Below, piece after piece: positions 1-64,000 of a stretch of DNA of 64,000 nt. The stretch is from Anaerohalosphaera lusitana (GTDB taxonomy: Bacteria; Planctomycetota; Phycisphaerae; Sedimentisphaerales; Anaerohalosphaeraceae). Both the position numbers and the translations under genes were made by a program. The stretch is taken from contig NZ_CP019791.1 in the NCBI RefSeq assembly GCF_002007645.1, positions 186,001 through 250,000 on the forward strand, in the 5' to 3' direction. Under the pieces are notes generated by a model. It saw nothing but the letters and a program-made list of their open reading frames with translations, ran no database searches and was not told the DNA's origin. How positions within the stretch are numbered: the first letter of the stretch is position 1; every line of letters starts with the position of its first letter.

Positions 1-1
1 A

Positions 2-1348
2 AATAACAGTGACTACGCCTTTCAGAAGTGCATCAACCCCGAATGCGCCGCGACCTTCGATGTCGCCGAGATACTCGTAAAGTGCCCGACCTGCGGCGAC
101 ATGCTCGACGTCGCATACGACTGGGACAAGATGGACGTGCCCGGCTCGCTGAAAGACTTTGAAAAACGCTGGACGCGTACGAATCCGCTGGACTTTTCGG
201 GCGTATGGCGGTTCCGCGATCTGCTGAATTTCTGCCCGGACGACTGCAAGGTCACCGTCGGCGAGGGCCAGACAATCCTGCAGCGCAACGACGCACTCGC
301 GAAGGACCTGGGCATCGACGCGGGCTGTCTGCATCTCGAATACGAGGGGCTGAACCCGTCCGGCTCGTTCAAGGACAACGGCATGACGGCTGCGTTCAGC
401 CACGCCAGACTCGTCGGCGCGACCGCATCGGCGTGCGCATCGACAGGCAACACGTCCGCATCCATGGCGCTTTACGCGCACAGCACGGGCATGAGCTGCA
501 CGGTGTTTATCGGCTCGGGCCGGATCGCGTACGGCAAGCTGTCGCAGGCGATGGATTACGGCGCGCATACGCTGCAGATCGCCGGTGACTTCGACGACTG
601 CATGCGGCAGGTCCAGGCGGTGTGCGCACAGCTCGGCATATACCTGGTGAACTCGCTCAACCCGTTCCGGCTGGAAGGGCAGAAGACGATCATGTTCCGC
701 ATCCTCGAACAGCTCGGCTGGCAGGTGCCTGACTGGATCATCGTGCCGGGCGGCAACCTGGGCAATTCCAGCAGCTTCGGCAAGGCGTTCGCGGAACTCA
801 AGCAGCTCGGCCTGATCGACCGCGTGCCGCGGCTGGCGATCATCAACGCCGAGGGCGCGAACACGCTCACGCATCTTTATAACGACAGGAACCTCCGCTG
901 GAACGACGGCAGGCCCGACGCGGACCTCGTGCAGGAATTCTACGACGACCTGACCGCACGCAAGTATTCGCCTCGCACGGTCGCGTCGGCGATCGAGATA
1001 TCCCGCCCGGTGAATCTGACCAAGTGCCTCCGCGCACTGGACATCTGCGACGGCGTGGTGATCTCCGTGCCCGATGAGGAAATAATCGACGCAAAGGCAC
1101 AGATCGGCCTGCGCGGGCTCGGCTGTGAACCGGCATCAGCGGCAACCATCGCAGGGCTAAAACACCTGCTCGCAGACGGCGTCGTCGACCCGTCCGCAAA
1201 AATAGCCTGCGTCCTGACCGGCCACCCCCTAAAGGACCCCAACCTAACAGTAAACTACCACAAAGACAACAAGGGCAAATTCTCCAACCCGCCGGTAGAA
1301 GTTCCAAATGACCTCAACGCGATCATCAAGGCAATGAAACAGGCCTAA
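2..1348 (+). CDS. thrC: Threonine synthase, 5' end outside the window
   Basis: Threonine synthase makes L-threonine from O-phospho-L-homoserine with pyridoxal phosphate, in the cytoplasm. The frame is open from the first bases, so the start codon lies upstream of the window. The first visible residues form a zinc-ribbon-like pair of cysteines (CINPEC, then CPTCGD). Next comes the fold-type II PLP core with the lysine motif [11 protein letters not shown], the phosphate and substrate loop STGNTSAS, and the glycine-rich cofactor loop [11 protein letters not shown]. The C-terminal half has the usual regulatory and closing segment. The start at position 101 would delete the zinc ribbon and is unlikely. 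The + strand gene stands alone here and faces a convergent minus-strand cluster 9 bp after its stop. Confidence 0.93.
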
Positions 1349-1357
1349 AGCAGAAAA

Positions 1358-1624
1358 CTATTCAGAAGGGCGGTCTTCACCGGATCGCCCCTTTTCGCAA
1401 AACGCCTCGACAATAAGCCATCCTGCGATGCTCACTGTCAATGTAGCCAATAGAACGCCCCAAGCAATATGCCAATCGTGACGTCGAATGAACCATAGCT
1501 CCAGCTTGGAACTGTAACGGTATATCCCGCCGCGCTGCGGCAGAAACATTGCCGTAGTAAGGAACGCACCAACGTTCAAAACCGCCAGCCCCGCAATGAA
1601 TTTCAGCCGATCATATTTCATCAA
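1358..1624 (-). CDS. Small two-helix membrane protein, unknown function
   Basis: Unrecognised protein of 88 residues. It shows two hydrophobic segments, about residues 8-28 (FIAGLAVLNVGAFLTTAMF) and 52-72 (IAWGVLLATLTVSIAGWLIV), joined by a basic and aromatic loop, with a charged C-terminus. The start codon overlaps the stop of the upstream lipoprotein gene as ATGA, so the two are probably translated together. It is the last gene of a minus-strand run of four small envelope proteins. No conserved motif gives a function. It could be a partner or membrane anchor of the preceding lipoprotein, but that is only inference from the overlap. Confidence 0.6.
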   Translation of the reverse strand: MMKYDRLKFIAGLAVLNVGAFLTTAMFLPQRGGIYRYSSKLELWFIRRHDWHIAWGVLLATLTVSIAGWLIVEAFCEKGRSGEDRPSE

Positions 1625-2244
1625 GTTTTCTTCATCCCTTTTTTATTAGATTCGCTCTTCGCCTCTATATTGTCAGGCTTAGTTTTTTCCAACTTGCGTT
1701 TGTTGCTGGTTTTACTGAAAGCATCTTTCGTTTCCAAATGCTTCAACCAGAATTCCTGCATCTGCTTGGTTGAGGCAGTGACTAAAGGCTCTCCATTCAC
1801 TATTTCATGCTTGAGTGCTTTGGGGTTATCTTCTATCAAACGCTTAAACCAATCGGGGTCGGGAAATCTCATCTGCAAAGCCGGTTCGATCTGCTTGACG
1901 TGAGCGAAGACGTGAACGGGAAGCGTTTGAAATTCATAAGGATTGTCCATGTCAAACTCAGGCCCACATGGAAGCATGTCTATAAACATTTCGCCCTTGA
2001 TCTTTAGCAAATGCACACCGAAAGGTCCGATGGTTTCACCATCGCCTCGCATATAAAGAATGTAAGATTTTTCGATTTTTCCTTTTTCAAAACACCATGT
2101 TTCCTCTTCACCCTCTTCCTGCCAACAACCAATGAGATTAGGATCATAGATGATATCCTCCTCAGTGCCAAACGGATGCAGTGAACGGACACAGCCTGAA
2201 AAAATGACCATGCAGAGAGCCACAGTAAGCAGTCGGTATTTCAT
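1621..2244 (-). CDS. Putative lipoprotein, unknown function
   Basis: Protein of about 207 residues from the chosen start at 2244. This start gives a clean lipoprotein signal: MKYRLLTVALCMVIFSGC with the lipobox FSGC. A start 36 bases further up would add a hydrophilic head before the signal and overlap the upstream gene. The mature part is rich in Glu, Lys and Trp (for example LIGCWQEEGEEETWCFEKGK), a pattern seen in small lipocalin-like or META-like periplasmic proteins, but I cannot assign a family. The tail (residues about 175-207) is strongly basic. It lies 20 bp after another lipoprotein gene and overlaps the next gene by four bases, so an operon is likely. Confidence 0.62.
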   Translation of the reverse strand: MKYRLLTVALCMVIFSGCVRSLHPFGTEEDIIYDPNLIGCWQEEGEEETWCFEKGKIEKSYILYMRGDGETIGPFGVHLLKIKGEMFIDMLPCGPEFDMDNPYEFQTLPVHVFAHVKQIEPALQMRFPDPDWFKRLIEDNPKALKHEIVNGEPLVTASTKQMQEFWLKHLETKDAFSKTSNKRKLEKTKPDNIEAKSESNKKGMKKT

Positions 2245-2263
2245 AAAAGCCTCCAAAGATCGA

Positions 2264-2761
2264 TCACTCCCAAACATCAAATATCAACGCAACCTCCCCC
2301 TCATTTACTGTAGAAGACGACAGCACTTTATCATTACCCCACTTCATAAGCATGTCACCGAGCTTTCTTTCAGCTTCGAAAAGCATAGCCCCCCGAAAAT
2401 CTCCCACAATTTCCTGCATCTCCATTCCATCACTTCTGGTGCTATGACGATCGGTAAGTAGAGCACATTTTAATTTATCATCGCTTCTCCACACGACTAT
2501 TTTGCAAACCGTTCCGGGCGATACTGAACCAACACCGCTTAAACGTTTCACGGATCCATCGGGATACTTCAACTTAAGCCCAACAGTTGCATCCTTGTCA
2601 TGATCGGCAGGCAAAGTTACCTCCCAGGCATTCATTCCGAGTGCCCGGGCAACATCATTGCCGGACAATTCAACCTGCCCGGAATTTCCGCTGTCCTTCT
2701 CGCAGCCGGCCAAGGCCAGCATCCCCAACGCCATAAACATCACCAAATAACATCTGCCCAT
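2264..2761 (-). CDS. Putative lipoprotein, unknown function
   Basis: Protein of 165 residues with a lipoprotein signal peptide (MGRCYLVMFMALGMLALAGC, lipobox LAGC), so it is expected to be anchored to a membrane facing the periplasm. The mature domain contains short beta-prone stretches such as VGLKLKYPDGSVKRLSGVG and ends with VALIFDVWE. No catalytic motif is visible. It lies in the same minus-strand run as the next lipoprotein (19 bp downstream from the likely start of that gene) and a small membrane protein 12 bp upstream. Family unknown to me; gene call supported by the signal peptide and by spacing. Confidence 0.6.
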   Translation of the reverse strand: MGRCYLVMFMALGMLALAGCEKDSGNSGQVELSGNDVARALGMNAWEVTLPADHDKDATVGLKLKYPDGSVKRLSGVGSVSPGTVCKIVVWRSDDKLKCALLTDRHSTRSDGMEMQEIVGDFRGAMLFEAERKLGDMLMKWGNDKVLSSSTVNEGEVALIFDVWE

Positions 2762-2773
2762 AAGAAATTTCTT

Positions 2774-2974
2774 TCAATCCTCTTGCTTGAACGCACTTCT
2801 AAAACATGCAAACGCGATAACCGCTCCGATAGCGATTGCGGATATGTTGCCGAACAGCGCGCTCTGCGCATATGCGGTGTCGTTATCGCCTGCCAAACGG
2901 CCAAAAAGGGTGAGTAACTGGAGCACCGCGTAGACCGCAAAAAGACTGCCGATCACAATTTTGACTGCTTTCAT
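2774..2974 (-). CDS. Small two-helix membrane protein
   Basis: Small protein of about 66 residues if translation begins at 2974 (MKAVKIVIGSLFAVYAVLQL). The longer reading from 2995 would put MLFGRRI before the first hydrophobic segment; the upstream bases GGGAGAAG fit a ribosome site for the shorter start. It has two hydrophobic helices, about residues 3-22 and 39-60, and a charged C-terminus (FRSAFKQED). It heads the minus-strand run of four small envelope genes. Function unknown. Confidence 0.5.
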   Translation of the reverse strand: MKAVKIVIGSLFAVYAVLQLLTLFGRLAGDNDTAYAQSALFGNISAIAIGAVIAFACFRSAFKQED

Positions 2975-3160
2975 AATTCTTCTCCCGAACAACATAGCGC
3001 CTCAACCATACCCGCAACCACCGTAAACGGCAAGTAAATTCCCGACCTTCAATGCTTTAAGATGGATTTATTCGCGAAATGCAACCTGTATTTCTCGGCC
3101 GGTCTGCCTTATAATTGCGTTCGCAGCTTGAACCGAAGTTAAACGAGGAGAACGACTGAC

Positions 3161-4786
3161 ATGGCGAACGCACCCAAAGAGATCGCGGTCGAACAGCACA
3201 AGATCCCCGCGACGGTTTTCATCCTGGCGGTCGGGCTTATCACGGCCGGCTGGATGCTGGGCCCGCGTCCGGTCAGCGACGACGAGGCCCGCATATCCGT
3301 CACCGCCCGCGAGATGCTCGCATCGGGCGACTACATCGTGCCGACCTTCAACACCGAACCGCAGCTCGCACCGTCGCCCCTGCCGTACTGGCTGACCGCG
3401 CTGGCGGCGCAGTTCACCGGACGCGTGGACGCGTTCACCGCCCGGCTGCCTTCGTTCATCCTCGCGATCCTCTCGACTGCATCGATCCTGTACTTCGCGC
3501 AGCGGATCCTGCCCTTCCGCACTGCATGTCTGTCTGCGCTGATCTGGGCGACAAGCTTCGGCTTCGTCAGCTTCGCACGCAACGCGGTACCCGCGATGAC
3601 GCTGACCGCACTTACCGCGACCGCGCTGCTGGCCTTCTACGCGGGTCTGCACGAGGAACACGCCCGCCGCCGCGTCACGTACATGCTCACGTTCTACATA
3701 ACCTTCGCGCTGGCGGCGCTGACGAACCTGCTGCTGGCGGTCCCGGCGGTGCTGATCCCGCTGATCGCGTGGTTCACCGTCACGAGAAGCTGGCGGCTGT
3801 GCAAACATACCATGCCGATCGTCGGCACGCTGGTGTTCCTGGCGGTGCTACTGCCCTGGCCGATGCTGGCGGCAAGACAGGTCGGCTCGGATACACTTTT
3901 CGCAGTCTGGAAGAGCAGCATGATTGAGCAGTTCTTCTCGCCCGGTCTGCATCCTGCGTGGTTCTCGGTTCTGATGGTCTTCGAGTATGCGGCACCGTTC
4001 ATCGCGTTCGTGCCGCTGGCGGTCATCGCACCGTTCTACAAGGTCTGGGCCGAGACGCGAACGCCGATGAAGTTCCTGTGGTGCTGGTTCGTTTCGCTGA
4101 CGGTTCTGTTCACCATACTGCCCGCAAGGGACCTTAGCGACATCCTGCCCGCAATCCCGCCGCTGGCGATCCTGGCCGGTATCATATTCGAGGACCTTGT
4201 CTACACACGCAAGGCCCACACGCGGCGATTCATCGGCAAGTTCTTCCAGTACCACGTGATCATAATCCTGTTCGGCTCGATCATCGCCGCCGCACTTGTC
4301 GCCCGGTACAAACCCGATATACTGTTCGAAGCGTGCGCCGTCGCGGTCGCAGCGATGGTGCTGACGGCACTTTTGACGCTGCTGTTCATGAAGGGCAAGC
4401 GATTCGCCGCCTGCATCACACTGTTTGCGGGCCTGGCGGTGATAACGATTCTTACTGTATCGCTGATCCTGATACCGATCACGCCCGACACGCAAAGCGG
4501 CCTCGCGGCCAGAGCGTCACGCCGGATCCCCGCTTCCGCGGACGTATACGCATACGGCTCGGTCGAACCGGCCTTCCTGCACTATTTCGGGCGATCCGCG
4601 GACGTTTGCCGCAGTGTCGATGAAGTACAGCAAGCATACGAGGACGGCGCGTTCATTATCGCGTTCGCCCAGGCCGGCAACGAACTCGCAAAAAGCGAAG
4701 AGTTCAACCAGGCCGCAACTCTGGGCACCGACGACCCCACGGCAGGATCGGTCACCGACCTGCGTATCTTCCGCAAACCCGACTGA
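3161..4786 (+). CDS. GT39/ArnT-like polytopic membrane glycosyltransferase
   Basis: Integral membrane protein of 541 residues with about eleven hydrophobic segments. The N-terminal luminal loop has the family signature: an acidic pair in RPVSDDEARISVTAREML, then GDYIVPTFNTEP and PLPYWLTALAAQ, close to the DEPRYAEIAREM and PPLYYW motifs of ArnT and PMT enzymes. These enzymes move a sugar from a polyprenyl-phosphate carrier to lipid A, protein or other acceptors on the outer face of the inner membrane. Start chosen at 3161 because of the good GAGGAGAA ribosome site. The C-terminal 90 residues form a soluble domain. Donor and acceptor cannot be told from the sequence. A secreted glycosidase-like gene follows 117 bp downstream. 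Confidence 0.8.
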   Translation: MANAPKEIAVEQHKIPATVFILAVGLITAGWMLGPRPVSDDEARISVTAREMLASGDYIVPTFNTEPQLAPSPLPYWLTALAAQFTGRVDAFTARLPSFILAILSTASILYFAQRILPFRTACLSALIWATSFGFVSFARNAVPAMTLTALTATALLAFYAGLHEEHARRRVTYMLTFYITFALAALTNLLLAVPAVLIPLIAWFTVTRSWRLCKHTMPIVGTLVFLAVLLPWPMLAARQVGSDTLFAVWKSSMIEQFFSPGLHPAWFSVLMVFEYAAPFIAFVPLAVIAPFYKVWAETRTPMKFLWCWFVSLTVLFTILPARDLSDILPAIPPLAILAGIIFEDLVYTRKAHTRRFIGKFFQYHVIIILFGSIIAAALVARYKPDILFEACAVAVAAMVLTALLTLLFMKGKRFAACITLFAGLAVITILTVSLILIPITPDTQSGLAARASRRIPASADVYAYGSVEPAFLHYFGRSADVCRSVDEVQQAYEDGAFIIAFAQAGNELAKSEEFNQAATLGTDDPTAGSVTDLRIFRKPD

Positions 4787-4903
4787 CCGCCCGGCTGCGG
4801 AGCCCCGCAAAACTGATGGACGATTTTTTGGAATTTCCGCTGCGATTGTGCTATACTGTCCGGCTCTTAAAGTCATGAATTCCATTTTGCCGGGAGTGTA
4901 AAC

Positions 4904-6949
4904 ATGATCAGCGTGAAGAGTGTCTGGAGTGTTTTGATTATGCTGTGCGTTTCAAACATCGCAACAGCCGCACCGCCCAAGCTGTCCGTCGATGAAGACG
5001 GATCGCAGGTTCGCGTTACCGTCGGCGACAGACTCGCACTCACTTCGCCTGCCGAGGGGCTCTGGTCGATCGCGACCGGCTGGGAGGATCAGTGGCCCGC
5101 GGATTGGCGGCACGCAAAGATCGAGAAGATCGAAACGGTTAACGAATGGACGATCTGCCGCGGCACGCTGTCGCTGGACGAAGGCGAATGGAAACTGCGC
5201 GAAAGCTACCGCCCGTCTGGTGAGGTCATCGAAGTGATCCGCCGATTCGAATGGCATGGCGATAGCACTCTTGAACGAGCGACCCTGTCGGTCCGCTGGC
5301 AGACGCCTTTCACCGATGTCGAACCGCTCATGCCAGGCATACTTTACTACGGCAATCCGTCGGGCACAAAGAGCGGCCGGGTCGCGACATGGTCCGATGA
5401 TACACCCTACGCGATCTTCGAAGAGCACCGCTATCCGATGCCGTTCGCATCATTGGAAACCGCAACCGACAGCGATGCTGAACGTCTCGCGGTCACACTG
5501 CATAGCGTACCATGCACCGCACCCTACGGCAACAAGAACGATCAGTGGTGGTCGCTCGGAGCCGCCCGCAAAGACGACTGCACCGAACTCGTACTGCTAT
5601 CCGGGCCGTGCGCAGCTAACGGCGAACGAAGCGTCGTCAAGGCAGTACAGCGCGGCTTCATGAAATACCCAGACACATATCTCAACATCCCGCCCGGCGC
5701 GGTCATCGAAAAACGCTACTACCTCCAGGCGAACAAGGGCTTCGCAAAAGGCTCAGGCTTTCGCCCGGCCGTCAGGGCAAGCATTGACCTGTTCAAACCG
5801 TTCGCAACCGAAGGCCTGCCAACCTACGACGAGATCCTCAGAGCCAAGTACCGCTTCGCGAAAAGCCGCTGGCACGAAGACGAAAAGTCCGCGGGCTTCG
5901 GCATGTACCCGACCGACGATTCGCCCTACGTGATGGGCTGGTGCGGACAGGCCGCGTGCCTGGGCTATGCACTTATCCCGCTGGCCGATACGATCGACGA
6001 TCCGAAAAGGGCCGAGCTCGTTCAGCGGTCGCTTGACCATCTGACCACCTCGCCGTTCAACGAAAACGGCTTCCTGCTGATCTACGACCGCAACAAGAAC
6101 GAATGGCACGGGCAGGACCCGGTCTCGCAGGGCCAGGCGATGGAGAACTTCGCCTGTGCGATAATCGCTGCAAAGGACAACGAAGAGTACGACACATCCA
6201 AATGGCGCACCTTCCTCAAGAAGGCCTGCGACATTCACGCCGACCGCATTCTTGCTGATGACTGGCACCCGGTCAGCACGAACGAAGGCTTCTTCATCTC
6301 GCCGCTGTGCAAGGCATATCAACTGTTCGGCAATGAGAAGTACAAACGCGTCGCACTCAAGGCCGCAAACCACTACGCCGACCGGCACGTCTCGATGGAA
6401 GAACCCTACTGGGGCGGCACGCTCGACGCGAGCTGCGAGGATAAGGAAGGCGCGTGGGCGGCGATGCAGGGCTTTCTGGCGGCATACGAACTGACGCAGG
6501 ACGAGAAGTGGCTCGAACGCGCACAGCACGCCTGCGATGTCGTCCTGACATACACATGCGTCTACGATATCGAGATGCCCCCGGGCCGACTCCGCAATCA
6601 CCGCTTTAAGACGCGAGGCTGGACGGACGTGTCCGCACAGAACCAACACGTCGACATCTTCGGCGTGCTGATCGCTCCGAAGATATACAAGCTCGGCACA
6701 CTGACCGCCCGCGAGGACCTGCAGAAACTCGCAAAGGTCATGTACCTCTCGTGCGGCCAACTGATCGACCCGTACGGCAGCCAGGGCGAACAGATCCAGC
6801 ACACAAACTTCGCACAGCGGGGCGACATGTCCGACGTCTACAAAATGCGAGGCGGATACGCTGAACACTGGACCGTCTTCTGGATAACCGCGTACTTCCT
6901 CGACGCCGCAGCACAGTTCGAGGAAATGAACGTATCACTGCAAAACTAA
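4904..6949 (+). CDS. Secreted six-hairpin glycosidase-like protein
   Basis: Exported protein of 681 residues with a Sec signal (MISVKSVWSVLIMLCVSNIATAA). Residues about 25-290 are beta-rich. Residues about 300-670 contain repeated helical hairpins with aromatic and acidic pockets (YVMGWCGQAACLGYAL, GQAMENFACAI, YWGGTLDASCEDKEGAWAAMQGFLAAYE), the pattern of an (alpha/alpha)6 barrel such as those of GH88, GH105, GH127 and related enzymes. I cannot choose a family, so the substrate is open; a catalytic acid is not identifiable by eye. The next gene starts 35 bp downstream on the same strand, and both products are exported, which suggests joint action on an external polymer. Confidence 0.65.
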   Translation: MISVKSVWSVLIMLCVSNIATAAPPKLSVDEDGSQVRVTVGDRLALTSPAEGLWSIATGWEDQWPADWRHAKIEKIETVNEWTICRGTLSLDEGEWKLRESYRPSGEVIEVIRRFEWHGDSTLERATLSVRWQTPFTDVEPLMPGILYYGNPSGTKSGRVATWSDDTPYAIFEEHRYPMPFASLETATDSDAERLAVTLHSVPCTAPYGNKNDQWWSLGAARKDDCTELVLLSGPCAANGERSVVKAVQRGFMKYPDTYLNIPPGAVIEKRYYLQANKGFAKGSGFRPAVRASIDLFKPFATEGLPTYDEILRAKYRFAKSRWHEDEKSAGFGMYPTDDSPYVMGWCGQAACLGYALIPLADTIDDPKRAELVQRSLDHLTTSPFNENGFLLIYDRNKNEWHGQDPVSQGQAMENFACAIIAAKDNEEYDTSKWRTFLKKACDIHADRILADDWHPVSTNEGFFISPLCKAYQLFGNEKYKRVALKAANHYADRHVSMEEPYWGGTLDASCEDKEGAWAAMQGFLAAYELTQDEKWLERAQHACDVVLTYTCVYDIEMPPGRLRNHRFKTRGWTDVSAQNQHVDIFGVLIAPKIYKLGTLTAREDLQKLAKVMYLSCGQLIDPYGSQGEQIQHTNFAQRGDMSDVYKMRGGYAEHWTVFWITAYFLDAAAQFEEMNVSLQN

Positions 6950-6984
6950 AACCGGCAACCTATTTGTAAATGGAAATGGTCTTC

Positions 6985-9072
6985 ATGAAACATTACGTAA
7001 CTACCGCGGCAATTATTCTAACGATTCTCTGCACATCAGTTTTCGCTGGTGATCTCACTGCACTTTCAGAATCAGCTATCGAACGCGCCGGCGGCAACGC
7101 TGACGAGCTTCGCAAGGCTCTTGCAGAAACACCCGAGGCACACAAGAATGCCATGCGGTTTCTAATTGCGTACATGCCCGAGCGCGACCTGCAGAACATC
7201 ACCGCGGACCTGCTCACCGACAACGTCGAATTCGCTTACAAGGCGTACAACGAAGCGCCTTGGAAGGACCAGGTGAGCGAGGAAATGTTCCTCAACAACA
7301 TCCTGCCGTATGCATGCGTCAACGAACGGCGCGACAACTGGCGCGAAGATTTCTACAACCGATTCAAGCCCCTCATCGCGAACGCGAAAACGCCGGGCGA
7401 AGCTGCCGTAATCCTCAACCGCAAGATCTTCGACATGCTCGACGTGCACTTTTCACGCAAACGACCAAAGGCCGACCAGTCGCCGATAGAAACCATCGAA
7501 GCGGGCATGGCCTCGTGCACGGGCCTGTCGATACTGCTCGTGGACGCCTGCCGTGCGGTCGGGGTTCCCGCGCGTCTGGCCGGCACGCCCTTGTGGTCCG
7601 ACAAGTCCGGCAACCATTCATGGGTCGAGATATGGGACGGCCAATGGCAATACACCGGCGCGGACGAACCGTCGGGCGACAAACTCAACCGAGGCTGGTT
7701 CACCGACCGTGCCGCCACAGCACAGGCCAACCACCGCTTGCACGCCATCTACGCGACCAGCTACAAACCCACCGGCACCAGCTTCCCGCTCGTATGGGCA
7801 CGCGAAGTTGACTACGTCCATGCGGAAGACGTCACCGACCGCTACACCGGATCGAGCGATGACACGGCCGTGACCACTTCGCAAAACGACCCCGACTTCG
7901 ATATAGAAGCGTCGCTGCACGCTATCGACCAGCTAAAAACGTATCTCAGCAAATCCCGCACTGAACGCAGGCCGATCAAAGACGAACTTTTCTCCGATGT
8001 CCCGCTCAGCAGTGAACACGCGGAACAGGCGAAGGAACTGCTCTGGCGTGACCACGCAAAATATATCAAGCAAACCCGAGCCGGCGAAATGAAGGCTCGC
8101 CAGCTAAGCATCGGCGACCTCGATATGCCGTTCTTCTACACCGTCACCGGCGACAAGCCTGCCGACGGCCGGAGCCTCTACATCTCCATGCACGGCGGGG
8201 GCGGCGCACCCAAGGCCGTCAACGACGCCCAGTACAATAACCAGAAACGCCTCTACAAAATCCCTGAGGGCGTCTACGTCGCACCCCGCGCACCCACCGA
8301 CACATGGAACTTGTGGCACCAGGCGCACATCGACAAATTCTTCGCCAGGCTGATCGAGAACATGATCGTTTTCCTGGACGTCAACCCGAACCGCGTCTAC
8401 CTGATGGGCTACTCGGCAGGCGGAGACGGTGTGTATCAGCTCGCGCCTCGCATGGCTGACCGTTTCGCAGCCGCTTCAATGATGGCGGGTCATCCCAACG
8501 AAGCCTCACCGCTCGGCTTGCGCAACCTGCCCTTCAGCATACAGGTCGGCGGCAAAGACGCAGCATACGACCGCAACAAGATCGCTGCCCAATGGGACAA
8601 AAAACTCGACGTCCTGCATAGCCAGGATCCCGACGGCTACCCGCACTGGAGAAAAATCTACCCGGGCAAGGGTCACTGGATGAATGGCGAGGACGCGGTT
8701 GCGGTTCCGTGGATGGCCAAACAGGTCCGCCGAACTTTCCCCGACCGCATCGTCTGGAAGCAGGACGACGTGAACCGGCCGCGTTTCTACTGGCTCGCCG
8801 TCAATCATGACAGCATGCAAAAAGGCGACGAGGTCCGCGCAACGCTCACCGGCCAGAAGATCAATATTAAAACAGCCGACGTTGACCAACTCACCGTCCG
8901 CCTGAACGACTGCATGCTCAACCTCGACAAGCCGGTCGCCATAACCGCCAACGGCAAAACGGTTTACACCGGCAAACCAAAACGTTCCATAGAAACCATC
9001 GCAAAAACCCTGTACGAATACGGCGACCCCACCGCAACCTACAGCAGCGAAATTACCGTCGAGATCAACTAA
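6985..9072 (+). CDS. Secreted transglutaminase-like and alpha/beta-hydrolase fusion
   Basis: Exported protein of about 695 residues from the start at 6985 (MKHYVTTAAIILTILCTSVFA signal). The first domain carries a transglutaminase-like cysteine protease triad: Cys178 in MASCTGLSILLVDACRAVG, His211 in GNHSWVEIW, and Asp227 in YTGADEP. The second domain is an esterase of the alpha/beta-hydrolase fold: oxyanion loop SMHGGGGAPK (about 402-411), nucleophile Ser477 in GYSAGGDG, and a late histidine in GKGHWMNGED. A C-terminal beta segment follows. The two domains are known singly; here they are in one chain. It is probably co-transcribed with the six-hairpin protein upstream and ends at a strong hairpin. 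Reaction and substrate are unknown; peptide-polysaccharide or ester-linked material is a guess. Confidence 0.78.
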   Translation: MKHYVTTAAIILTILCTSVFAGDLTALSESAIERAGGNADELRKALAETPEAHKNAMRFLIAYMPERDLQNITADLLTDNVEFAYKAYNEAPWKDQVSEEMFLNNILPYACVNERRDNWREDFYNRFKPLIANAKTPGEAAVILNRKIFDMLDVHFSRKRPKADQSPIETIEAGMASCTGLSILLVDACRAVGVPARLAGTPLWSDKSGNHSWVEIWDGQWQYTGADEPSGDKLNRGWFTDRAATAQANHRLHAIYATSYKPTGTSFPLVWAREVDYVHAEDVTDRYTGSSDDTAVTTSQNDPDFDIEASLHAIDQLKTYLSKSRTERRPIKDELFSDVPLSSEHAEQAKELLWRDHAKYIKQTRAGEMKARQLSIGDLDMPFFYTVTGDKPADGRSLYISMHGGGGAPKAVNDAQYNNQKRLYKIPEGVYVAPRAPTDTWNLWHQAHIDKFFARLIENMIVFLDVNPNRVYLMGYSAGGDGVYQLAPRMADRFAAASMMAGHPNEASPLGLRNLPFSIQVGGKDAAYDRNKIAAQWDKKLDVLHSQDPDGYPHWRKIYPGKGHWMNGEDAVAVPWMAKQVRRTFPDRIVWKQDDVNRPRFYWLAVNHDSMQKGDEVRATLTGQKINIKTADVDQLTVRLNDCMLNLDKPVAITANGKTVYTGKPKRSIETIAKTLYEYGDPTATYSSEITVEIN

Positions 9073-9082
9073 TAGCCAGAAT

Positions 9083-9119
9083 AAAAAAGCGTCCCGCGAA
9101 AACCAAAATCGCGGGACGC
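9083..9119 (-). terminator. Intrinsic terminator shared by convergent genes
   Basis: An 11-bp perfect stem (GCGTCCCGCGA at 9089-9099 pairing with 9109-9119) with a 9-base loop. On the minus strand it is followed by a run of six T (9083-9088), so it is best read as the terminator of the minus-strand hydrolase gene. On the + strand the tail is only TCTATATG, so it may stop the esterase transcript less well. Confidence 0.8.
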
Positions 9120-9155
9120 TCTATATGCTAATCGACCTCTGACGAGCGGGGATGC

Positions 9156-10007
9156 TCAATCTTTCGGCCCATACCGCAGGATAAAATCCACCGCTGTATC
9201 TACCACCACGCTGGTCAATGGAAAATGATGTCCGTGTGACACCTTCGTGCCTTCATCGATCGAAAGCACCAAGATCGGACCGTCCAGTTCACGGTAACGC
9301 TTCTGCAAAACTCGCGTATTCTCGTCAGGCGGCACAACAGTATCAGACTCAGACACCACATGCATCACAGGCACGCCAGCCTTTGCAAGCTCATCCAGGC
9401 CGTCGATTGGGTTACCCGTAAACTCACCCGCCGTCTCCTCCGTCAGTCCGTAAGCCTTCATGCATCTTTCCCAATCAGCGTCAGAACCGCGGCCTTGCCC
9501 TTTGCCGCCAGGCCAGCTTCTAATGTCGCACACTGGCGTATCACAGTAAATGCTCGCTACCTTGTCAGGATTTCGCTTGGCCCAGTTGTAGACGATCAGT
9601 CCGCCGCGACTTACGCCTTCCAGCACCACCTTCGCATTCAAATCATACTTGTCGATCATATGCTCATACATTTTGCTCCAGCGCTTGCATGCTTCGGGTC
9701 CGCCGTAAAGGTTTGCCACATTTATGAACGCGATATGATACCCCGCTTCGAGCAGCTTAACATCTATATCCGCATGATAGTTCGGGAACCTCGCACGCAA
9801 TACCCAAGGCTTGCCCGGCTCACACTCCTTCGGCGCGACAACATAGCAGGGTATCCCATCCAGCGCAAAATCATATTTCTCATAACCATTCCATGAAGAC
9901 TTCTTGCCCTCATACTCGATTGAGCCTTTACTCTGCGCGAATACAGGCAGTACGCAAACCAACACCAACAGTACAACGCTCATCGTTGTAAGTCTATAAT
10001 TTTTCAT
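9156..10007 (-). CDS. Secreted alpha/beta hydrolase (esterase/peptidase-like)
   Basis: Exported protein of 283 residues from 10007 (MKNYRLTTMSVVLLVLVCVLPVFAQ signal); the longer reading adds a charged head before the signal. The nucleophile elbow is LEGVSRGGLIVYNWA (G-x-S-x-G with Ser in GVSRG), with a probable acid in HVVSESDTVVPPDE and a histidine in KVSHGHHFPLTS near the C-terminus. This resembles small secreted prolyl-oligopeptidase-like hydrolases in planctomycetal sugar-degrading loci. The GH29 gene lies 10 bp upstream on the same strand, so the two likely form an operon that may remove ester and fucose decorations from one polymer. Confidence 0.77.
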   Translation of the reverse strand: MKNYRLTTMSVVLLVLVCVLPVFAQSKGSIEYEGKKSSWNGYEKYDFALDGIPCYVVAPKECEPGKPWVLRARFPNYHADIDVKLLEAGYHIAFINVANLYGGPEACKRWSKMYEHMIDKYDLNAKVVLEGVSRGGLIVYNWAKRNPDKVASIYCDTPVCDIRSWPGGKGQGRGSDADWERCMKAYGLTEETAGEFTGNPIDGLDELAKAGVPVMHVVSESDTVVPPDENTRVLQKRYRELDGPILVLSIDEGTKVSHGHHFPLTSVVVDTAVDFILRYGPKD

Positions 10008-10017
10008 TGTGCTAACC

Positions 10018-11418
10018 TCACGTACCGCAATTATAAACCGCAAGCCTTTTCACCAATGGATCGGCAACCGAATCAAGAACCGTCAGACGCACAGCATCCG
10101 CCTCGACCGGTGCAAACTTCTCGATACGCTTGTGTCCGACCGAGCGCCCTTTGCGGACCTGTTTCCACTGGCCTGCCTGCTTCGCTTCTACTGAATACTG
10201 ACGTATCCGCTCACCGCGCGCGATGTCTTCCTGTATCACCACATGATTGATCACTGTCCCCGGTTCCAGCTCGAGCACGACTTGCTTACCATAGCCTGAA
10301 GTACTCGCAATCTCCTCGCCAAACCGCCGCTGCACCTCATCACCCAACTCCTTACATCTTTCAACATCTGCATCCGGCACGAGCCCTCTCGTATCAGGCG
10401 TCAACCCAAGTATCAGCGTCGAGTTACGACCGACAGACTTGTAATACATGTTCATCAGAGCATCAAGCGAATATAACTTATGTTCGTCATTCGGCTCCCA
10501 GAACCACTCGTGATTGCGCAGCGGCGCATCCGACATCGCAGGGCACCACACCTTTCCATCCGCATCGCCATGCTTCAGCAGCCAAAATCGATCTTTCGCA
10601 AGCTCCGTGTTATGTTTCGACCACCCATCGTAAGGCATCATCGCCCAGCAGGGATAACCGACCGTACCTGTCTCACTCCCGCCCCAGCGCACATCCGCCC
10701 GCTGATGGTTATGATAGAATATGCAGTCCTTCTGGTACTTTTCGAATATCGAAAGCACATCAGGCCCGCCTTTATCCGGCCCATACGCTCCGCCGTCATA
10801 CCACAGCTCAAACAGATCGCCGTAGCGGCTGCAAATCTCCTCAGTCTCCTTTTCTATCAGCTCATTGTATTCCTGCTGCGTCAACGGGCTGCGGTCCGTC
10901 ACCTTGAAATCCCAAACACCCAGATGCGAGTTCCACCGTGTCCCCAGGTATATGCCGGGCTTGACACCATACTTCCTGCAGGATGCGACAAACTCACCTA
11001 CAATATCCCGCTTTCCCCTTCCCCACTCAACGGCCTTAAGACAGTAAGGATTCACATCGGACTGCCACAAACGAAAGCCCGACTCGTGACTGGCGGTCAG
11101 TATCGCAAAACGAGCATCCATGTTTTTCACGGCCCGCACCCATTGATCTGTGTCGAGGCGTTCAGGATTAAACTGGTTCACATCTTTGATCGGTCTTCGG
11201 CGTTCCCGGCTCTGGACATACCTGTCTTCATTAAAGGTATGCAACTCATAGCAAACAAGCACCCCTATCTCCGCCTGCTGCCATGCTAGCTGGGCCGCTG
11301 TGGGCATGGGCAGGTCGACCTCCGCCGCCCGCACCTTCTGATACTCGCTCTGACACGCACCCAGCATCAAAGACCCCGCCGCCGCGCCGCTCAACTTCAA
11401 AAAATCACGTCGATCCAT
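10018..11418 (-). CDS. Alpha-L-fucosidase, GH29, Tat/lipoprotein signal
   Basis: GH29 enzymes release alpha-linked L-fucose with retention. The start at 11418 is chosen because GGAGAG precedes it and it yields a twin-arginine signal, MDRRDFLKLSGAAAGSLMLGAC, which also ends in a lipobox-like LGAC. The mature enzyme has the family features: the active-site stretch FAILTASHESGFRLWQS, the sequence KPGIYLGTRW, and the nucleophile motif ELWYDGG (Asp208 from this start). The last 130 residues form a beta-sandwich-like appendage (VVLELEPGTVINHVVIQEDI), as in many GH29 proteins. It lies upstream of the secreted hydrolase in the same operon. The exact glycan cannot be read from sequence. Confidence 0.88.
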   Translation of the reverse strand: MDRRDFLKLSGAAAGSLMLGACQSEYQKVRAAEVDLPMPTAAQLAWQQAEIGVLVCYELHTFNEDRYVQSRERRRPIKDVNQFNPERLDTDQWVRAVKNMDARFAILTASHESGFRLWQSDVNPYCLKAVEWGRGKRDIVGEFVASCRKYGVKPGIYLGTRWNSHLGVWDFKVTDRSPLTQQEYNELIEKETEEICSRYGDLFELWYDGGAYGPDKGGPDVLSIFEKYQKDCIFYHNHQRADVRWGGSETGTVGYPCWAMMPYDGWSKHNTELAKDRFWLLKHGDADGKVWCPAMSDAPLRNHEWFWEPNDEHKLYSLDALMNMYYKSVGRNSTLILGLTPDTRGLVPDADVERCKELGDEVQRRFGEEIASTSGYGKQVVLELEPGTVINHVVIQEDIARGERIRQYSVEAKQAGQWKQVRKGRSVGHKRIEKFAPVEADAVRLTVLDSVADPLVKRLAVYNCGT

Positions 11419-11748
11419 TCCATACTCTCCGCATAACACCCGTATTTACCGCCACCATCCTAATATATACCGCCTTGCCGTCCAATTTAAATTACACATA
11501 CACCCTGCGTTACTAACACTGATATAGACTCCTCGGCACCCAAACGAACCCAATCGAACAAGATTCGTCAATCAAGTCTCCGCATCCGCCGACCCAATAA
11601 ACCGTCCGCCTGCCGATACCCGCCAGATTTTTATTGCAATACCCCCGCTTTTTCGTGAAAATTGCACGCCATATATAGTATCCTGTGCGGATTCATGAAC
11701 GACTTGCCGGCAAACAGCTTTAACCCGGCCTTAATATAGCTGCCCAAT
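11419..11748 (+). other. Divergent intergenic region
   Basis: About 330 bp between the divergent GH29 and LptF-like genes. It must hold promoters for both directions. It is AT-richer than the genes around it. A possible -10 (TATAGT) sits near 11677-11682 on the + strand, without a convincing -35. I see no RNA gene, repeat or short coding frame here. Confidence 0.4.
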
Positions 11749-13341
11749 ATGGTTTTTACCTTACATAGATATATTTTTCGCGAATTACTGCGAGTTTTCA
11801 TCCTCGCGGGCACCGCGCTGACGATAATGCTCAGCCTGACTATGATGCTGCGCCCCATCCAGGAATACGGCGTCGCACCCGAGCAGGCCGTCCATCTTTT
11901 CGGCTACTTCATACCCATAACGCTAACCTTCGTCCTGCCCATGGCCGCGATCTTCGCAGCCGCTTTGATATACGGACGATTTGCAAGCGACAACGAGCTG
12001 GACGCCTGCCGGGCAAGCGGCATCAGCATGTGGACCCTCATATATCCGGGCCTGATCCTCGCGATCGCGATATCCATGGCCTCGCTCGTGCTCAGCTTTC
12101 ACGTGGTCCCCGCATTCGTCCAGCGGGCGGAAAAGTCGATGAAGGACAACGCCAAGAACCTGCTCTTCCGAAACATAGAACGCAAAGGCTACTGCGAACT
12201 TCCGGATTCGAGCTACAAGCTTTACGCCGACAACGCCGTCCCTCAAAAGGACCTCCTTCAGGGCGTGGTCGTCGCTGAAACTACACAGACCGGCATTAAC
12301 CGCCTTGTAACCGCAGGCAGCGCGAAGATACTCATCGACGACAGCCGCGACCGCATCACCGTGGTTGCGACCGACTATTACCAGATCGACGACTTCGGCC
12401 AGGAAGCCTACACCGGCCGACTGCCCATCTCGAGCCCGTTCCCATCGCTCATGGAAGACGATATCAAGTTCCAGAAAGTCGAACGACTAAAGCAGATCCG
12501 TTCCGACATGATGAAATTCTCGCCGGTCCGCGAACTGGCGCTGCAGGCACGCGGCTATCTCGCCATTCAGTTGCTCGCCGAACAGGCCAACGCGGTAATG
12601 AACGGCCCCACCGCCGACCAGTTCCAGCTCGAAAACGCAAGCAGCATCATCTACTTCACCGCCGATAAACTCAACCCGCGAAGCGACTACAAGGTCGACA
12701 TCGAGGGCCCCATCCACGCTTACGAGATCGACAAGGCAACCCGCAGCCTCGTTTGCATATACGAAAGCCCCGCAGGCATGCTCCAGCTTCGCGACGAATC
12801 CCTCGATGCGACCATGGACATGCTGCTGGAAAATCCGACCTGGGACCGCGGCGAAGGTCTCACAGGCATCGCCGACAGCGAAGCGTTCCGCGACCTCGTC
12901 CTGCCGGACTCCATCACACAAAAGCTCAGCCGCAACAACTTGCTCCAGCAGATACCGCAGGTCACCACCTCGCTAGAATCCGAACCAACGCAGGCCCTCA
13001 AGGGCATTCTGTATCACCTCGACAAAGAAATATGGTCCACACGCAAGGCCATCCTCTCCGAAATACATTCCCGGCTCGTGCTCGGCATCGGCTGCATCGT
13101 CATTGTACTCATCAGCATCGCGCTGGGCATAAAGTTCCGCGGCGGCCACATCCTCAGCGCCTTCGGTGCCTCCGCCATACCCGCCGGCGCACTGGTGATC
13201 TTCATCATGTCCGGCAAGGAACTGACCAAAACCAAGAACGAAGCCATGCCCGAACAGACCGGCATCCTGGTCATGTGGGCGGGACTCGTAATACTCATGA
13301 TATTCGCTTTCCGACTCTATCGAAAGCTTCTGAAAACCTGA
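11749..13341 (+). CDS. lptF: LptF/LptG-family lipopolysaccharide export permease (long form)
   Basis: LptF and LptG form the membrane part of the LptB2FG transporter, which lifts lipopolysaccharide from the inner membrane to the LptC bridge. The protein has the YjgP/YjgQ layout: an N-terminal cytoplasmic helix with LHRYIFRELLRVF, three early transmembrane helices (about 12-35, 55-80, 98-122), a long periplasmic domain, and three C-terminal helices (about 440-525). At 530 residues it is about 150 longer than usual; the extra length lies in the periplasmic domain. It is followed after 7 bp by a second family member, so they make the two halves of one transporter. Which is LptF and which LptG is assigned by order only. 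Confidence 0.85.
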   Translation: MVFTLHRYIFRELLRVFILAGTALTIMLSLTMMLRPIQEYGVAPEQAVHLFGYFIPITLTFVLPMAAIFAAALIYGRFASDNELDACRASGISMWTLIYPGLILAIAISMASLVLSFHVVPAFVQRAEKSMKDNAKNLLFRNIERKGYCELPDSSYKLYADNAVPQKDLLQGVVVAETTQTGINRLVTAGSAKILIDDSRDRITVVATDYYQIDDFGQEAYTGRLPISSPFPSLMEDDIKFQKVERLKQIRSDMMKFSPVRELALQARGYLAIQLLAEQANAVMNGPTADQFQLENASSIIYFTADKLNPRSDYKVDIEGPIHAYEIDKATRSLVCIYESPAGMLQLRDESLDATMDMLLENPTWDRGEGLTGIADSEAFRDLVLPDSITQKLSRNNLLQQIPQVTTSLESEPTQALKGILYHLDKEIWSTRKAILSEIHSRLVLGIGCIVIVLISIALGIKFRGGHILSAFGASAIPAGALVIFIMSGKELTKTKNEAMPEQTGILVMWAGLVILMIFAFRLYRKLLKT

Positions 13342-13348
13342 CAGAACC

Positions 13349-14467
13349 ATGAAAATACTCGACAGATACGTCGCTAAAAATTTCCTGATCGGCTACTTCA
13401 TCGTCGCCGCCGTCCTCATCGGCCTGATCATCGTTGTCGACTTGTTCGTAAACCTCGACGAGTTCGCCGAAGCCTCCGACGCGGGCGCTGCGACCGTACT
13501 GTCGAACATCTTCAAGTTCTACTCCGCCCAGTCCGCAATCTACTTCCGCGACACGGCAGGCTTTATAACAGTCATCGCCGCCGTCTTCTCGCTGGGCAAA
13601 ATGACCAAGAACAACGAGCTGATCGCGATCATGGCCTCGGGCGTGAGCCTCAAGCGCGTGATCGCACCGATCATCCTGCTTGCCATCGCGCTGACCGGCC
13701 TGCTCGTCGTCGACCAGGAACTGATCATCCCCCGGCTTGCACCGACACTCGTACGCGACCACGACGCCATCGCGGGCAACGAAAGCTACGACGTCTGGTT
13801 CATGAAGGACTCGAAGGACTCGCTGATCTGCACCCCGAACTACACCGAAGCGGACCAAACGATGCACCAGCCCACCTTCATCCTCCGCAAGGAAACCGCG
13901 CCGGGCCGGTGGCAGGTCACGGGCATGATAAACGCCGAAAAAGCGAAATACGACCCCGAGAACAGCCGCTGGGAACTCGCCAACGGCCGACTCATCAAGC
14001 TGCACGGCAACCTCGAAGACATCAACTTCGGCCAGCGTCCCGAGCCCGTCCGCTACTACTCTTCCGACATCACCCCCTACGAGATCCCGCTGCGCAGGCA
14101 GGAAAGCTACAAACAATACCTCAGCACCTCCCAGCTTACCGCACTCGAAAGATTCGGCGGCCCGAACATCAAGGACCTCGCCGAGCTCATCCTGCAGAAA
14201 CAGACCCGCATCACCGACCCGATCATCAACTTCATCATGCTCCTGATCGCCCTGCCGGTGCTGGTCTGCCGCGACCCCAAACAGATGAAATCCGCGATCC
14301 TCAAAAGCTTCCTCATCACCACCGCATGCTTCATCACCGCAATCGCTTGCAAAATGATCGCAACGGAGGTCATCTTCAACCAGGTGAAACCCGAACTATG
14401 GGCCTGGCTGCCGGTAATGATCTTCCTCCCCGTCGCATTCCTCCAACTGGACTCCATGCGAACCTGA
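13349..14467 (+). CDS. lptG: LptF/LptG-family lipopolysaccharide export permease
   Basis: Second permease of the YjgP/YjgQ family, 372 residues, which is the normal size. It starts MKILDRYVAKNFLIGYFIVAAVL, with the typical amphipathic start and first helix, then helices near 60-85 and 100-122, a periplasmic beta-jellyroll-like domain (about 125-265), and three C-terminal helices (for example NFIMLLIALPVLVCRDP, then FLITTACFITAIAC). Its start lies 7 bp after the stop of the long paralogue, which points to one mRNA and a heterodimer. The ATPase LptB is not in the window. Confidence 0.88.
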   Translation: MKILDRYVAKNFLIGYFIVAAVLIGLIIVVDLFVNLDEFAEASDAGAATVLSNIFKFYSAQSAIYFRDTAGFITVIAAVFSLGKMTKNNELIAIMASGVSLKRVIAPIILLAIALTGLLVVDQELIIPRLAPTLVRDHDAIAGNESYDVWFMKDSKDSLICTPNYTEADQTMHQPTFILRKETAPGRWQVTGMINAEKAKYDPENSRWELANGRLIKLHGNLEDINFGQRPEPVRYYSSDITPYEIPLRRQESYKQYLSTSQLTALERFGGPNIKDLAELILQKQTRITDPIINFIMLLIALPVLVCRDPKQMKSAILKSFLITTACFITAIACKMIATEVIFNQVKPELWAWLPVMIFLPVAFLQLDSMRT

Positions 14468-14570
14468 CCAGCCCCGCCGGAAATAGATGTATTTCTAACT
14501 TGCCCCGATTATATCTAACTCGAATCCGCGTTTGAATTCTAATGAAGAGTATATTTAGAGAAAGGCGAGC

Positions 14571-15419
14571 ATGACTATAATCAACAAAAGGAACGTGCTC
14601 ACACTTTTTGCCTTGATAATGCTCATTGGATTGAATTCATGTAAAACAACTGATGCGAAGGATAGACGCAAGGAATTGAAGCTGATTAACTGGAATACGT
14701 TGTATTCTTTTAACCATAAGAGAAGTACTGGCTTGGGAGCAAACTGGATAAAGCAACAGGCCCCAGATGTACTTGGGCTTCAAGAGCTCAATGGCAATAC
14801 GGAAAAAAGCTTAAATGAAATGGCCAAGAGCTGGGGACATGAATATTCGGTTATATTGAAAGAAAAAGGCTTTCCGGTAGGCCTTACTTCAAGAGAACCT
14901 ATTGAAGTAATTGAAAGGAAAGTCGAAGGGTTCCATCACGGCCTTTTGCACTGTCGGACTTTTGGAATTCATTTTTTCGTAGTGCATTTTTGGCCTGGCA
15001 AAGATCACGAGGCCCGCTATATCTTGAACAAAGCAAAAGCATTGCTTGAGCGAGAGGAAAATGTAATTGTAATGGGGGACTTCAACAGCCACTCCAGGAA
15101 AGACAGCGATTTCCATGCAACAAAAGAATTTGAGCCTCTTTATGATGTCGTTGACATGTTTGAGAAAGCCGGTTTCGTAGATGTTGTCAACAAGCATGAC
15201 AAAAAGGCTCTGGTCTCTTTTGGCTCACCAATTTTGATTCCCAAATGGGCCAGTACAATGAAAGAAGTTAAAGCCCGGCAAGCACGAATTGATTTCATCT
15301 TTGCTGACAAGGCTTTAGCTGAAGCATCTTCGATGTCGACCATTTTACGCTCAGACAAGCTAGACAATATCTCAGATCATTATCCGGTTATTGCGAAGTT
15401 CAGTTTGCCGTTGCGCTAA
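14571..15419 (+). CDS. Endonuclease/exonuclease/phosphatase-family lipoprotein
   Basis: Protein of 282 residues with a lipoprotein signal (MTIINKRNVLTLFALIMLIGLNSC). The body has the DNase I-like fold signatures: LINWNTLY at the first strand, the metal-binding glutamate in VLGLQELNG, VMGDFNSHSRKDSD (Asp and Asn of the active site), and the closing ISDHYPVIAKF with the catalytic Asp-His. Members cut DNA or RNA or hydrolyse phosphoester bonds in lipids and inositol phosphates, so the substrate is not fixed by sequence. Base composition is clearly AT-richer than the genes on both sides and codon choice differs (many AAA, GAA, TTG), which suggests acquisition from elsewhere. Confidence 0.82.
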   Translation: MTIINKRNVLTLFALIMLIGLNSCKTTDAKDRRKELKLINWNTLYSFNHKRSTGLGANWIKQQAPDVLGLQELNGNTEKSLNEMAKSWGHEYSVILKEKGFPVGLTSREPIEVIERKVEGFHHGLLHCRTFGIHFFVVHFWPGKDHEARYILNKAKALLEREENVIVMGDFNSHSRKDSDFHATKEFEPLYDVVDMFEKAGFVDVVNKHDKKALVSFGSPILIPKWASTMKEVKARQARIDFIFADKALAEASSMSTILRSDKLDNISDHYPVIAKFSLPLR

Positions 15420-15439
15420 AAAATTCAATATAATATAAT

Positions 15440-15470
15440 GGGTCAGACACTCTTCACAATGTTCATAAGT
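15440..15470. repeat. Short repeat GGGTCAGACAC...ATGTTCATAAGT, copy 1
   Basis: The two words GGGTCAGACAC (15440-15450) and ATGTTCATAAGT (15459-15470), 8 bases apart, recur in inverted orientation at 41570-41599 with a similar gap. The first word resembles tips of REP-type elements mobilised by single-strand transposases, but no transposase is nearby. Confidence 0.5.
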
Positions 15471-15498
15471 AAGACAGTCCTCTTGCAACCCATCTTAG

Positions 15499-15540
15499 AA
15501 AAAAAGCCGATCATCGCATGCGTTAACAGCGACAATCGGC
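15499..15540 (-). terminator. Intrinsic terminator after thiC
   Basis: On the minus strand a GC-rich hairpin (outer arm GCCGAT pairing with ATCGGC at 15506-15540, extended inward with two G-T pairs) is followed by seven T (15499-15505). It sits just after the thiC stop and is the natural end of the riboswitch-thiC transcript. Confidence 0.8.
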
Positions 15541-15553
15541 CGGCATAAAGTCA

Positions 15554-15569
15554 TTTGAAACCGCTTCTA
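15554..15569. repeat. Solo end of the MITE-like element
   Basis: TTTGAAACCGCTTCTA here is identical to the right end of the 165-bp element at 20903-21067. It overlaps the last codon and stop of thiC. No partner end is seen within 200 bp, so it may be a remnant or a one-sided copy. Confidence 0.45.
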
Positions 15570-16868
15570 GAACTGATCCCGCACTTCGCGGTTGATCCGC
15601 ACGCTGCACCAGTCGCGTCCGCACATCGTGCAGTAATCCGCAGAATCCCCCGAGTCGGCGATCTGGCTGCGTGCACACGCTTCCTCGTGCATTCGCTGCG
15701 CGGTCTTCGGATCGAGCGATTCTGCGATATGCTTGTCCCACTCCAGATTCGCCCGCGCTTCGCTAAGTCTCCTGTCCCGTGCCGCCGCCTGGCCAAACCC
15801 CCGCGCCACATCCGCAGCATGCGCCGCGATCTTTGACGCGATCACACCCTGCCGTACATCGTCAACGTCCGGCAGACCCAGGTGCTCCCTCGGCGTCACA
15901 TAACAAAGGAACGAGGCCCCGTAAAACGCAGCCGCCGTCCCGCCAATCGCCGAAGTGATATGATCGTAACCCGGCGCACTGTCCGTCACGAGCGGTCCGA
16001 GCACATAGAACGGCGCATCATTGCAGATATCCTGCTGCAGCTCCATGTTCCGCTTGATCTGATCGTAAGGCACGTGCCCCGGCCCTTCGACCATCACCTG
16101 ACAGCCCTTCTCCTGCGCCCGCGAGGCCAGCTCGCCCAGCGTCCGCAGCTCCGCGATCTGTGCCTCGTCCGTCGCATCCGCACCGCATCCGGGCCGCAGC
16201 CCGTCACCCAGCGAGAACGCAACGTCATACTCACGCATGATATCACAAAGATCGTCAAACAGCTCGTACATCGGGTTCTGCCGATCGTGATGCACCATCC
16301 ATTTCGCCATCAGCGCACCGCCCCGGCTGACGATCCCGCACACACGTTTTTTCGTCAACGGCAGATGCTCACGCAGCAGCCCCGCGTGTATCGTGAAAAA
16401 GTCCACGCCCTGCTTGGCCTGCTTCTCGGCAACTTCCAGTATAGTCTTGTGATCGATATCCTCAACGCCCCGCCCGACGATAACCTCGTACACCGGTACC
16501 GTCCCGAACATCACCGGGCATTCCGCGATCAGCCGTTCGCGTATCGCGTCCAGATCCTCACCCGTGCTAAGATCCATCATCGCATCCGCACCGAGCGAGA
16601 TCGCCATCTTCATCTTCTCGATCTCACCATCCAGCGACGAACTGACATCGCTCGCGCCGATATTCGCGTTAATCTTCACAGAGACCGCACGGCCGATCGC
16701 CGCCGGCTCTAGATTGTCCGCAACGTGCACCTTGTTCGCCGGTATCACCAGCCGACCCGCCGCCAGCTCATCGCGTATCAGCTCCGCGCTCACGCCCTCG
16801 CGATCAGCGGTCCGCTTCATAACATCGCTAATCTTTCCCGCCCTTGCAATCTCTAACTGAGTCGCCAT
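15567..16868 (-). CDS. thiC: Phosphomethylpyrimidine synthase ThiC
   Basis: ThiC rearranges 5-aminoimidazole ribotide to hydroxymethylpyrimidine phosphate for thiamine, using S-adenosylmethionine and a [4Fe-4S] cluster. The 433-residue protein has the family body, with VYEVIVGRGVEDIDHKTILE, FFTIHAGLL, SLGDGLRPGC and MVEGPGHVPYDQI, and the C-terminal cluster motif CTMCGRDWC (C-x2-C-x4-C). It is the short bacterial form without the N-terminal extension. A TPP riboswitch and a terminator lie between 16949 and 17093 upstream, so expression falls when thiamine pyrophosphate is high. No other thi gene is in the window. Confidence 0.96.
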   Translation of the reverse strand: MATQLEIARAGKISDVMKRTADREGVSAELIRDELAAGRLVIPANKVHVADNLEPAAIGRAVSVKINANIGASDVSSSLDGEIEKMKMAISLGADAMMDLSTGEDLDAIRERLIAECPVMFGTVPVYEVIVGRGVEDIDHKTILEVAEKQAKQGVDFFTIHAGLLREHLPLTKKRVCGIVSRGGALMAKWMVHHDRQNPMYELFDDLCDIMREYDVAFSLGDGLRPGCGADATDEAQIAELRTLGELASRAQEKGCQVMVEGPGHVPYDQIKRNMELQQDICNDAPFYVLGPLVTDSAPGYDHITSAIGGTAAAFYGASFLCYVTPREHLGLPDVDDVRQGVIASKIAAHAADVARGFGQAAARDRRLSEARANLEWDKHIAESLDPKTAQRMHEEACARSQIADSGDSADYCTMCGRDWCSVRINREVRDQF

Positions 16869-16948
16869 AACTCGCCACCTTTACAAAACTGCGTCCGACC
16901 AGCCGACCGCCGCAAACGCGACAAACAACAAGCCCGAACTAAATCCAT

Positions 16949-16979
16949 AAAAAAAGCCGTCTCTCAAACGAGAAACGGC
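16949..16979 (-). terminator. Riboswitch-controlled terminator ahead of thiC
   Basis: On the minus strand GCCGTTTCTC pairs with GAGAGACGGC (10 bp, one G-T pair, 4-base loop) and is followed by seven T. It lies between the TPP aptamer and the thiC start codon, the position expected for the expression platform that stops transcription when TPP is bound. Confidence 0.88.
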
Positions 16980-17002
16980 CGAATGTCAAAATCTCAACTG
17001 CC

Positions 17003-17093
17003 GCCGCTTCCCTACGCAGGTACGCCAAAAGGCTATCCTGATCAGGTTCATAGGGACTGTCTCAGACCGGCAAAAAACCAGCCACCCCTAGCG
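17003..17093 (-). promoter_or_regulatory. TPP riboswitch (THI element)
   Basis: Read on the minus strand, the conserved blocks appear in order: TAGGGGTGGCTGG, then CTGAGA (in TCTGAGACAG), then CCCTATGAACCTGATCAGG, then a closing CGTAGGGAAG. These are the pyrimidine- and pyrophosphate-sensing helices of the TPP aptamer. The apical stem is of the short kind. It precedes a terminator and thiC. Confidence 0.95.
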
Positions 17094-17194
17094 AACACAA
17101 ACATTATACCCAACCCCCACCCCAACAGTCAATCCAATAAAATTTTTCCCCGAAACAGACCGCTCATTACATCAACAACCGACAATACCCGCGT

Positions 17195-17299
17195 TGTCAT
17201 CCCGGGCTTGACCCGGGATCCAGAGAACACGACGGGTACGCATGCACGACCAGAACAGCATTACGCCAACGAGTCCAGTCAAAAGGTCATGGCGCAAAA
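17195..17299 (+). repeat. Polar intergenic repeat (TGTCATCC family)
   Basis: Begins TGTCATCCCGGGC, contains the inverted repeat CCCGGG-CTTGAC-CCGGGATC, then the conserved tail CCAGAGAACAC, GCATGCACG, GCCAACG and TCATGGCGCAAAA. Related copies occur at 18567, 30859-31095, 32463-33172 and 38245-38492 in the same orientation, and at 41181-45393 in the opposite one. Confidence 0.8.
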
Positions 17300-17309
17300 A
17301 ACACCAACC

Positions 17310-18419
17310 CTAAACCTTGATCACCTGCAGCTTCTCCTTCGCGAACGAAAAGCCCTTGTCCTTCGTCAGCACCTTATGTCCCTTATCGGTGATCAGCACA
17401 TCGTCCTCGATACGCACGCCCATCTTGCCCGCAATATAACAGCCAGGCTCGATCGTCACGATATCGCCCGCCTTCAGCACGCCCTTCGCACGCGGACTGA
17501 AACTCGGCGCCTCGTGCACTTCAAGCCCAAGCCCGTGCCCCGTGCCGTGCTTGAACACAGGCACATCGTGCTTGCGCAAAACCTGTCGACACGCCGCATC
17601 CACCTCGCGCAGGCTCGCGCCCGGCTTGCACGCCTCGATCCCCGCCAGGTTCGCCTCCAGCACGGCATAATATATCTTCTCGTGCTGCTTGTTCACCTTC
17701 CCAACCGCCAGCGAACGCGTCGTATCACTAGTATAACTATTATACCTCGCGCCCCAGTCGATCAATATCGTATCGTTCTTGCGCAGCTTCCGCGAGCCCG
17801 GCTGATGGTGGTTCCGCGAACAGTTCGGCCCAAACGCCATGATCGTCTCGAACCCCGCCTGCGATCCCATCTTACGCATCGTAAAATCGAGCAGCCCGCC
17901 AAGCTCCTTCTCCGTGATCCCCACGCGAACCTGACCGAGCGTCTCTTCCAGCGCCTTGAACGCGATCTTGCCCGCCCGCTGCACGTTCTTCGCCTCGTCG
18001 TCGTTCTTCGTCCGACGTACCGCCTCGGGCAGTCCGCTGGCCGGCTTGACCTTCGCCTTGGTCGCCTTGCGTATTTCCTTCTTCAGCAGATCGAACGCCG
18101 CATAACTGCACCGCGTCTCCAGCCCGACCGTCTCGATATTCTTGAACCGCGCAAGCACCTCGCCAACACCCTTTGCAAGCCCCTTCGCATGCTCGTAATA
18201 CTTACACGCAAAACACTCACCCATCGCCTGCTCGGTGTATCGGCTGTCCGTAACCATCGTCATCCCGCTCCGCGCGATCACCAGCGCACTCTCGTGTCCC
18301 GTAAAGCCAGTCATATATGTAAGATTCTCATTGCACAGCAGCACCAGCGCATCGAAACCCTTTTCCTTCATCTGCTTGCGAACCGCCTTCAATCTCGCCT
18401 TAGCGACCTGCTCATTCAT
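17310..18419 (-). CDS. Xaa-Pro aminopeptidase (M24 family)
   Basis: M24B metallopeptidases remove an N-terminal residue before proline in the cytoplasm. The start at 18419 is chosen for the GGAG site nine bases upstream; the protein is then 369 residues. Residues 1-125 form the creatinase N-domain. The pita-bread catalytic domain shows the five metal ligands in order: Asp in ILIDWGARYNSY, Asp in SDTTRSLAVG, His in HGTGHGLGLEVHE, Glu in TIEPGCYI and Glu in VRIEDDVLIT. The second HGLG-VHE histidine is also present. It lies between two repeat elements as a single gene. Aminopeptidase against dipeptidase cannot be separated by eye. Confidence 0.92.
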   Translation of the reverse strand: MNEQVAKARLKAVRKQMKEKGFDALVLLCNENLTYMTGFTGHESALVIARSGMTMVTDSRYTEQAMGECFACKYYEHAKGLAKGVGEVLARFKNIETVGLETRCSYAAFDLLKKEIRKATKAKVKPASGLPEAVRRTKNDDEAKNVQRAGKIAFKALEETLGQVRVGITEKELGGLLDFTMRKMGSQAGFETIMAFGPNCSRNHHQPGSRKLRKNDTILIDWGARYNSYTSDTTRSLAVGKVNKQHEKIYYAVLEANLAGIEACKPGASLREVDAACRQVLRKHDVPVFKHGTGHGLGLEVHEAPSFSPRAKGVLKAGDIVTIEPGCYIAGKMGVRIEDDVLITDKGHKVLTKDKGFSFAKEKLQVIKV

Positions 18420-18566
18420 CCCGATTTCTCCATTCGAAAATTGATCGATTGTTAAACCCACAACAGGCCCACAAGCCTAACACACCAACCCAACCGCGTA
18501 AAGCTATTTCCCGCATTAACAGCATTACACAATGAGATATACTTTCTCGCAGCAATGCCAGAACGA

Positions 18567-18601
18567 TGTCATTGCGAGGAGCGAAGCGACGCGGCAATCT
18601 C
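18567..18601 (+). repeat. Polar intergenic repeat, CGAGGAGCGAAGCGAC subtype
   Basis: TGTCATTGCGAGGAGCGAAGCGACGCGG-type unit. It starts with the same TGTCAT word as the other family members but has a different core. Other copies of this subtype lie at 32463, 32779 and 38245, all in this orientation. Confidence 0.75.
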
Positions 18602-18654
18602 AAAGCCAGCGATTTTCAACAGCTCGTCCATCACAGAAGTAACGTACCGCCAGC

Positions 18655-20862
18655 CTACTCCACCAGCTTGATCAAAACCACACCGTTCGAATCATCGCCG
18701 GTATCACCCATCACGTTCGCACGCACGAAATAATTCGCACCCGTCTCAAAATCATCGATCTTCAGCCGGTACGTGTTCGCCTTCCGCTGTCCGCCCGTGA
18801 ACCCGTGATGCACATCCCGCGCGACGACCTTGTCGTTAACGATCACCTCGACCTTCTCGATATCCAGCCGCTGTTGCCCGCTCGTATACATGAACGTCAC
18901 CTCATACACCCCCGCCTTGTTGATCAGCCCGGTCGCGTCGAACTTCACCGGCGAATACGTTCCCGCCGACACCTTGCCCGACTCCCACTCGCCAAGCTTC
19001 TCACCGAACTCGGCGAACTGCTTGCTTACGTCCGGAGGAAACTGAAACGCCAGGCTGTAGTGCCGACGATCCACAACCGTTATCGCCGCGAACTTCTGCG
19101 GATCATCCACCTTCACCGGGCCACCGTAAACATCCGAATAAGGCGTAGGATACCGCCCGTCCGTCGTATACCGAACCTCCGCGCCGGCCACCGGACTGCT
19201 CGCCGTGATCATATAACCGTCCGCCGTCCGCTTTTTCTCAACCTCGGGCACCGGCACACGATAATGCCATCCCGCCCCGTCATACCTGCCGTACTGAACG
19301 CTCTGCCTCGCCGCAAAATCCTCCCAGCCGCGAAGCTTCTCCGGCGTCCACACAACCTCCGCCAGCGCCGCCATCCTCGGCAGCGTCAGATAATCCACAT
19401 ACCGCCAGCTCCGCTTCTCCGCCAGCACCTTCATGTCCTGCAAAAAGGGCTTGTGCAAAAACTGATCCGTCCACAAACATCCGTGCCCGCCCAGTATGTA
19501 TTTTTTCTCAGCCTCGCTCAGCACCTTCGGCGCGGGCTCCCACTGGTACGCCTTCTTCAGCGAGATCGGCGGCAGCCACGTCGCAGCCGGCGGCTCACCG
19601 GGCAGACCGCTCTCGGGCGTATCGAAATATGCGTGCCCCGTCAGCGCCATCACAACATTGTTCCCACTCTTCGCGGCCTGTACAGCCGTCGCGGGCCTGT
19701 GCCACGTCATCACCGTCGCGTTCGGCGCGAGCCCGCAGTCCAGTATCTCGTCCCAGCCGATCAGCCGACGATCCTTCGTCATCAGAAACTTCTCCACCCG
19801 CCTCGTCATATAACCCTGAAGCTGTTTGTAATTCTCCAGCCCTTCCTCTTCCATCCGCTTCCTGCAATGCTCGCACTGCTTCCAACGATCGTACCTCGCC
19901 TCGTCCCCGCCGATATGCACGAACCGCCCCGGGAACATCTCAACAACCTCGCTGAGAACATCCTCGACAAACTCATACGTGCTCTCGCGACCGGCACACA
20001 TGATCTCCCGCGATATCCAGTGCTTCGTCGGCATCTCGAACTGCTCGCCCGTACACCCAAGCCACGGATACGCACACAGCGCAGACATCGCATGCGCGGG
20101 CATCTCTATCTCCGGCACGATCTCGATATGCAGCCTGTTCGCATACTCGACGATCTCACGAATATCCTCCTTCGTATAGTACCCACCAGACCGATCCGCC
20201 CCCTTGCCGCGAAACGCCCCAACCTCCGTCAGCTTCGGATACTTCTCGATCTCGACCCGCCAACCCGCATCATCTACCACATGAAGCTGCAGCACGTTCA
20301 GCTTGTGCATCGCCATCATGTCCATGTACCGCTTCACGTAATCCTTGTCCATGAAGTACCGCGATACATCCAGCATCATCCCGCGCCACGGATAGCTCGG
20401 CTCATCCTCGATCCGCACACACGGCACCTGCCACTTAACGCCCTCTCCGCCACCGCCGTAAACCTCCGCCGGCAGCAACTGCCTCAACGTCTGTATCCCA
20501 TAAAACACGCCCGCCGCCGACGCGCCTTCTATCACGATCTCGTCCTCGTCAACGATCAGCGTATAGCCTTCCTCATTCTCGCCCGCTTCTTCCGCGACCT
20601 TCAACTCGATCACACTTGCCGCACCGCCAGCCGAACCCGCAATAGAAACGTCCAGCCCAGCCGCCGACAGATAATCCGCCAGCAGTTCCGCCTCGCCCCG
20701 CAAATCCGCCCCAGCAACGATCACCGTATCATCCGAAATATCGAACACCCCCGCCTTGCTGGCAACCTCCACAGGCTTTGGAATGACATTCATCTCATCC
20801 GCCCCGACAAAACCCGCAAATAAAACCAAAACCAGAACCGCCAACACACACAAACGCTTCAT
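18655..20862 (-). CDS. Secreted beta-N-acetylhexosaminidase, GH20
   Basis: GH20 enzymes remove terminal beta-GlcNAc or beta-GalNAc by substrate-assisted catalysis. The 735-residue protein has a Sec signal (MKRLCVLAVLVLVLFAGFVGA), a GH20b-type domain to about residue 150, and the catalytic barrel from RIEDEPSYPWRGMMLDVSRYF to about residue 500. The catalytic pair is Asp320-Glu321 in HIGGDEARY. VPEIEMPAHAM and WDEILDCGL are further active-site loops. Residues 540-610 resemble the chitobiase C-terminal domain (VRYTTDGRYPTPYSDVYGG), and the tail is a beta-sandwich like a carbohydrate-binding module. It probably acts outside the cytoplasm on chitin-like or mucin-like glycans. No operon partner is adjacent. 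Confidence 0.94.
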   Translation of the reverse strand: MKRLCVLAVLVLVLFAGFVGADEMNVIPKPVEVASKAGVFDISDDTVIVAGADLRGEAELLADYLSAAGLDVSIAGSAGGAASVIELKVAEEAGENEEGYTLIVDEDEIVIEGASAAGVFYGIQTLRQLLPAEVYGGGGEGVKWQVPCVRIEDEPSYPWRGMMLDVSRYFMDKDYVKRYMDMMAMHKLNVLQLHVVDDAGWRVEIEKYPKLTEVGAFRGKGADRSGGYYTKEDIREIVEYANRLHIEIVPEIEMPAHAMSALCAYPWLGCTGEQFEMPTKHWISREIMCAGRESTYEFVEDVLSEVVEMFPGRFVHIGGDEARYDRWKQCEHCRKRMEEEGLENYKQLQGYMTRRVEKFLMTKDRRLIGWDEILDCGLAPNATVMTWHRPATAVQAAKSGNNVVMALTGHAYFDTPESGLPGEPPAATWLPPISLKKAYQWEPAPKVLSEAEKKYILGGHGCLWTDQFLHKPFLQDMKVLAEKRSWRYVDYLTLPRMAALAEVVWTPEKLRGWEDFAARQSVQYGRYDGAGWHYRVPVPEVEKKRTADGYMITASSPVAGAEVRYTTDGRYPTPYSDVYGGPVKVDDPQKFAAITVVDRRHYSLAFQFPPDVSKQFAEFGEKLGEWESGKVSAGTYSPVKFDATGLINKAGVYEVTFMYTSGQQRLDIEKVEVIVNDKVVARDVHHGFTGGQRKANTYRLKIDDFETGANYFVRANVMGDTGDDSNGVVLIKLVE

Positions 20863-20902
20863 AAATCAACTCCGCAAATAAACCGAACAGTTTCACACTC
20901 AC

Positions 20903-21067
20903 TAGAAGCTGTTTCATAACTGCTTTTGGCTTGCCGGCGAGCAATTTTTTCGTCTCGGCAAGGCGGGCGAAATTGGTAATAGCCGTAACTATGGCCGATT
21001 TTGCACAACGCAGCCGAGCGGAAAAAGGGCCGCCGAAAGACAAATCTGAGTTTTGAAACCGCTTCTA
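20903..21067. mobile_element. MITE-like element with terminal inverted repeats
   Basis: A 165-bp non-coding unit whose ends are inverted copies: TAGAAGCTGTTTCATAAC at 20903-20920 and its complement-like GTTTTGAAACCGCTTCTA at 21050-21067 (16 of 18 positions match). The interior has no convincing gene. The right end occurs again at 15554-15569, and a compact version of both ends lies inside the RNA unit at 21683-21709. A TA dinucleotide at each tip could be the target duplication. Confidence 0.6.
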
Positions 21068-21236
21068 AACAGCCGCACCACCACCCCAAAGCGCAGCACA
21101 CATAGCAAGCATTATACCCAAATCCGCCCCCAAAACAAAAACGAAATAAGAACTTCAAACCCTGAAATGAATAACCAGCTATTCAAAGACCCCTTCTCGC
21201 CCCACTGTTCCGTAATGAACCAGAAATGCCCCCACC

Positions 21237-21425
21237 TCACAGCCGATACGCCGCCGCCACTACCGCCATCACGACCGAAATCAGCATCACCATCGTCAGC
21301 ACGCTCGCCGCCGCGCCGCACACCCGCCTGCAGAAAGCGCCCCGCGCAGCGCTGCCCGCCATAGAGAACATCCACTCACCCGCCATCGCACAAAGAAAAA
21401 GCAATATCCACGGCATAAACGCCAT
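21237..21425 (-). CDS. Possible small membrane protein
   Basis: Open frame of 62 codons that would encode two hydrophobic helices, MAFMPWILLFLCAMAGEW and VLTMVMLISVVMAVVAAA, with a short basic loop between them. The pattern is what a real small membrane protein would show, and the surrounding 300 bp is otherwise unexplained. The ribosome site is weak (GGGGGCGACGGCG before ATG). Chance in GC-rich DNA cannot be excluded. Confidence 0.33.
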   Translation of the reverse strand: MAFMPWILLFLCAMAGEWMFSMAGSAARGAFCRRVCGAAASVLTMVMLISVVMAVVAAAYRL

Positions 21426-21557
21426 CGCCGTCGCCCCCAGTCATTCATAACAGCAGCTCGCAACCGCCTCCATCATCATTTTCTCGGCCCCTCCCGCTCC
21501 GCACCACGTTCAAAACCGCACAAAAACAAAAATTCACAAAATTTCCCTCAACCCGAT

Positions 21558-21586
21558 TTGCACTCCCGCGCCCCAATTCGTATATT
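21558..21586 (+). promoter_or_regulatory. Sigma-70-type promoter of the structured RNA unit
   Basis: TTGCAC (21558-21563), a 17-base spacer, and TATATT (21581-21586). Transcription would start near 21593. No credible coding frame follows; a strong terminator lies 240 bases further on. Confidence 0.65.
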
Positions 21587-21593
21587 TTCCGTG

Positions 21594-21832
21594 CCAGCAG
21601 TTAAATGGCAAAGCCGGACTCACAAACAAAGACTAACTTTTCCACTCCTATAGTTCGGCATGGATGCCGCAGCAGAAGCTGTCTAAACTGTTTTAAATGG
21701 CTTCTAAAAATCTGTTTACGTGCTCAGGTGCTCCCAACGCACCGCCCGGCGAGGTATGCTTCCGGAGGGAAGAAAACGCCATACCGACCCGGTAGCAGGG
21801 CTCGGCCTCATACGAGACTGAGCCCTGTTTTT
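21594..21832 (+). ncRNA. Candidate structured non-coding RNA, family unknown
   Basis: About 240 bases framed by a good promoter and an intrinsic terminator. Inside are several clear hairpins: CGGCAT-GG-ATGCCG (about 21657), AGAAGC with GCTTCT (21683-21708), GGTGC with GCACC (about 21733-21749), and a nested stem GGTATG/CATACC enclosing CTTCC-GGAG-GGAAG (about 21755-21790). The one open frame crossing it (21605-21844) gives no protein-like composition. I could not match it to SRP RNA, 6S RNA, tmRNA, RNase P or a known riboswitch by their conserved words. It could be a free small RNA or the leader of the rhomboid gene at 21929. Confidence 0.5.
21797..21832 (+). terminator. Intrinsic terminator of the structured RNA unit
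   Basis: AGGGCTC (21797-21803) pairs with GAGCCCT (21820-21826), with a few more pairs inside the 16-base loop, and is followed by GTTTTTATT. It lies about 97 bases before the rhomboid start codon. Confidence 0.82.
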
Positions 21833-21928
21833 ATTCCTTGTTGACCGGCCCGATTCCGCTTAGAATAAGCCCGAACAATGTTTCGCTCCAAATGAACGTC
21901 TAATGAATACGATCCGATAGAATAAAGC

Positions 21929-23125
21929 ATGATTTTCCCCATACAAACAACCGCACAACCAAGACATAAGCCATACACAAATTACGCCCTTATCGTCATG
22001 AACGTGCTCATCTTCCTCGTCACCTACATCGGCGAGCACCGAGCTCCCACAGGTGAACCAGAGGTCCTCCGCGCCTGGGCCAACGAATTCATGCTCACAC
22101 CCATCCGCCCACAGCTCTGGCAGTTCATCTCGTACGCCTTCCTGCACGGGTCCTTTATGCACATCTTCGGCAACATGTACTTCCTCTACATGTTCGGCAA
22201 CAGCGTAAACGACCGCCTGGGCAACGTCGGCTATCTCTGCTTCTACCTCGCGGGAAGCATAATCGCAGGCCTGGGCCATTTCGCCTTTTCGAATTCCCCC
22301 GTCCTCGGCGCAAGCGGCGCCGTCGCAGCCGTAACCGGCGCATACCTCGTCCTGTTCCCAAAATCCGTCATCACAGTCATATACTGGTTCTTCATTATCG
22401 GCACCATCGAGGTCCCCGCCTTCTGGTTCATCGGCCTCAAGCTCATCGTCATCGACAATCTCATCGTCCAGACCGCCGCAAACGTCGCATACGACGCCCA
22501 TCTCACCGGCTACGCGTTCGGCATCATATCCATATACCTCCTCCTCGTCCTGCACCTCCAGGAACACGAACCCCAGGACCTCGCGATCGTCCTCAAACAG
22601 TGGTACCGCCGCCGAAAATACAAATCCGCCGTCTCGCAAGGCTTCGACCCCTTCTCCGGCAGCACCGAAACCACCAAGAAGGTCCGCGCCAAAACCCGCG
22701 ACACCAAAAAGGCCCACCAGCAGAAGATCAACGACCAGCAGATAAAGCACCTCCGCGGCGAGATCGGCAAAAACGTCACCGAACGAAACCTCCCCGAAGC
22801 AGCCCGCATATACGCCGAGCTACTCGAGCTCGACCCCGGCCACGTCATGCCCCGCCAGTACCAGCTCGACATCGCAAATCAGCTCATGTCCGAGTGCAAA
22901 TGGCAGCTCTCCGCCCAGGCATACGAAGGCTTCATGAAGCACTACGAAAACGCCGAATACGCCGAACAGGTCGAACTCATGCTCGGCATCCTCTACTCAC
23001 GCTACCTCGACAAGCCCGCACTCGCCGCCAAATACTTCAAACAGGCCCGCGAAAAACTCCACGACCCCGGCCAGATCCGCCTCTGCGAAGCGGAACTCGC
23101 CAAACTCCGCGAAAAAGGCCACTGA
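21929..23125 (+). CDS. Rhomboid-family intramembrane serine protease with TPR-like tail
   Basis: Rhomboids cut membrane proteins within or near their transmembrane helices. The six-helix core spans about residues 18-215. The first luminal loop has FISYAFLHGSFMHIFGNMYFLYMFG, with the His-x3-Asn pair. The catalytic serine is Ser129 in LGASGAVAAV and the histidine His191 in DAHLTGYAFG. After residue 250 the protein is soluble, highly charged, and has helix pairs (for example NLPEAARIYAELLELDPGH, SAQAYEGFMKHYEN, KPALAAKYFKQAREK) that resemble tetratricopeptide repeats. The tail may bind the substrate or a partner on the cytoplasmic side. The gene follows the structured RNA unit on the same strand. 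Confidence 0.9.
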   Translation: MIFPIQTTAQPRHKPYTNYALIVMNVLIFLVTYIGEHRAPTGEPEVLRAWANEFMLTPIRPQLWQFISYAFLHGSFMHIFGNMYFLYMFGNSVNDRLGNVGYLCFYLAGSIIAGLGHFAFSNSPVLGASGAVAAVTGAYLVLFPKSVITVIYWFFIIGTIEVPAFWFIGLKLIVIDNLIVQTAANVAYDAHLTGYAFGIISIYLLLVLHLQEHEPQDLAIVLKQWYRRRKYKSAVSQGFDPFSGSTETTKKVRAKTRDTKKAHQQKINDQQIKHLRGEIGKNVTERNLPEAARIYAELLELDPGHVMPRQYQLDIANQLMSECKWQLSAQAYEGFMKHYENAEYAEQVELMLGILYSRYLDKPALAAKYFKQAREKLHDPGQIRLCEAELAKLREKGH

Positions 23126-23208
23126 CCCGGCCCTACACGTCCCATAAAACCTCACATAACGCCGCAAAGATAAATAAAACCCCCTAGCTCCACAAAATCA
23201 CAAAACAT

Positions 23209-23237
23209 TTGACAACCCTCCCCGCCGGTGGTACCCT
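23209..23237 (+). promoter_or_regulatory. Sigma-70-type promoter of the SH3b gene
   Basis: TTGACA (23209-23214), a 17-base spacer, and TACCCT (23232-23237). It lies 87 bases upstream of the chosen start of the SH3-domain protein. The -35 is perfect and the -10 weak. Confidence 0.55.
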
Positions 23238-23323
23238 GATTGGTTGTATTTCACGAAATACGAAATCAGACAGCCAATAGCGCTAAACAATTACGCACAA
23301 GTAATTTATGGGAGACGCCGATC

Positions 23324-24631
23324 ATGATCGCTGGAAAAAAACTCGCCGTCACGGTCCTTGTCACGATCATAGCAGCAACCGCAATCGCTGAAATCGAAAC
23401 CCGGCCGATGTTCGACCAGCCGCCCGCCCCCAAGGCGCAGCAGCCCGAAAAGTTCCCCTACATCGGCAAGGTCACAGGCCAGAACGTCTACGTCCGCTCA
23501 GGCCCAGGCACCGCATACTACTTCAGCGACAAGGTCAGCGAACCGACCACCGTCACCGTCGTCTCAAGCGTACACGACATCTGGCTCAAGATCCTGCCCA
23601 CGGAAGACGCCTTCTCCTGGATCTCCGCAGACTACGTCCGCAAGAGCCCGACCGACTCCGACACCGGCATCGTCACCGCGGACAGCGTCCGCGTCTACGC
23701 GGGCTCGGGCTTCATCAAGCCCCAGCACTCGTCCTCCTTCCAGACCAAGCTCAACGAAGGCGAAAAAGTAAACATCCTCGGCCCAGTAACCGACGGCTAC
23801 TACAAGATCGAACCGCCAGAGGGCGCGTTCTATTACATAGCAAAACGCTACGTCGACTTCGTCCGTTCCCTCGCACCCGAAACCGAAGAACCCGCAGACG
23901 AAGAAGCTGAACCAGCGGACGAACAGCCCACCGACGAAGAACCCGCAGACGAAGCGGCCCAGCCTGCGGATGAAGACACAGACGAACAAGCTGAACCAGC
24001 CGAAGAAGACGAAACCACAGAACCCGCGGACGAAGAACCCGCCGAAGGTGAAGACCAGGCAAAGGTCCCGACCGAAAAAACATACGTCCTCGAGGTGCAG
24101 GAGATCGCCCGCCAGGTCGAGCAGATCCACTCCAAACCGCTCACCGAGCAGGACTACAGCGAAGTCAGGACCCAGCTAAAAGAGATCGCCGACAATCCCA
24201 AAGCGGGCCGAGCAGTCGAATACGCAAAGTACCTCCTCGACCGCATCGACAACTTCGAACTCGCTATCAGGGCAGGCCAACTCGTCGAACGCCAGGAACA
24301 GGCCCTCGAACGCAAACGCCGCCAGATACGTGCCGAATACCAGAAGAAGCTGCAGATGATCCCGCAGAACGACGATTTTATCGCCACCGGCACACTGCGA
24401 AAATCCGCCGTCTTCACCACCGAAACAGGCCAGCAGCGATACCTGCTCATCGGCGACAACAAACGCATCATCGCCTACGCCGTCCCCGCAACCCCGATCA
24501 ACGTCTCAACATTCGTAGGCAAAGAAGTGGGCCTCATAGGCGACCTCGTACCCGTACAGGGCCAGTCGATACCACTGATAAAATTCATCGAACTGAAGGT
24601 CATAGAACCGAAAGAAACAACCGGCGAATAA
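23324..24631 (+). CDS. Exported protein with two SH3b domains and acidic linker
   Basis: Protein of 435 residues from 23324, where a GGAG site and a signal-like N-terminus (MIAGKKLAVTVLVTIIAATAIA) coincide; a longer start would add an unlikely polar head. Residues about 45-110 form a bacterial SH3 domain (GKVTGQNVYVRSGPGTAYY, then WISADYV). Residues about 115-185 form a second (VTADSVRVYAGSGF, then YYIAKRYVDF). A linker of about 65 residues consists of Glu, Asp, Pro and Ala (repeats of EPADEE type). The C-terminal part has a coiled-coil-prone stretch (AGQLVERQEQALERKRRQIRAE is split across it) and a beta domain. SH3b domains commonly bind cell-wall or peptide ligands; the role here is unknown. 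Terminator follows. Confidence 0.8.
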   Translation: MIAGKKLAVTVLVTIIAATAIAEIETRPMFDQPPAPKAQQPEKFPYIGKVTGQNVYVRSGPGTAYYFSDKVSEPTTVTVVSSVHDIWLKILPTEDAFSWISADYVRKSPTDSDTGIVTADSVRVYAGSGFIKPQHSSSFQTKLNEGEKVNILGPVTDGYYKIEPPEGAFYYIAKRYVDFVRSLAPETEEPADEEAEPADEQPTDEEPADEAAQPADEDTDEQAEPAEEDETTEPADEEPAEGEDQAKVPTEKTYVLEVQEIARQVEQIHSKPLTEQDYSEVRTQLKEIADNPKAGRAVEYAKYLLDRIDNFELAIRAGQLVERQEQALERKRRQIRAEYQKKLQMIPQNDDFIATGTLRKSAVFTTETGQQRYLLIGDNKRIIAYAVPATPINVSTFVGKEVGLIGDLVPVQGQSIPLIKFIELKVIEPKETTGE

Positions 24632-24661
24632 CAATAACACTGAAGGTCAAACCCAACCAAC

Positions 24662-24690
24662 AAGGCCCGGCAAATAAAACCGGGCCTTTT
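24662..24690 (+). terminator. Intrinsic terminator
   Basis: GGCCCGG (24664-24670) pairs with CCGGGCC (24680-24686) around a 9-base A-rich loop, followed by TTTT. It closes the SH3b transcript and marks the edge of the AT-rich island. Confidence 0.8.
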
Positions 24691-24746
24691 ACATTTCAAG
24701 CTTTAATCTCAGATGATTTTTGTGAAATCGAAACGAAGGATTGCAA

Positions 24747-24950
24747 ATGACAATAATGGATGTGTTATTTTTTGTTGTAAGGGTTTTTGCTTTGGTTGTC
24801 ATAATTCGGGTGATCTGCTCAAATAACATCAAAGCTTTAGATGGAGAGCGTCAGCGGGCGGTTATACTACTGTCTTGGGCTGGCATTTTTACATTAAGTA
24901 TTCAGTTTGTATATGACTTTTTTCGACTATTAAACAACTTACTCAATTAA
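24747..24950 (+). CDS. Small membrane protein in AT-rich island
   Basis: Protein of 67 residues from the ATG at 24747, which is six bases after a GAAGGA site; an in-frame TTG lies two codons upstream. Two hydrophobic helices are visible (MDVLFFVVRVFALVVIIRVI and VILLSWAGIFTLSIQFVYDFF) with a short charged loop. It is AT-rich, like the genes up to 26.9 kb, and unlike the GC-rich neighbours. It could be an immunity-type membrane protein belonging to the toxin debris downstream, but nothing in the protein itself proves this. Confidence 0.5.
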   Translation: MTIMDVLFFVVRVFALVVIIRVICSNNIKALDGERQRAVILLSWAGIFTLSIQFVYDFFRLLNNLLN

Positions 24951-25047
24951 ATACTCAAACGAGGTGAATTAAGAAACTGGTATATAACGACCTCGCGTAT
25001 TTTTCTCAAAAATGGTTGGAAGGCGAATCCGTGGGAGGACAAAAATC

Positions 25048-25476
25048 ATGCAAATGATCTTGCGAGAGATTTTTAAAATCTATCCTTTTGTTCTGCCGGG
25101 ATTATTGGTCTATATAATTTTTTTCTGGTCCAGTAAAGAGCCTCCCTCGAAACTTAAATTTGTTGGACAGATGGAGTTCGCAATAGGATTTGTCGTTTAT
25201 TTGGCCGTTGGCGTAATTCCCGTTGCCTTGGAAATACGTTTAAGCCCTTCTTTTACACTAGTGGGTTTCCTCTATGGGGTGGCTTCCATGATTATTGGCA
25301 TTGGACTAATGAGCGGAAATCCAATTGCCCGTAAATCATGCATAGCAATTTCGATTATTCGGTTATTTACGATAATCGGTACAATTCCATCTATTGTGAG
25401 CCTGAGGGCTTTGTGTACGGATAATTCTGTAAGAAACTTTTTTCGCCTAGATAAGAAGCAAATTAAGAAATCATGA
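25048..25476 (+). CDS. Four-helix membrane protein, possible immunity-type gene
   Basis: Protein of 142 residues. The start at 25048 is preferred because GGGAGGA lies eight bases upstream; 12 codons of basic leader would otherwise be added. Hydrophobic segments lie near residues 10-28, 45-65, 75-95 and 103-125. Just before the start, an unrelated open stretch in another frame (24973-25055, no start codon) ends in a stop that overlaps this gene's first codons, which is the way truncated toxin tips meet their immunity genes. AT-rich. No family recognised; an immunity role is inference from context. Confidence 0.5.
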   Translation: MQMILREIFKIYPFVLPGLLVYIIFFWSSKEPPSKLKFVGQMEFAIGFVVYLAVGVIPVALEIRLSPSFTLVGFLYGVASMIIGIGLMSGNPIARKSCIAISIIRLFTIIGTIPSIVSLRALCTDNSVRNFFRLDKKQIKKS

Positions 25477-25502
25477 AAGCCAGATACCCCGGGGTGAAAT
25501 AA

Positions 25503-26069
25503 CAAGCTGGTTGGAACTGGCATCAGGAAACCGCCTCCATCGAGCTTTGCGAGGTTGTCCGCTGTTATGAGCGTCAAACGGATGCCATTTACGTTCTGAC
25601 GGTCGGCGATGAGGTCATTGAGACCACAGCCGAACAGCCGTTCTTTGTCAAAGGCAGGGGCTGGTACAAGGCTGGCGAACTCAAGGCAGGCGATCTGCTG
25701 TGCGACGTCGCAGGCCGAGCCGTCACGCTCGACAAGATAGATAAAATGTTGTCAAAACCACGACCACCGTTTACAATCTCGAAGTAGCCGACGCACACAC
25801 ATACTTCGTCTCAGACGCCCAACTGCTGGTTCATAATAATCCGTGCGGTAACGCTGCCCGTCCTCCAATTGGCAAAAGATTAAAATACGCCACGCGGAAA
25901 AAGGCTGAACAGGCTGCAAGACGGGCTGGGAAAGGTGCAAAAACCAGTAAACCATACTGGCGTAAAAGCGCCGCATGGCAACCATTTCCATCCTGGCAAA
26001 GTAAAGCCCAATGGGAAAGTAAAGCCTCTAAATCACGATCATTATTATTACCCGAATCATGCTGGATAA
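25503..26069 (+). pseudogene. Hint-domain polymorphic toxin remnant, two frameshifts
   Basis: A 3'-terminal piece of a polymorphic toxin, without start codon or the N-terminal cysteine block of the Hint domain. Frame 1 gives TVGDEVIETTAEQPFFVKG and GWYKAGELKAGDLL, the Hint block-B region, with Gln where His is usual (E-H-P-F). After the A-run at 25743-25746 the reading must shift to give VYNLEVADAHTYFVS and LLVHNN, the Hint C-terminal motif. After the A-run at 25939-25943 it must shift again to give APHGNHFHPGK and NHDHYYYPNHAG, ending at 26069. Adding one A to the first run and removing one from the second restores a single frame. The toxin tip is His-rich and likely nucleolytic, by analogy only. 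An ankyrin gene starts 12 bases later. Confidence 0.8.
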
Positions 26070-26081
26070 AGGAAAATTGCC

Positions 26082-26663
26082 GTGGTTTTAAATAAGAAGT
26101 TGCATGAAGCAGTAAAATTTAATGACATAGAGCTTGCTGGTAGCCTAATATCACAGGGGGCAGACGTGAACTCGGTGATCGATGATTACGCATCCATCCA
26201 TTGGGCTGTCCAGGAAGGGTATCTAAAGATGACTGAATTGCTTCTAAAATCTGGGGCAGAAATAGAAGTTAAGGATGAATCCCATTTCACTCCGGTTTAC
26301 AAGGCGGTTGGTGAAGGCCATTGTGAAATTCTTAAGTTGCTACTGCAAAAAGGGGCCAATCCGAATGCAATTTCTGATACCGGTGATACCCCACTGCATA
26401 TTGCCTGCGCATGGGGACGTTACAGAGAAGCTCAATGCCTTATTGAGTATGGTGCAGAATTAAACTTGCAGGAAGAAGACGGAAGAGTCCCGCTCTCATT
26501 CGCTGTGATGTATGGGCATTACGACCTGGTGGAATTGTTGCTCAATAAAGGTGCCAGAATTTCGGTTAAGGACGATGAAGGAATTTCCCCGTATGATATG
26601 GCGATTAACAGCAGAGATGCAAAAATGATACGCCTATTTGAGAATACTACTGATGAGGGTTAG
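26082..26663 (+). CDS. Ankyrin-repeat protein, likely immunity protein
   Basis: Protein of 193 residues made almost wholly of ankyrin repeats, with at least five copies, for example YASIHWAVQEGYLKMTELLL, SHFTPVYKAVGEGHCEILKL, GDTPLHIACAWGRYREAQCL and GRVPLSFAVMYGHYDLVELL. It starts with GTG at 26082, 12 bases after the end of the toxin remnant, with GGAAAA upstream. Ankyrin proteins are a known class of immunity partners in polymorphic toxin systems, where they bind and block the toxin. That position here makes the same role likely. The frame is intact although the toxin next to it is broken. AT-rich compared with the chromosome. Confidence 0.82.
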   Translation: MVLNKKLHEAVKFNDIELAGSLISQGADVNSVIDDYASIHWAVQEGYLKMTELLLKSGAEIEVKDESHFTPVYKAVGEGHCEILKLLLQKGANPNAISDTGDTPLHIACAWGRYREAQCLIEYGAELNLQEEDGRVPLSFAVMYGHYDLVELLLNKGARISVKDDEGISPYDMAINSRDAKMIRLFENTTDEG

Positions 26664-26685
26664 TCTGCTATCGTTCAGGGATTAG

Positions 26686-26889
26686 CTTGCTGCTGGGAAC
26701 GATGTTTACACGGAGAGTTCAAAACATGCCAAGAGACTTATGAAAAAAGCTAGTGGTGGAGGCAAAGTTTTTTCTGAGGCGCCGCATGGACCTGGCTACT
26801 ACAAACATATCCATGATTCAGGCCGAAATTTTGGACATGCATTCTATGGTCGTGGGGTGCAAAAAAGTCATCTGTGCTTAAATTCTTGA
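26686..26889 (+). pseudogene. Second toxin C-terminal tip, no start codon
   Basis: An open stretch of 67 codons after a stop and without a start. It reads like a toxin tip: HAKRLMKKASGGGKVF, then SEAPHGPGYYKHIHDSGR, then NFGHAFYGRGV. The word APHG and the His-rich setting match the toxin tip of the first remnant (KAPHGNHFHPGK). It lies just after the ankyrin gene. The simplest reading is an alternative tip left by recombination of a toxin gene. Its own immunity gene is not visible downstream; a palindrome and transposase scrap follow. Confidence 0.55.
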
Positions 26890-26899
26890 TCTTTCATAA

Positions 26900-26939
26900 G
26901 TCAACATTGTCAATTACGTACGTAATTGACAATGTTGAC
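26900..26939. repeat. Perfect 40-bp palindrome
   Basis: Positions 26900-26939 are exactly self-complementary, centred on the TA at 26919-26920, with core AATTACGTACGTAATT and arms beginning GTCAACATTGTC. No T-run follows on either strand, so it is not a standard terminator. It sits at the end of the toxin debris. Confidence 0.9.
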
Positions 26940-27048
26940 AGGGGGCTTAGTCTGTTATGTGCTGCTGGAAGTGGTCAATGCGGTTATGTGGGCGCACGAT
27001 TTGCGGGGATGTCATAAAGCAGGTAAGTTTTTCCAACGGGATTTCTTG

Positions 27049-27348
27049 CTACGCCGCCAGGCGGTGGTATGATTTCAGAAGTCCGCCGAGGCGTTCGATG
27101 CACTGAATTTCGGCTGTCTCGTCAAGCTGGTGCTTTGGTTCGATGATCCTGCCCAGTGATTGGTGAATGCGTTCGTGGTGATAATAGTTGATGTACTCAT
27201 CAAGAACGTACTCGAGCTGCTCGACGGACGACAGAATCAGATGATCAAGGCATTCTGATTTTACTGATCTGACGAACCTTTCCGCGTAGGCGTTCAGGTC
27301 GGGACTGTGTGCTGGCAGTCTTAAAGGTTCTACGCCGTGCAATAATAA
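27049..27348 (-). pseudogene. Transposase fragment (DDE/integrase-core, 3' part)
   Basis: About 100 codons that match the C-terminal end of integrase-core transposases of the IS3/IS481 kind: LPAHSPDLNAYAERFVRSVKSECLDHL with the last catalytic Glu in KSE, then EYINYYHHERIHQSLG. The N-terminal half and the first two catalytic Asp are missing; upstream of about 27348 the frame continues into unrelated sequence. No inverted repeats could be matched. It is a dead remnant beside the toxin debris. Confidence 0.75.
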
Positions 27349-27446
27349 AGGTGTCATGGCCAGCCAGCGCATGTAGCTGCGCAGCCCAGCAACAAAAACC
27401 ACCTGCCACCACCGTAACCTTTCGAACCAACACTCACAAATCTTCC

Positions 27447-30400
27447 TCACTGCCCGCCGAAAATATCGAACGGCCCCTTCAGCACCGGGAACGTCTCCGT
27501 CTCGATCTCCGGATCCTCCAGCTTGCCCCGCACATCTACCCGCGCGATCGCACCGCCCAGCCCCCTCGCCAGCGACTCCATCATCGACGGGTCCTCCTTC
27601 ACGTCCGTCCCGAACGCCGTAAACGTCAGATCCACCCGCTGCGTATCCATCGCCAGGCTCCCCCGACCCCGCAGCACGTTCGCCTCGCCGATCATAAGCA
27701 CCTCCTCGAACACCATCACATCGTCCCGCAAATACGAATCGACGCTCACCCGGTCGAACACATAATCCGTCGGCTCACTGAACTGCATCGCCGTCAGCAC
27801 CTTCCCGAAAAACGACCGCCTCGCAAGCCGCATATCCCGCACCTCCACCTTCAGCCGTCCCATCCGCTCAGCCTCCTCGCCAAGCGTCCCGGACACCCCA
27901 ACCGACCCGCTCATCACGCCACGAAATCCCTTCCCGCCGGCCGCCTTATCCTCGGACCGCTGCACAAACTCGCTCGCATTCACCCCCGCAAAATCCAGCC
28001 GCATCGAATAGCCCGGCCCCTTCTGATCATCACCGAACCCAAGCGAAACGGCCCCCTCGACCTTCCCTCCGTAAACATCCGCCCGCAGGTCCTCGCACAC
28101 CAGCTCGCCCTCCTTCGCATCGAGCATAAAATCACCGCGCACATTCGTAAACGCTCGCCCGCTCACAACCAGCCGATCACCGCCGACCGCACCGTCGAAC
28201 CGAACGAACCCGGCCTCCGTTTCATATCGTCCCGCCCCCGAAAGCAATCCGTCAAACGTAACATCCGACTCACCCAGCACAAACTCCGCGCCCCCAAGCT
28301 CCGCCTGCCCGCCAAACTCATACCACCGCTTGCCCTTCTCCCCCGTACCGAACCGCAGCGGATCGAGATGAACATCCACAGCCCCGCTCAACTCACTCGC
28401 GATCTCAACCGCACCATCCCCCAGCAATCCCAACGGCAGCTCACCAGCCGTACCGCCTTCCATCGCGACCGCAAGCTCCCCGCCGCTCAGCTTGCCGTCC
28501 TCCCGAACCATCTCGCCATCAAGCCACATCTCCCCCGCCTTGCCGTATTCCCCGCGCACATCATCCAGCACAATACGCCCAGGCTCAACCACCACATCAC
28601 CCCGGATCCCCCTCGCCGCAAAATCCGTCCCCGCAGGCTCGACCGACACGCCGTCACAACTCACCCGCACCGAATACTCACCGTCCCCCGCCGAATCGAC
28701 ATCCGCCCGCAGATCGACCTTCCCCGCCGCGCCCAGCATCTCCACGACCTCCGCCGCCTCATCCGAAACACGCTCCGCCAGCCCGCCCGCGACATCGACC
28801 CCCTTCACCGAAACCTGCAGCGCATACTCCGCCTGATCCCCGCCGAACCCGTCGATCCGCCCGGCAACCTCAAACTCCGCATCGCCGTCCCTGCCCGCAA
28901 GCCGCTCGATCACCACGTCATCCCCCGCCGTCTTCGCGCCTATCTCCACACCCGCAAGCTCCAGCCCGTAACGCTCGAACATCAGCCCCCCGTCTCCAAC
29001 ATGCAGATCCGCCTCATACCGCGCATCCTCCCCCTCACCGGGCAGCACCTTTATATCAGCATCCAGCAAACCGCTCGGCCGAAACTGCTTATAAAACTCC
29101 CGCCGATCCGCCTCGAACGCACCCCACAGCTTCTCATCCATCGGCACATTGTCCGCATCGATATTCACCACGCCCTCGCGGTCCTTGCCGATCCGCCCAT
29201 TGATCCGCACCCGCTTCGTCACATCCTCCCGCACTTCACTCTCACACGCCACATCCTCCAGCCGAACCGCCCCGTCCTCGACGACCATCCGCCCCCGCAA
29301 ACCCTCCAGCGGATACGGAAAATCCTGGTAAACCACATCCACCCCCAGAAGCTCAACCTCCAGCCGCTCATGCTTTTCGATCGGCTCATCATCCTCTTCA
29401 CGCCGCACACCCGAAATCTCCTGCACCAGGCTGATCCGTCCCCGCGGCGCGAACTCGAACCACTTCGCCTTATCCCTCGGCCGAAGCGCCGAATACAGGT
29501 CCTCCCCAAGCTCCATGTTCGGACTCCGCACCGTCGTAGCAAACCGGATCCCCTCCTCCGTCCGCTCCGACTGCCCGCTTATCACAACCTCCACATCACC
29601 GTGCCGCCCCTCGATCCGCGGATACTCCGCCCCGCCGTCGCCAAACGCGATCTCCCCCTGCACATCGTCCAGCCGATACGGGAATTTGTAATACGTTGCC
29701 GAAATGCCCTTCAGCTCAACCGTCCCGCTGATCCGCCGTTTCCGCTCCCAGCTCCCGCCCCGCATATTCATCGTCAGATCGATCGCGCCCTCCGGCCGAT
29801 ACTTCTTATCGAAAACCTTTTCCACCCCGCCGCCGATCTTCTCGCTCAGCCCCTCGCCGTAAACCAGCGCCCCCGCCCGCCTGCTCTCGCTCAGCACCAG
29901 ATCCTCCGCCCGCACCGCAAGATCGACCTCCGTCCCCTTCTCGACCTGTCGAATATCCCCGCTCACGCTCACCTTGCCCGCACCGCCGCACAGCTCCGCC
30001 GCGAATCCGTCAATACTTACCACGCCCTCACCATACCGCACCGCCGCGTCCAGCCCCTCCACATCCACACAGTTGCCCAGCCACATAACGTCAGGCCCGC
30101 CCACACGCTCCGTAGCAACCGTCACCTTCCGCTCCTCCGTATCCCACCGACCGCCGATCGCACCCCGCTTACCCGTCTCACCCACCAGCACACTGAACGC
30201 ATACACGCCGTCATCCTCCAGCGTCAGATCCGACCTGCCAACCCGCACCGCCGCAATATCCCGCAAACCGTCTTCACCAACCTCAACCGCCCTCAGCCGC
30301 ACATCCTTCAGCAACAAACTCTCCAGCGAACGCCCCCCGTCACCACCGCCCGACCGCATATCCAGCCCCGCAAAGTTCCACACCCCGTCCTCACCCCGCG

Positions 30401-30752
30401 CCAGGTTCACATCCAGCCCGTCGATCTCCACGCTCTCCACAATCCCCTTAAAGCTCCCCCACAGCCCGCCTGCAAAAACCACGTCCACCTCGTCCGCCTC
30501 CGCCAGCGCAACCCCGCCGAACTGCTCCCTGCCCCCGCCGAAGCACAGACCCTTCATGTCCAGCTTGCCGCTCAGATCAAAATCGATATGATCAAACTCA
30601 ACCCCCGTCCCTGTCATCCGCTCCAGCACACCCTCCGCAACAGGCCGCAAAACCCGCTCGCCAGCCATATCCAACACCACCCCCGCAGCCGCCAGCAGCA
30701 CCGCCGCAGCCGCAAAACCCCGCAACAAAAATCTGCGAAACCAAATTTTCAT
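27447..30752 (-). CDS. AsmA-like giant periplasmic protein with membrane anchor
   Basis: Protein of 1,101 residues from 30752, where MKIWFRRFLLRGFAAAAVLLAAAGVVL gives one N-terminal transmembrane anchor. The rest is an unbroken series of short beta strands in which amphipathic segments repeat (for example GVEFDHIDFDLSGKLDMKGL, then VVEDGAVRLEDVACESE), as in AsmA, TamB and other proteins that form long lipid-carrying grooves between the membranes. The last part, LRGRGSLAMDTQRVDLTFTA, resembles the AsmA C-terminal region. This fits an outer-membrane-bearing cell and the LptF/LptG genes at 11.7 kb. The ends and the very Asp/Glu-Gly-rich body make the family assignment fold-level only. No operon partner is close. 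Confidence 0.72.
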   Translation of the reverse strand: MKIWFRRFLLRGFAAAAVLLAAAGVVLDMAGERVLRPVAEGVLERMTGTGVEFDHIDFDLSGKLDMKGLCFGGGREQFGGVALAEADEVDVVFAGGLWGSFKGIVESVEIDGLDVNLARGEDGVWNFAGLDMRSGGGDGGRSLESLLLKDVRLRAVEVGEDGLRDIAAVRVGRSDLTLEDDGVYAFSVLVGETGKRGAIGGRWDTEERKVTVATERVGGPDVMWLGNCVDVEGLDAAVRYGEGVVSIDGFAAELCGGAGKVSVSGDIRQVEKGTEVDLAVRAEDLVLSESRRAGALVYGEGLSEKIGGGVEKVFDKKYRPEGAIDLTMNMRGGSWERKRRISGTVELKGISATYYKFPYRLDDVQGEIAFGDGGAEYPRIEGRHGDVEVVISGQSERTEEGIRFATTVRSPNMELGEDLYSALRPRDKAKWFEFAPRGRISLVQEISGVRREEDDEPIEKHERLEVELLGVDVVYQDFPYPLEGLRGRMVVEDGAVRLEDVACESEVREDVTKRVRINGRIGKDREGVVNIDADNVPMDEKLWGAFEADRREFYKQFRPSGLLDADIKVLPGEGEDARYEADLHVGDGGLMFERYGLELAGVEIGAKTAGDDVVIERLAGRDGDAEFEVAGRIDGFGGDQAEYALQVSVKGVDVAGGLAERVSDEAAEVVEMLGAAGKVDLRADVDSAGDGEYSVRVSCDGVSVEPAGTDFAARGIRGDVVVEPGRIVLDDVRGEYGKAGEMWLDGEMVREDGKLSGGELAVAMEGGTAGELPLGLLGDGAVEIASELSGAVDVHLDPLRFGTGEKGKRWYEFGGQAELGGAEFVLGESDVTFDGLLSGAGRYETEAGFVRFDGAVGGDRLVVSGRAFTNVRGDFMLDAKEGELVCEDLRADVYGGKVEGAVSLGFGDDQKGPGYSMRLDFAGVNASEFVQRSEDKAAGGKGFRGVMSGSVGVSGTLGEEAERMGRLKVEVRDMRLARRSFFGKVLTAMQFSEPTDYVFDRVSVDSYLRDDVMVFEEVLMIGEANVLRGRGSLAMDTQRVDLTFTAFGTDVKEDPSMMESLARGLGGAIARVDVRGKLEDPEIETETFPVLKGPFDIFGGQ

Positions 30753-30858
30753 AATTCCCCCAGCAAACAAAATCTCGCCATCAATCCAACCGCATCAGCC
30801 AACCCGTAGGATAGGCCATGCCCACGCAAACGCAACGCCAGCCGCACCATCACCCCGC

Positions 30859-31095
30859 CCGTCATCCGCCGCAGGCGGACCCATACAACATAACGAGCAC
30901 ACATGCACGCCCAAAACAGCATCCAGCCAACGTGCCCACCAAAACAACCATGGCGAAAACGCGAGCGGCGCCTAAGGTTGTCACCCCGGACTTGATCCGG
31001 GGCCCAGAGAACATAACGAGCACACATGCACGCCCAAAACATCATCCGCCAGACGCGTCCAAAACAATAATCATGGCGCAAAATGCGAGTGCCCA
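30859..31095 (+). repeat. Two tandem polar intergenic repeats
   Basis: Copy 1 (about 30859-30960) has the TCATCCGCCGCAGGCGGACC core, copy 2 (about 30979-31095) the CACCCCGGACTTGATCCGG core. Both share the tail ACATAACGAGCACACATGCA, GCCCAAAACA and CATGGCG. They fill the gap between the AsmA-like gene and purD. Confidence 0.85.
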
Positions 31096-31111
31096 CGCAA
31101 CGCCAGCCGCA

Positions 31112-32389
31112 CTACCGCAGCGCCTTCCAGCCAATATCCCGCCGACAGTACGCATCCTCAAACGCAATCTTATCCACAGCCGCATACGCCCGCGCCTGCG
31201 CCGCCTTGAGATCATCCCCAAGCGCCGTCACACCAAGCACACGTCCGCCGTTCGTCACGATCTTGCTTCCGCCCTCCGCAGTCGCCGTCCCCGCATGGAA
31301 CACGACGACATCCTCCATCGCGCCTGCATCGTCCAGCCCGCCGATCTCCTTGCCCTTCACGTAAGGCCCCGGATACCCGCCCGACGCCATCACCACACAT
31401 ATCGCAGGCCGCTCGTCCCAGCCCATATCCACCTCGTCCAGCCGACCGTCACAAACCGCCAGCATCACCTCCAGCAGATCACCCTTCATCCGCATCATGA
31501 TCGGCTGCGTCTCCGGATCGCCGAACCGCACATTGAACTCCAGCACCCTCGGCCCGCCCTTGGTCAGCATGATACCCGCGTACAGCACACCCTTGTAAGG
31601 CGTCCCGTTACGCGCCATCCCCGCAACCGTCGGCACCAAAACCTCGCGCACGATCTGATCCATCACCTTATCCGTCACGATCGGCGCCGGACTGTACGCA
31701 CCCATCCCGCCGGTATTCTCACCCGTATCACCCTCGCCCACAGCCTTATGATCCTGCGAGCTCTCCATCACGAAAATGTTCCGCCCGTCCACGAACGCCA
31801 GTATCGACGCCTCCTCGCCCAGCAGCTTCTCTTCCACGATTATCTTCTCGCCCGCCTCCCCGAACGCCTTCTCGACCATGATCTTCTCCGCCGCCAGTAT
31901 CCCGTCCGAAGGCTCGTCGCAAACGATCACGCCCTTGCCCTTCGCCAGCCCAGCCGCCTTGATAACCACAGCCTCGTCCCGGCTGGCGATGTACGACTTC
32001 GCATCCGCAAAATTCGTGAACGTCCTGCTCTCAGCCGTCGGTATCGAGTTCGCCCGCATGATCTCCTTCGCGAACACCTTGTCCGCCTCCAGCTTCGCAG
32101 CCGCCTTGCTCGGCCCGAACGCCTTGATTCCCCCCGCCTCGCACGCATCAACCAGCCCGTCCGCCAGCGGATCCTCCGGCCCGACCACCACCAGCCCGAC
32201 CGAATTCTTCTTCGCCCAGCCGACAACCGCATCATGATCGTTCACATCCAGATCCACGTTGATACCGACCCCAGCCGTCCCCGGGTTCCCAGGCGAAATA
32301 AACAGCCTGCCAAGCTTCTTGCTCTGCTTCAACTTCCACGCGATCGCATGCTCACGACCACCACTGCCAATAACCAAAACGTTCATCAT
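31112..32389 (-). CDS. purD: Phosphoribosylamine-glycine ligase
   Basis: PurD joins 5-phosphoribosylamine and glycine with ATP in the second step of purine synthesis. The 425-residue protein begins MMNVLVIGSGGREHAIAWKL (either Met could start) and has GNPGTAGVG, VVGPEDPLADG, the ATP-grasp domain with VVIKAAGLAKGKGVIV, and the GARS signature-type segment FNVRFGDPETQPIM. The C-terminal domain ends near residue 425, the normal length. It is flanked by repeat arrays on both sides and has no operon partner in the window. Confidence 0.95.
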   Translation of the reverse strand: MMNVLVIGSGGREHAIAWKLKQSKKLGRLFISPGNPGTAGVGINVDLDVNDHDAVVGWAKKNSVGLVVVGPEDPLADGLVDACEAGGIKAFGPSKAAAKLEADKVFAKEIMRANSIPTAESRTFTNFADAKSYIASRDEAVVIKAAGLAKGKGVIVCDEPSDGILAAEKIMVEKAFGEAGEKIIVEEKLLGEEASILAFVDGRNIFVMESSQDHKAVGEGDTGENTGGMGAYSPAPIVTDKVMDQIVREVLVPTVAGMARNGTPYKGVLYAGIMLTKGGPRVLEFNVRFGDPETQPIMMRMKGDLLEVMLAVCDGRLDEVDMGWDERPAICVVMASGGYPGPYVKGKEIGGLDDAGAMEDVVVFHAGTATAEGGSKIVTNGGRVLGVTALGDDLKAAQARAYAAVDKIAFEDAYCRRDIGWKALR

Positions 32390-32462
32390 ATTTCCTTAAA
32401 ACCTGTCAATATTCCAATACTCAATAACAACCAACCGCACTATCGACCGCATCACTAACATT

Positions 32463-33172
32463 TGTCATCGCGAGGAGCAAAGCGACGCGGCGATCCCAAC
32501 GCCAGCGTCGACCAAGATTGTCATCCGCCGCAGGCGGACCCAGCATATAACAAACGCCGCCAAATGCGGCCTCCATATTTCTCACATCATCCGCCCGCCG
32601 AACCACCCGACGATCACGCATGCACGCTCACAAACGCATGCAGCCAACCAAAAACGCCAACGTCGACCAAGATTGTCATCCGCCGCAGGCGGACCCAGCA
32701 TAAACAAGCCGTCGCGCAGCGACTCCTTGCGAGCACACACGCAACGCCTGCCGCATCACCTCCACCACGCTAATATTTTGTCATCGCGAGGAGCAAAGCG
32801 ACGTGGCGATCTCAAGCGTTCAACAAAGGCGGCCCGTTCTTGCCGGCAAAAACACCTGCAAAACCGCCAGCCGACACAAACCAAAACAATACCACAACCA
32901 CCCCCAATTCTCAAGCAATCTTTACCCCCCAAAAGCAACGCTTCGCTGTCATCAGCCTCGCCAATCGCAAACACCTCTCCCTGTCATCCCGGACCCCGAT
33001 CCGGGATCCAGCATGAAAAAGCCGTCGCGAAGCGACTCCCTTGCCAGTCCCCCCGTAACACCAGCCGCATCACATGTCAACCGCCAGCCTAACATAAAGT
33101 ATGTCATCCGCCTGAGGCGGACCCAGAGAACACCACGATCACGCATACACGCTCACCAACGCATGCAACCCA
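32463..33172 (+). repeat. Dense array of polar intergenic repeats
   Basis: Six units that begin TGTCATC start at 32463, 32519, 32674, 32779, 32982 and 33102. Three core types alternate: CGCGAGGAGCAAAGCGAC, CCGCCGCAGGCGGACC or CCGCCTGAGGCGGACC, and CCCGGACCCCGATCCGGG. Tails include AGCCGTCGCG-AGCGACTC and GCATGCACGCTCAC. All point the same way. The stretch has no credible gene; it separates purD from the pseudopilin gene. Confidence 0.88.
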
Positions 33173-33337
33173 CAAAACTACGAGCAGCGACCCACCTGCC
33201 CAAAAAATCACCTAAACCCGCCCCCAGATCCAGCCGATATAACCGCGCAACCGGACCATAACACCAGAATTGACCGCAAAAAGACTGGAAAATAACCGTT
33301 AACCGGCACAAATGCTACATAATCGGCGGGGCCGAAA

Positions 33338-33868
33338 ATGAAACATACAAAAACAAATGCGAATAAAACCGATAAAGGCTTCACCCTCATAGAGCTGATG
33401 ATCGTCGTCTCCATCCTCGGAATCGTCTCAGCCATCGCCTTCCCAACATTCAAGGACCACGTCGCACAGGCAAAAGAAGCCGCCGCAAAAGACAACCTCA
33501 GGGTCCTCCGCGAAGCAATTAACCGATACGCAATACAGCACAAAGACGTACCCCCAGGCTACGCAAACAGTGACCCCTCAAATACACCCAATGAACTCGC
33601 CTTCGGCTTTCAGATGATCAAAGCATCGACTGAGGATGGGGCCCTGTCAAATCCAGGCACCGCTGGTTACCCTTACGGCCCTTATTTGCCGGAAATACCA
33701 ACCAATCCATTCAATGGACTTTCAAGCGTAACTGTCCTCACAGACACAGATTCTTTCCCCTCGCCCCCGCCTGAAGATACCGGCTGGATATATAAACCAC
33801 TCATTAAAGAAATCCGTCTCAACACAGCAGGAACGGATTCACAGGGCAAGAGTTTCTATGATTATTGA
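33338..33868 (+). CDS. Type II secretion/type IV pilin-like prepilin
   Basis: Pseudopilins assemble below the outer membrane for type II secretion or pilus growth. The 176-residue protein has a short basic leader (MKHTKTNANKTDKG), the prepilin peptidase site G-FTLIELMIVVSILG with the conserved Glu5, and a long N-terminal helix that becomes polar near VAQAKEAAAKDNLRVL. The globular part includes GYLP-type and NPFNG segments that resemble the GspG major pseudopilin. No secretion or pilus gene is beside it, so it is a stand-alone member, common in planctomycetes. It ends 7 bp inside the 3' end of the convergent lipoprotein gene. Confidence 0.85.
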   Translation: MKHTKTNANKTDKGFTLIELMIVVSILGIVSAIAFPTFKDHVAQAKEAAAKDNLRVLREAINRYAIQHKDVPPGYANSDPSNTPNELAFGFQMIKASTEDGALSNPGTAGYPYGPYLPEIPTNPFNGLSSVTVLTDTDSFPSPPPEDTGWIYKPLIKEIRLNTAGTDSQGKSFYDY

Positions 33869-34422
33869 TCTTCCCCATCATCCGCCGCTTTCTTAAAAAC
33901 CAGTTGCTTAACCTGTGTTTCGCCAGGTTCCTGAAGTGGCATACCCTCCTCATTACCCGTGGTGTAAGCCACGTATTGCGGCATAGTAATCCAGTCCACG
34001 TTCCATCTTTGACCATCCTCACTTACGACCCCAGCTAGTATTTCCGTCAAATGTCCTTCGAGGTAACCGCCCCCGATCTCAACATGCAGGTCTTCAATGA
34101 CTATTTCTACAGTAACTTCCTCACTATCAGAATCATACTGAACAGTCCACTCCCCGGCCTCCAGTCTGCTTGACTTACCTTTTTTCATTTCATATGTCTT
34201 AGTCTGCCCAGGCTCAATTTCGAAGCGTCCCAGTGCAAGCACCGCTGACGGGATCTCTCCATCATTTTCGAAGGTAATCTCCCAACCTGTATCGATGTTC
34301 GACCAAGTCCCAACCATCTGTTCTGGAAATACAGCACCTTCAGGAAGAATCACATTCATTGAATGGGATGCACAACCACTAATGACAGTGCAAAACAGGA
34401 CAATTATTGACAATCTAAGCAA
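33862..34422 (-). CDS. Putative lipoprotein, unknown function
   Basis: The TTG at 34422 is the likely start: GGAGAG lies six bases upstream and the product then begins with a lipoprotein signal (LLRLSIIVLFCTVISGC, lipobox ISGC). An ATG 33 codons upstream would bury this signal. The mature protein of about 170 residues has a beta-rich body with GTWSNIDTGWEITFENDGEI and acidic stretches, as in small lipocalin-like or META-type lipoproteins, similar in style to the lipoprotein at 1621-2244. No function known. It overlaps the end of the pseudopilin gene by 7 bp. Confidence 0.6.
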   Translation of the reverse strand: MLRLSIIVLFCTVISGCASHSMNVILPEGAVFPEQMVGTWSNIDTGWEITFENDGEIPSAVLALGRFEIEPGQTKTYEMKKGKSSRLEAGEWTVQYDSDSEEVTVEIVIEDLHVEIGGGYLEGHLTEILAGVVSEDGQRWNVDWITMPQYVAYTTGNEEGMPLQEPGETQVKQLVFKKAADDGEDQ

Positions 34423-34654
34423 GTCAATCTCTCCAATGCAACAGTTAAAACGAAAACTTTTTAGAATCAACATTTTACTGCAAGCCCTTTTGAGACGCAA
34501 GATTTCAATCCCTGGTAACAACTTTCATGCGAACATTCCATACTTTGTGCCTCCCATGATTCTAGCCAAACACGATAGTACATACACGCAAGAAACGATA
34601 GATATGAAAAGGCTCTCTTTGCATTTAGCTTCAGGTCATCCTCTTTTAGATGAT

Positions 34655-35914
34655 CTAGTTGATTTCAAGACAATCACCTTCAAGATCGTAGTCATCCTTC
34701 CAGTTGGCGGTAAGTATGTTCAAGTCATTAACTCCTACTCGGTAATAGCCAGTAAACGGACTGCCCTCTACCTTGTGATCAAAGTCCGCCGCTATCCACG
34801 GATGCGTCGCAGGATCAGAATAGTGAGTTTGTTTCCATCCGTTGATCAAAAGGTTCAAGTCATTGACTCCTACATGATAAAATCCACCGAACGGACAACC
34901 CTCGACTCCGCCATCCGCATCACCCTCACACTGATACTCATTACACCAGCTCTCGGGTCTGCCGACTTCCATCCATGTATTATAATCCGGATGTTCAGCA
35001 GGGAAGCATTCAATCTCTTCCGCAGATGATTGAAGTGACAGAATGATAAGTCTGTCATCCAGACACTCCCCAGTTACATTCGTATCGTCTTTCCAGTTTG
35101 CGATCAATATATTCAGATCATTGACACCCACTCGATAAAACCCCGTAAATGGGCTGCCTTCTTCGGCGTGGTCAAAATCTGCAGCAATCCAGGGATCAGT
35201 AGCAGGATCTACATAATTTGTATCTTTCCACCCCCAAACTAGCAAGTTCAGATCGTTGACACCTACTCTATAGTAACCCGTAAATGGACTGCCCTCTGTT
35301 AGTCCATCTGAATCACCTTCACACTGATACTCATTACACCAGCTCTCCGGCATGCCCACACTAACCCATTCCCCATAATCAGGGTGCCCGCAGGGAAAAC
35401 AACCACATCCCGTCCCAAACTGAAAAGGCAGATTTGTAGTCATAGCATCCCCGTTTTGGTCGACAATTCCACCCCGAATTGCGTTTATGTCGATCTCACC
35501 AGACACCGATGTTCCACTGCCCAAAATGATTCCTGTCCCATCCGTCTCACCTTCCAGATGAGCCACACTAATACAAAAACTCGAATTGGGCAACGTTGTA
35601 GTGCCCGGAAACGCTTGAGGAGCAATTGGGCTACCCAACTGATTTGGACTCAGAGCCCCATCATATAAAGTCGGATCAGAATGCGCCGCATCAGGGAACA
35701 CATCAAAATATGAATCGATCTGAACACTGCCAATCTGCCCCTCTATACAATCGACGTTCAAGGCCATCCCAACGATCTCCGTATCAGGCTTATTGATCGT
35801 CCATGACAGGGTCCCCGTCCCGTCACCATTGTCGGTTAGCTTAAAATCCACATCCACCCCGAAGCTAACACCCGCTGCAGCCAATACTATGATAAGAGCA
35901 AACAGTCTCTTCAT
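34655..35914 (-). CDS. Secreted protein with two pairs of dockerin-like repeats
   Basis: Protein of 419 residues with signal MKRLFALIIVLAAAGVSFG. Residues about 20-180 are beta-rich (LSWTINKPDTEIVGMALNVD, FCISVAHLEGETDGTG) and match the paralogue at 36760-37629 along their full length. After that come two successive modules, each with EW(V/M)-GMPESWCNEYQCEGD and a pair of dockerin-like calcium loops (VGVNDLNLLVWGWK, AADFDHAEEGSPF, VGVNDLNILIANWKDD). The paralogue has one such module, so an internal duplication has occurred here. Dockerin-type ends bind cohesins or anchor proteins in other bacteria; in this organism the partner is unknown. Cell-surface or extracellular role inferred. Confidence 0.75.
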   Translation of the reverse strand: MKRLFALIIVLAAAGVSFGVDVDFKLTDNGDGTGTLSWTINKPDTEIVGMALNVDCIEGQIGSVQIDSYFDVFPDAAHSDPTLYDGALSPNQLGSPIAPQAFPGTTTLPNSSFCISVAHLEGETDGTGIILGSGTSVSGEIDINAIRGGIVDQNGDAMTTNLPFQFGTGCGCFPCGHPDYGEWVSVGMPESWCNEYQCEGDSDGLTEGSPFTGYYRVGVNDLNLLVWGWKDTNYVDPATDPWIAADFDHAEEGSPFTGFYRVGVNDLNILIANWKDDTNVTGECLDDRLIILSLQSSAEEIECFPAEHPDYNTWMEVGRPESWCNEYQCEGDADGGVEGCPFGGFYHVGVNDLNLLINGWKQTHYSDPATHPWIAADFDHKVEGSPFTGYYRVGVNDLNILTANWKDDYDLEGDCLEIN

Positions 35915-36043
35915 ACCTGCCTCCTGAATTTAAGCATCATTTACAGCTACTATAATACATAAATACTTGCACGTATACAAGACAAAAATGACTTTTTCTT
36001 CCATCACGTCTCCAAGCTGGCTGTTAATCGAAAGTCGCGCAGC

Positions 36044-36073
36044 AAAAAACCCCGAACCGAACAGGGCCCGAGG
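36044..36073 (-). terminator. Intrinsic terminator after the PEP-CTERM gene
   Basis: On the minus strand a 9-bp stem (CCTCGGGCC with GGTTCGGGG, three G-T pairs) and a 6-base loop, followed by six T (36044-36049). Confidence 0.65.
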
Positions 36074-36132
36074 TTCAAAATTCGAAAAGCCGAAGGGCTC
36101 ATCACCCTCATCTGGATTGTAGAGACATAAGA

Positions 36133-36160
36133 AGAGGCAAGCCTCGAAAGGCTTGCCTCT
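36133..36160. terminator. Perfect hairpin, probable terminator or processing site
   Basis: AGAGGCAAGCCT (36133-36144) and its exact complement (36149-36160) around a CGAA tetraloop, 28 bp after the PEP-CTERM stop codon. There is no clear T-run, so it may stabilise the 3' end of the mRNA, with termination at the next hairpin. Confidence 0.6.
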
Positions 36161-36188
36161 GGGGAAAACTTCTAACTAAGCCGGGTTC

Positions 36189-36674
36189 TTACTTACGGCG
36201 ACGGAGGAAAAGACCACCGATACCGAGAAGACCCAACGTCATTGGCTCAGGTACTACATTTACTGTAGATGTGCTGATGGGGCTAAAACCAGAGTTGTAC
36301 AGAGTCAGAGTAGCAGTGCCTTCAGCTGCACCTGTCAGACCAAACTCAAAACCAGTGCCAGGTGTCAGAGCATCTGTTACACTAGTATCAGAGTTTGTGA
36401 ATGCCCAGAAGCTGCCATCGCCATACGTACCGTAGAAGGTAGTAGTAGAAGCAGGAACAGTAATGTCTGTCATCGTGTCGTCACCAGACCAAACTGCTGC
36501 ACCACCCAAGTCAACTGAGATATAACCATCATACTGCAGGCCATCATCAGATACGATCTGAACCGTAACTGTGTCGCCAACCTGAATTTCTTCCGGAGCA
36601 ACAACGCTGAGACCAGCTGCTGCCATAGAGCCAATACCAAGAACCAAAGCCAAAACCATTAACTTCTTCATCAT
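36189..36674 (-). CDS. PEP-CTERM sorting-signal protein
   Basis: Exported protein of 161 residues. The start at 36674 follows AAGGAG by five bases and gives the signal MKKLMVLALVLGIGSMAAAG. The body is beta-rich and Thr/Ser/Gly-rich. The C-terminus has a PEP-CTERM signal: VVPEPMTLGLLGIGGLFLRRRK, with the PEP motif, a hydrophobic helix and an Arg/Lys end. Such proteins are processed by an exosortase and placed at the surface or in extracellular matrix. The exosortase is not in this window. It lies between two paralogous genes for secreted dockerin-like proteins on the same strand. Confidence 0.88.
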   Translation of the reverse strand: MMKKLMVLALVLGIGSMAAAGLSVVAPEEIQVGDTVTVQIVSDDGLQYDGYISVDLGGAAVWSGDDTMTDITVPASTTTFYGTYGDGSFWAFTNSDTSVTDALTPGTGFEFGLTGAAEGTATLTLYNSGFSPISTSTVNVVPEPMTLGLLGIGGLFLRRRK

Positions 36675-36759
36675 TAAATCTCCTTCATGCATTTTAGAGT
36701 TTCTGTTCTTCGCCATATCCTAACACAGAGTATGACTTACAAACAACTTACAATTTCAA

Positions 36760-37629
36760 CTACTGTACATCAAGACATGTACCTGTCAGGTTTGTATCGT
36801 CCTTCCAGTTGCTGATAAGGATATTGAGGTCCTCTACACCAACCCTGTAGTAACCAGTGAAGGGGCTACCTTCTTCAGCGTGATCGAAGTCAGCTGCAAT
36901 CCAAGGATCAGTTGCAGGATCAACATAATCAGTGTCTTTCCAACCAGCAATCAGGATATTCAGGTCTTCAACACCAACCTGATAGTAACCAGTGAAGGGG
37001 CTACCTTCGCGAGCACCGTCAGCATCACCTTCACACTGATAATCGGTTACCCAGCTCTCGGGAGAACCAACTGCAACCCACTCGTCATAATCTGGGTGAT
37101 CTACAGGGAATCCACCTGGTTGGGCAATTGAGAACGCAATTGGCAGGTTAGTTGTCAGAGCGTCGCCGTTCTGATCTACAACACCACCGCGAGTTGCGTT
37201 TACGTCAAGCTGACCTTCAGCACCAGCTCCACTTGTCAGAACAATACCGGCACCGTCAGTTGTGCCTTCGAGGTGACCAACGCTGATAGCAAAGCTTGCG
37301 TTAGGCAGAGTTGTTGTGCCTGCAGAACCCTGCAGAGCTACTGGTGTACCAAGCTGACCAGGAGCGGTTGCACCGTCATACAGCGTAGGATCAGAATATG
37401 CTGCATCGATGAATACATCGAAGAACGAATCAACTGCAACTGCATCGACTGTGCCAGTTGTAGCGTCAACATTCAGGCCCATACCGACGATTTCGGTATC
37501 AGGCGCATTGATTGTCCACGACAGGGTACCTGTGCCGTCACCATTATCGGTAAAAGCAAAATCTACGTCCGCTGCGAACGTCGGCACTGCCATAGCCAAA
37601 ACGACCAAACACATAGCTAACTTTTTCAT
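36760..37629 (-). CDS. Secreted protein with one dockerin-like pair, paralogue
   Basis: Protein of 289 residues with signal MKKLAMCLVVLAMAVPTFA. Its beta-rich first part (LSWTINAPDTEIVGMGLNVD, FAISVGHLEGTTDGAG) and its end (VGVEDLNILIAGWK, AADFDHAEEGSPFTGYY, VGVEDLNILISNWKDD) match the 419-residue protein at 34655-35914. The Asp/Asn positions in the repeats fit two calcium-binding loops of a dockerin-like module. A good promoter lies 133 bp upstream. Expression and secretion together with the PEP-CTERM protein downstream are likely; function unknown. Confidence 0.78.
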   Translation of the reverse strand: MKKLAMCLVVLAMAVPTFAADVDFAFTDNGDGTGTLSWTINAPDTEIVGMGLNVDATTGTVDAVAVDSFFDVFIDAAYSDPTLYDGATAPGQLGTPVALQGSAGTTTLPNASFAISVGHLEGTTDGAGIVLTSGAGAEGQLDVNATRGGVVDQNGDALTTNLPIAFSIAQPGGFPVDHPDYDEWVAVGSPESWVTDYQCEGDADGAREGSPFTGYYQVGVEDLNILIAGWKDTDYVDPATDPWIAADFDHAEEGSPFTGYYRVGVEDLNILISNWKDDTNLTGTCLDVQ

Positions 37630-37761
37630 GAAACACCTTCCTTTCTCTTTTTCTCTCTTTCTCTACAACTCCAAGAGCAACGCACCCTTCGAGCCTCTCT
37701 ATTAGTGTTGAAAGCCCCGGTTACTGTTATCCAGCTTCCGGAGTATTGCTTTCATGATTGA

Positions 37762-37790
37762 ATAATACTAATTTGGCAACCTAAATGCAA
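37762..37790 (-). promoter_or_regulatory. Sigma-70-type promoter of the secreted-protein cluster
   Basis: Read on the minus strand: TTGCAT (37790-37785), 17 bases, TATTAT (37767-37762). It lies about 130 bases upstream of the dockerin-like gene, leaving a long leader that contains a small hairpin. Confidence 0.6.
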
Positions 37791-38244
37791 GTCAAAAAGT
37801 TTTCGGCCTTAACAGGATAATGTGAATTTTAGCAGATTTTCACCGCCAATCGCACTATCAGTACTGTTATGGGCCCTGCACCCGGAAAAACCCCTTTTAT
37901 AAGCCTTAAGAGCGATTATTTATCGGGCGTTACAGACGGTAATTTTACCCGGTTTCTGCAAAAATTTCTATACCCTGCAGAATTTTTTTCCTTCGAAATC
38001 GCAAACCACCACCCCCAAACAAGGCAAATCCCCCCAAAATCCGGCCCCAAACCCCTATATCTCACCTGCCAAGAACCCTGAAACCGACAATTTTATGGGC
38101 CCAACCCCACCAAACACACAAGCAAAGCCTGATTCGCAAGCAACCGCGAAACGCCAACCGCACCCTATTGCCATCCGCCCCAGCCGGCCTCCACATTTTC
38201 CACATAATTCCCCAGCCGGCCTCCGTCCCACCCCGCTAACTTCT

Positions 38245-38492
38245 TGTCATCGCGAGGAGCGAAGCGACGTGGCGAACTCAAAGCCGACGGCCTCCAACAG
38301 CACATCCAAAACACAAAAACCAGCCGCCTGTCATCCGCCTGAGGCGGACCCAGAGAACACCACGAGCACGCATGCACGTACAAAACAGCATCTCGCCAAC
38401 GAGCTCAGCAACGCAAGCAACGCCAAATGTTGTCATCCCGGACCCCGATCCGGGATCCAGCATAAAAAAGCCGTCGCGAAGCGACTCCTTCC
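38245..38492 (+). repeat. Three polar intergenic repeats
   Basis: Units start TGTCATC at 38245 (CGCGAGGAGCGAAGCGAC core), 38329 (CCGCCTGAGGCGGACC core, tail CCAGAGAACACCACGAGCAC) and 38431 (CCCGGACCCCGATCCGGG core, tail AGCCGTCGCGAAGCGACTCC). These are the last copies in this orientation; from 41.2 kb on, all are inverted. Confidence 0.88.
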
Positions 38493-39043
38493 TGTTGACC
38501 ACCCAAACCAACCGCATCCGTGAACTATGACGCATTTAAACCGCAAAAACGCCCCTAGCCAACACAAAAACGAGCAGCGCCTAAGCTGCGAGTGACCACG
38601 CAACGCCCGCCACAAACCTTATATAAATGCTTGAACCGCGAAATTCCGCCATATAACTTACTATAAAGGCTTGCATCCCGCTGCACACGCATGCAGATCA
38701 ACCAACCCGGCCTATTTCCGCCACTCAAGAACCACACCGGCGAACAAAAACCGCCCGAATACGCGAAATTCCATTTTTCTGCCCGCAAACGCACATTTTC
38801 TGCCGATCTATATTATAAGGACAGAATAAAAATGACCCCGACCAACGACCGCTGCAGCCGCTCATATACCCCGAAAAAACCGTTATGAGAGTTTCGCAGG
38901 GTGATTTGCTGGGTCAAAACGGTGTTTTTACGCTCTACTTCCGATTCCCTAAGTCATTGCTGCATAGACACTTACCTGCAGGCCAGTTTAGATGACGGGT
39001 TTTTGTTTAGAAATTGCGCCCTGAATTTGTAATATGTATCCCC
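38493..39043. other. Gene-free skew-switch region, candidate replication origin
   Basis: No gene is visible. Up to about 38,880 the + strand is C/A-rich (the row at 38701-38760 has 9 G and 25 C); from 38,881 on G becomes equal or higher (17 G and 10 C in 38881-38940; 21 G and 13 C in 39061-39120). Two near-direct repeats, TATAAATGCTTG (38622) and TATAAAGGCTTG (38662), and two copies of GCGAAATTCC (about 38638 and 38763) lie here. I see no TTATCCACA-type DnaA box in this stretch, so the origin call rests on composition only. Confidence 0.45.
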
Positions 39044-40291
39044 ATGAAAAGTTTTCTGCACGGACGTCTGGTAATAGTACGGCTGATCATGCTGGCGGCG
39101 ATGCTTTCGCTGGTAGCGATCGGCATAGCCACGATCTACGCCAGCGGCCACCCCGCTGAGGTGGACGAGGCGAGCAAATACGCCGGCGCGTGGAAGAAGC
39201 AGGCCGTGTACGCGGCCGGGGGAATGATGGCGTTCATTTTCGTTAACCTCTTTGACTACCGCAAGTTAGGGCCGCTGAGCTACTGGCTCTACGGCGGCAT
39301 TTTAGCGGTCCTTGCGGTGCTGCTGCTTGGTAAACGGATGGACATTCCGTTCGTGCCGGTGATCAACGGTACCTGCCGATGGATACGCCTGGGAATAGGG
39401 TCGCGGTTCGTGCAGGTACAGCCGTCGGAATTCTGTAAGATCATATATATACTGGCTTTAGCGTGGTATTTGCGGTTCCGTAAGAACTACCGCCAGTTCC
39501 ACGGCCTGATAGGACCGTTCGCGCTGACACTGCTGGCGATGGTGCTGATACTCTTCGAGCCTGATCTGGGCACGGTTCTGCTGATGATGCCCATACTTTT
39601 TTCCATGCTGTACGTAGCGGGCGCGAAACCGAAACATCTGTTAACCATTGTGGCGCTTGGAGTTATAAGCTTTCCGTTTCTGTGGGGTCACATGAACCAC
39701 TACCAGCGCCAGCGGATTAGCTGCGTGCTGCTGCAGAGCGATTATATGAAGGACCTGGCGCAGAAAAATGGGCGGGTTGCGGAGGTGCTGACTGGTAATG
39801 ACAGGTTCAATCCGAAGGCGTGGGAGCGGGGCAACGGCTGGCAGCTAAAGCACAGCAAACTTGCCATAGCTTCAGGCGGCATAAAGGGTTACGGCTGGCG
39901 CAAGGGGCCTTATATCAAGTATAACACCCTGCCTGAGAGACACAACGACTTCATATTCGCGATCATTGCACACCAGTGGGGGTTGATCGGATGCGCGGTG
40001 GTTCTGGGGCTGTATGCGGTGCTGATAGGGTGTGCGAACGAGATCGCGTGGGCGAATACGGACGCGTTCGCGCGGCTTGTGACGGTGGGGATCATGGCGA
40101 TGTTTACTGTTGAGGTAATCGTTAACATCAGTATGACACTGGGTTTAATGCCGATAACTGGTTTGACTTTGCCGTTCGTGAGCTACGGTGGATCGAGCCT
40201 GGTGGTGAGCATGATGGCGGTGGGACTGCTGAACAATATCGGGCGCGAACGGCCGTTCAGTGTTGCGGGCCGAGCGTTTGAGAATGTTTGA
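39044..40291 (+). CDS. FtsW/RodA/SpoVE-family peptidoglycan polymerase
   Basis: SEDS proteins polymerise glycan strands from lipid II in cell division (FtsW) or elongation (RodA). The 415-residue protein, from the ATG at 39044, has about ten transmembrane helices and the family motifs: VQPSEFCKI, the catalytic-site FEPDLGT, LPERHNDFIFAIIAHQWG and the closing GLTLPFVSYGGSS. A region of about 80 residues between helices (HYQRQRISCVLLQ to SGGIKGYGWRKG) matches the large extracellular loop. FtsW against RodA cannot be settled by eye and no partner PBP is adjacent. It is the first gene right of the skew switch and points away from it. Confidence 0.93.
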   Translation: MKSFLHGRLVIVRLIMLAAMLSLVAIGIATIYASGHPAEVDEASKYAGAWKKQAVYAAGGMMAFIFVNLFDYRKLGPLSYWLYGGILAVLAVLLLGKRMDIPFVPVINGTCRWIRLGIGSRFVQVQPSEFCKIIYILALAWYLRFRKNYRQFHGLIGPFALTLLAMVLILFEPDLGTVLLMMPILFSMLYVAGAKPKHLLTIVALGVISFPFLWGHMNHYQRQRISCVLLQSDYMKDLAQKNGRVAEVLTGNDRFNPKAWERGNGWQLKHSKLAIASGGIKGYGWRKGPYIKYNTLPERHNDFIFAIIAHQWGLIGCAVVLGLYAVLIGCANEIAWANTDAFARLVTVGIMAMFTVEVIVNISMTLGLMPITGLTLPFVSYGGSSLVVSMMAVGLLNNIGRERPFSVAGRAFENV

Positions 40292-40358
40292 TCGTACGAT
40301 GTAACATCATTTTATAACTGCACTTACGTTCAATCTAAATGACATCTTGGGGTGAGGA

Positions 40359-40772
40359 TTATAGGAGGCCGAAGTTTTCTTTTTCTGTGAGGACGACCCA
40401 TGGGCGCTGGTCGGTTTTTTGGATTGTACGGGGCGGGATCTTTTTTATGTCTTTGAGCCAGATGAGGGTGGCGTAATTTGCGTTTTCGCGGGCGGCCCAG
40501 TAGGTGTCTGGGCCCTGTATCTCGTTGTTATAGCAGGACTTAAGTTCGCGGATGCGGGCGGGGGTGAGATTTTCTTCGGTATGGACGCGGGCGACGGTGG
40601 CGGTGGCGAGGACGGGGCCGGAGGATTGCTTTAAGTACAGTGTATGGCCGGACTTAACGCAGCCAAAAGGTGCTCGGCGGTCCTTTGTGAGGCGGAATTC
40701 GACGGTTTTGCTGCCTGCGAGGATGGCTGCGAGGTATGGGCGTTTGAGGATTACTAAATGGGCGGTTTTCAT
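40359..40772 (-). CDS. ASCH/PUA-like domain protein
   Basis: Protein of 137 residues with the look of an ASCH (PUA-like) domain: LVILKRPYLAAILAGSKTVEFRLTKDR at the N-terminus, with the conserved small-Lys-x-x-Glu-x-Arg pattern, then GHTLYLKQSSGPVLATATVARV. Such domains bind RNA or modified nucleotides and some process RNA or act as N4-acetylcytidine amidohydrolases. The C-terminal third (YWAARENANYATLIWLKDIKKI) may close the domain. Convergent with ftsW/rodA. Specific function unknown. Confidence 0.65.
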   Translation of the reverse strand: MKTAHLVILKRPYLAAILAGSKTVEFRLTKDRRAPFGCVKSGHTLYLKQSSGPVLATATVARVHTEENLTPARIRELKSCYNNEIQGPDTYWAARENANYATLIWLKDIKKIPPRTIQKTDQRPWVVLTEKENFGLL

Positions 40773-41180
40773 GGGGGCATTATAGCGGGGGAAATGTGCA
40801 TGTGCAATGTCTATTTGGGGCTAAAATCCTGGATATTCGGCCCCATATGCGGGATTGGAGGGGCGGACGGGTTAGGGTGCAATACTCAGTCGAATCTGGG
40901 AATCGCCCCAGTGAAAGCATTGGTAAAGTTACCAGATGGACACCTGGTAAATAAGACATTGGCTGAAATCGGCTGTTTTTGGGCGTTTTTCGGGGGTGAA
41001 AAGTTGGGCAAAAGTAGGGTAAAACTTAGAAGAAACGGGGTAAAAGTAAGCAAAGATGGGGTGAAAATGGGTAAAAGTTGACAGGCTGTTTCCTACCTGT
41101 CAAGTGGGAGAAACGGGTTGGGGAAGGGGTCGCCACGAAGGCACGAAGAGCACTAAGAAAGTGAAAAATGATAGAAGAAG

Positions 41181-41233
41181 GAGGACGCTGCGCGACTCTA
41201 ATTTATGCTGGGGTCCGCCAAAGTCGGATGACA
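41181..41233 (-). repeat. Polar intergenic repeat, inverted orientation
   Basis: Complement of the left-side copies: GGACGCTGCGCGACTC, then TATGCTGGGGTCCGCC, then CGGATGACA. It is the first inverted copy to the right of the skew switch. Confidence 0.75.
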
Positions 41234-41569
41234 TAATGGGTATTGAAGTACTGGTTAATGGTGCAGGAGTTGGACGTTGGGAGGAGCAAGTATTGTGATG
41301 TGAAAGTTGGGCCGCCGCAGAATTTAACAGCACCGCCTCCGACGAACTTTCCGCTGAGTCCATTCTCGGCGAACTTTTTTCATTAATATTATGCGGCTGG
41401 TGGGTGCGGAAATGGTCGGGGTTGTTGGGATGTTGATTTTGGTTGGCTGAAGTTTTGTGATGATCTTATGTTTGGGCTTGACAGTTTGGGGTGTGCAGGT
41501 GGGTTTCAACCATGGGGCCGCTGACGTGGGTTAAGGTGTGCGAGACAGATAAGTCCTTGTTAATAAAGC

Positions 41570-41599
41570 ACTTATGAACATATTAAAGGTGTCTGACCC
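41570..41599. repeat. Short repeat, inverted copy 2
   Basis: ACTTATGAACAT (41570-41581) and GTGTCTGACCC (41589-41599) are the reverse complement of the pair at 15440-15470. It lies just before the 86-codon gene at 41641. Confidence 0.5.
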
Positions 41600-41640
41600 T
41601 TTTTATTTATTTAATTGGTATTTTTTTTAGTGAGGACGAA

Positions 41641-41901
41641 ATGGAATTTAAGAGTTCGGTTGAAGTTGCGGATGATGCTATCAGAAAGATGAATGAGCGG
41701 ATCACTGATGAGGTATTTCTTACTATTCAGAATGACCGGGAGCTGATGGGGGCCTATTTGCGGGCTGTTCAGGAAGAGGGGCTGGATCGGGTTAATCAGA
41801 CGGTCGGGCGTGCGGTGAAGAAAGCTTACGGGCTGGAGAACAAGGAGCGGGAGGGTGAGCCGGAGAGTACGCTTATACGGAGCCATATGATGTTTGAGTG
41901 A
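41641..41901 (+). CDS. Small acidic helical protein, unknown function
   Basis: Unrecognised soluble protein of 86 residues. It begins MEFKSSVEVADDAIRKMNER and appears all-helical, with many Glu, Asp and Lys, and ends STLIRSHMMFE. A GAGGAC site lies four bases before the ATG. Composition and codon use are protein-like, unlike the noise frames around it. The setting between repeat elements gives no clue to function. Confidence 0.5.
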   Translation: MEFKSSVEVADDAIRKMNERITDEVFLTIQNDRELMGAYLRAVQEEGLDRVNQTVGRAVKKAYGLENKEREGEPESTLIRSHMMFE

Positions 41902-41949
41902 TGGATTTTTGTGCTATGGACGATGTATCGATAATGTAGAGTTGCGGTT

Positions 41950-42133
41950 ATTGTGGTCGTGCATGCGCGCCCGTTGTGTTCTCTGGGCCCCGGATCAAGT
42001 CCGGGGTGACAGATGTTAGTTAAGCGTGATGTTTGTTGGCGCTATGGACGTGGTGCTTTGGTGTTGGGTTGTGGTTGTTTTGTGCGTGCATGTGTGCTCG
42101 TTATGTTCTCTGGGTCCGCCAAAGGCGGATGAC
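41950..42133 (-). repeat. Two inverted polar intergenic repeats
   Basis: Unit 1 (about 41950-42011): GCATGCGCGCCCG, GTTCTCTGGG, then the CCCCGGATCAAGTCCGGGG core and TGACA. Unit 2 (about 42066-42133): GTTGTTTTGTGCGTGCATGT, GTTCTCTGGG, the GTCCGCCAAAGGCGGATGAC core. Both are inverted relative to copies left of 38.5 kb. Confidence 0.8.
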
Positions 42134-42358
42134 GGCGGGAGGCGTTTGCGGCTGGCGTTTGGTTCTCTGGGGCTGGCTTAGGCGGATGACAGGCTTTGGT
42201 GGTGCGGGTTTTTGTTACCCATGTGCCCGGTTTGAAGTGTTACCCATGTTAAGGTTGAAATACGTGGGCCGGGGTGACAGCATGGGGTTGATTCGGTATA
42301 ATGTTCGGCGTTGGAGCTTTAATGAGCTTGGCAGATGCTGCTGTTTATAGGAGGCGGG

Positions 42359-42643
42359 GTGAAGTCATATTTCGTTTACATACTGGCGAGTAAGCGGAAC
42401 GGGACGCTTTATGTGGGGGTGACGAATAATCTGCGGCGGCGGATGTGGGAACATAAGAACGGGCTTGCGGAGGGGTTTACACGGGCGTGGGGTGTTGGTC
42501 GACTGGTTTATTTCGAACGGTTCGATCATGTGGACTGTGCGATCCGGCGGGAGAAGCAGTTGAAGAAGTGGCGGAGGCGGTGGAAGCTGGAGCTTATCGA
42601 GAAAGATAATGCGGGGTGGGAAGATCTGGCGGAGCGGTTTTAG
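42359..42643 (+). CDS. GIY-YIG nuclease-domain protein (YhbQ/UvrC-like)
   Basis: Small single-domain member of the GIY-YIG superfamily. The motif pair is YFVYILASKRNGTLYVGVTN (Y-V-Y and Y-V-G), with the catalytic-site Arg in NLRRRMWEHKNG, a conserved Tyr in RLVYFERFD and the Glu/Lys region AIRREKQLKKWRRRWKLELIE. The GTG at 42359 lies close after AGGAGG and starts the domain directly; an ATG eight codons upstream is the alternative. These proteins cut branched or damaged DNA in some cases, and many copies lie in repeat-rich intergenic DNA, as here between two pairs of polar repeats. Confidence 0.85.
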   Translation: MKSYFVYILASKRNGTLYVGVTNNLRRRMWEHKNGLAEGFTRAWGVGRLVYFERFDHVDCAIRREKQLKKWRRRWKLELIEKDNAGWEDLAERF

Positions 42644-42689
42644 TTTCGTTAGGGGTGTCTTTTTAGGGCCATGAACGTTGTGCTTTAGA

Positions 42690-42886
42690 TGTTGGGTTGC
42701 GATTATATTGTAGGTGCATGCGCACCCGCCATGTTCTCTGGGTCCGCCTGAGGCGGATGACAGTATGGGGTTGTTGCTTGTTTTGTTATGGCGCCATGGG
42801 CGTTTTGTTTTAGATGTTGGGTTGTGGTTGTTTTGGGCGTGCATGTGTGCTCGTGGTGTTCTCTGGAGCCGCCTGAGGCGGATGGC
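42690..42886 (-). repeat. Two inverted polar intergenic repeats
   Basis: Units at about 42690-42762 and 42815-42886, each with TAGATGTTGGGTTG, GCATGTGTGC or GCATGCGCAC, GTTCTCTGG and the CCGCCTGAGGCGGATG core. They lie between the GIY-YIG gene and the dnaK terminator. Confidence 0.85.
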
Positions 42887-42942
42887 GGGGGTTGCTATAT
42901 GGAGGCGGCTTGCTTGGGGGTGGAGTGGTAATATGTGGTGAT

Positions 42943-42981
42943 AAAAATGAAGGGCCGGGGAGTGGAGTCCCTCGGCCCTTC
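42943..42981 (-). terminator. Intrinsic terminator after dnaK
   Basis: On the minus strand AAGGGCCGAGGGACTCC folds on CTCCCCGGCCCTT (about 42950-42981) and is followed by CATTTTTATC. Confidence 0.75.
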
Positions 42982-43021
42982 TTCTATTTGTAATCGACGT
43001 GCAGCTCTTTATTATGGTGAG

Positions 43022-44974
43022 CTACTGTTCGTCGTTTGCCTCGAACTCGGCGTCGATTACGTCGTCGCCGCCCTTGCGTTTGGTTTCGCCTGGTTCGGGC
43101 TGTGGCTGTTCGCCTGCTGGGCCTGGCTGGCCCTGAGCGGCCTGCTGCTGTTTTGCAGACTCTTCGTAGAGGACCTTGCCGAGCTCCTGCGAGGTTTGCT
43201 GCAGGTTGTCGATGGCCTTTTTGATCGCGTCGCCGTCGTCGCCCTTCTGTGCTTCCTTGAGGTTGTTGACAGCTTCTTCGATCTTCGAGCGGACATCGGC
43301 AGAGACCTTTTCGCCGTGTTCCTTGAGCGTCTTTTCGGTGGTGTAGACGAGCTGGTCGGCCTGGTTCTTGAGCTCGATGACCTCGCGTCGGCGTTTGTCT
43401 TCTTCTGCGTGGGCCTCGGCGTCTTTTGTCATCTTTTCGATGTCATCTTCGTTGAGGCCCGAGCTGGATTCGATCTTGATGGACTGTTCCTTGCCTGTGC
43501 CGAGATCCTTGGCCGATACGTTGAGGATGCCGTTGGCGTCGATGTTGAATGAGACTTCGATCTGCGGCAGGCCTCGCGGTGCGGGCGGGATGTCGGTCAG
43601 TTGGAAGCGACCGAGCGTTCGGTTGTCGCGTGCGAATTCGCGTTCGCCCTGGAGGACGTGGATGTCGACGCTGGTCTGGTTGTCGGCTGCGGTCGAGAAG
43701 ACTTCCTTTTTGCTTGTCGGGATGGTCGTGTTGCGTTCGATCAGTTTTGTCATGACGCCGCCGAGCGTTTCAACGCCGAGAGAGAGCGGAGTCACGTCGA
43801 GCAGGAGGATGTCCTTTACGCCTGCATCGCCTGCGAGTACCGCACCCTGGATGGCAGCACCGAGCGCTACGACTTCGTCGGGGTTTACGTTCTTGGACGG
43901 ATCCTTGCCGAAGATATCCTTTACGATCTCCTGGACCTTCGGGATACGTGTCGAGCCGCCGACGAGGAGAACTTCGGCGATGTCAGAGCCGGACATGCCC
44001 GCGTCTTGCAGCGCCTTGTGGCAAGGCTGCTTGAGACGTTCGAAGGTGTCTTCTGCGAGGGCCTCGAACTTTGAGCGTGTGATGGTCATCTGCAGGTGTT
44101 TGGGGCCTGACTGGTCGGCGGTGATGAAGGGCAGGTTGACGTTTGTCTCCATCTGTGTGGAGAGTTCGCACTTTGCCTTTTCCGCGGCTTCCTTGAGGCG
44201 CTGATGTGCCATTGGGTCGTTGCGGAGGTCGATGCCTTCGGTCTTTTTGAACTCGTCGGCGAGGTGGTTCATCATTATTTCGTCGAGGTCATCGCCGCCG
44301 AGGTGACCGTCGCCGTTGGTTGCGAGTACTTCGATGACGGAGGACTGGTCCTCGAAGCCGCCGATGTCGAGGATTGAGACGTCAAACGTGCCGCCGCCGA
44401 AGTCGAAGACTGCGACTTTTTCGTCCTTTTTCTTTTCAACGCCGTATGCGAGTGCGGCTGCTGTTGGTTCGTTGATGATACGCTCGACCTTGAGGCCGGC
44501 GATCTTACCGGCGTCCTTGGTTGCCTGGCGCTGAGCGTCGTTGAAGTATGCGGGGACGGTGATGACGGCCTGGTCGACGGTTTCGCCGAGGTAGTCTTCG
44601 GCGGTCTTTTTGAGGTCCTGGAGGACCATGGCCGAGATCTCGGGCGGTGTGTATTCCTTGCCGCGAGCCTTTACTTTTACGAGTTCGCCCTGGTCGCCTG
44701 TTACTTCGTAGGGGACGAGCTTTTCTTCTGAGGAAACTTCGCTGTGGCGGCGACCCATGAATCTCTTGATCGAGAAGATGGTGTTCTGGGGGTTTGTCAC
44801 CTGCTGGTGTCGTGCGGTCTGGCCGACGAGACGTTCGCCCTTGTCGGTGAATCCGACGACGGAGGGGGTGAGGCGTGAGCCGGATGCGTTTACGAGCACC
44901 TTCGGGTTGGAGCCTTCCATAACGGCTACAACGGAGTTAGTAGTACCTAAGTCAATTCCAATAATCTTACCCAT
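43022..44974 (-). CDS. dnaK: Chaperone DnaK (Hsp70)
   Basis: DnaK binds exposed hydrophobic segments of client proteins in an ATP cycle with DnaJ and GrpE. The 650-residue protein starts [21 protein letters not shown] and has the Hsp70 signatures [24 protein letters not shown] and [14 protein letters not shown]. The substrate-binding domain includes the linker-type [14 protein letters not shown]. The end has the Gln/Pro/Gly-rich spacer and the highly conserved acid tail [12 protein letters not shown]. No dnaJ or grpE lies next to it, and I see no CIRCE inverted repeat upstream. It is convergent with nothing and ends at a strong hairpin. Confidence 0.98.
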
Positions 44975-45212
44975 ATAAATTACTCCCTGAATCTGCTTTG
45001 ATTTCTGAGTTGTTTCGAGATTTCTGTTTGCTTTCGTTTTCTGCAGATATTTTGTGCAAAGGGCGTGCCAGAAGAGGTAGATACGGCTAAGTAGTGCTAT
45101 GGGCGGGACTTAGGTGGTTGACGCTTTTGGGGAGCGGGGGCTGTCATTGTGTCATATTGGCAGAGGCGCGGTGTCGTTCTGTCGTATGGGCGGTGTGAGT
45201 GGGAAATATAAA

Positions 45213-45393
45213 AGGAGTCGCTGCGCGATGGCTGTTTTATGCTGGATCTACCTATAAGGCGGGTGGCAAGCTGGGTCGCCGCCCGCACTTTTGCGCCATG
45301 ATTGCTCTGAGGGACGCGTTGGCGTGATGCTGCCGCGATAGTGCATGTGTACTCGTCACGTTCTCTGGACCCCAAATCAAGTTTGGGGTGACA
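45213..45393 (-). repeat. Inverted polar repeats between dnaK and mcsB
   Basis: AAGGAGTCGCTGCGCGATGG and TATGCTGGATCTACC (45213-45272), then GCGCCATGATTG, GCATGTGTACTCGTCACG, GTTCTCTGG and the CCCCAAATCAAGTTTGGGG core with TGACA (45293-45393). The rest of 44975-45407 must also hold the dnaK promoter, which I could not identify with confidence. Confidence 0.8.
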
Positions 45394-45407
45394 AATGGAG
45401 GCGGGGG

Positions 45408-46463
45408 TCAGGCGGTGGTTAGTTTTTCGCGGATGATGTTTGCGCGCATTACGTCGCGGTCGTCGGGGGTGAGTGTTTTGCGAGCGTTCAGTTGGAGGTG
45501 GGCCGGCTGGGTGAGCATGAAGAGCTCGTTTACGTCGGTGATGGAGAGGTTTGGGAGTTTGCCGAGGTTTACGCCGAGGCGGAGGTGGCTGAGGAGGAAT
45601 AGGGCCTCCTGGGAGCTGATCAGGCGTGCGCTTCGGAGGACGCCGAGGGCTCGCTGGACCTTGTCGTCGAGGACGGCGGGTCGGGAGCGGAGGAGTTCTT
45701 CGCGGGCTGCGGATTCGTAGGCGACGATCTGGGGGACGATGGCTGTGGCGAACTGGTCGACGATCTCCTGTTCGGAGAGGCCGAGGGTGACCTGGTTGGA
45801 GAGCTGGAAGAAGTCGCCGGTGGCTTCGGTGCCTTCGCCGAAGAGGCCGCGGACGGCTAGGTCGAGGTCGCGGGCGGCGTTGAAGAATTTGTCGAGCTGG
45901 CGGGTCATTTTGAGTGCGGGCAGGTGGAGCATGACGGAGACGCGGATGCCGGTGCCGAGGTTGGTTGGGCATGCGGTGAGGTAGCCGTATTTGGGGCTGA
46001 AGGCATAGTCGAGGTGTTTTTCGAGCTGGTCGTCGATGCCGTCGATGCGCTGCCAGCACTGCTGGAGCTGGAGGCCGGTCTTGTAGACCTGCATGCGGAG
46101 GTGGTCCTCTTCGTTGATCATTGCGGCGAAGGATTCGTCTTCGCTGAGGACGAGGCCGCGGGGGCCGGTGCCGTTGGCGTGGCGTCGGCTGATGAGGTGG
46201 CGTTCGACGAGGAGTTCGCGTTCGAGGTCGGTGGCGGATGCGATGTCTATGTACGAGGTTCGGCAGTCGAGGTCGATGCCCTTGAGTTCGGCGGTGAGCT
46301 TGTTGAGTATCTCGGACTTGCGGTCGGAGTCGAGGCACGGGAGGAACTGGAAGCCCGCGAGGTTGCGCGCAAGGCGGACACGTGAGGAAATAACGATCTC
46401 TGATTGAGGCCCTGGGGTGTTGAACCAGGTGCTTGTGTGTTTACTCAGGTCGGCTAAATTCAT
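45408..46463 (-). CDS. mcsB: Protein arginine kinase McsB
   Basis: McsB phosphorylates arginine residues of proteins and marks them for ClpCP degradation in Bacillus. The 351-residue protein has the phosphagen-kinase fold: VISSRVRLARNLAGFQF near residue 26, the ATP and guanidino-site motif TACPTNLGTGIRVSVML with the signature Cys-Pro-x-Asn, and SNQVTLGLSEQEIV. The length is standard. It overlaps the upstream mcsA by the four bases ATGA, so the pair is translated together. Neither ctsR nor clpC is next to it in this window, unlike the Bacillus operon. Confidence 0.93.
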   Translation of the reverse strand: MNLADLSKHTSTWFNTPGPQSEIVISSRVRLARNLAGFQFLPCLDSDRKSEILNKLTAELKGIDLDCRTSYIDIASATDLERELLVERHLISRRHANGTGPRGLVLSEDESFAAMINEEDHLRMQVYKTGLQLQQCWQRIDGIDDQLEKHLDYAFSPKYGYLTACPTNLGTGIRVSVMLHLPALKMTRQLDKFFNAARDLDLAVRGLFGEGTEATGDFFQLSNQVTLGLSEQEIVDQFATAIVPQIVAYESAAREELLRSRPAVLDDKVQRALGVLRSARLISSQEALFLLSHLRLGVNLGKLPNLSITDVNELFMLTQPAHLQLNARKTLTPDDRDVMRANIIREKLTTA

Positions 46464-46969
46464 TGCAGATGGTTGATCTTGTCCCTAATTTCGGCGGCGG
46501 TTTCGTAATCTTCGAGTTTGACGGCTTCTTCGAGTCGGCGGCGGAGGTTTATAAGTTCGATCTGTGTTTTGTTGTCTTCGGGTATGTGTTCGGGGACCTT
46601 GCCGGAGTGGGTTGTTCGGCCGTTCTGTGTTTTTTCGATGAGCGGGTTTAGCTGGTCCTCGAATGCTTCGTAATCGTGGGGGCAGCCGAGTAGGCTTTCT
46701 TTTTTGAAGCGGTCGAGTGTCATGCCGCATGCCGGGCAGGTTGCTGAGCCGAGGTCGGCGTCTTCTGCGGCGGCGGTGAGCTCTTCTTTTGCTTCGGGCT
46801 GGGATGCGAGAAGCGTGCTGAGCAGTTCGTTGAGCGGGATCTGGGCCTTTACGGAGAGGCCCTGCTGCTGGGCACAGTCCTCGCAGAGGTGGGTTTCGCT
46901 TCGCTGGCCGTTGCTTATTTCGGTCAGGTGTATTGTGGCCATATTCTGTTTACAGAGTTGACATTGCAT
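46460..46969 (-). CDS. mcsA: McsA: zinc-finger activator of McsB with UVR domain
   Basis: McsA binds zinc and activates McsB. The 169-residue protein has MQCQLCKQNMATIHL and THLCEDCAQQQG (two C-x2-C pairs), then CPACGMTLDRFKK and a last GCPHDYEAF in which the second Cys of the usual fourth C-x2-C is replaced. The C-terminal UVR motif LINLRRRLEEAVKLEDYETAAEIRDKI fits proteins that contact Clp or UvrB partners. It precedes mcsB with an ATGA overlap. The loss of one zinc ligand is real in this reading and may weaken the last finger. Confidence 0.92.
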   Translation of the reverse strand: MQCQLCKQNMATIHLTEISNGQRSETHLCEDCAQQQGLSVKAQIPLNELLSTLLASQPEAKEELTAAAEDADLGSATCPACGMTLDRFKKESLLGCPHDYEAFEDQLNPLIEKTQNGRTTHSGKVPEHIPEDNKTQIELINLRRRLEEAVKLEDYETAAEIRDKINHLQ

Positions 46970-47147
46970 TGAGTTGCCCCATTTAAAATCGTTAGATCAG
47001 TGTCGTTTTGTCACTGTAAATTGTATCGGCAAAAGATGAAAGGGGTTTGCACAAATATGCCGGAGTTGTGGAAAAACGGCTCGTTTTCAGCAGAGATCAT
47101 GTATTCAGGCCTCCTTTTATCATGGTAATAATGTCCGGAAGGTGCTT

Positions 47148-47519
47148 TTAGTTATCGGGGCGGTATCTGGCCCAGCAGTTGTGCTCTTCCATGACCTCAG
47201 TATAGTCGAGGTGGACGCGGGAGGGCAAGAGTTGGGTGAGGGAGTCGTGTATATATTTTGCGACGAGTTCGGCGGTGGCGCCGGAGTCGGGGAAGTCTGT
47301 GAGCTGTTCGAGTATCTTGTTGGATATGGGCCTGAGGATGCTGGTAAGTTTTTTTTTGAGGTCGATGAAGTCGATGGCCATGTTGTTTTGGTCGAGGTCG
47401 TGGGAGGAGACGGCGACCCGGACGCGCCAGTCGTGGTGGTGGGGCTTTTCCTGTTGGCCGTCGGGCATGGTGACGGCGTGGGTTGCGACGAAGTTCTGTT
47501 CGATAGTTATAGCATACAT
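47148..47519 (-). CDS. 6-pyruvoyl/6-carboxytetrahydropterin synthase family (QueD-like)
   Basis: Protein of 123 residues of the PTPS/QueD family. The zinc histidines are FVATHAVT and HHHDWRVRV, and the fold continues with MAIDFIDLKKKL, GATAELVAKYI and EVMEEHNCWARY (the conserved Glu). QueD makes 6-carboxytetrahydropterin for queuosine and other deazapurines. The catalytic cysteine, normally several residues before the His-x-His pair, is absent; the segment is PDGQQEKPHHHDW. It may therefore catalyse another pterin reaction or none. No other queuosine gene is nearby. Confidence 0.82.
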   Translation of the reverse strand: MYAITIEQNFVATHAVTMPDGQQEKPHHHDWRVRVAVSSHDLDQNNMAIDFIDLKKKLTSILRPISNKILEQLTDFPDSGATAELVAKYIHDSLTQLLPSRVHLDYTEVMEEHNCWARYRPDN

Positions 47520-47801
47520 ATTTCACCTCCGGTTCATATAGCTAATCATACATACATCAAAGAATGTTGCAAGTTAATTGGTTCGGGAAATTTGGGTTTT
47601 TGTCTTTTGCAGATGAGCCCGATAAGTTTGAACACAGCTATACAAATGCAGAATCAGCCTCAAGCCGTGTGACTAATGAAACACCAAAAAGTTGCCTGCA
47701 AAACTCTTGATTTTACAGCGTTTTTTTGGTAAGATATAGTTAATTCAGCTTGAAGTTTCAGCCGCATTCACGGGTTCTACGAATTATTTAGGAAAGAGGA
47801 A

Positions 47802-49730
47802 ATGAAAACCAGAATATGTTTATGTCTGTCGACGTTGCTGCTGGTCTGTGGTGGTGTTATGGCCGATGCGATATTTGTGCCCAACTATTCATTTGAGGAA
47901 CAGAGTCTAAATGACGGTGCATGGCTGGACAATAACATTACAGGCTGGGTAAGAACCCGGAGCGGTACAGCGGGAGTCTTCAATCCGCAGGATGAGAATT
48001 ATCCCGGCTCGGCGGGGGCGGACGGTGAGTTGCCGGGAACTGCGCACGGATCTCAGTTGGCCTATATCAACAACGACAGCACCATAGAGTCGGCGAGTTC
48101 TTTGGGGGCTGTCCAGAACAACACGATGTATGTATTGACGGTGGCTGTTGGAAGCCGGTATGACTATCCTCCAAACGGCAGCAGTTATACTATTGCAATA
48201 CTTGTCGATGGCATTGTGGAAGCCTCGGAAACCCTGTATATAACCGAAGATGTGATTCCGCTAGGGACGTTCGTTGACATGAGCACTTCATTCACTACTT
48301 CTGAAAATGATTATCGCGCGGGCGGGGAGATTAAAATCAGTCTCACCCACGATGAGGATTCGACACTTTACGGTCAGGGCAGCTTCGATAACGTCAGGCT
48401 TTCGGCAGTGGAGCCTACGAGCGTTTCCGGGATTTTGGTGGATGCGGTAACGGCTGAGCCTTTGGAAGGGGTCGAGGTTACTTATTGGTCCGACAGGCAC
48501 GAATTCTGGCAGAATGACTTTACTGATGCCGACGGCGCGTTCACACTGGCGGGGCTGAAGTCGGGTCCGGCGGAGATAAAGGCACGGCCGGATGTCGGGA
48601 GCGGGTATGCATGGAATCTTCCGTGGCTGATCAATACAGTTGTTCTGGAAGAAGGTGAGGAGCGTTCGGGTCAGATTATCGCGCTTCGAGAAGGCGCACT
48701 GGTCAGCGGTTACGTCAAGGATTCGGCGGGTCAGCCGATTGCTGATATCGAGGTCGAATGGGTGGGCAGGATGTGCGACGGCTGGCTGGATACGGACGCG
48801 AATGGGTATTATGAAATGCGGCTTCCGGTGGGGGAATACAAGATCACGGTATATAGTGAAGATGAGACTATCGGCAGTATTGGAGCGAATGTCACGATCG
48901 CGGATGTTAGCCAAAGCGTTGTTGTCAACGACATTGTCGTATACACGGAGCAGACGGGCAGTGCGATCTCCGGCAGTGTGGTCAATTCGGGGGCATACTC
49001 CAAGGACGGATTTTTCGGCATAGCGGCGTTTGAGGCAGGGACCATAATCGACCCCAACAGCCTGTACTCGATAATGCCGGTTTCGGAGGCGGGTTTGATG
49101 GAGGCGGGGAGTTATGCGATTGCCGCCCTGCCGTCCGATCGCATTTATGATTTTTACCTGCTGGTATTCAACGAAAGCGCGGACGGCATAGAGTCCTATT
49201 CGGTAAGGGACGGGCAGTTCAATGTATCGCCAGGTGCGACTGCGGTTGATCTTTATTATACGTCTGAGGGCGGCACGGTGGCAGGGTCCGTAGAGAATGT
49301 TGACGGTAAGGCTGTTGTCGGCGCTTATGTTGCAGTTATGGATATTTCCGGCCATGGTGAAGTTGCAGGGTTTACAAATACCGATGAGAACGGCGAGTAT
49401 GTCATTCATAACGTGGGTGCGGGGCAGTATGTAGCGGCAGCATTGCACAGTATGTATGGCCATGCGTCGGCTGGTTCAGTGGTCGAAGTTACGGATGGTG
49501 GAACCGTTAACGTGGGCACGATCTCTATGGCGTTTGCAGGTGATAAGGAAGCGGGCAATCTGAACGGGGACGGGGTAGTGGATATGCAGGACTTTGCGGA
49601 GCTGGCCGACGGCTGGATGCAAAGCGGCTCGTTCGAGGCGGATCTCGATCAGGACGGCACGGTTGGAATCGAGGACCTGCTGCGGATAAGTGAGACGTGG
49701 CTGTACAGGCCGATCTGGTATAATCAGTGA
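47802..49730 (+). CDS. Large secreted protein with CarboxypepD_reg-like repeats and dockerin
   Basis: Protein of 642 residues with signal MKTRICLCLSTLLLVCGGVMA. Residues about 22-200 form a beta-sandwich with NYSFEEQSLNDGAWLDNNITGW-like start, similar to DUF642 or PEP-CTERM-associated binding domains. Residues about 205-580 hold several carboxypeptidase-regulatory-like beta repeats (VSGILVDAVTAEPLEGVEV, VSGYVKDSAGQPIADIEV, GTVAGSVENVDGKAVVGAYV). The last 60 residues form a type I dockerin: LNGDGVVDMQDFAELADGW and ADLDQDGTVGIEDLLRISETW, two calcium loops. It is probably a surface or extracellular scaffold or adhesive protein. It is not the same family as the secreted pair at 34.6-37.6 kb. Confidence 0.83.
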   Translation: MKTRICLCLSTLLLVCGGVMADAIFVPNYSFEEQSLNDGAWLDNNITGWVRTRSGTAGVFNPQDENYPGSAGADGELPGTAHGSQLAYINNDSTIESASSLGAVQNNTMYVLTVAVGSRYDYPPNGSSYTIAILVDGIVEASETLYITEDVIPLGTFVDMSTSFTTSENDYRAGGEIKISLTHDEDSTLYGQGSFDNVRLSAVEPTSVSGILVDAVTAEPLEGVEVTYWSDRHEFWQNDFTDADGAFTLAGLKSGPAEIKARPDVGSGYAWNLPWLINTVVLEEGEERSGQIIALREGALVSGYVKDSAGQPIADIEVEWVGRMCDGWLDTDANGYYEMRLPVGEYKITVYSEDETIGSIGANVTIADVSQSVVVNDIVVYTEQTGSAISGSVVNSGAYSKDGFFGIAAFEAGTIIDPNSLYSIMPVSEAGLMEAGSYAIAALPSDRIYDFYLLVFNESADGIESYSVRDGQFNVSPGATAVDLYYTSEGGTVAGSVENVDGKAVVGAYVAVMDISGHGEVAGFTNTDENGEYVIHNVGAGQYVAAALHSMYGHASAGSVVEVTDGGTVNVGTISMAFAGDKEAGNLNGDGVVDMQDFAELADGWMQSGSFEADLDQDGTVGIEDLLRISETWLYRPIWYNQ

Positions 49731-49795
49731 GGCGCTATTCTCATGCTGTTTTGCTTTTCGGCGGACGAGTGTTGCGAGCGTGTAGAGGATGTGGT

Positions 49796-51265
49796 TCATT
49801 GATCGGCCTCGGCTGTGAGTCCAACAGAAGGTGCGTGATTTTCTACCCTGTGAAAGCTGAGATTCCATGAGGCCCAGTGTTCGAGGTTTTTGTCTGCTGT
49901 TTCGCGTTGCTGACGCAGAATTATCGAGGCGGATCTTTTGATATGTTCGTCTTTTGCCTGGTTCTTGAGGCGGAGAATCTCGGGGTAGGCATCCGTTGAC
50001 AGATACGAAAGGTAATCCATGTCAATTTCTCTGCCATGGTTGAGGTAGCGATCGATATTCTTTCGGGCGATGTAGCGGTCGATGCTGAATGAGCTGACAA
50101 AGACCAGAAATACAAAGGCCAGAGAGAGGCCCGCACTGACGAGCCAGCAGGCCGATCTCTTCTGGAAAATTTTGAAAACGAAAAGCAGAAAAAAGCCCGC
50201 CACCCAGAGCAAAAACAAGGCGACCAGGATTCGCAGGTATGTATATCCATACGCCTGTTCATATACAGAAATCCGTTTCAGGCCGGAGGCGATGATCACG
50301 AGGGTCTGAACGATCAGGGCGACCCATGCAAAGTTAACCATCTGCCTGAGTGGGCCCTGCTGGTCCCGCAGTTTGTATTCGGTATAAAGGATAATCGCTG
50401 AAACGAGGAGGACCGCTGCCCAGAACTCGTAGAAGCCTTTGTGTGTGTATTCGGCATAAGTAAACGAGGTGTTCCTGATGACTGCTTTACCGCCAAAGAG
50501 GTATCCAAGTTGGATAATGATGAAGCCCAGGAAGAGCAGGTTGTTCATGATCAGGAAAACAAAGACAATGATGCCGTCGAAGTTGCGCTTTGGTTCAGTG
50601 CGGCTGAGGTGTGACTGGAGGGAGGTGTTTTTGGCAACTCTGTAAAGATAGCCGCAGAAGATGAACCACATCAGAAGGATAACGGCAGCTCTTTCGAAAA
50701 TCTCCGGCTCCCAAATGAATTCGAAAAAATCGCTTACGTATCCACTGAAGACAGGGTCGGCGGAGGTGAAAAGTCCCGCAAAAATCGCGAGGAACGGGAT
50801 AGAAATTAGAATGCCGACGAGAACTTTCAGCGTGGTTTTTGAGGCCTTGCCGTTTCGTGAGAGTTTATTGACGATCTGGCCAAGTGCCTTTGGGGCTGTG
50901 AGGATGCCGGCGAATGTCATCTTGATCAGCGATTCGAAGACGCCAATGAAATTCGAAAAGGCATAACCTTCCTGCCCGGCGAATGCGACTGCGCCGAGGC
51001 CGAGAAATACAGCGGGGATGGCTGCATAGAGAATCAGGTAGTTGCGGTAGCAGGCAGCACAGACCGAGAGATATATCAAAAGCAGCAGATGGATGAACAG
51101 GGTTGGTTTGGCTTTGGAGAGACGCGGCTTGCTGTACAGTAAAAGCACGCAGATAACGATGGCTGAAAAAATGGGCACCGAGATGCCGTAAGTTCTGTCC
51201 CAGAAGAGGATATTCCAAGCTACTGCGATTAGCAAGGAACCCAGTGTCACAAGTGTAATGGACAT
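49796..51265 (-). CDS. DUF4173-type polytopic membrane protein
   Basis: Membrane protein of 489 residues with about twelve hydrophobic helices in the first 370 residues and a soluble C-terminal domain of 100 residues (SVFSIDRYIARKNIDRYLNH, PEILRLKNQAKDEHIKRS). The stretch IPFLAIFAGLFTSADPVFSGYV and the run of helices fit the DUF4173 family, of unknown function. The stop codon overlaps an ATG of a short reading frame beginning MNHILYTLATLVRRKAKQHE, discussed as an observation. It is upstream of the AT-rich Fic region on the same strand. Confidence 0.72.
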   Translation of the reverse strand: MSITLVTLGSLLIAVAWNILFWDRTYGISVPIFSAIVICVLLLYSKPRLSKAKPTLFIHLLLLIYLSVCAACYRNYLILYAAIPAVFLGLGAVAFAGQEGYAFSNFIGVFESLIKMTFAGILTAPKALGQIVNKLSRNGKASKTTLKVLVGILISIPFLAIFAGLFTSADPVFSGYVSDFFEFIWEPEIFERAAVILLMWFIFCGYLYRVAKNTSLQSHLSRTEPKRNFDGIIVFVFLIMNNLLFLGFIIIQLGYLFGGKAVIRNTSFTYAEYTHKGFYEFWAAVLLVSAIILYTEYKLRDQQGPLRQMVNFAWVALIVQTLVIIASGLKRISVYEQAYGYTYLRILVALFLLWVAGFFLLFVFKIFQKRSACWLVSAGLSLAFVFLVFVSSFSIDRYIARKNIDRYLNHGREIDMDYLSYLSTDAYPEILRLKNQAKDEHIKRSASIILRQQRETADKNLEHWASWNLSFHRVENHAPSVGLTAEADQ

Positions 51266-51296
51266 CGCTGTCTCCTGATATAGTTTATTGTTTACT

Positions 51297-52004
51297 TTAA
51301 CCGATATCGAGACGATAATTCATCTCCGGCAATAGTGCGATCGCTGACAAACAGGTCTTTTTGGAAGGCTCTAAATTCTTTCTGATGAAGATTTTAGATT
51401 CTTCGGACAAGAGCCGATCGTCTGCTCGCACATATAGTTGGCAATTGTCTTGGGCATCGAATATTGCAACGCTCAATTTTCCTTTGGTACTGATGCTGTA
51501 GCGGCCTTTATAGTTGCTACCATTAATAGAAAAATTGTGCATATCTTCTTCGCACAGGCATAACAGTTCTTCGCAGGATTCAGAAAATAATCGGACGCTG
51601 CTGGATATTTGCATATAGGCTGAGGCGAAAGCTTCTTTTTCGGATGACTCAAGAAAGAAGTTCGATTTCATGAACCAACCGGATAATTTTTGGGGCAAGC
51701 CTTCGCAAGATGGCAAATAAGCGATTGGCTTCATTTTGAGCATTGCATTGCCATGGCTGTCATCTATTGTAAGGAGATTTCGAAAAGTTTTGTGGCCAAT
51801 TCGATACTCATAAAATTTGTCAGTATCGGATAGAAATGAATTCAGGCGGGTCTGTTCGCTACTGGATAGCTCCGGCAAGGATCCTTTGTTAAGGCCCTTT
51901 TTGTTCGCGCGCACCATCCAATATACTCTTGCCGCAACAATGAAAAGCATAGCTAATGACAACCACAATGGATGTATCGCACTTAGCATAATGTCTGTCA
52001 ACAA
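51297..52004 (-). CDS. Single-pass membrane protein, unknown function, AT-rich
   Basis: Unrecognised protein of 235 residues. One hydrophobic helix near the N-terminus (about residues 13-32, LWLSLAMLFIVAARVYWMV) is followed by a positively charged stop (RANKKGLNKG), so the bulk is probably cytoplasmic. It has several Cys pairs (CEELLCLCEED), and no catalytic motif that I recognise. Base composition is clearly AT-richer than the chromosome. It lies 31 bp upstream of the DUF4173 gene on the same strand and could be co-transcribed with it. Confidence 0.55.
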   Translation of the reverse strand: MLTDIMLSAIHPLWLSLAMLFIVAARVYWMVRANKKGLNKGSLPELSSSEQTRLNSFLSDTDKFYEYRIGHKTFRNLLTIDDSHGNAMLKMKPIAYLPSCEGLPQKLSGWFMKSNFFLESSEKEAFASAYMQISSSVRLFSESCEELLCLCEEDMHNFSINGSNYKGRYSISTKGKLSVAIFDAQDNCQLYVRADDRLLSEESKIFIRKNLEPSKKTCLSAIALLPEMNYRLDIG

Positions 52005-52047
52005 GTGAACAGCCTTAAAAACTAACAGGGTTTAAAAACTTCAAAAG

Positions 52048-52096
52048 TCAGGCGTTTTTGTTTGTTGGGTCGGTTTCGGGGTTTGGTTTTCGGTGG
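52048..52096 (-). repeat. Displaced 49-bp copy of the coaD 3' end
   Basis: Matches 53574-53622 (the last 14 codons and stop of coaD) in 48 of 49 bases and in the same orientation, with 1.48 kb and the AT-rich fic gene between the two. On its coaD-distal side it continues into GACGAGGGTTGCGAGCGTGT, which resembles 49764-49783 and not coaD. Confidence 0.88.
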
Positions 52097-52146
52097 ACGA
52101 GGGTTGCGAGCGTGTAAAGGATTAGCCAGGGGATGGAGTAGATCAA
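52048..52146 (-). pseudogene. Short frame: membrane-like segment joined to coaD tail
   Basis: From a TTG at 52146 the frame reads 32 residues: IYSIPWLILYTLATLV, then HRKPNPETDPTNKNA, the last part equal to the CoaD tail except Asn for Asp. The first part resembles MNHILYTLATLVRRKAKQHE at the end of the DUF4173 gene (49799 leftward). It could be a small membrane peptide or, more likely, a recombination remnant. No strong ribosome site. Confidence 0.3.
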
Positions 52147-52346
52147 TGTCTTTTCTTAGCATTTGAGAACACCACAAAATATAGGTCCTGAAAATTATAG
52201 AGCTATAGACTCGCGATACCTGCTTCTTTTGACTGAATTTAACTTTTCTGCATTTTCTTAAAAAACAGGAAGTCTTATTTTAGTTTTAAGGGCGAAAGTA
52301 AAATAAAAGCTCCTGTCTTTTACTTTCCCAAGCTTTTTATCTATTC

Positions 52347-53474
52347 CTAGGCGTGGAAGATTTCCAGATATCGGTCGAATATGTAATGCCGGTTACGTTT
52401 GTAACCTGTGAACTCACGCAATATATTGTGGTCCTCCATTTGCTTTATTAGATCGCCCGCAGCTTTCGGGGATAGATCCAGAAACTCTCCAGCCTCAGAA
52501 ATAGATATTACTGGACCACTGTACAGCCTATAAATTAATTTGCGAGCATTTTCGGCCCGTCTTCCAAATTGTGCAATGAGCCGGTCCATTTCTTGTTTGA
52601 GCTGGATAATTCGCTGGAATGTGTCTTTCCCTTTGTTTGCGGTTGTAACGACTGCATTTAAGAAAAACTTAACCCAGTGAAGCACGTCGTTTGATTCTCT
52701 GACACGGGAAAGTGCATCGTAATAAGAGTTTCTGTTCTTTTCAAAGAAATCTGACAGGTATAATGATGGTTTGGCCAGTAATCCATTGCCGACGAAATAG
52801 AAAGTGATTAGTAGTCTGCCGATCCTGCCGTTGCCATCGCAGAAAGGGTGGATGGTCTCGAACTGGTAGTGCGCAATGGCAGCCTTAATAAGGTGTGGAA
52901 CATCGATATCTTCATTGTGCAGAAAGTTCTCAAAGTCGTTCATTAGATTAGAAACTTCCACATGTGAAGGCGGTATGTACATCGCATCGTTGAGCCCAGA
53001 TCCCCCAATCCAATTTTGACTTCTGCGAAACTCTCCGGGGGACTTATGTTCACCTCTAGCACCGTCCATCAGAATTGCATGCATCTCACACAGCAGCCTT
53101 GAAGAGAGAGGGAACTCCCTCAGTCGCTCGACGCCATGATTCATAGCCTTGATATAATTCTGTACTTCCTGCCAATCATTCCGTTTTTCTGGGGCGATGT
53201 CATTCTGGTCCATCACCACCTCATCCATCTCAGTCATGGTACCCTCGATTCGGCTGGAAGTCTGGGCTTCCTTTATTATGTGCATACGAATAAATAAGTC
53301 TATATCAGGCACAATGAAGGAAAATGCATTGAGCTCGCCAAGGGCTTGGATAGCTTTCTCCAGTAATACATTAACTTTTGGATCATGCCACACCCAGGTA
53401 TGGTTGATGTACGCTGGGCTAAAGCTTTTGTATTGGTACTGCTTAAGATACTTGCCAGCCTCGAAGTCTTTCAT
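52347..53474 (-). CDS. Fic-domain protein (AMPylase-type) with N-terminal inhibitory motif
   Basis: Fic proteins transfer AMP or other phosphate groups to target proteins. From 53474 the protein has 375 residues. The catalytic loop is complete: HPFCDGNGRIGRLL (His209). The N-terminal region has the class II inhibitory helix TSSRIEGT (S/T-x-x-x-E-G/N, Glu77), so activity should be kept in check in cis. The C-terminal 90 residues look like a winged helix (ISEAGEFLDLSPKAAGDLIKQ), as in Fic proteins of the SoFic type. The gene is AT-rich, unlike coaD and DUF4173, and is bracketed by two copies of the coaD tail, so it is probably acquired. A target protein cannot be predicted. Confidence 0.92.
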   Translation of the reverse strand: MKDFEAGKYLKQYQYKSFSPAYINHTWVWHDPKVNVLLEKAIQALGELNAFSFIVPDIDLFIRMHIIKEAQTSSRIEGTMTEMDEVVMDQNDIAPEKRNDWQEVQNYIKAMNHGVERLREFPLSSRLLCEMHAILMDGARGEHKSPGEFRRSQNWIGGSGLNDAMYIPPSHVEVSNLMNDFENFLHNEDIDVPHLIKAAIAHYQFETIHPFCDGNGRIGRLLITFYFVGNGLLAKPSLYLSDFFEKNRNSYYDALSRVRESNDVLHWVKFFLNAVVTTANKGKDTFQRIIQLKQEMDRLIAQFGRRAENARKLIYRLYSGPVISISEAGEFLDLSPKAAGDLIKQMEDHNILREFTGYKRNRHYIFDRYLEIFHA

Positions 53475-53573
53475 ATTCATTGATTTTGCTCGCGTTTAAA
53501 GCCTCATGAAGTTCATTCACATTTGATCTATGAATATAGATAACGTTCGTAACCGGCCAAGATGGATTTAGGT

Positions 53574-54104
53574 TCAGGCGTCTTTGTTTGTTGGGTCGGT
53601 TTCGGGGTTTGGTTTTCGGTGGGCGACTCTTTCCTGGAGGCGTTTGTAGACTGGGGCGGGGATGAGGTTTGAGACGTCGCCGCCGAGGAGGGCTACTTCG
53701 CGGACCATTGTTGAGCTGACGAAGCCGTACTCTTCGCTGGTCATGATGAAGACGGTTTCGACGCCCGCGACGGCACGGTTTGTCATGGCGAGCTGGAACT
53801 CGTACTGGACGTCGGTGAGGTTTCGCAGGCCTCTGAGCATGACGTCGGCGTGGACCTGTTTTGCGAATTCGACGGTTAGGCAGGCGTAGCTCTGGACGGT
53901 GACGCGGGGCATGTCGGTGACGAGTTCGCGGATCATCTCGACGCGTTCGGCGGGGGTGAAGAGCTGGTCCTTGGTGGGGTTCTGGCCGATGGCGATGATG
54001 ACGCGGTCGAAGAGTTTTACGCCGCGTTCGATGACGTCGATGTGGCCCTTTGTGATGGGGTCGAACGAGCCGGGGAATATGGCGGTGACGGGATCGTGGT
54101 GCAT
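53574..54104 (-). CDS. coaD: Phosphopantetheine adenylyltransferase
   Basis: CoaD makes dephospho-CoA from 4'-phosphopantetheine and ATP. It starts MHHDPVTAIFPGSFDPITKGHIDVI, with the nucleotide-binding T/HxGH motif, then VMLRGLRNLTDVQYEFQLAMTNR, and closes with EYGFVSSTMVREVALLGGD (the ISSTxVR motif). At 176 residues it is slightly longer than usual: the hydrophilic tail VAHRKPNPETDPTNKDA is extra, and its DNA is repeated at 52048-52096. It lies 24 bp after the HD-like gene on the same strand. Confidence 0.96.
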   Translation of the reverse strand: MHHDPVTAIFPGSFDPITKGHIDVIERGVKLFDRVIIAIGQNPTKDQLFTPAERVEMIRELVTDMPRVTVQSYACLTVEFAKQVHADVMLRGLRNLTDVQYEFQLAMTNRAVAGVETVFIMTSEEYGFVSSTMVREVALLGGDVSNLIPAPVYKRLQERVAHRKPNPETDPTNKDA

Positions 54105-54128
54105 TTTTGGATTCCTGAGCTTAGTTGG

Positions 54129-54845
54129 TTAGCCTGCTTTTTCGTTTAGTGGGTCGAGCGATTCGAGGATCATTTCTTCAAGATCGCGGGCTGAATTTTC
54201 GAGCTGGAGCTGGGTCATGAATTTTTCGGCGACGGAGAAGCGGCGGGCGGCGAGCTCGCGGACGGTGTCGAAGTTGAAGCTTTCGTCGAGGCGGGTTTGC
54301 CAGTAGTGGTAGTCGATCTTGCGTTTCCAGCTTTGCAGTGCGTCGGTGGCGGACTTGCCGTGGATGGCGTAGCGGCGGAATTCGTTGAAGATGCCGACTG
54401 CGCCCATGTCGTCGAGGGAGCGGGCGTCGGCGAGGATGAGGGCCTCGGTGGTTTTGGTGAGACGGTTGGAGGATTCGTAGATGATCTTGTTTATTTTGTC
54501 GATCTTCGGGCCGGGGATGATATTGGTGAGTTTTTCGGTGGCGATCTGGGTGGAGAAGTCGTGGAGGTCGGACGTGCTGACGTCGGCGAGGGAGACGCGG
54601 TTTGCGGGGTCCTCGGGGTCGGCGTAGCGGGCGAAGCCTGCGTCGCAGAAGTATGCGGCGGCGGTGAGGCAGAAGCGGTCGACGGAGAGGCCGCTGTTGG
54701 TGATCTCGGGGAGGCGGGCGATGTGTTCGACATTGCGGACGAGGCGTTGGGTTCGGTCCCAGAGCCAGGTGTCGTGTTTGCCGCTTAGGGTTGGTACGGC
54801 GACGGCCTGGTGGGCGAGTTCTCTGATAGCGTCGGTTTGTGCCAT
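54129..54845 (-). CDS. Degenerate HD-domain (phosphohydrolase-like) protein
   Basis: Helical protein of 238 residues with the spacing of an HD domain but missing ligands: the first His region reads LWDRTQRLVRNVEHIARL, the central His-Asp is replaced by Cys-Asp in AAYFCDAGFARY, and a later Asp is present in ILADARSLDDMGAVG. The C-terminal 70 residues are helical, with WKRKIDYHYWQTRLDESF. Canonical HD enzymes are metal phosphohydrolases of nucleotides; here metal binding is doubtful. It is upstream of coaD on the same strand with 24 bp between, so a link to CoA supply is possible but unproved. Confidence 0.6.
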   Translation of the reverse strand: MAQTDAIRELAHQAVAVPTLSGKHDTWLWDRTQRLVRNVEHIARLPEITNSGLSVDRFCLTAAAYFCDAGFARYADPEDPANRVSLADVSTSDLHDFSTQIATEKLTNIIPGPKIDKINKIIYESSNRLTKTTEALILADARSLDDMGAVGIFNEFRRYAIHGKSATDALQSWKRKIDYHYWQTRLDESFNFDTVRELAARRFSVAEKFMTQLQLENSARDLEEMILESLDPLNEKAG

Positions 54846-55098
54846 TTGCTGCTCCGTGATTTTGCGGCCTGGCGCGCGGGTGTTCGTCGGAACGTAAACT
54901 GCTGGTGCGGCGTCGGCTGCGGCCGGTCAGTCGCTTTGGGTAAACATTTGGGCACCTCTAACAATTCATTTTGTCGGACAAGCGAATCTTTTTGATTCCG
55001 AGCGGCGTCAGACAAAACCCGCTTTAGCTACAACTAAAGCTGATTTGTCTTCCTTGCCGGAACACAAAAATCTTCTACTTGCCGCTCAAAAGCAATTA

Positions 55099-55896
55099 TT
55101 AGAGCCACCCTTTATCTTTTATTTGCCGGACCTGTGCTTCGGTCAGGCCCTGGGGCTCGATGCCCGCGTTTTTGCAGAGCAGGTATATTGTAGCGGCCTT
55201 GTTGGCTATGTCAATTAAATCAAAAGACTTATGCGGGGTGGGGGCGACGGCGAGGGCGCCGTGCTTTTCCCAGACGCAGACGGGGGTTTGGGTGAGGGCG
55301 GAGAGGGTTGCGTCGGCGACGGCCTGGCTGGCGGGCATCTCGTAGGGGACGAATGCGATGCCGTGGGGGATGTCCATTATGACTTCGGTGTGCATGGAGG
55401 ACAGCAGGGAGGTTAGGGATTCGGTATTCTGGAGCTGCGGGCAGTGGGTCAGGGCGGTGAGTTCGTTGGGGTGGGTGTGGACGACTGCGGTGGATTTGAG
55501 GCCCTTTTGGGTGTAGAGCTGGTGGATGGCGAGGTGCGAGGGGAGTTCGGAGGTGGGGCGGGCGCCGGAGGAGGGGCTCAGGAGCTCGTATGCGTCGGGG
55601 TCGGGGGTTAGGCGGATGATGCAGACGTTGTCGGAGGGGTTTGCGGCGATGTCGCGCATGGTTCGGCCGGTGGCGGTGATGACAATTAGGTTTTCGGCGA
55701 GGGCGGTGAAGGAGCGGCCGAGCTTGACGGGGGCGGCTGTGGGGGTGAGCGGATCGGCAGTGATGGGGCCGAGATTGTAGGATATGTTGCCGCCGGGGCC
55801 CTGTGCCCAGCCCTTTTCGGCGAGGAGGCGGGCGAGGGATGCGATGTCGTCGAGGGCATTGGATACTGCTGGGTTTGATTTTTCGTGCTGGTTCAT
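55099..55896 (-). CDS. Class II aldolase/adducin-family protein
   Basis: Zinc aldolase-fold protein of 265 residues from 55896 (MNQHEKSNPAVSNALDDIA). Family features are WAQGPGGNISYNLG near residue 30, the zinc pair VVHTHPNELTAL, and a later zinc His in VWEKHGALAVAP. Members cleave L-fuculose-, L-rhamnulose- or L-ribulose-1/5-phosphate and related sugars; the acidic catalytic residue is not certain by eye. The GH29 fucosidase at 10-11.4 kb makes fuculose-phosphate cleavage a reasonable guess, but no kinase or isomerase is adjacent. Confidence 0.8.
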   Translation of the reverse strand: MNQHEKSNPAVSNALDDIASLARLLAEKGWAQGPGGNISYNLGPITADPLTPTAAPVKLGRSFTALAENLIVITATGRTMRDIAANPSDNVCIIRLTPDPDAYELLSPSSGARPTSELPSHLAIHQLYTQKGLKSTAVVHTHPNELTALTHCPQLQNTESLTSLLSSMHTEVIMDIPHGIAFVPYEMPASQAVADATLSALTQTPVCVWEKHGALAVAPTPHKSFDLIDIANKAATIYLLCKNAGIEPQGLTEAQVRQIKDKGWL

Positions 55897-56076
55897 AGCA
55901 ACTCCGCATTGTAGTCTCAAAGCTAAGACATTAGCGACACATGGTGCGTCCGGTCAAGCTAATTCGTGCTGAGAGGGTTCCAGAGGTAAGTTACGCCATG
56001 AAATATAACCAATTTTTGCGTTTTCTCCATTTTTTTCTGAGAATTTCAGGCCTGAACAGCATTATATAATAGAAAG

Positions 56077-56172
56077 AAAATGATGAAAGCCCGACGGTTG
56101 ATGCCGTTGCTGATAAATCACACTCTTCACTCAGCCGAGTCCGGGAGCACTTTCTGGATTCGGCTCTTTTTT
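56077..56172 (+). ncRNA. Candidate small RNA, copy 1
   Basis: A TATAAT box (56065-56070) is followed, after about 45 unique bases, by a conserved 55-base 3' part: ATCACACTCTTCACTCAGCC, then a stem AGCCGAGTCC/GGATTCGGCT and six T. No coding frame. Near-identical 3' part in copy 2 at 56494-56548, with only two base changes. Confidence 0.5.
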
Positions 56173-56267
56173 GACTCATGAAAGTGATAGTTTTGGTGCT
56201 GAGTCAGGCCGAGATCTGTGTTTTAGTGAGGGGCAGATTCTTGTGAAAGAAGCCTCAAGTTAACAAC

Positions 56268-56356
56268 CACGGGTTAAAACCCGTGTGGCATAGCCGCTTT
56301 CGGACTTAGCCCGTCCGCCTTTGGCGGATAACTTCATCTATGGGTTAACACCCGTA
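56268..56356. repeat. Inverted-repeat element, CACGGGTT type
   Basis: CACGGGTT-AA-AACCCGTG (56268-56285), then GGCATAGCCG, GGACTTAGCCCGTCCGCC and GGGTTAACACCCGTAG. It lies between the two sRNA-like units. Hairpins of this kind are common intergenic repeats in many bacteria. Confidence 0.5.
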
Positions 56357-56456
56357 GAATTGCGGTGGAATATTAAATCAGGACTTGAAAAATTTTGTTT
56401 TTTTGGCAGTTTTAGCTTTGACTTTGGCAAATATCCTGCTATTTTATAATTGTACA

Positions 56457-56548
56457 ATTTGAAAATTTAGACAGCGAGAATAGCTGTTAACGAATCACAC
56501 TCTTCACTCAGCCGGGTCCGGAAGCACTTTCTGGATTCGGCTCTTTTT
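56457..56548 (+). ncRNA. Candidate small RNA, copy 2
   Basis: TATAAT (56445-56450), with TTGGCA 15 bases before it, precedes about 37 unique bases and the 55-base 3' part shared with copy 1 (56494-56548), which ends in a hairpin and five T. The two copies differ in AGCCGA/AGCCGG and CGGGAG/CGGAAG, which keep the stem. Confidence 0.5.
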
Positions 56549-56630
56549 ATGCGCTGAGCTGCTGGGGAACCGCTGGGGGATGATCGGCATTCTTTTGCGC
56601 GGATATTTGCGGGTGGTCTGAAAGGCAGAT

Positions 56631-58460
56631 TTAGGGCAGGTTTGTTTCTACGTTGTTTTGTTGGCAGTAGGATTGGATCGCTTCGGTGAAGGTTGGGCCG
56701 TAGGTTTTTGCTTTTTTCTGGCCTATGCCTTTTATCTGGATGAGGGTGCGGTATTCCGTGGGGCGTTTGGCGGCGAGCAGGCGGAGGGTTGCGTCTGAGA
56801 GGACGACAAAGGCGGGGACGCGTTTTTTGTCGGAGAGTTCGCGGCGAATCTCGCGGAGCTGCTCGAAAAGATCCTTATCGACGCCCTGCCAGGCTTTTTC
56901 TTCGACGGCGGAGACCTGTTTGACGGTGGAGCGGGACTGGCGGACGGGTTTGAGCAGGCGTGGAGTTAGGTCGCCCTTGAGGATCTGGCCCGCGGACTGG
57001 GTGAGAGTGAGGTTGCGGTATGGGCCGGTCTTTTTGATATGGCCCTGGTTGGCGAGCTGTTCGATCCAGTCGCGAACGATGCCTCGGGTGCGGTCGGATA
57101 GAAGTGCGAAGGTGGTGAGTTCGTGGTGGTCGTTGGCGGTGATGTCTTTGTCTTTTGCGCCGATGAGGACGCGAGCGGTGTAGTCGGCGGGGTATTTCTG
57201 CTCGAGGCGAGCGATGCAGGAGATGATCTTCTGGGCGGTGATGAGAGATTCGGGGAGAGTTTCGATGGTGCCGAGGCACATGTCGCAGGCGGCGCAGGAG
57301 GATTTTTCGAGGGTCTGGCCGAAGTAGGCGGAGAGGGACTTGTGTCGGCAGCGGAAGGAGTGGACGAAGTCGTAGGCCTGGGAGAGTTTGTCCATGGCTG
57401 CGCGTTTTGGCTCGGGTTCGAGGTCCCTGAGGAGGAACTTCCAGGTGTGGTAGTCCTTGTCGGCGTAGAAGAGGGCGCAATGTGCGTCTAGGCCGTCGCG
57501 GCCGGCTCGGCCGGACTCCTGCTGATAATTTTCGAGGGATTTGGGCATGCCGGTGTGAATGACGTAGCGGACGTTGGATTTGTCGATGCCCATGCCGAAG
57601 GCGACGGTGGCGACGATTATGTTGACGCGGTCGTAGATGAAGGCTTCCTGGTTGAATTTGCGGATGTGGTCGGCGAGGCCCGCGTGGTACGGGAGGGCCT
57701 TGTATCCGGCGGCGGTGAGTTCGGCGGTGAGGGTGTCGACGTCCTTGCGGCGGATGCAGTAGACGATGCCGGGGTCGGATGGGTGTGCGTCGATGACCTT
57801 ACGGACCTGGGCGAGGCGGTCGTTGAGGGGGGCGATGCTGTATATAAGGTTGGGGCGGTCGAAGGAGCCGACGAGGATCTCGGGGTCGGTGAGGTTGAGC
57901 TGGTCGACGATGTCGCGGCGGACGCGTTCGGTGGCTGTGGCGGTGTAGGCGTGGACGGCAACGTCGGGGAATATCTCCTTGAGGCGGTCGAGCTGGCGGT
58001 ACTCGGGGCGGAAATCGTGGCCCCACATGCTGACGCAGTGGGCCTCGTCGATTGCGATAAGGGAGAGCTTTGTGGACTTTAGCATCTCGATGGAGGGGTC
58101 GGTGAGGAGGCGTTCGGGTGAGATGTAGAGGAGCTTTACTTTGCCGGCGGTGATGCAGGAGGTGACGGCCTGGCGGTGGGGTGGAGTCATGGAGCTGTCG
58201 AGGCGGGCTGCGGGTATGCCGCACTGCTGGAGGGCGTCGACCTGGTCCTTCATGAGGGATATGAGGGGTGAGACGACGACGGCCATGCCGGGGAGGGTGA
58301 CGGCTGGGACCTGGTAGCAGAGGGATTTGCCGCCTCCGGTGGGCAAGACGACGAGAGAGTCGCGGTGGTCGAGCGCAGCGGTGACGGCATCGGTCTGTAG
58401 GGGGCGGAAGGTGGTGTAGCCCCAGTATTTTTTCAGCGCTTCGGTCGCCTGTTCGATCAT
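56631..58460 (-). CDS. recQ: ATP-dependent DNA helicase RecQ
   Basis: RecQ unwinds DNA 3' to 5' in recombination and repair. The 609-residue protein has motif I PTGGGKSLCYQVPA, motif II DEAHCVSMWGHDFRPEY, YHAGL, GMGIDKSNVRYVIH and QESGRAGRDGL. The RQC zinc site is FRCRHKSLSAYFG followed by CAACDMC. The C-terminal HRDC domain includes LFEQLREIRRELSDKKRVP and FVVLSDATL. Length and order are those of the full bacterial RecQ. It ends near the sRNA-like units, with which it is convergent. Confidence 0.97.
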   Translation of the reverse strand: MIEQATEALKKYWGYTTFRPLQTDAVTAALDHRDSLVVLPTGGGKSLCYQVPAVTLPGMAVVVSPLISLMKDQVDALQQCGIPAARLDSSMTPPHRQAVTSCITAGKVKLLYISPERLLTDPSIEMLKSTKLSLIAIDEAHCVSMWGHDFRPEYRQLDRLKEIFPDVAVHAYTATATERVRRDIVDQLNLTDPEILVGSFDRPNLIYSIAPLNDRLAQVRKVIDAHPSDPGIVYCIRRKDVDTLTAELTAAGYKALPYHAGLADHIRKFNQEAFIYDRVNIIVATVAFGMGIDKSNVRYVIHTGMPKSLENYQQESGRAGRDGLDAHCALFYADKDYHTWKFLLRDLEPEPKRAAMDKLSQAYDFVHSFRCRHKSLSAYFGQTLEKSSCAACDMCLGTIETLPESLITAQKIISCIARLEQKYPADYTARVLIGAKDKDITANDHHELTTFALLSDRTRGIVRDWIEQLANQGHIKKTGPYRNLTLTQSAGQILKGDLTPRLLKPVRQSRSTVKQVSAVEEKAWQGVDKDLFEQLREIRRELSDKKRVPAFVVLSDATLRLLAAKRPTEYRTLIQIKGIGQKKAKTYGPTFTEAIQSYCQQNNVETNLP

Positions 58461-58879
58461 TGGTTCGGCCCGGTTATTGGTGCTGTTAGAAGGATTATGA
58501 GGGCATGTTATTGCGGGGGCGGTTCGGTGTCAAGAAGGGGTTTAGTAAGGTTGGGGGAGGTTATCGGTCGCGACATGGTCCCATAACTGGCAAGGCGGTC
58601 CAGAAAGTGAAGATTTTCATGAAAAACAGTGCCTGTAAATTTGCGATGTCGTGATTGGAAGTTATGTTTTAATAGGTTCGTAAAACGGTTTTAGCCACGG
58701 TTTGCAGGTCAGATTTGCAACGATCGTGAAAATACATACGCGATAATTCTTTTGAGTCGACGGACGAGCCAGAGATGCCGTGGTAATTGTGAAAAAGGGT
58801 TAAATTATTCTTGGTGAAGTAGCCGATATGGTGTATATCTAATTGTGCAACGAGTTACTAACCGGATAGGGTCAAACTG
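58461..58879. other. Intergenic region between recQ and the PGRP-like gene
   Basis: About 420 bp, AT-richer than the flanking genes, with no credible gene. The right end carries the promoter for the + strand gene (58811-58839). I see no repeat or terminator of note in the rest. Confidence 0.45.
58811..58839 (+). promoter_or_regulatory. Sigma-70-type promoter
   Basis: TTGGTG (58811-58816), 17-base spacer, TATATC (58834-58839), 41 bases before the start of the secreted PGRP-like protein. Confidence 0.5.
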
Positions 58880-59362
58880 ATGAAAAATCCCGCCAGAACA
58901 GCGAAGGTCGTAGTCTCGCTAATCGTGTCGATGACACTTGGCGCGGGTATTCTCATGGCTTTGGATGACAAAGCTATCTCCGAGGGGGCATTCAGCCTGG
59001 CGAGCTACACGCGTCTGAACAGTATTGACAAGGCAGCGAATCCTGTCGAGGCAGCGCTTCGGCAGTGGGAGCAGGTCGAGGTCTACTGTGCGAATATCAG
59101 CAGTGATACCGACAGCCATTTCACTATCTACAACGACGTGCTCGGTGAGGACGGCGTTATCGAGCAGACCAACAGTTGGCGTAAGCAGCGTAGCTGCGAT
59201 GCGGACGGGAGCAAGACGATCCGAGTTTGTGTGGTCACGGGGGTTGAGAACAAGCCTTCGGATTGTCAGCTCAAGAGGACGGCGGCACTGATCGAGAAGC
59301 TCCGCCGCAAATGCGGTATCAACAACCGCGACATCTACTATCCTTCGAACTGGCAGATATAG
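58880..59362 (+). CDS. Secreted PGRP/amidase-2-like protein, degenerate
   Basis: Protein of 160 residues with a hydrophobic N-terminus (about residues 9-28) that could be a signal or anchor. Two segments resemble the peptidoglycan-recognition/amidase fold: HFTIYNDVLGEDGVIEQTNSWRKQ, and the late LKRTAALIEKLRRKCGINNRDIYYPS, which is like the helix and strand before the catalytic His in amidases. The zinc histidines are not all present, so it may bind wall fragments and not cut them. Assignment is tentative. A promoter lies just upstream; the pckG gene is convergent. Confidence 0.5.
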   Translation: MKNPARTAKVVVSLIVSMTLGAGILMALDDKAISEGAFSLASYTRLNSIDKAANPVEAALRQWEQVEVYCANISSDTDSHFTIYNDVLGEDGVIEQTNSWRKQRSCDADGSKTIRVCVVTGVENKPSDCQLKRTAALIEKLRRKCGINNRDIYYPSNWQI

Positions 59363-59512
59363 CCGGGGCAGCAGTTTCAACAGTTTGCTGTAAGTCAGTA
59401 TGGATCCCACTTATGTGATGAGTGGTATTTTTGCGCGCTGAGACGGGTATGCAGACGGGTGCATAGCGCGTGGGGCAGGAGGCCGGTGAATATCTGGTTA
59501 TGTTCAGCGGGT

Positions 59513-61387
59513 CTATTTTGCGAGATCGAAGGGGTTTATGTAGTCGCCGTAGCGTTTTTGGGCGGCGATGAGGCGGTTTCGGGTGTGTTTGAATGTGTCG
59601 AAGACTATGCGCGGGGTGTCGGCGACGGTTGTGCGGTAGATGTTTTCGACGCGATGGTATTTTTCGAGCAGTTGCGGGATGCGGATGGTGAACTGTTTTG
59701 TGTAGTCGGATTCTGTGTAGTCCTTGTTGAGTTTGTCGGCGAAGAGCGGGACGAGGTCCTCGTAGCGGGGGATCAGGCCCGTTGGGGTGTTGATTGCGGG
59801 GACGTCGTTGTGGACGCGGAGTTCGGCCCAGAGGAGCCAGACTGTTTTGTCAAGCTTGCCGTTGAGGAAGTCGCCGTTTTCGTTCTGGAGGAAGTAGTTC
59901 GTGGAGAAAATGGCAGGCGGGGACTGGAGCGAATGGCCGAAGTCGAGGTTGTTTTCGACGTATCGGCCGAGCGGTATTGCTACGAAGTCCATGTTTGACA
60001 TTATGTTGAACTTGCGGACGCCCTCTTTGCCGAGTGTTGCGGCGGTGGTCTGGGACTCGATTGATGCACCTTTTAGTATGATGCCCTCGGTCCAGTTGTA
60101 GGCCTGCTCGACGGGAACGAGTGTGTCGCTGTCTCTTCCGCCGTATATGATGCCGGAGAGGGGTACTCCCGCGGGGTCATCCGTGTGGGGATCGCGGTTG
60201 GGCAGCTCTGAAAGGCGGACGGTGTAGCGGGCGTTGCGGTGTGAGGGCGGGACTGGTTTGCCGTCGGAGTCGAGTTTGCCTGTGTGCCAGTCGCCTGAGT
60301 GGTTTTCGCCGGTTTGGGGCAGTTCGGCTTTCATGCCGGTCCAGTATGGTTTGCCGTCCGAGACGAGTACGTTTGTGAAGATGACCTCAGCGGGGGTGGT
60401 GAGTGCGCGGTATATCTCCGGGTCATCGTCGGGGTTTACGCTTCTGATGATGCCGAAGATGCCGTGTTCGACGTTTACGGTTCGGGCGCGGCCGTCGATG
60501 TTGCGGATGTATGCGATGTCGTCGCCGACAATGGTCTGGTGAGGGAGCATGGCGGTGGAAGTTTTGCCGCAGGCGGAGGGGAATGCGCCGGTGAAGTATG
60601 TGACGCGGCCGTTGGGGCCGTGGGCGCCCATGACGAACATGTGCTCGGCGAGCCAGTTTTCGGAGGATGCGCGGTGTATGGCGAGGCGGAGGGCGAGTTT
60701 TTTGAGGCCGACGGAGTTGCCGGCGTACTGGGTGTTTACGGTGTAGACTGTTTCGTCGTCGAGATCGATGTAGATGCGGCGTTTGTCGGTTTCGGTGCTG
60801 CAGTGGTGGGAGTCGAGGGGGCCGCTGGCGTGGAGGAATGCGAAGAAGTCTGAGCTGCCGTCGAGGTTCTTGAATTGATCGTAGCCGGGGCGGCAGAGAA
60901 TGGATTCGCTGTGTGCGACGTATGGTGAGTCGGTGATCTGTACGGCGGAGATGGAAAATGGGGAATCGGTTGGGCCGAGGCACCAGAAACAGATGATCAT
61001 GGTGCGGTTTCGGTAGGAGCCTTTGAGGTATGAACGGACCTCTTTAAGGCCCGCGGTCCTGTCAATGGACTTTATGTTTTTGCCAAGTGTTTGACCCGGT
61101 TCGAGGAGGTAGGCGGTGTGAGCGGGGTCGCGTGCCTGGTCGCGGTAGCCGTCGAAGTGGCAGGTGTGGCCGGGGGTTGCGAGGGGGAACTCATCGCCTG
61201 TTTCGAGGGCCATTTTGCGGATATGGGCATGATCCGCGGGGGAATCAGTGCAGATGAACAGGTCGCGGGGTTGGCAGAGGGAGATGGCGTCGGCGATGAA
61301 GGCGTTGAGCTTTTCGTTGTTAAGGGCGGTGATCTTTCGCAGGTCCTCGGGTGAGACGATTTTATCGAACTTGCTTTGAGTGAGCAT
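59513..61387 (-). CDS. pckG: Phosphoenolpyruvate carboxykinase (GTP)
   Basis: The GTP enzyme interconverts oxaloacetate and phosphoenolpyruvate. The 624-residue protein has the GTP-class hallmarks: the P-loop GAFPSACGKTSTAML with the reactive Cys, the downstream VGDDIAYIRNIDGRARTVNVEHGIFGI, and TGMKAELPQTGENHSG-type active-site loops. The substrate lid region reads YGGRDSDTLVPVEQAYNWTEG. The length matches the GTP and not the ATP form. It lies alone on the minus strand, followed by a terminator-like gap and preceded by msrB. Confidence 0.97.
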   Translation of the reverse strand: MLTQSKFDKIVSPEDLRKITALNNEKLNAFIADAISLCQPRDLFICTDSPADHAHIRKMALETGDEFPLATPGHTCHFDGYRDQARDPAHTAYLLEPGQTLGKNIKSIDRTAGLKEVRSYLKGSYRNRTMIICFWCLGPTDSPFSISAVQITDSPYVAHSESILCRPGYDQFKNLDGSSDFFAFLHASGPLDSHHCSTETDKRRIYIDLDDETVYTVNTQYAGNSVGLKKLALRLAIHRASSENWLAEHMFVMGAHGPNGRVTYFTGAFPSACGKTSTAMLPHQTIVGDDIAYIRNIDGRARTVNVEHGIFGIIRSVNPDDDPEIYRALTTPAEVIFTNVLVSDGKPYWTGMKAELPQTGENHSGDWHTGKLDSDGKPVPPSHRNARYTVRLSELPNRDPHTDDPAGVPLSGIIYGGRDSDTLVPVEQAYNWTEGIILKGASIESQTTAATLGKEGVRKFNIMSNMDFVAIPLGRYVENNLDFGHSLQSPPAIFSTNYFLQNENGDFLNGKLDKTVWLLWAELRVHNDVPAINTPTGLIPRYEDLVPLFADKLNKDYTESDYTKQFTIRIPQLLEKYHRVENIYRTTVADTPRIVFDTFKHTRNRLIAAQKRYGDYINPFDLAK

Positions 61388-61503
61388 GGCTTGACCTCAA
61401 TAACTGGTCCAATGCGAAATGATTGGACTTTATAGTCACTATATGTCATTTTAACGCGATAAGTTCTAATCGTCAATAATCAGGGCGGAGTTTAAGAATT
61501 ATG

Positions 61504-61536
61504 AAAAAAGAAAGCCCCGTCATCGTGACAGGGCTT
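61504..61536 (-). terminator. Intrinsic terminator after msrB
   Basis: An 11-bp stem, AAGCCCTGTCA with TGACGGGGCTT on the minus strand (61512-61536, one G-T pair, 3-base loop), followed by TCTTTTTTC. Confidence 0.82.
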
Positions 61537-61597
61537 ATGAGAGCGGAAGGTGTTAGTTATCTTTATTATTGATACCGCTGAACAGCGATGCGGGTTC

Positions 61598-62131
61598 TTA
61601 TTTTTCTTCCTTCTTTTCGGTTCCGATCATTGCGTTGAATTCGAGGGCGGCGGAGTTTACGCAATATCTAAGGCCGGTGGGTGCCGGGCCGTCGGTGAAG
61701 ACGTGGCCCAGATGGCTGCCGCATTTGGCGCAGCGTATTTCGGTTCTGACCATGCCGTGGGATTTGTCGATGCGTTCTTCGATGTTCTCACGCTGGGTAG
61801 GCTGGGCGAAGGCGGGCCAGCCGCAACCGGAATCGAATTTGTCCTTGGAGTAGAAAAGCTCTTCTCCGCATGCTCCGCACTTGTATACGCCGTCTTCGAA
61901 AAATTTGTAGTATTTTCCTGTGAACGGTTTTTCGGTTCCGCCTTCGCGGAGAACGTTGTATTGGTCGCGTGTGAGATCTTCGCGCCATTGTTGTTCGGAT
62001 TTTTCGACTTCGTAACTCATGGGTACTCCTTTCGTCGGTTGTGGGGCGGCGACAGATCCGGGTTCAACCCGTCTGCAGCCTGATTGAGTAAGAGCGATGA
62101 TGATTACGGAAATAATTGCTGTCAGCTTCAT
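61598..62131 (-). CDS. msrB: Peptide-methionine (R)-S-oxide reductase, lipoprotein
   Basis: MsrB reduces methionine-R-sulfoxide in proteins. From 62131 the protein has 177 residues and begins with a lipoprotein signal, MKLTAIISVIIIALTQSGC, so the enzyme should be periplasmic and membrane-anchored. The catalytic domain shows CGACGEELFYSKDKFDSGCGWPAF, CAKCGSHLGHVF (zinc Cys pairs) and the active Cys in RYCVNSAALEF. The resolving Cys cannot be fixed by eye. The longer start at 62161 would add ten residues before the signal. No msrA is nearby. Confidence 0.94.
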   Translation of the reverse strand: MKLTAIISVIIIALTQSGCRRVEPGSVAAPQPTKGVPMSYEVEKSEQQWREDLTRDQYNVLREGGTEKPFTGKYYKFFEDGVYKCGACGEELFYSKDKFDSGCGWPAFAQPTQRENIEERIDKSHGMVRTEIRCAKCGSHLGHVFTDGPAPTGLRYCVNSAALEFNAMIGTEKKEEK

Positions 62132-62617
62132 GATCAACTCCTTATTCAACTTGGCCGGCACGGAATAAGAATCGCAGCATAAAGAGCCTTCGCGAGACTA
62201 TCCCATGCCGGTCTCCACTAATAGATACGGAATAACTGGTTTTGTGTTCGGTTCAAAGCTGATCGAGCTCGGCAGCCGATCATATAGCAAGGAGCGGGGG
62301 GAGCCTGTCAGGGTGGCAGTTTGGGGGAAGCGATTCTGCCTGGTTTTGCAGCAGCTACAGGGGTAAGGTAAGGATCGGGAGGATGTAAGTGCCTTTTCCA
62401 AAACAGGTTAGAGAAAAGGGTAGAATCGCAGATGGATTGTGGCACGTGATTTGCATTTATAATTTTTTGTGCGGAGATGGTGTTTATGTATCGTCCGCAT
62501 GGGTGATTTTTAGGCGTTTAATGGCTGGTCCGGTACAGATTTCGGACGGCTTTTAGAGAAATATCATTGAAAAAGATTTGCATTGATCAACAATTGTATT
62601 GAAAGGAGCAAGAAACG
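62132..62617. other. Divergent region between msrB and groES
   Basis: About 490 bp that must hold promoters for both genes. The right part has the sigma-54-type site (62440-62455), with a TATAAT at 62458-62463. The left part shows no gene or repeat. No CIRCE inverted repeat (TTAGCACTC/GAGTGCTAA) is present, which is notable for groESL. Confidence 0.6.
62440..62455 (+). promoter_or_regulatory. Sigma-54-type promoter sequence upstream of groESL
   Basis: TGGCACGTGATTTGCA matches the -24/-12 consensus TGGCACG-N4-TTGCA at every fixed position, with the required ten bases between GG and GC. Start of transcription would be near 62467, about 150 bases before groES. A TATAAT overlaps just downstream, so a sigma-70 start is also possible. 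Confidence 0.6.
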
Positions 62618-62908
62618 ATGAAAATCCGACCATTGGGTGACAAGGTCATTATTGAGCGTCTCGAGGCTGAGGCTGTTACGGCAGGCGGGATCGTACTGCC
62701 TGACAGCGCTAAAGAGAAGCCGCAGCGGGGCAAGGTCGTCAACGTGGGTGAAGGTAAGGCGATGAAGGACGGCTCGCGGAGTGAGATGCAGGTCAAGAAA
62801 GGCGATGAGGTGATCTTCGCCAGTTATGCGGGTTCCGAGATCAAGGTGGGTGATAAGGAATACCTGATCATGGACGAGTCGGATATCATGGCGGTTGTCG
62901 GCAAGTAG
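62618..62908 (+). CDS. groES: Co-chaperonin GroES
   Basis: GroES forms the seven-membered lid of the GroEL folding chamber. The 96-residue protein has MKIRPLGDKVIIERLEAEAV, the mobile loop TAGGIVLPDSAKEKPQRGKV, and closes with KEYLIMDESDIMAVV, a complete normal-length copy. GAAAGGAGC lies ten bases before the ATG. groEL follows 72 bp later, as usual. Confidence 0.98.
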   Translation: MKIRPLGDKVIIERLEAEAVTAGGIVLPDSAKEKPQRGKVVNVGEGKAMKDGSRSEMQVKKGDEVIFASYAGSEIKVGDKEYLIMDESDIMAVVGK

Positions 62909-62980
62909 AGACAGTTGCAATGCCGCTTTTTAGAGTTGTGAATCGGCCTTGTGCCGGAAGATAAAACACAGGAGATAAAT

Positions 62981-64000
62981 ATGGCAGCGAAAAAGATAGC
63001 CTTTAATTCAGAAGCAAGAGATCATATCCGTGAGGGTGTGTCGAAGCTGGCCAGCGCGGTAAAGATAACGCTCGGGCCATGCGGAAAGAACGTGATCATC
63101 GAGAAGAGCTTCGGTTCGCCGACGGTTACGAAAGACGGTGTGACGGTTGCGAAGGAAGTCGAGCTTGAAGACGCCTATGAGAATATGGGCGCCCAGATGG
63201 TGAAGGAAGTTGCGTCGAAGACGTCGAACGTGGCTGGTGACGGTACGACGACGGCTACGATTTTGGGCGAAGCGATCTATCTGCAGGGTTTGAAGAACGT
63301 TACGGCCGGTGCGAACGCGATGCAGGTCAAGCGCGGCATCGACAAGGCGGTTGACGCGTTGACGCGTGAGCTGGCGAACATGAGCATACAGGTCGATTCG
63401 AGCAAGCAGGTCGAGCAGGTTGCGACATGCTCGGCAAACCAGGATGCGACGATCGGCAAGGTCATGGCTGAGGCTATGGAAAAGGTCGGCAAGGACGGCG
63501 TGATCACGGTCGAAGAGGGTCAGTCGCTGGAAACGACGGTCGAGCTGGTAGAGGGCATGCAGTTCGATAAGGGTTACATCAGTCCGCATTTCGTAACTAA
63601 CACTGAGAACATGACTTGCGTTCTAGAAAAGCCTTACGTGCTGATATTCGAGAAGAAGATCAACTCTGTGAAGGCGCTGGTTCCGCTGCTGGAGAAGGTG
63701 GCGAAGCAGAACCGTCCGCTGCTGATCATCGCAGAGGATATCGAAGGTGAAGCGCTGGCGACGCTGGTAGTGAACAAGCTTCGCGGCGTGCTGAACATCG
63801 CGGCAGTGAAAGCTCCGGGATTCGGCGACAGGCGTAAGGCTCTGCTGCAGGACATCGCGCTGCTGACAGGCGGCGAGGCGATATTCGAGGATCTTGGTCT
63901 GCAGCTCGAAAAGGTCGATATTACGCAGCTCGGTCAGGCAAAGCGGATCACGATCGACAAGGATACGACGACGATCGTCGAGGGCGCTGGCAGCACAGAG
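62981..64000 (+). CDS. groEL: Chaperonin GroEL, 3' end outside the window
   Basis: First 340 codons of GroEL; the frame is open at the window end. It begins [20 protein letters not shown], with AGGAG before the ATG, and shows [32 protein letters not shown] (ATP site, Asp of the T-T-T-A loop), [20 protein letters not shown], and apical-domain [21 protein letters not shown] and [15 protein letters not shown]. GroEL is essential; with GroES upstream it makes the standard operon. The C-terminal Gly-Met tail is not visible. Confidence 0.98.

Follow-up and report, generated by a model that had tools for sequence, protein, structure and literature searches.

A family-specific small RNA gene with its own promoter and terminator and a putative CsrA site in Anaerohalosphaera lusitana

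A small RNA locus between an M24 peptidase gene and a rhomboid protease gene

The window, meaning the whole 64,000-nucleotide stretch of Anaerohalosphaera lusitana DNA that was analysed, carries a candidate small RNA (sRNA) gene with the following features and neighbours.

17310-18461, minus strand: M24 peptidase gene (PF00557, E 4.5e-64), the ancestral upstream neighbour, divergent
21558-21586, plus strand: sigma-70-type promoter of the sRNA, TTGCAC (21558-21563)-N17-TATATT (21581-21586), from the sequence
21593-21832, plus strand: small RNA gene of ~240 nt, placed by the model R1 match and synteny with relatives
21641-21669, plus strand: conserved core of ~30 nt, UCCACUCC (21641-21648) and the hairpin CGGCA-UGGA-UGCCG (21656-21669), from alignment A3
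21659-21666, plus strand: CANGGANG, putative CsrA-binding site in the hairpin loop, kept in 26 of 27 sequences
21673-21706, plus strand: 34-nt inverted repeat like the local MITE ends, apparent insertion in the sRNA, absent from homologues
21707-21795, plus strand: apparent lineage-specific extension with hairpins, including GGTATG-CTTCC-GGAG-GGAAG-AAAACGC-CATACC (21753-21785)
21796-21832, plus strand: intrinsic terminator of the sRNA, stem 21796-21827 and T5, from the fold and covariation in homologues
21838-21866, plus strand: rhomboid promoter, TTGTTG-N17-TAGAAT, position kept in relatives whether or not they have the sRNA
21929-23125, plus strand: rhomboid protease gene (PF01694, E 2e-27), the downstream neighbour, outside the RNA

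The order M24-sRNA-rhomboid is kept in the window; a GH20 hexosaminidase gene and a MITE separate M24 from the sRNA. The GH20 gene (18655-20862, minus strand) is not found at that place in relatives with adjacent M24 and sRNA genes. The MITE (20903-21067, ~165 bp, ends TAGAAGC...GCTTCTA) is a real repeat: 56 stretches of the genome match it at E<=1, ~20 of these spanning most of its length at 78-93 percent identity, and it is bordered by TA, as Tc1/mariner-IS630 type elements are. Several genera (L114-L120, L069) share a conserved AAAATAAAG-TTTTTT word in the interval from the M24 start to the sRNA promoter, possibly an upstream promoter element or else part of the M24 promoter. A TPP riboswitch at 16992-17099 (minus strand) scores 54.7 bits, against an Rfam gathering score of 54.3.

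A preliminary description of this DNA had proposed an unrecognised structured RNA that carries a promoter and a terminator of its own, and both signals are where it had put them. The transcription start is inferred, 7 nt past the -10 box. The promoter is one of 2 sites returned by a consensus scan that returns 1.0 in shuffled sequence, so the call is weak taken alone. In many homologues TTG(C/G)NN-N17-TAtnnT precedes the core at a comparable position, and a score of at least 8/12 is reached in 18 of 26 homologous upstream regions versus 9.1 expected from shuffles, giving moderate support. The terminator hairpin at 21796 is absent from the listing of a consensus terminator scan, we think because its stem is interrupted. 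The homologue alignment revealed the covarying pairs that had been called for as a check: both sides change in 13 of the 15 pairs of this stem (shuffle mean, 6.8; none of 500 shuffles equal), and the signal also exceeds that of every slid version. The strong structure that had been claimed is likewise evident, the 275-nt stretch having a minimum free energy of -88 kcal/mol that only 2 of 200 shuffles equal (z -2.5).

The RNA had also been said to belong to no known family, in keeping with our Rfam search, which yielded no family at gathering score over the region and none at E<=10 in the surrounding 501 nt; on 11 homologue loci there were only 5 subthreshold matches, to unrelated families. A coding sRNA was ruled out: the 27 RNAs share no open reading frame of at least 15 amino acids, and the reading frames listed are sporadic.

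Homologues and their distribution

A BLASTN search of 59 relatives with the region recovered only the region itself at E<0.03, and it is single-copy. Homology was reached only via synteny, in the DNA upstream of rhomboid orthologues, which occur in 34 of the 39 genomes of the family; 30 such upstream regions were examined, many of them combining a promoter and a terminator with a pyrimidine tract and a small hairpin. Alignment A1 and covariance model R1 were built from 14 of these homologues, with the window sequence excluded. In the own 4.25-Mb genome, R1 has a single match at E<=1 (window 21627-21695, 16.3 bits, E 0.81; E 9.5e-5 within the 501 nt around the site), which is weak by itself yet lies where synteny places the gene.

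R1 matches 25 of the 39 family genomes at E<1e-4, and its extension to 161 genomes of the order brought one marginal addition among the 122 outside the family, at E 0.006 and to the terminator only. A core model, R2, includes the window, which by construction scores better with it (7.2e-4) than with R1. In 397 genomes of the class outside the family, R2 found nothing convincing: 8 genomes have matches at E 0.003 to 0.03, the number expected by chance, and the two inspected are both coding-like DNA without a terminator. Within the reach of the models, the RNA thus appears restricted to the family. This family is probably Anaerohalosphaeraceae, the label of one rhomboid relative (L022). Comparisons below use alignment A3, which comprises 27 sequences (the window, L069, and 25 R1 loci; a second match in genome G060, at a contig end, was left out); alignment A2, whose last 7 rows are reverse-strand terminators, was set aside.

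Independence from the rhomboid gene

The preliminary description had offered a leader of the rhomboid gene as a second possibility. A 5' leader or attenuator fits the arrangement in the window and in 16 of the 25 homologous loci, where the RNA lies directly upstream of rhomboid on the same strand. Against it, the rhomboid gene has a conserved promoter of its own past the terminator: TTGTC-N17-TACAAT scores at least 9/12 in 17 of 30 upstream regions (1.1 expected), and the 4 regions with no site are partly explained by a wrongly set start codon or a contig end. In five genomes (G013, G015, G016, G024, and G027), moreover, the RNA and rhomboid are on different contigs, and the RNA keeps its terminator. 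M24 adjoins the sRNA in 17 of the 25 loci; counted within the fetched stretch, some loci being cut by contig ends, 9 have M24 and rhomboid, 8 only M24, 7 only rhomboid, and 1 neither. The sRNA hence stays beside either gene where the other has moved. This conserved place, together with the separate rhomboid promoter, argues for an independent small RNA, and a leader can hardly be the right reading.

The locus is thus a single-copy, previously unlisted, family-specific sRNA gene that has a promoter and an intrinsic terminator of its own. Its transcription is predicted from these signals, and in relatives the expected transcript would measure about 85-160 nt. The new small RNA that had been suspected is supported by its homologues, the promoter position, the terminator covariation, and the lack of an Rfam match, and we are highly confident that the gene family is real.

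Insertions peculiar to the window

Between core and terminator, ~120 nt are peculiar to the window. The hairpins at 21673-21795 have no counterpart in the 26 homologues and look like lineage-specific insertions. It was on the hairpins of 21673-21785, absent from relatives, that the preliminary description had laid its stress, leaving the conserved part (21641-21669) unremarked. In the nested GGTATG stem that it reported, CATACC does not follow GGAAG directly: AAAACGC (21773-21779) intervenes, and the stem is bulged. The reported AGAAGC...GCTTCT pair is present at 21673-21706, and the nearby MITE (20903-21067) has similar ends. The inverted-repeat region has one match in the own genome (54 nt, 75 percent, E 0.05), overlapping the end of a MITE copy, and a search of this genome for a palindromic mini-MITE pattern was negative.

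These insertions raise the possibility of a decayed or chance array of hairpins made of MITE remnants, an ancestral sRNA having been broken in this genome. The extra ~120 nt, partly MITE-like, would suit such decay, as would the divergence of the window core, the second greatest in the set (28.8 bits, with L069 at 25.9 and the best up to 55.9). Promoter, core, and terminator are all retained, however, and the window core hairpin ranks second in stability among the sequences, so that we hold decay to be very improbable. The extension also contains a second GGA (21764-21766), in a hairpin loop and predicted 0.96 unpaired; the extra sequence may be decay or a second CsrA site in a genus without another genome in the set.

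The conserved core

The core consensus is UCC-N-CUCCUGUC...GCA-N-GGA-N-GC. Across the 27 sequences, UCC-N-CUCCUGU and GCA-N-GGA-N-GC are near-invariant, while both N columns take all four bases. CANGGANG, lost only in L120, equals the RsmE/CsrA contact consensus as it appears in excerpts of PMC6849547 and PMC5864733. Its N columns have entropies of 1.74 and 1.49 and its six fixed columns 0 to 0.23; the probability that chance makes precisely the N columns the most variable two of the 8 is 1/28. The site was sought as (A/U)CANGGANG(U/A) and found, with the outer A/U...U/A replaced by a G-C pair in most sequences.

Two mutually exclusive local pairings can form in the core, UCCUG/CA.GGA and GCA/NGC, and neither covaries in the homologue alignment; we therefore claim neither. 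RNAalifold prefers UCCUG/CA.GGA, whose pairing is formed in 98.1 percent of alignment cells, whereas in the window the CGGCA/UGCCG hairpin is predicted to be more stable (-8.9 versus -7.1 kcal/mol for the UCC pairing), with its GGA 0.83 unpaired. In many homologues the core hairpin is weak, and in several the GGA is predicted to be paired. The alternative pairings are a possible switch on these models, or could be noise in conserved sequence.

CsrA, Hfq, and candidate targets

CsrA is encoded in 31 of the 39 family genomes, including the own genome, whose CsrA-like sequence (67 amino acids) is full-length and, as we take it, keeps the RNA-contact residues. Hfq (PF17209) was found in none of the 39 by a search positive in 5 of 14 control genomes; the host Hfq expected of an Hfq-dependent sRNA was accordingly not seen. 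With the own genome excluded, 23 of the 25 genomes that carry the sRNA have CsrA, compared with 7 of the other 13 (Fisher p 0.011). Among genomes at least 90 percent complete the numbers are 12 of 12 and 5 of 6 (p 0.33), so incompleteness may explain the co-occurrence. Five such genomes (G004, G006, G007, G009, and G029) have CsrA with no sRNA detected. In both genomes of genus g9 (G008, 93 percent complete, and G018), neither was detected.

Perfect 12-nt complements of the pyrimidine tract occur at 29 places in the 39 genomes, 20 of them sRNA genes, and no conserved target emerged. The other 9 places compare with 6 for the reversed pattern; of the 8 inspected, most are coding-like, and one lies before an ATG in G002, where the sRNA is undetected.

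Proposed mechanism

We propose a base-pairing sRNA bound by CsrA, to which, as a combined mechanism read from the sequences, we assign a probability of 0.45 at most. The working part would be the ~30-nt core. The pyrimidine tract UCC-N-CUCCUGUC would pair with Shine-Dalgarno-like GGAG in messages, and the small hairpin would present CA-N-GGA-N-G to the CsrA dimer; CsrA, replacing the absent Hfq, would hold or remodel the RNA such that the tract reaches ribosome-binding sites and translation is blocked. That CsrA binds the RNA seems to us close to an even bet, falling slightly short of one; that the tract blocks ribosome-binding sites is a more tentative suggestion, the target search having been negative. 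The hairpin GGA is also a possible pairing partner for the UCC tract of the same RNA, so that binding of CsrA might be linked to exposure of the seed. Against the mechanism, a CsrA dimer would be expected to have more than the single conserved GGA site that each RNA provides, and much of the constraint on GGA could stem from UCC pairing.

The latter point leads to an anti-Shine-Dalgarno sRNA that works without CsrA, in which GGA is kept for pairing with UCC and shapes the seed hairpin. The near invariance of UCC-N-CUCCUGU and the RNAalifold preference for UCCUG/CA.GGA speak for it. It leaves unexplained why G28, G36, and C37, around the site, are conserved; its UCC/GGA pairing shows no covariation and is the less stable alternative in the window; and it, too, lacks a conserved target in the 39 genomes. 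We regard it as rather unlikely.

A sponge of the CsrB/RsmY-Z kind, titrating CsrA, would account for the retention of CANGGANG in all but one sequence, for several further GGA in the 5' part of L097, L100, and L102, and for the second loop GGA of the window. Only a single GGA site is common to all, however, L119, L111, and L113 have one GGA in the whole predicted RNA, and the invariant pyrimidine tract has no role in a sponge, which makes this account quite improbable.

A more specific form of the CsrA-bound sRNA is a CsrA-gated anti-Shine-Dalgarno switch operating without Hfq: the free RNA would mask its GGA by UCC, and CsrA would capture the GGA hairpin and release UCC onto ribosome-binding sites. 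We consider this form distinctly unlikely; if true, the free level of one protein, CsrA, would set a global translational brake, and Planctomycetota would have a CsrA-centred sRNA system.

Comparison with known systems

Planctomycete small RNAs are almost unstudied. In the tabulation excerpted from PMC9029176, 8 distinct sRNAs are given for the whole PVC group versus 345 for Proteobacteria, and the titles and abstracts consulted on planctomycete and Phycisphaerae small RNAs, CsrA, and Anaerohalosphaera do not describe this RNA. The family, from a lineage in which Hfq was not detected, provides an sRNA gene whose borders are defined, whose core is conserved, and whose putative protein partner can be tested, so that CsrA as the general sRNA partner becomes directly testable.

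RsaE and the Rhodobacter "cuckoo" RNAs are anti-Shine-Dalgarno sRNAs with CU-rich seeds. They resemble the window RNA in having a CUCC-type unpaired tract and an intrinsic terminator, and differ in sequence, lineage, and the core hairpin. The sponges CsrB/CsrC and RsmX/Y/Z carry GGA in hairpin loops that fit the CsrA/RsmE consensus, as here; neither the several conserved loop GGA of a sponge nor an Rfam match was found in the window RNA, which has one shared GGA site and an invariant pyrimidine tract. The Rhodopirellula-1 motif, like the window RNA a planctomycete candidate, is set apart by its description, being tabulated as probably cis-regulatory in the excerpted part of PMC2864571. In Bacillus, according to excerpts of PMC8501984, CsrA helps the sRNA SR1 to pair with ahrC mRNA. 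SR1 also codes for a peptide, in a host that possesses Hfq, whereas the window RNA has no shared reading frame and its family no detected Hfq, the two sequences having been compared via Rfam only. SR1 of Bacillus subtilis and the window RNA are alike in that each is an independent sRNA gene, and for SR1 CsrA is thought, in the excerpted accounts of PMC8501984 and PMC9029176, to aid pairing, the role that we tentatively propose for CsrA here.

What the first reader, a model, noticed from the sequence alone, without database searches (positions are those of the whole stretch)
25503..26069. Hint-domain toxin module with two opposite single-base frameshifts
Reading the 25.5-26.1 kb stretch needs +1 A in the A4 run at 25743-25746 and -1 A in the A5 run at 25939-25943; then Hint, the VHNN junction and a His-rich toxin tip come in one frame, 12 bases before an ankyrin gene. 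The net length change is zero. Either the assembly has two homopolymer errors and the module is intact downstream of its missing head, or a dead module carries two compensating changes. The upstream stop and the lack of the Hint N-terminal Cys block show the 5' part is truly missing, as for a displaced toxin cassette.
Basis: partly seen in the sequence, partly recalled or inferred. Interest (0 to 1): 0.7.

Follow-up and report, generated by a model that had tools for sequence, protein, structure and literature searches.

The report
Decayed Hint toxin cassette with ankyrin gene
This is the decayed remnant of a bacterial "polymorphic toxin" cassette (the back half of a self-cutting Hint domain, a His-rich toxin tip of unknown family and a neighbouring ankyrin gene that was probably its antidote), and it looks ordinary: the breaks are genuine decay, not sequencing errors.

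Summary
The layout is confirmed. Region 25503-26069 carries a headless pretoxin-Hint domain split over two frames, an intein-like ...VHNN end, and a His-rich C-terminus 12 bases before an intact ankyrin gene. The explanation offered for the breaks does not hold. The same genome has a second, partial, in-frame copy of this Hint at C1:835022-835279 (92% identical). Of 16 substitutions between the copies, 15 fall at third codon positions, in frame A before the break and frame B after it, so both frames were once coding. At the first break the window copy is net five bases longer than the paralogue, so this is not a one-base loss in an A-run. The block-B histidine, conserved in all 44 related Hint stretches examined, is glutamine here. 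The paralogue is also headless and lacks a toxin tip. No complete Hint exists in this single-contig genome. The second break cannot be located because the His-rich tip had no detectable relatives. Best reading: a dead cassette of the known polymorphic-toxin kind, with an Imm-ank-type neighbour, in a genome with 18 Rhs-core matches. It is neither an intact module with assembly errors nor a usable reserve for Hint-mediated recombination.

The parts
25503..25740 (+). Headless pretoxin-Hint (PT-HINT) fragment, piece A, frame of 25485; block-B motif reads TAEQPF instead of TAEHPF
   Evidence: PF07591 E 8e-8, profile 27-100 of 137; Q where 44 of 44 related stretches have H; codon change at 25635 against the paralogue
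25741..25747 (+). First frame break: net 5 bases longer than the in-frame paralogue (C1:835022-835279)
   Evidence: Pairwise alignment; the paralogue reads on without a stop
25748..25846 (+). Hint C-terminal block, piece B, frame of 25484, ending ...LLVHNNP
   Evidence: TIGR01443 E 2.8e-5, above cut-off; PF07591 108-136; 5 of 5 substitutions to the paralogue at codon position 3 in this frame
25847..25955 (+). Start of toxin tip (RPPIGKRLKYATRKKAEQAARRAGKG) and the presumed second frame break, position not determinable
   Evidence: Frame geometry only; no relative found
25932..26069 (+). His-rich C-terminal toxin tip remnant, piece C, frame of 25485, stop 26067-26069
   Evidence: Open frame; no match in Pfam, NCBIfam, PHROGs, PDB, plasmids, phages, or in the sampled genomes of its phylum and class apart from itself
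26082..26663 (+). Intact 193-aa ankyrin-repeat gene, probable cognate immunity gene (Imm-ank type)
   Evidence: Pfam Ank_4 3.7e-36, five repeats; toxin-then-immunity order; AAGGA-like ribosome site just upstream of GTG; Imm-ank described in PMC3482391
26720..26850 (+). Second possible toxin-tip scrap (KHAKRLMKKASGGGKVFSEAPHGPGYYKHIHDSGRNFGHAFYG), cut off where the IS-like repeat begins
   Evidence: Translation; the repeated element starts at about 26851; no family match
26851..27450 (-). Truncated IS3/IS481-like element with transposase C-terminal fragment (27049-27450) and a 40-bp palindrome (26900-26939)
   Evidence: rve_3 4e-14, NF033516 6e-14, three further copies at 82-86% in the genome, inverted repeat

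Best explanation
The stretch is the decayed 3' end of a polymorphic-toxin gene: the C-terminal two thirds of a pretoxin-Hint autoprocessing domain followed by a His-rich toxin tip, next to a still-intact ankyrin gene that probably was its immunity gene. In a live copy the Hint would cut the polypeptide at the VHN junction and free the tip inside a competing bacterium, with the ankyrin protein protecting the producer. That mechanism is inferred from the family, not shown here. This copy cannot do it: it has no head or start, lacks the Hint Cys block, has lost the block-B His, and is frame-broken at least once by a genuine multi-base indel.
For: PT-HINT and intein_Cterm matches. An in-frame paralogue in the same genome shows both frames were coding (15 of 16 substitutions at codon position 3) and that break 1 is a 5-base difference; the spacing of the paralogue and of related Hints makes the window copy the altered one. 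Block-B residue is H in 44 of 44 related stretches and Q here. The paralogue is headless and tipless. There is no complete PT-HINT in the genome. The genome has 18 Rhs_assc_core matches, all but one in frames of at most 489 aa, with downstream tip and immunity-like arrays. Ankyrin immunity genes next to toxins are known, including from planctomycetes (PMC3482391). Intact Hint-tip proteins occur in sampled genomes of the phylum.
Against: The tip has no detectable relative, so calling it a toxin rests on position (after VHN, before an ankyrin gene) and on its His-rich look. Break 2 is unverified. The ankyrin gene's link to the tip is by position only. Raw reads were not available.
Confidence: 0.85

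Rival explanations
1. The module is intact downstream of its missing head, and the two breaks are homopolymer errors in the assembly.
For: A-runs of 4 and 5 bases sit at the proposed points, and frame B to C needs a one-base shift.
Against: Break 1 is a net 5-base difference to an in-frame paralogue, not one base. The conserved His is also lost. The genome is one contig, 99.96% complete.
Confidence: 0.05
2. A silent but usable reserve cassette that can be put back into service by recombination through the Hint region.
For: Standalone toxin-immunity cassettes are described as donors (PMC3482391), and an orphan Rhs tip was reactivated by recombination in Salmonella (PMC3967940). The ankyrin gene is intact.
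Against: No full-length Hint-bearing gene exists in this genome. The cassette is frame-broken inside the Hint and probably again in the tip, and the only paralogue is itself a headless remnant.
Confidence: 0.06
3. Programmed frameshifting at the A-runs produces one protein from the split frame.
For: A-runs can be slippery (general knowledge).
Against: There is no start or head, break 1 is a 5-base difference relative to a paralogue that needs no shift, and a catalytic-motif residue is lost.
Confidence: 0.01
4. The His-rich stretch is a separate small protein (GTG at about 25935, about 44 aa) or a chance open frame, not a toxin tip.
For: No relatives anywhere searched.
Against: Its position between VHNN and an immunity-type gene matches the standard layout, and toxin tips are often lineage-specific.
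Confidence: 0.1

Closest known systems
Pretoxin-Hint (PT-HINT, PF07591) polymorphic toxins and their standalone toxin-immunity cassettes (Zhang et al. 2012, PMC3482391)
   Same: Hint just upstream of the C-terminal tip, VHN junction, toxin-then-immunity gene order, ankyrin immunity type (Imm-ank)
   Different: Headless, block-B His lost, frame broken, tip of no known family, no resident parent gene
Orphan rhs-CT/rhsI modules (Koskiniemi et al. 2014, PMC3967940)
   Same: Displaced 3' toxin fragment without start or export signals, next to an intact immunity-like gene, in a genome with many Rhs-tip fragments
   Different: The module in hand carries no Rhs core, only Hint; it is not downstream of a main rhs gene and is decayed
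Arrays of intact small Hint-tip proteins in a sampled genome of the phylum (G385, locus L090)
   Same: Hint plus variable tip, spaced by small immunity-like genes
   Different: Those are intact 300-455 aa proteins, most with hydrophobic N-termini; this is a fragment

Membership tests
PT-HINT domain (PF07591) | Significant profile match | tested here: met
   8e-8 on piece A, above the curated cut-off
PT-HINT domain (PF07591) | N-terminal Cys block (profile about 1-26) | tested here: not met
   Match starts at profile position 27; nothing in the upstream ORF
PT-HINT domain (PF07591) | Block-B TxxH histidine | tested here: not met
   Q in the window; H in 44 of 44 related stretches
PT-HINT domain (PF07591) | C-terminal HN junction | tested here: met
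   TIGR01443 above cut-off
Functional polymorphic toxin gene | One continuous frame with delivery head | tested here: not met
   Headless and split over frames; no complete Hint in the genome
Polymorphic toxin cassette | Known toxin domain at the tip | tested here: inconclusive
   No Pfam, NCBIfam, PHROGs or PDB match
Imm-ank immunity gene | Ankyrin-repeat gene directly 3' of the toxin | tested here: met
   26082-26663, Ank_4 3.7e-36, 12 bases after the tip stop
Imm-ank immunity gene | Neutralises the cognate toxin | not testable with these tools
   Needs expression experiments
Orphan Rhs-CT module | Carries a piece of the Rhs core upstream of the tip | tested here: not met
   No Rhs_assc_core match within the window

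The most novel reading that the evidence does not exclude
The His-rich tip, together with the ankyrin gene, is the only known trace of a new toxin-immunity family, of which intact members exist in unsampled strains.
Probability: 0.12. Interest if true: 0.3.

Novelty: new member of a known kind. Interest (0 to 1): 0.13.

Why it matters
It gives a clear case in which "homopolymer frameshifts" read from sequence alone are real decay, settled by a paralogue in the same genome. It also adds a dead Hint-tip-ankyrin cassette to a lineage crowded with displaced toxin tips. The biological interest is otherwise small.

Tried and rejected
Searched the His-rich tip (piece C) in 392 genomes of the phylum and 397 of the class, genome contigs, viral contigs, plasmids, phages and PDB. 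The weak matches inspected (L021, L075 and nine of L076-L089) were chance; the other weak ones (L079, L084, L086, L088, L089; E 0.03 to 0.1) were not inspected further. A 36% match of the tip start in Rhizobium/Shinella plasmids lies in an unrelated 268-aa protein with no His-rich end like piece C: rejected. Joining pieces B and C with X residues at the break, for a family search only and with no base restored, gave nothing. A search for a parental Hint gene in the own genome found only the two remnants. No structure was predicted: the tip is broken and has no alignment, and the ankyrin gene is ordinary.

Full report
The observation. Piece A lies in the frame of 25485 and begins after a stop at 25500-25502. 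Piece B lies in the frame of 25484 and contains ...VYNLEVADAHTYFVSDAQLLVHNN. Piece C returns to the frame of 25485, is His-rich, and stops at 26067-26069. Both A-runs exist at the stated coordinates. Piece A matches PT-HINT (PF07591) at E 8e-8 over profile positions 27-100, and piece B matches positions 108-136 below cut-off. Piece B also matches the intein C-terminal model TIGR01443 above its cut-off. The N-terminal Cys block is absent. The ankyrin gene at 26082-26663 is intact, with five repeats.

The first break. The window's own genome is a single 4.25-Mb contig, 99.96% complete. It contains one other copy of this Hint, at C1:835022-835279, 92% identical over 263 aligned columns. That copy reads through the region in one frame. 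Of 16 substitutions between the copies, 10 of 11 before the break lie at codon position 3 in frame A, and 5 of 5 after it lie at codon position 3 in frame B. Under random placement this would have a probability of about 8e-7 (binomial, my arithmetic). So frames A and B were both coding, and the break in the window copy is real relative to the paralogue. It is a net five-base length difference at about 25741-25747, not one base missing from the A4 run. The Hint spacing of the paralogue matches that of its closest relatives, so the window copy is the altered one (inference).

Further signs of death. The TxxH histidine of Hint block B is H in all 44 related Hint stretches that cover it (the paralogue and stretches from other genomes of the phylum; a few loci overlap), but Q in the window (codon at 25635). 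The paralogue also lacks the Hint head (profile 50-136). It ends soon after the HN junction without a toxin tip, behind an Rhs-core fragment and several small immunity-like genes. No complete Hint is found in the genome by PF07591 or TIGR01443.

The second break and the tip. Piece C found no convincing relative in Pfam, NCBIfam, PHROGs, PDB, 392 phylum genomes, 397 class genomes, genome contigs, viral contigs, plasmids or phages. The weak matches inspected were chance. The position and nature of the B-to-C break therefore remain unverified. It lies somewhere between the stop near 25881 in frame C and about 25955. That piece C is a toxin tip is an inference from its place between a Hint junction and an immunity-type gene.

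Genome setting. The genome holds 18 Rhs_assc_core matches, nearly all in short frames, and one full Rhs protein of 2590 aa followed by displaced tips and immunity-like genes. One of those tips matches LHH nuclease. Relatives of this Hint occur in 63 of 392 genomes of the phylum sample (own genome included), many in intact proteins ending in different tips. In one genome about ten Hint-tip proteins stand in a 17-kb array with small genes between them. Downstream of the ankyrin gene a second possible tip scrap runs into an IS-like element present in three other places.

How it would have worked. In intact members of this kind the Hint domain cuts itself off at the HN junction and frees the C-terminal toxin, and the downstream gene protects the producer (established for the family, PMC3482391; not shown here). 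The window copy has no start, no delivery head, no Hint Cys block and no block-B His, so neither delivery nor self-cutting is expected. Only the ankyrin gene could still be expressed, perhaps as an orphan immunity gene (inference).

Comparison with the known. Zhang et al. 2012 (PMC3482391) describe Hint-processed polymorphic toxins, standalone toxin cassettes, toxin-then-immunity gene order, and ankyrin immunity proteins including in planctomycetes. Koskiniemi et al. 2014 (PMC3967940) show an orphan Rhs tip reactivated by recombination. The present module has that anatomy but is broken at several independent points and has no resident recipient, so it is best read as a relic. The organism's phylum was not identified by name; Planctomycetota is my guess from gene content.

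Verdict. A real but ordinary feature: a decayed Hint-tip-ankyrin cassette. The dead-module alternative is supported; the assembly-error alternative is not.

Noticed in passing
window 26720-26850: A second possible His-containing toxin-tip scrap after the ankyrin gene, truncated where an IS-like repeat begins at about 26851.
   Followed up: partly
window 26851-27450, palindrome 26900-26939: Truncated IS3/IS481-like element with a perfect 40-bp palindrome near its end; three other copies in the genome at 82-86% identity.
   Followed up: partly
L011:1350-16096 (C1:1633350-1648096): Full 2590-aa Rhs protein followed by duplicated immunity genes and several displaced toxin tips (one LHH-type nuclease), plus a second Rhs-core fragment with another tip.
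   Followed up: partly
L090:2606-19048 (G385:C1): Array of about ten closely similar small Hint proteins, most with hydrophobic N-termini, each with a different C-terminal tip and a small gene after it.
   Followed up: partly
window 24741-25476: Two small ORFs with hydrophobic stretches, without family match, directly upstream of the Hint relic; they could be orphan immunity genes.
   Followed up: no

Follow-up and report, generated by a model that had tools for sequence, protein, structure and literature searches.

Recurrent origin-like polarity switches along the chromosome of Anaerohalosphaera lusitana

The abrupt change in base composition found in a stretch of the Anaerohalosphaera lusitana chromosome is real, but it is only one of about 25-30 such points on this chromosome, each of which looks like a place from which DNA copying starts in both directions, although bacteria are believed to start copying each chromosome from a single place. 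The stretch analysed, here called the window, comprises 64,000 nucleotides (positions 186,001-250,000 of contig NZ_CP019791.1, assembly GCF_002007645.1) of a complete single-contig genome of 4,250,973 bp. The nearest relatives by FtsW are Planctomycetota of the class Phycisphaerae, including an Anaerohalosphaeraceae MAG at 68%. The polarity sawtooth described below is close to certain, whereas replication from many origins is inferred. The features of the window are as follows.

38870..38890, no strand: polarity switch point (contig position 224,880), with the + strand C/A-rich to the left and G/T-rich to the right.
1..38880, - strand: left polarity domain, + strand C/A-rich for both gene orientations; it would be copied mostly by leftward forks.
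38880..64000, + strand: right polarity domain, + strand G/T-rich, continuing to a down-transition at about contig 257 kb, outside the window.
15422..33170, + strand: eight dispersed repeat copies of the oriented component, all + (15422-15470, 17187-17302, 18546-18638, 20891-21071, 25466-25501, 30803-31111, 32622-32840 and 32975-33170).
38216..38618, + strand: the last two + repeat copies just left of the switch (38216-38517 and 38546-38618).
40898..42892, - strand: the first - repeat copies right of the switch (40898-41616, 41936-42210 and 42661-42892).
45206..55098, - strand: further - repeat copies (45206-45402 and 54942-55098).
39014..40291, + strand: FtsW/RodA family gene immediately right of the switch (PF01098, E=1e-82; likely start at 39044).
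36760..37629, - strand: dockerin/PEP-CTERM-like gene immediately left of the switch, described from the appearance of its sequence only, without a Pfam hit.
31112..32389, - strand: purD (PF01071/PF02844/PF02843), part of the conserved gene neighbourhood left of the switch, the order being seen in the relatives' loci L143, L144 and L154.
42335-42643: small GIY-YIG nuclease gene lying among the repeats.
16992-17099, - strand: TPP riboswitch.
24600-27000: small stretch with GC skew up to +0.11 and GC 0.45 inside the negative domain, possibly acquired DNA.

The initial annotation had described a change from negative to positive skew at about 38.9 kb, in a gene-free stretch before an ftsW/rodA gene, and this observation was confirmed. 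All five of its hand counts are exact (9 G/25 C in 38101-38160, 9 G/25 C in 38701-38760, 17 G/10 C in 38881-38940, 21 G/13 C in 39061-39120 and 22 G/5 C in 42781-42840). GC skew runs at about -0.1 to -0.46 over most of the left part and at +0.1 to +0.4 right of the point. A two-mean likelihood analysis placed the best change point at window 38,880 with a likelihood interval of only about 10 bp, and at neutral sites the keto skew changes from -0.30 to +0.36 (z=33 over 8 kb on each side). With genes called by a self-trained script, the third-codon-position skew on the + strand is negative in both gene orientations on the left (GC3 -0.30 for + genes and -0.37 for - genes) and positive in both on the right (+0.23 and +0.57), and intergenic DNA agrees. 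An effect of gene direction is therefore rejected.

The interpretation given in the initial annotation, a replication origin distant from dnaA with a local inversion joint as the alternative, is only partly supported. The polarity and the sharpness of the switch are origin-like, but a negative-to-positive change does not identify the origin here, because the chromosome has dozens of such changes. In all, 2.85 Mb (67%) of the chromosome was read, 0-2.165 Mb nearly completely and about half of the rest. The cumulative GC skew, which had been set beforehand as a test, is lowest near 421 kb and highest near 2,763 kb, with gaps interpolated, and 224 kb is only a local minimum. The switch has no cluster of DnaA boxes, in agreement with the initial annotation, which had seen no DnaA box consensus: one box with one mismatch was found within 1 kb (0.41 expected). 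Nor is there an adjacent dnaA, the neighbours being the dockerin-like and ftsW genes. The best DnaA-box cluster of the DNA read (six boxes with one mismatch, three of them in intergenic DNA) lies 225 kb away at contig 4250158-4250767, in and downstream of an RsmB-like gene and just before the dnaA gene at the contig start. Skew there falls gradually from + to -, so that this candidate oriC has no up-switch. Two full-length DnaA genes are present, at contig 1-1407 and about 470.3-471.6 kb (dnaA-type matches at 376 and 470,669), and the better Pfam match is the one at 470 kb. Most of the 20 order-level relatives searched also carry two, a lead for a second initiator. One single-contig relative of the same order has thirteen DnaA-domain matches, ten of them in reading frames of 262 aa, perhaps an IstB-like transposon family.

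Comparison of 8-kb flanks at neutral sites in the DNA read gave 20 upward but only 4 downward steps of 0.4 or more, and 12 versus 2 of 0.5 or more. Total GC skew gave 17 upward and 3 downward steps of at least 0.35. At cumulative minima and maxima chosen by one rule in the near-complete 2.165 Mb, the median steps are 0.40 and 0.21, respectively (p=7e-4), and the mean profile decays over about 40 kb on either side of an up-switch. About 26 up-switches of at least 0.35, against 8 down-switches, appear in the DNA read, roughly one per 100-150 kb where coverage is near complete. At a low threshold (0.2) up and down steps are equally common, so the asymmetry is a matter of the large, sharp steps. 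The result is a sawtooth with sharp rises and slow falls, the shape described for human replication N-domains (PMC3320577). The skew is independent of gene orientation also at the jumps taken together: 0-10 kb to the right GC3 skew is +0.33 for + genes and +0.42 for - genes, and 0-10 kb to the left it is -0.43 and -0.38. Coding bases are 60-65% co-oriented with local polarity where |skew| exceeds 0.1, while the orientation of tRNAs (12 co-oriented, 11 anti) and of the single 16S gene was uninformative.

Rearrangement, that is, a normal single-origin chromosome scrambled by many inversions with each switch as a breakpoint, is a very unlikely explanation and is strongly disfavoured at this locus. 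Inversions would flip skew and repeats together, but they make as many sharp falls as rises. The adjacency of the (-) dockerin-like gene and the (+) ftsW gene is conserved in 27 relatives, which excludes the local inversion joint at this locus. In the two closest (69% and 68% identity) the third positions of ftsW have a keto skew of -0.40 and -0.51 against +0.21 here, with the left gene negative in all three, so that the switch arose inside an ancestral gene order. Some more distant relatives do show an up-step at this gene pair (up to 0.43 in locus L152), so the site may have been used more than once. Up-steps of 0.35 were also found in the short flanks of two other Phycisphaerae relatives (loci L160 and L172), suggesting that the phenomenon may not be unique to this genome; pattern positions in one relative hint at alternating polarity on 100-kb scales, but are too sparse to count as evidence. 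Other switches fall inside intact genes, such as a polyprenyl synthetase at 154,980 (third-position skew -0.33 versus +0.17) and a beta-helix gene at 3,454,530 (-0.13 versus +0.32). A few sharp down-steps exist (380, 1,078 and 1,342 kb), so some real inversions are probable; one candidate for a true inversion or insertion is a segment of roughly 7 kb with reversed polarity at contig 1342.4-1349 kb. A fusion of many plasmid-like replicons or acquired islands, each with its own skew, is highly improbable. The domain sizes of 50-150 kb are plasmid-like, but the domains hold core genes (dnaK, purD, ftsW and leuS) and this one keeps a gene order shared with relatives.

A second, independent marker agrees with the skew. 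Six families of small dispersed intergenic repeats point the same way relative to local skew in 231 of 238 copies (family A 52/53, B 46/46, C 25/30, D 44/45, E 15/15 and F 49/49), although families often share sites and copies are not all independent. Among repeat pairs in strongly skewed DNA, 3,001 of 3,074 agree. In the window all ten copies left of the switch are + and all five to the right are -. The orientation flips within a median gap of 10 kb at up-switches and 71 kb at down-switches (p=5e-4), where the flips span 34-170 kb. As a control, paralogous tRNAs and a 559-bp IS-like repeat are not oriented in this way; the latter is found at contig 143301, 643520, 711779, 1799610 and 2975656 in mixed orientation, with about 99.6-100% identity between the copies compared. 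Pairs at least 95% identical agree in 76 of 90 cases, and most of the twelve exceptions that were listed involve the IS-like repeat or its fragments. The agreeing ones lie near 21 different up-switches, so many domains look active in the same recent period. The genome has a single Y1/RAYT-type transposase (PF01797; positions 1207-1878 of locus L225, contig about 4,079.8 kb), a candidate mover of the oriented repeats, but this link is inferred.

No shared initiator motif was found at the switches. K-mer enrichment gave only skew-like words such as CCCCAAAAA, expectation-maximisation motif scores were no better than those of control intergenic sets, and inverted repeats were no stronger than in control intergenic DNA. 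The sequence CTAAGTCAT, seen by eye near two switches, was not shared. DnaA boxes near the jumps are at most slightly above chance (14 seen against about 8.6 expected). No archaeal-type Orc1/Cdc6 initiator was found above cut-off (PF09079), and a search for MCM gave only weak AAA+ cross-matches, which the control genomes, E. coli included, gave too. RNase HI and RecG are present, so the simple route of R-loop replication through loss of RNase HI is not supported.

The best explanation, held with only modest confidence, is that window 38,880 is one of about 25-30 detectable fixed sites from which replication forks diverge often enough, over evolutionary time, to leave two marks: a leading-strand G/T excess that flips sharply at the site and fades over some 40 kb, and a strict orientation of small mobile repeats inserted with respect to the strand. 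In this view forks meet at variable places between neighbouring sites, so that polarity declines gradually. The sign, with the G/T-rich strand leading away from the switch on both sides, fits diverging forks with deamination of the exposed lagging-strand template. The analysis itself establishes the sawtooth, its independence from gene strand, the orientation of the repeats, the conserved gene order across this switch and the absence of an ordinary motif or DnaA-box cluster. On the other hand, it is by inference from sequence alone that the polarity is taken as fork direction, with forks diverging at the jumps, that the sites are taken as initiation sites used side by side in the present era, and that initiation is taken as independent of DnaA boxes (for example unwinding at promoters or R-loops, or an unrecognised initiator). 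No naturally multi-origin bacterial chromosome is established (PMC4403523). The further reading that a free-living bacterium routinely replicates its single circular chromosome from dozens of fixed, motif-poor start sites without DnaA boxes, eukaryote-like in density and turning over faster than gene order, while its DnaA-box candidate oriC leaves no polarity mark, is possible but slightly less likely than not.

Two other explanations are unlikely but remain. In the first, some other strand-biased process spreading in both directions from fixed sites, such as long antisense transcription, supercoiling or repair synthesis, produces both the skew and the repeat orientation. The lack of an origin motif, the lack of an up-switch at the DnaA-box cluster and the position of several switches between divergent genes agree with this. 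However, the skew is as strong in genes transcribed against it and extends about 40 kb on each side, end resection at breaks would give the opposite sign by cytosine deamination, and the repeat orientation follows the same map. In the second, less likely still, one origin has relocated repeatedly and the switches are fossils of its former positions, with skew strongest near the origin. No motif remains at the sites, the present DnaA-box cluster has no switch and the two closest relatives lack the switch at ftsW, but replication skew normally spans whole replichores and not about 40 kb, and the nearly identical repeat copies that follow polarity near 21 up-switches at once suggest contemporaneous domains.

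One origin per bacterial chromosome is a textbook rule, and whether natural exceptions exist is an open question (PMC4403523). Earlier claims based on skew failed because rearrangements could not be excluded, whereas here two independent polarity markers, an asymmetry that inversions cannot make and conserved gene order across a switch bear on the question. If the switches are not origins, bacteria have an unknown long-range strand-polar process, which would also be new and would warn against reading skew minima as origins. No report of such a pattern in this group was found in the papers searched, which did not cover most subscription journals.

Of the known systems, human replication N-domains (PMC3320577) share the abrupt upward skew jumps bordering segments in which skew declines steadily, read as gradients of fork polarity between initiation zones, but here the organism is a bacterium with a chromosome of 4.25 Mb, the domains are about 0.1 Mb instead of megabase-sized, the switches are defined to tens of bases and the fork direction is inferred. 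The multi-origin chromosomes of the archaea Sulfolobus and Haloferax likewise have several skew minima on one circular chromosome, but archaea use a few origins with Orc1/Cdc6 and ORB motifs, compared with about 25-30 switches, no Cdc6 above cut-off and no motif found here. Multiple polarity changes or several oriC-like sites have been argued from sequence alone for bacterial genomes suggested to be multi-origin (Wigglesworthia, Wolbachia and Mycoplasma pulmonis; Xia 2012, PMC3269012) or to have double oriC candidates (Gao 2015, PMC4403523); those cases could not exclude rearrangement, which is tested here by the up/down asymmetry, the conserved synteny, the switches within genes and the repeat orientation. 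Constitutive stable DNA replication in E. coli (oriK/R-loop initiation) is also DnaA-independent initiation at dispersed sites, but there it needs loss of RNase HI or RecG, and both families are present here. IS608/ISDra2 target the lagging-strand template (PMC6006769). REP elements with Y1 (TnpAREP/RAYT) transposases resemble the present repeats in that small intergenic palindromic repeats with strict strand orientation occur together with a single PF01797 gene in the genome, the connection between this transposase and these repeats being inferred.
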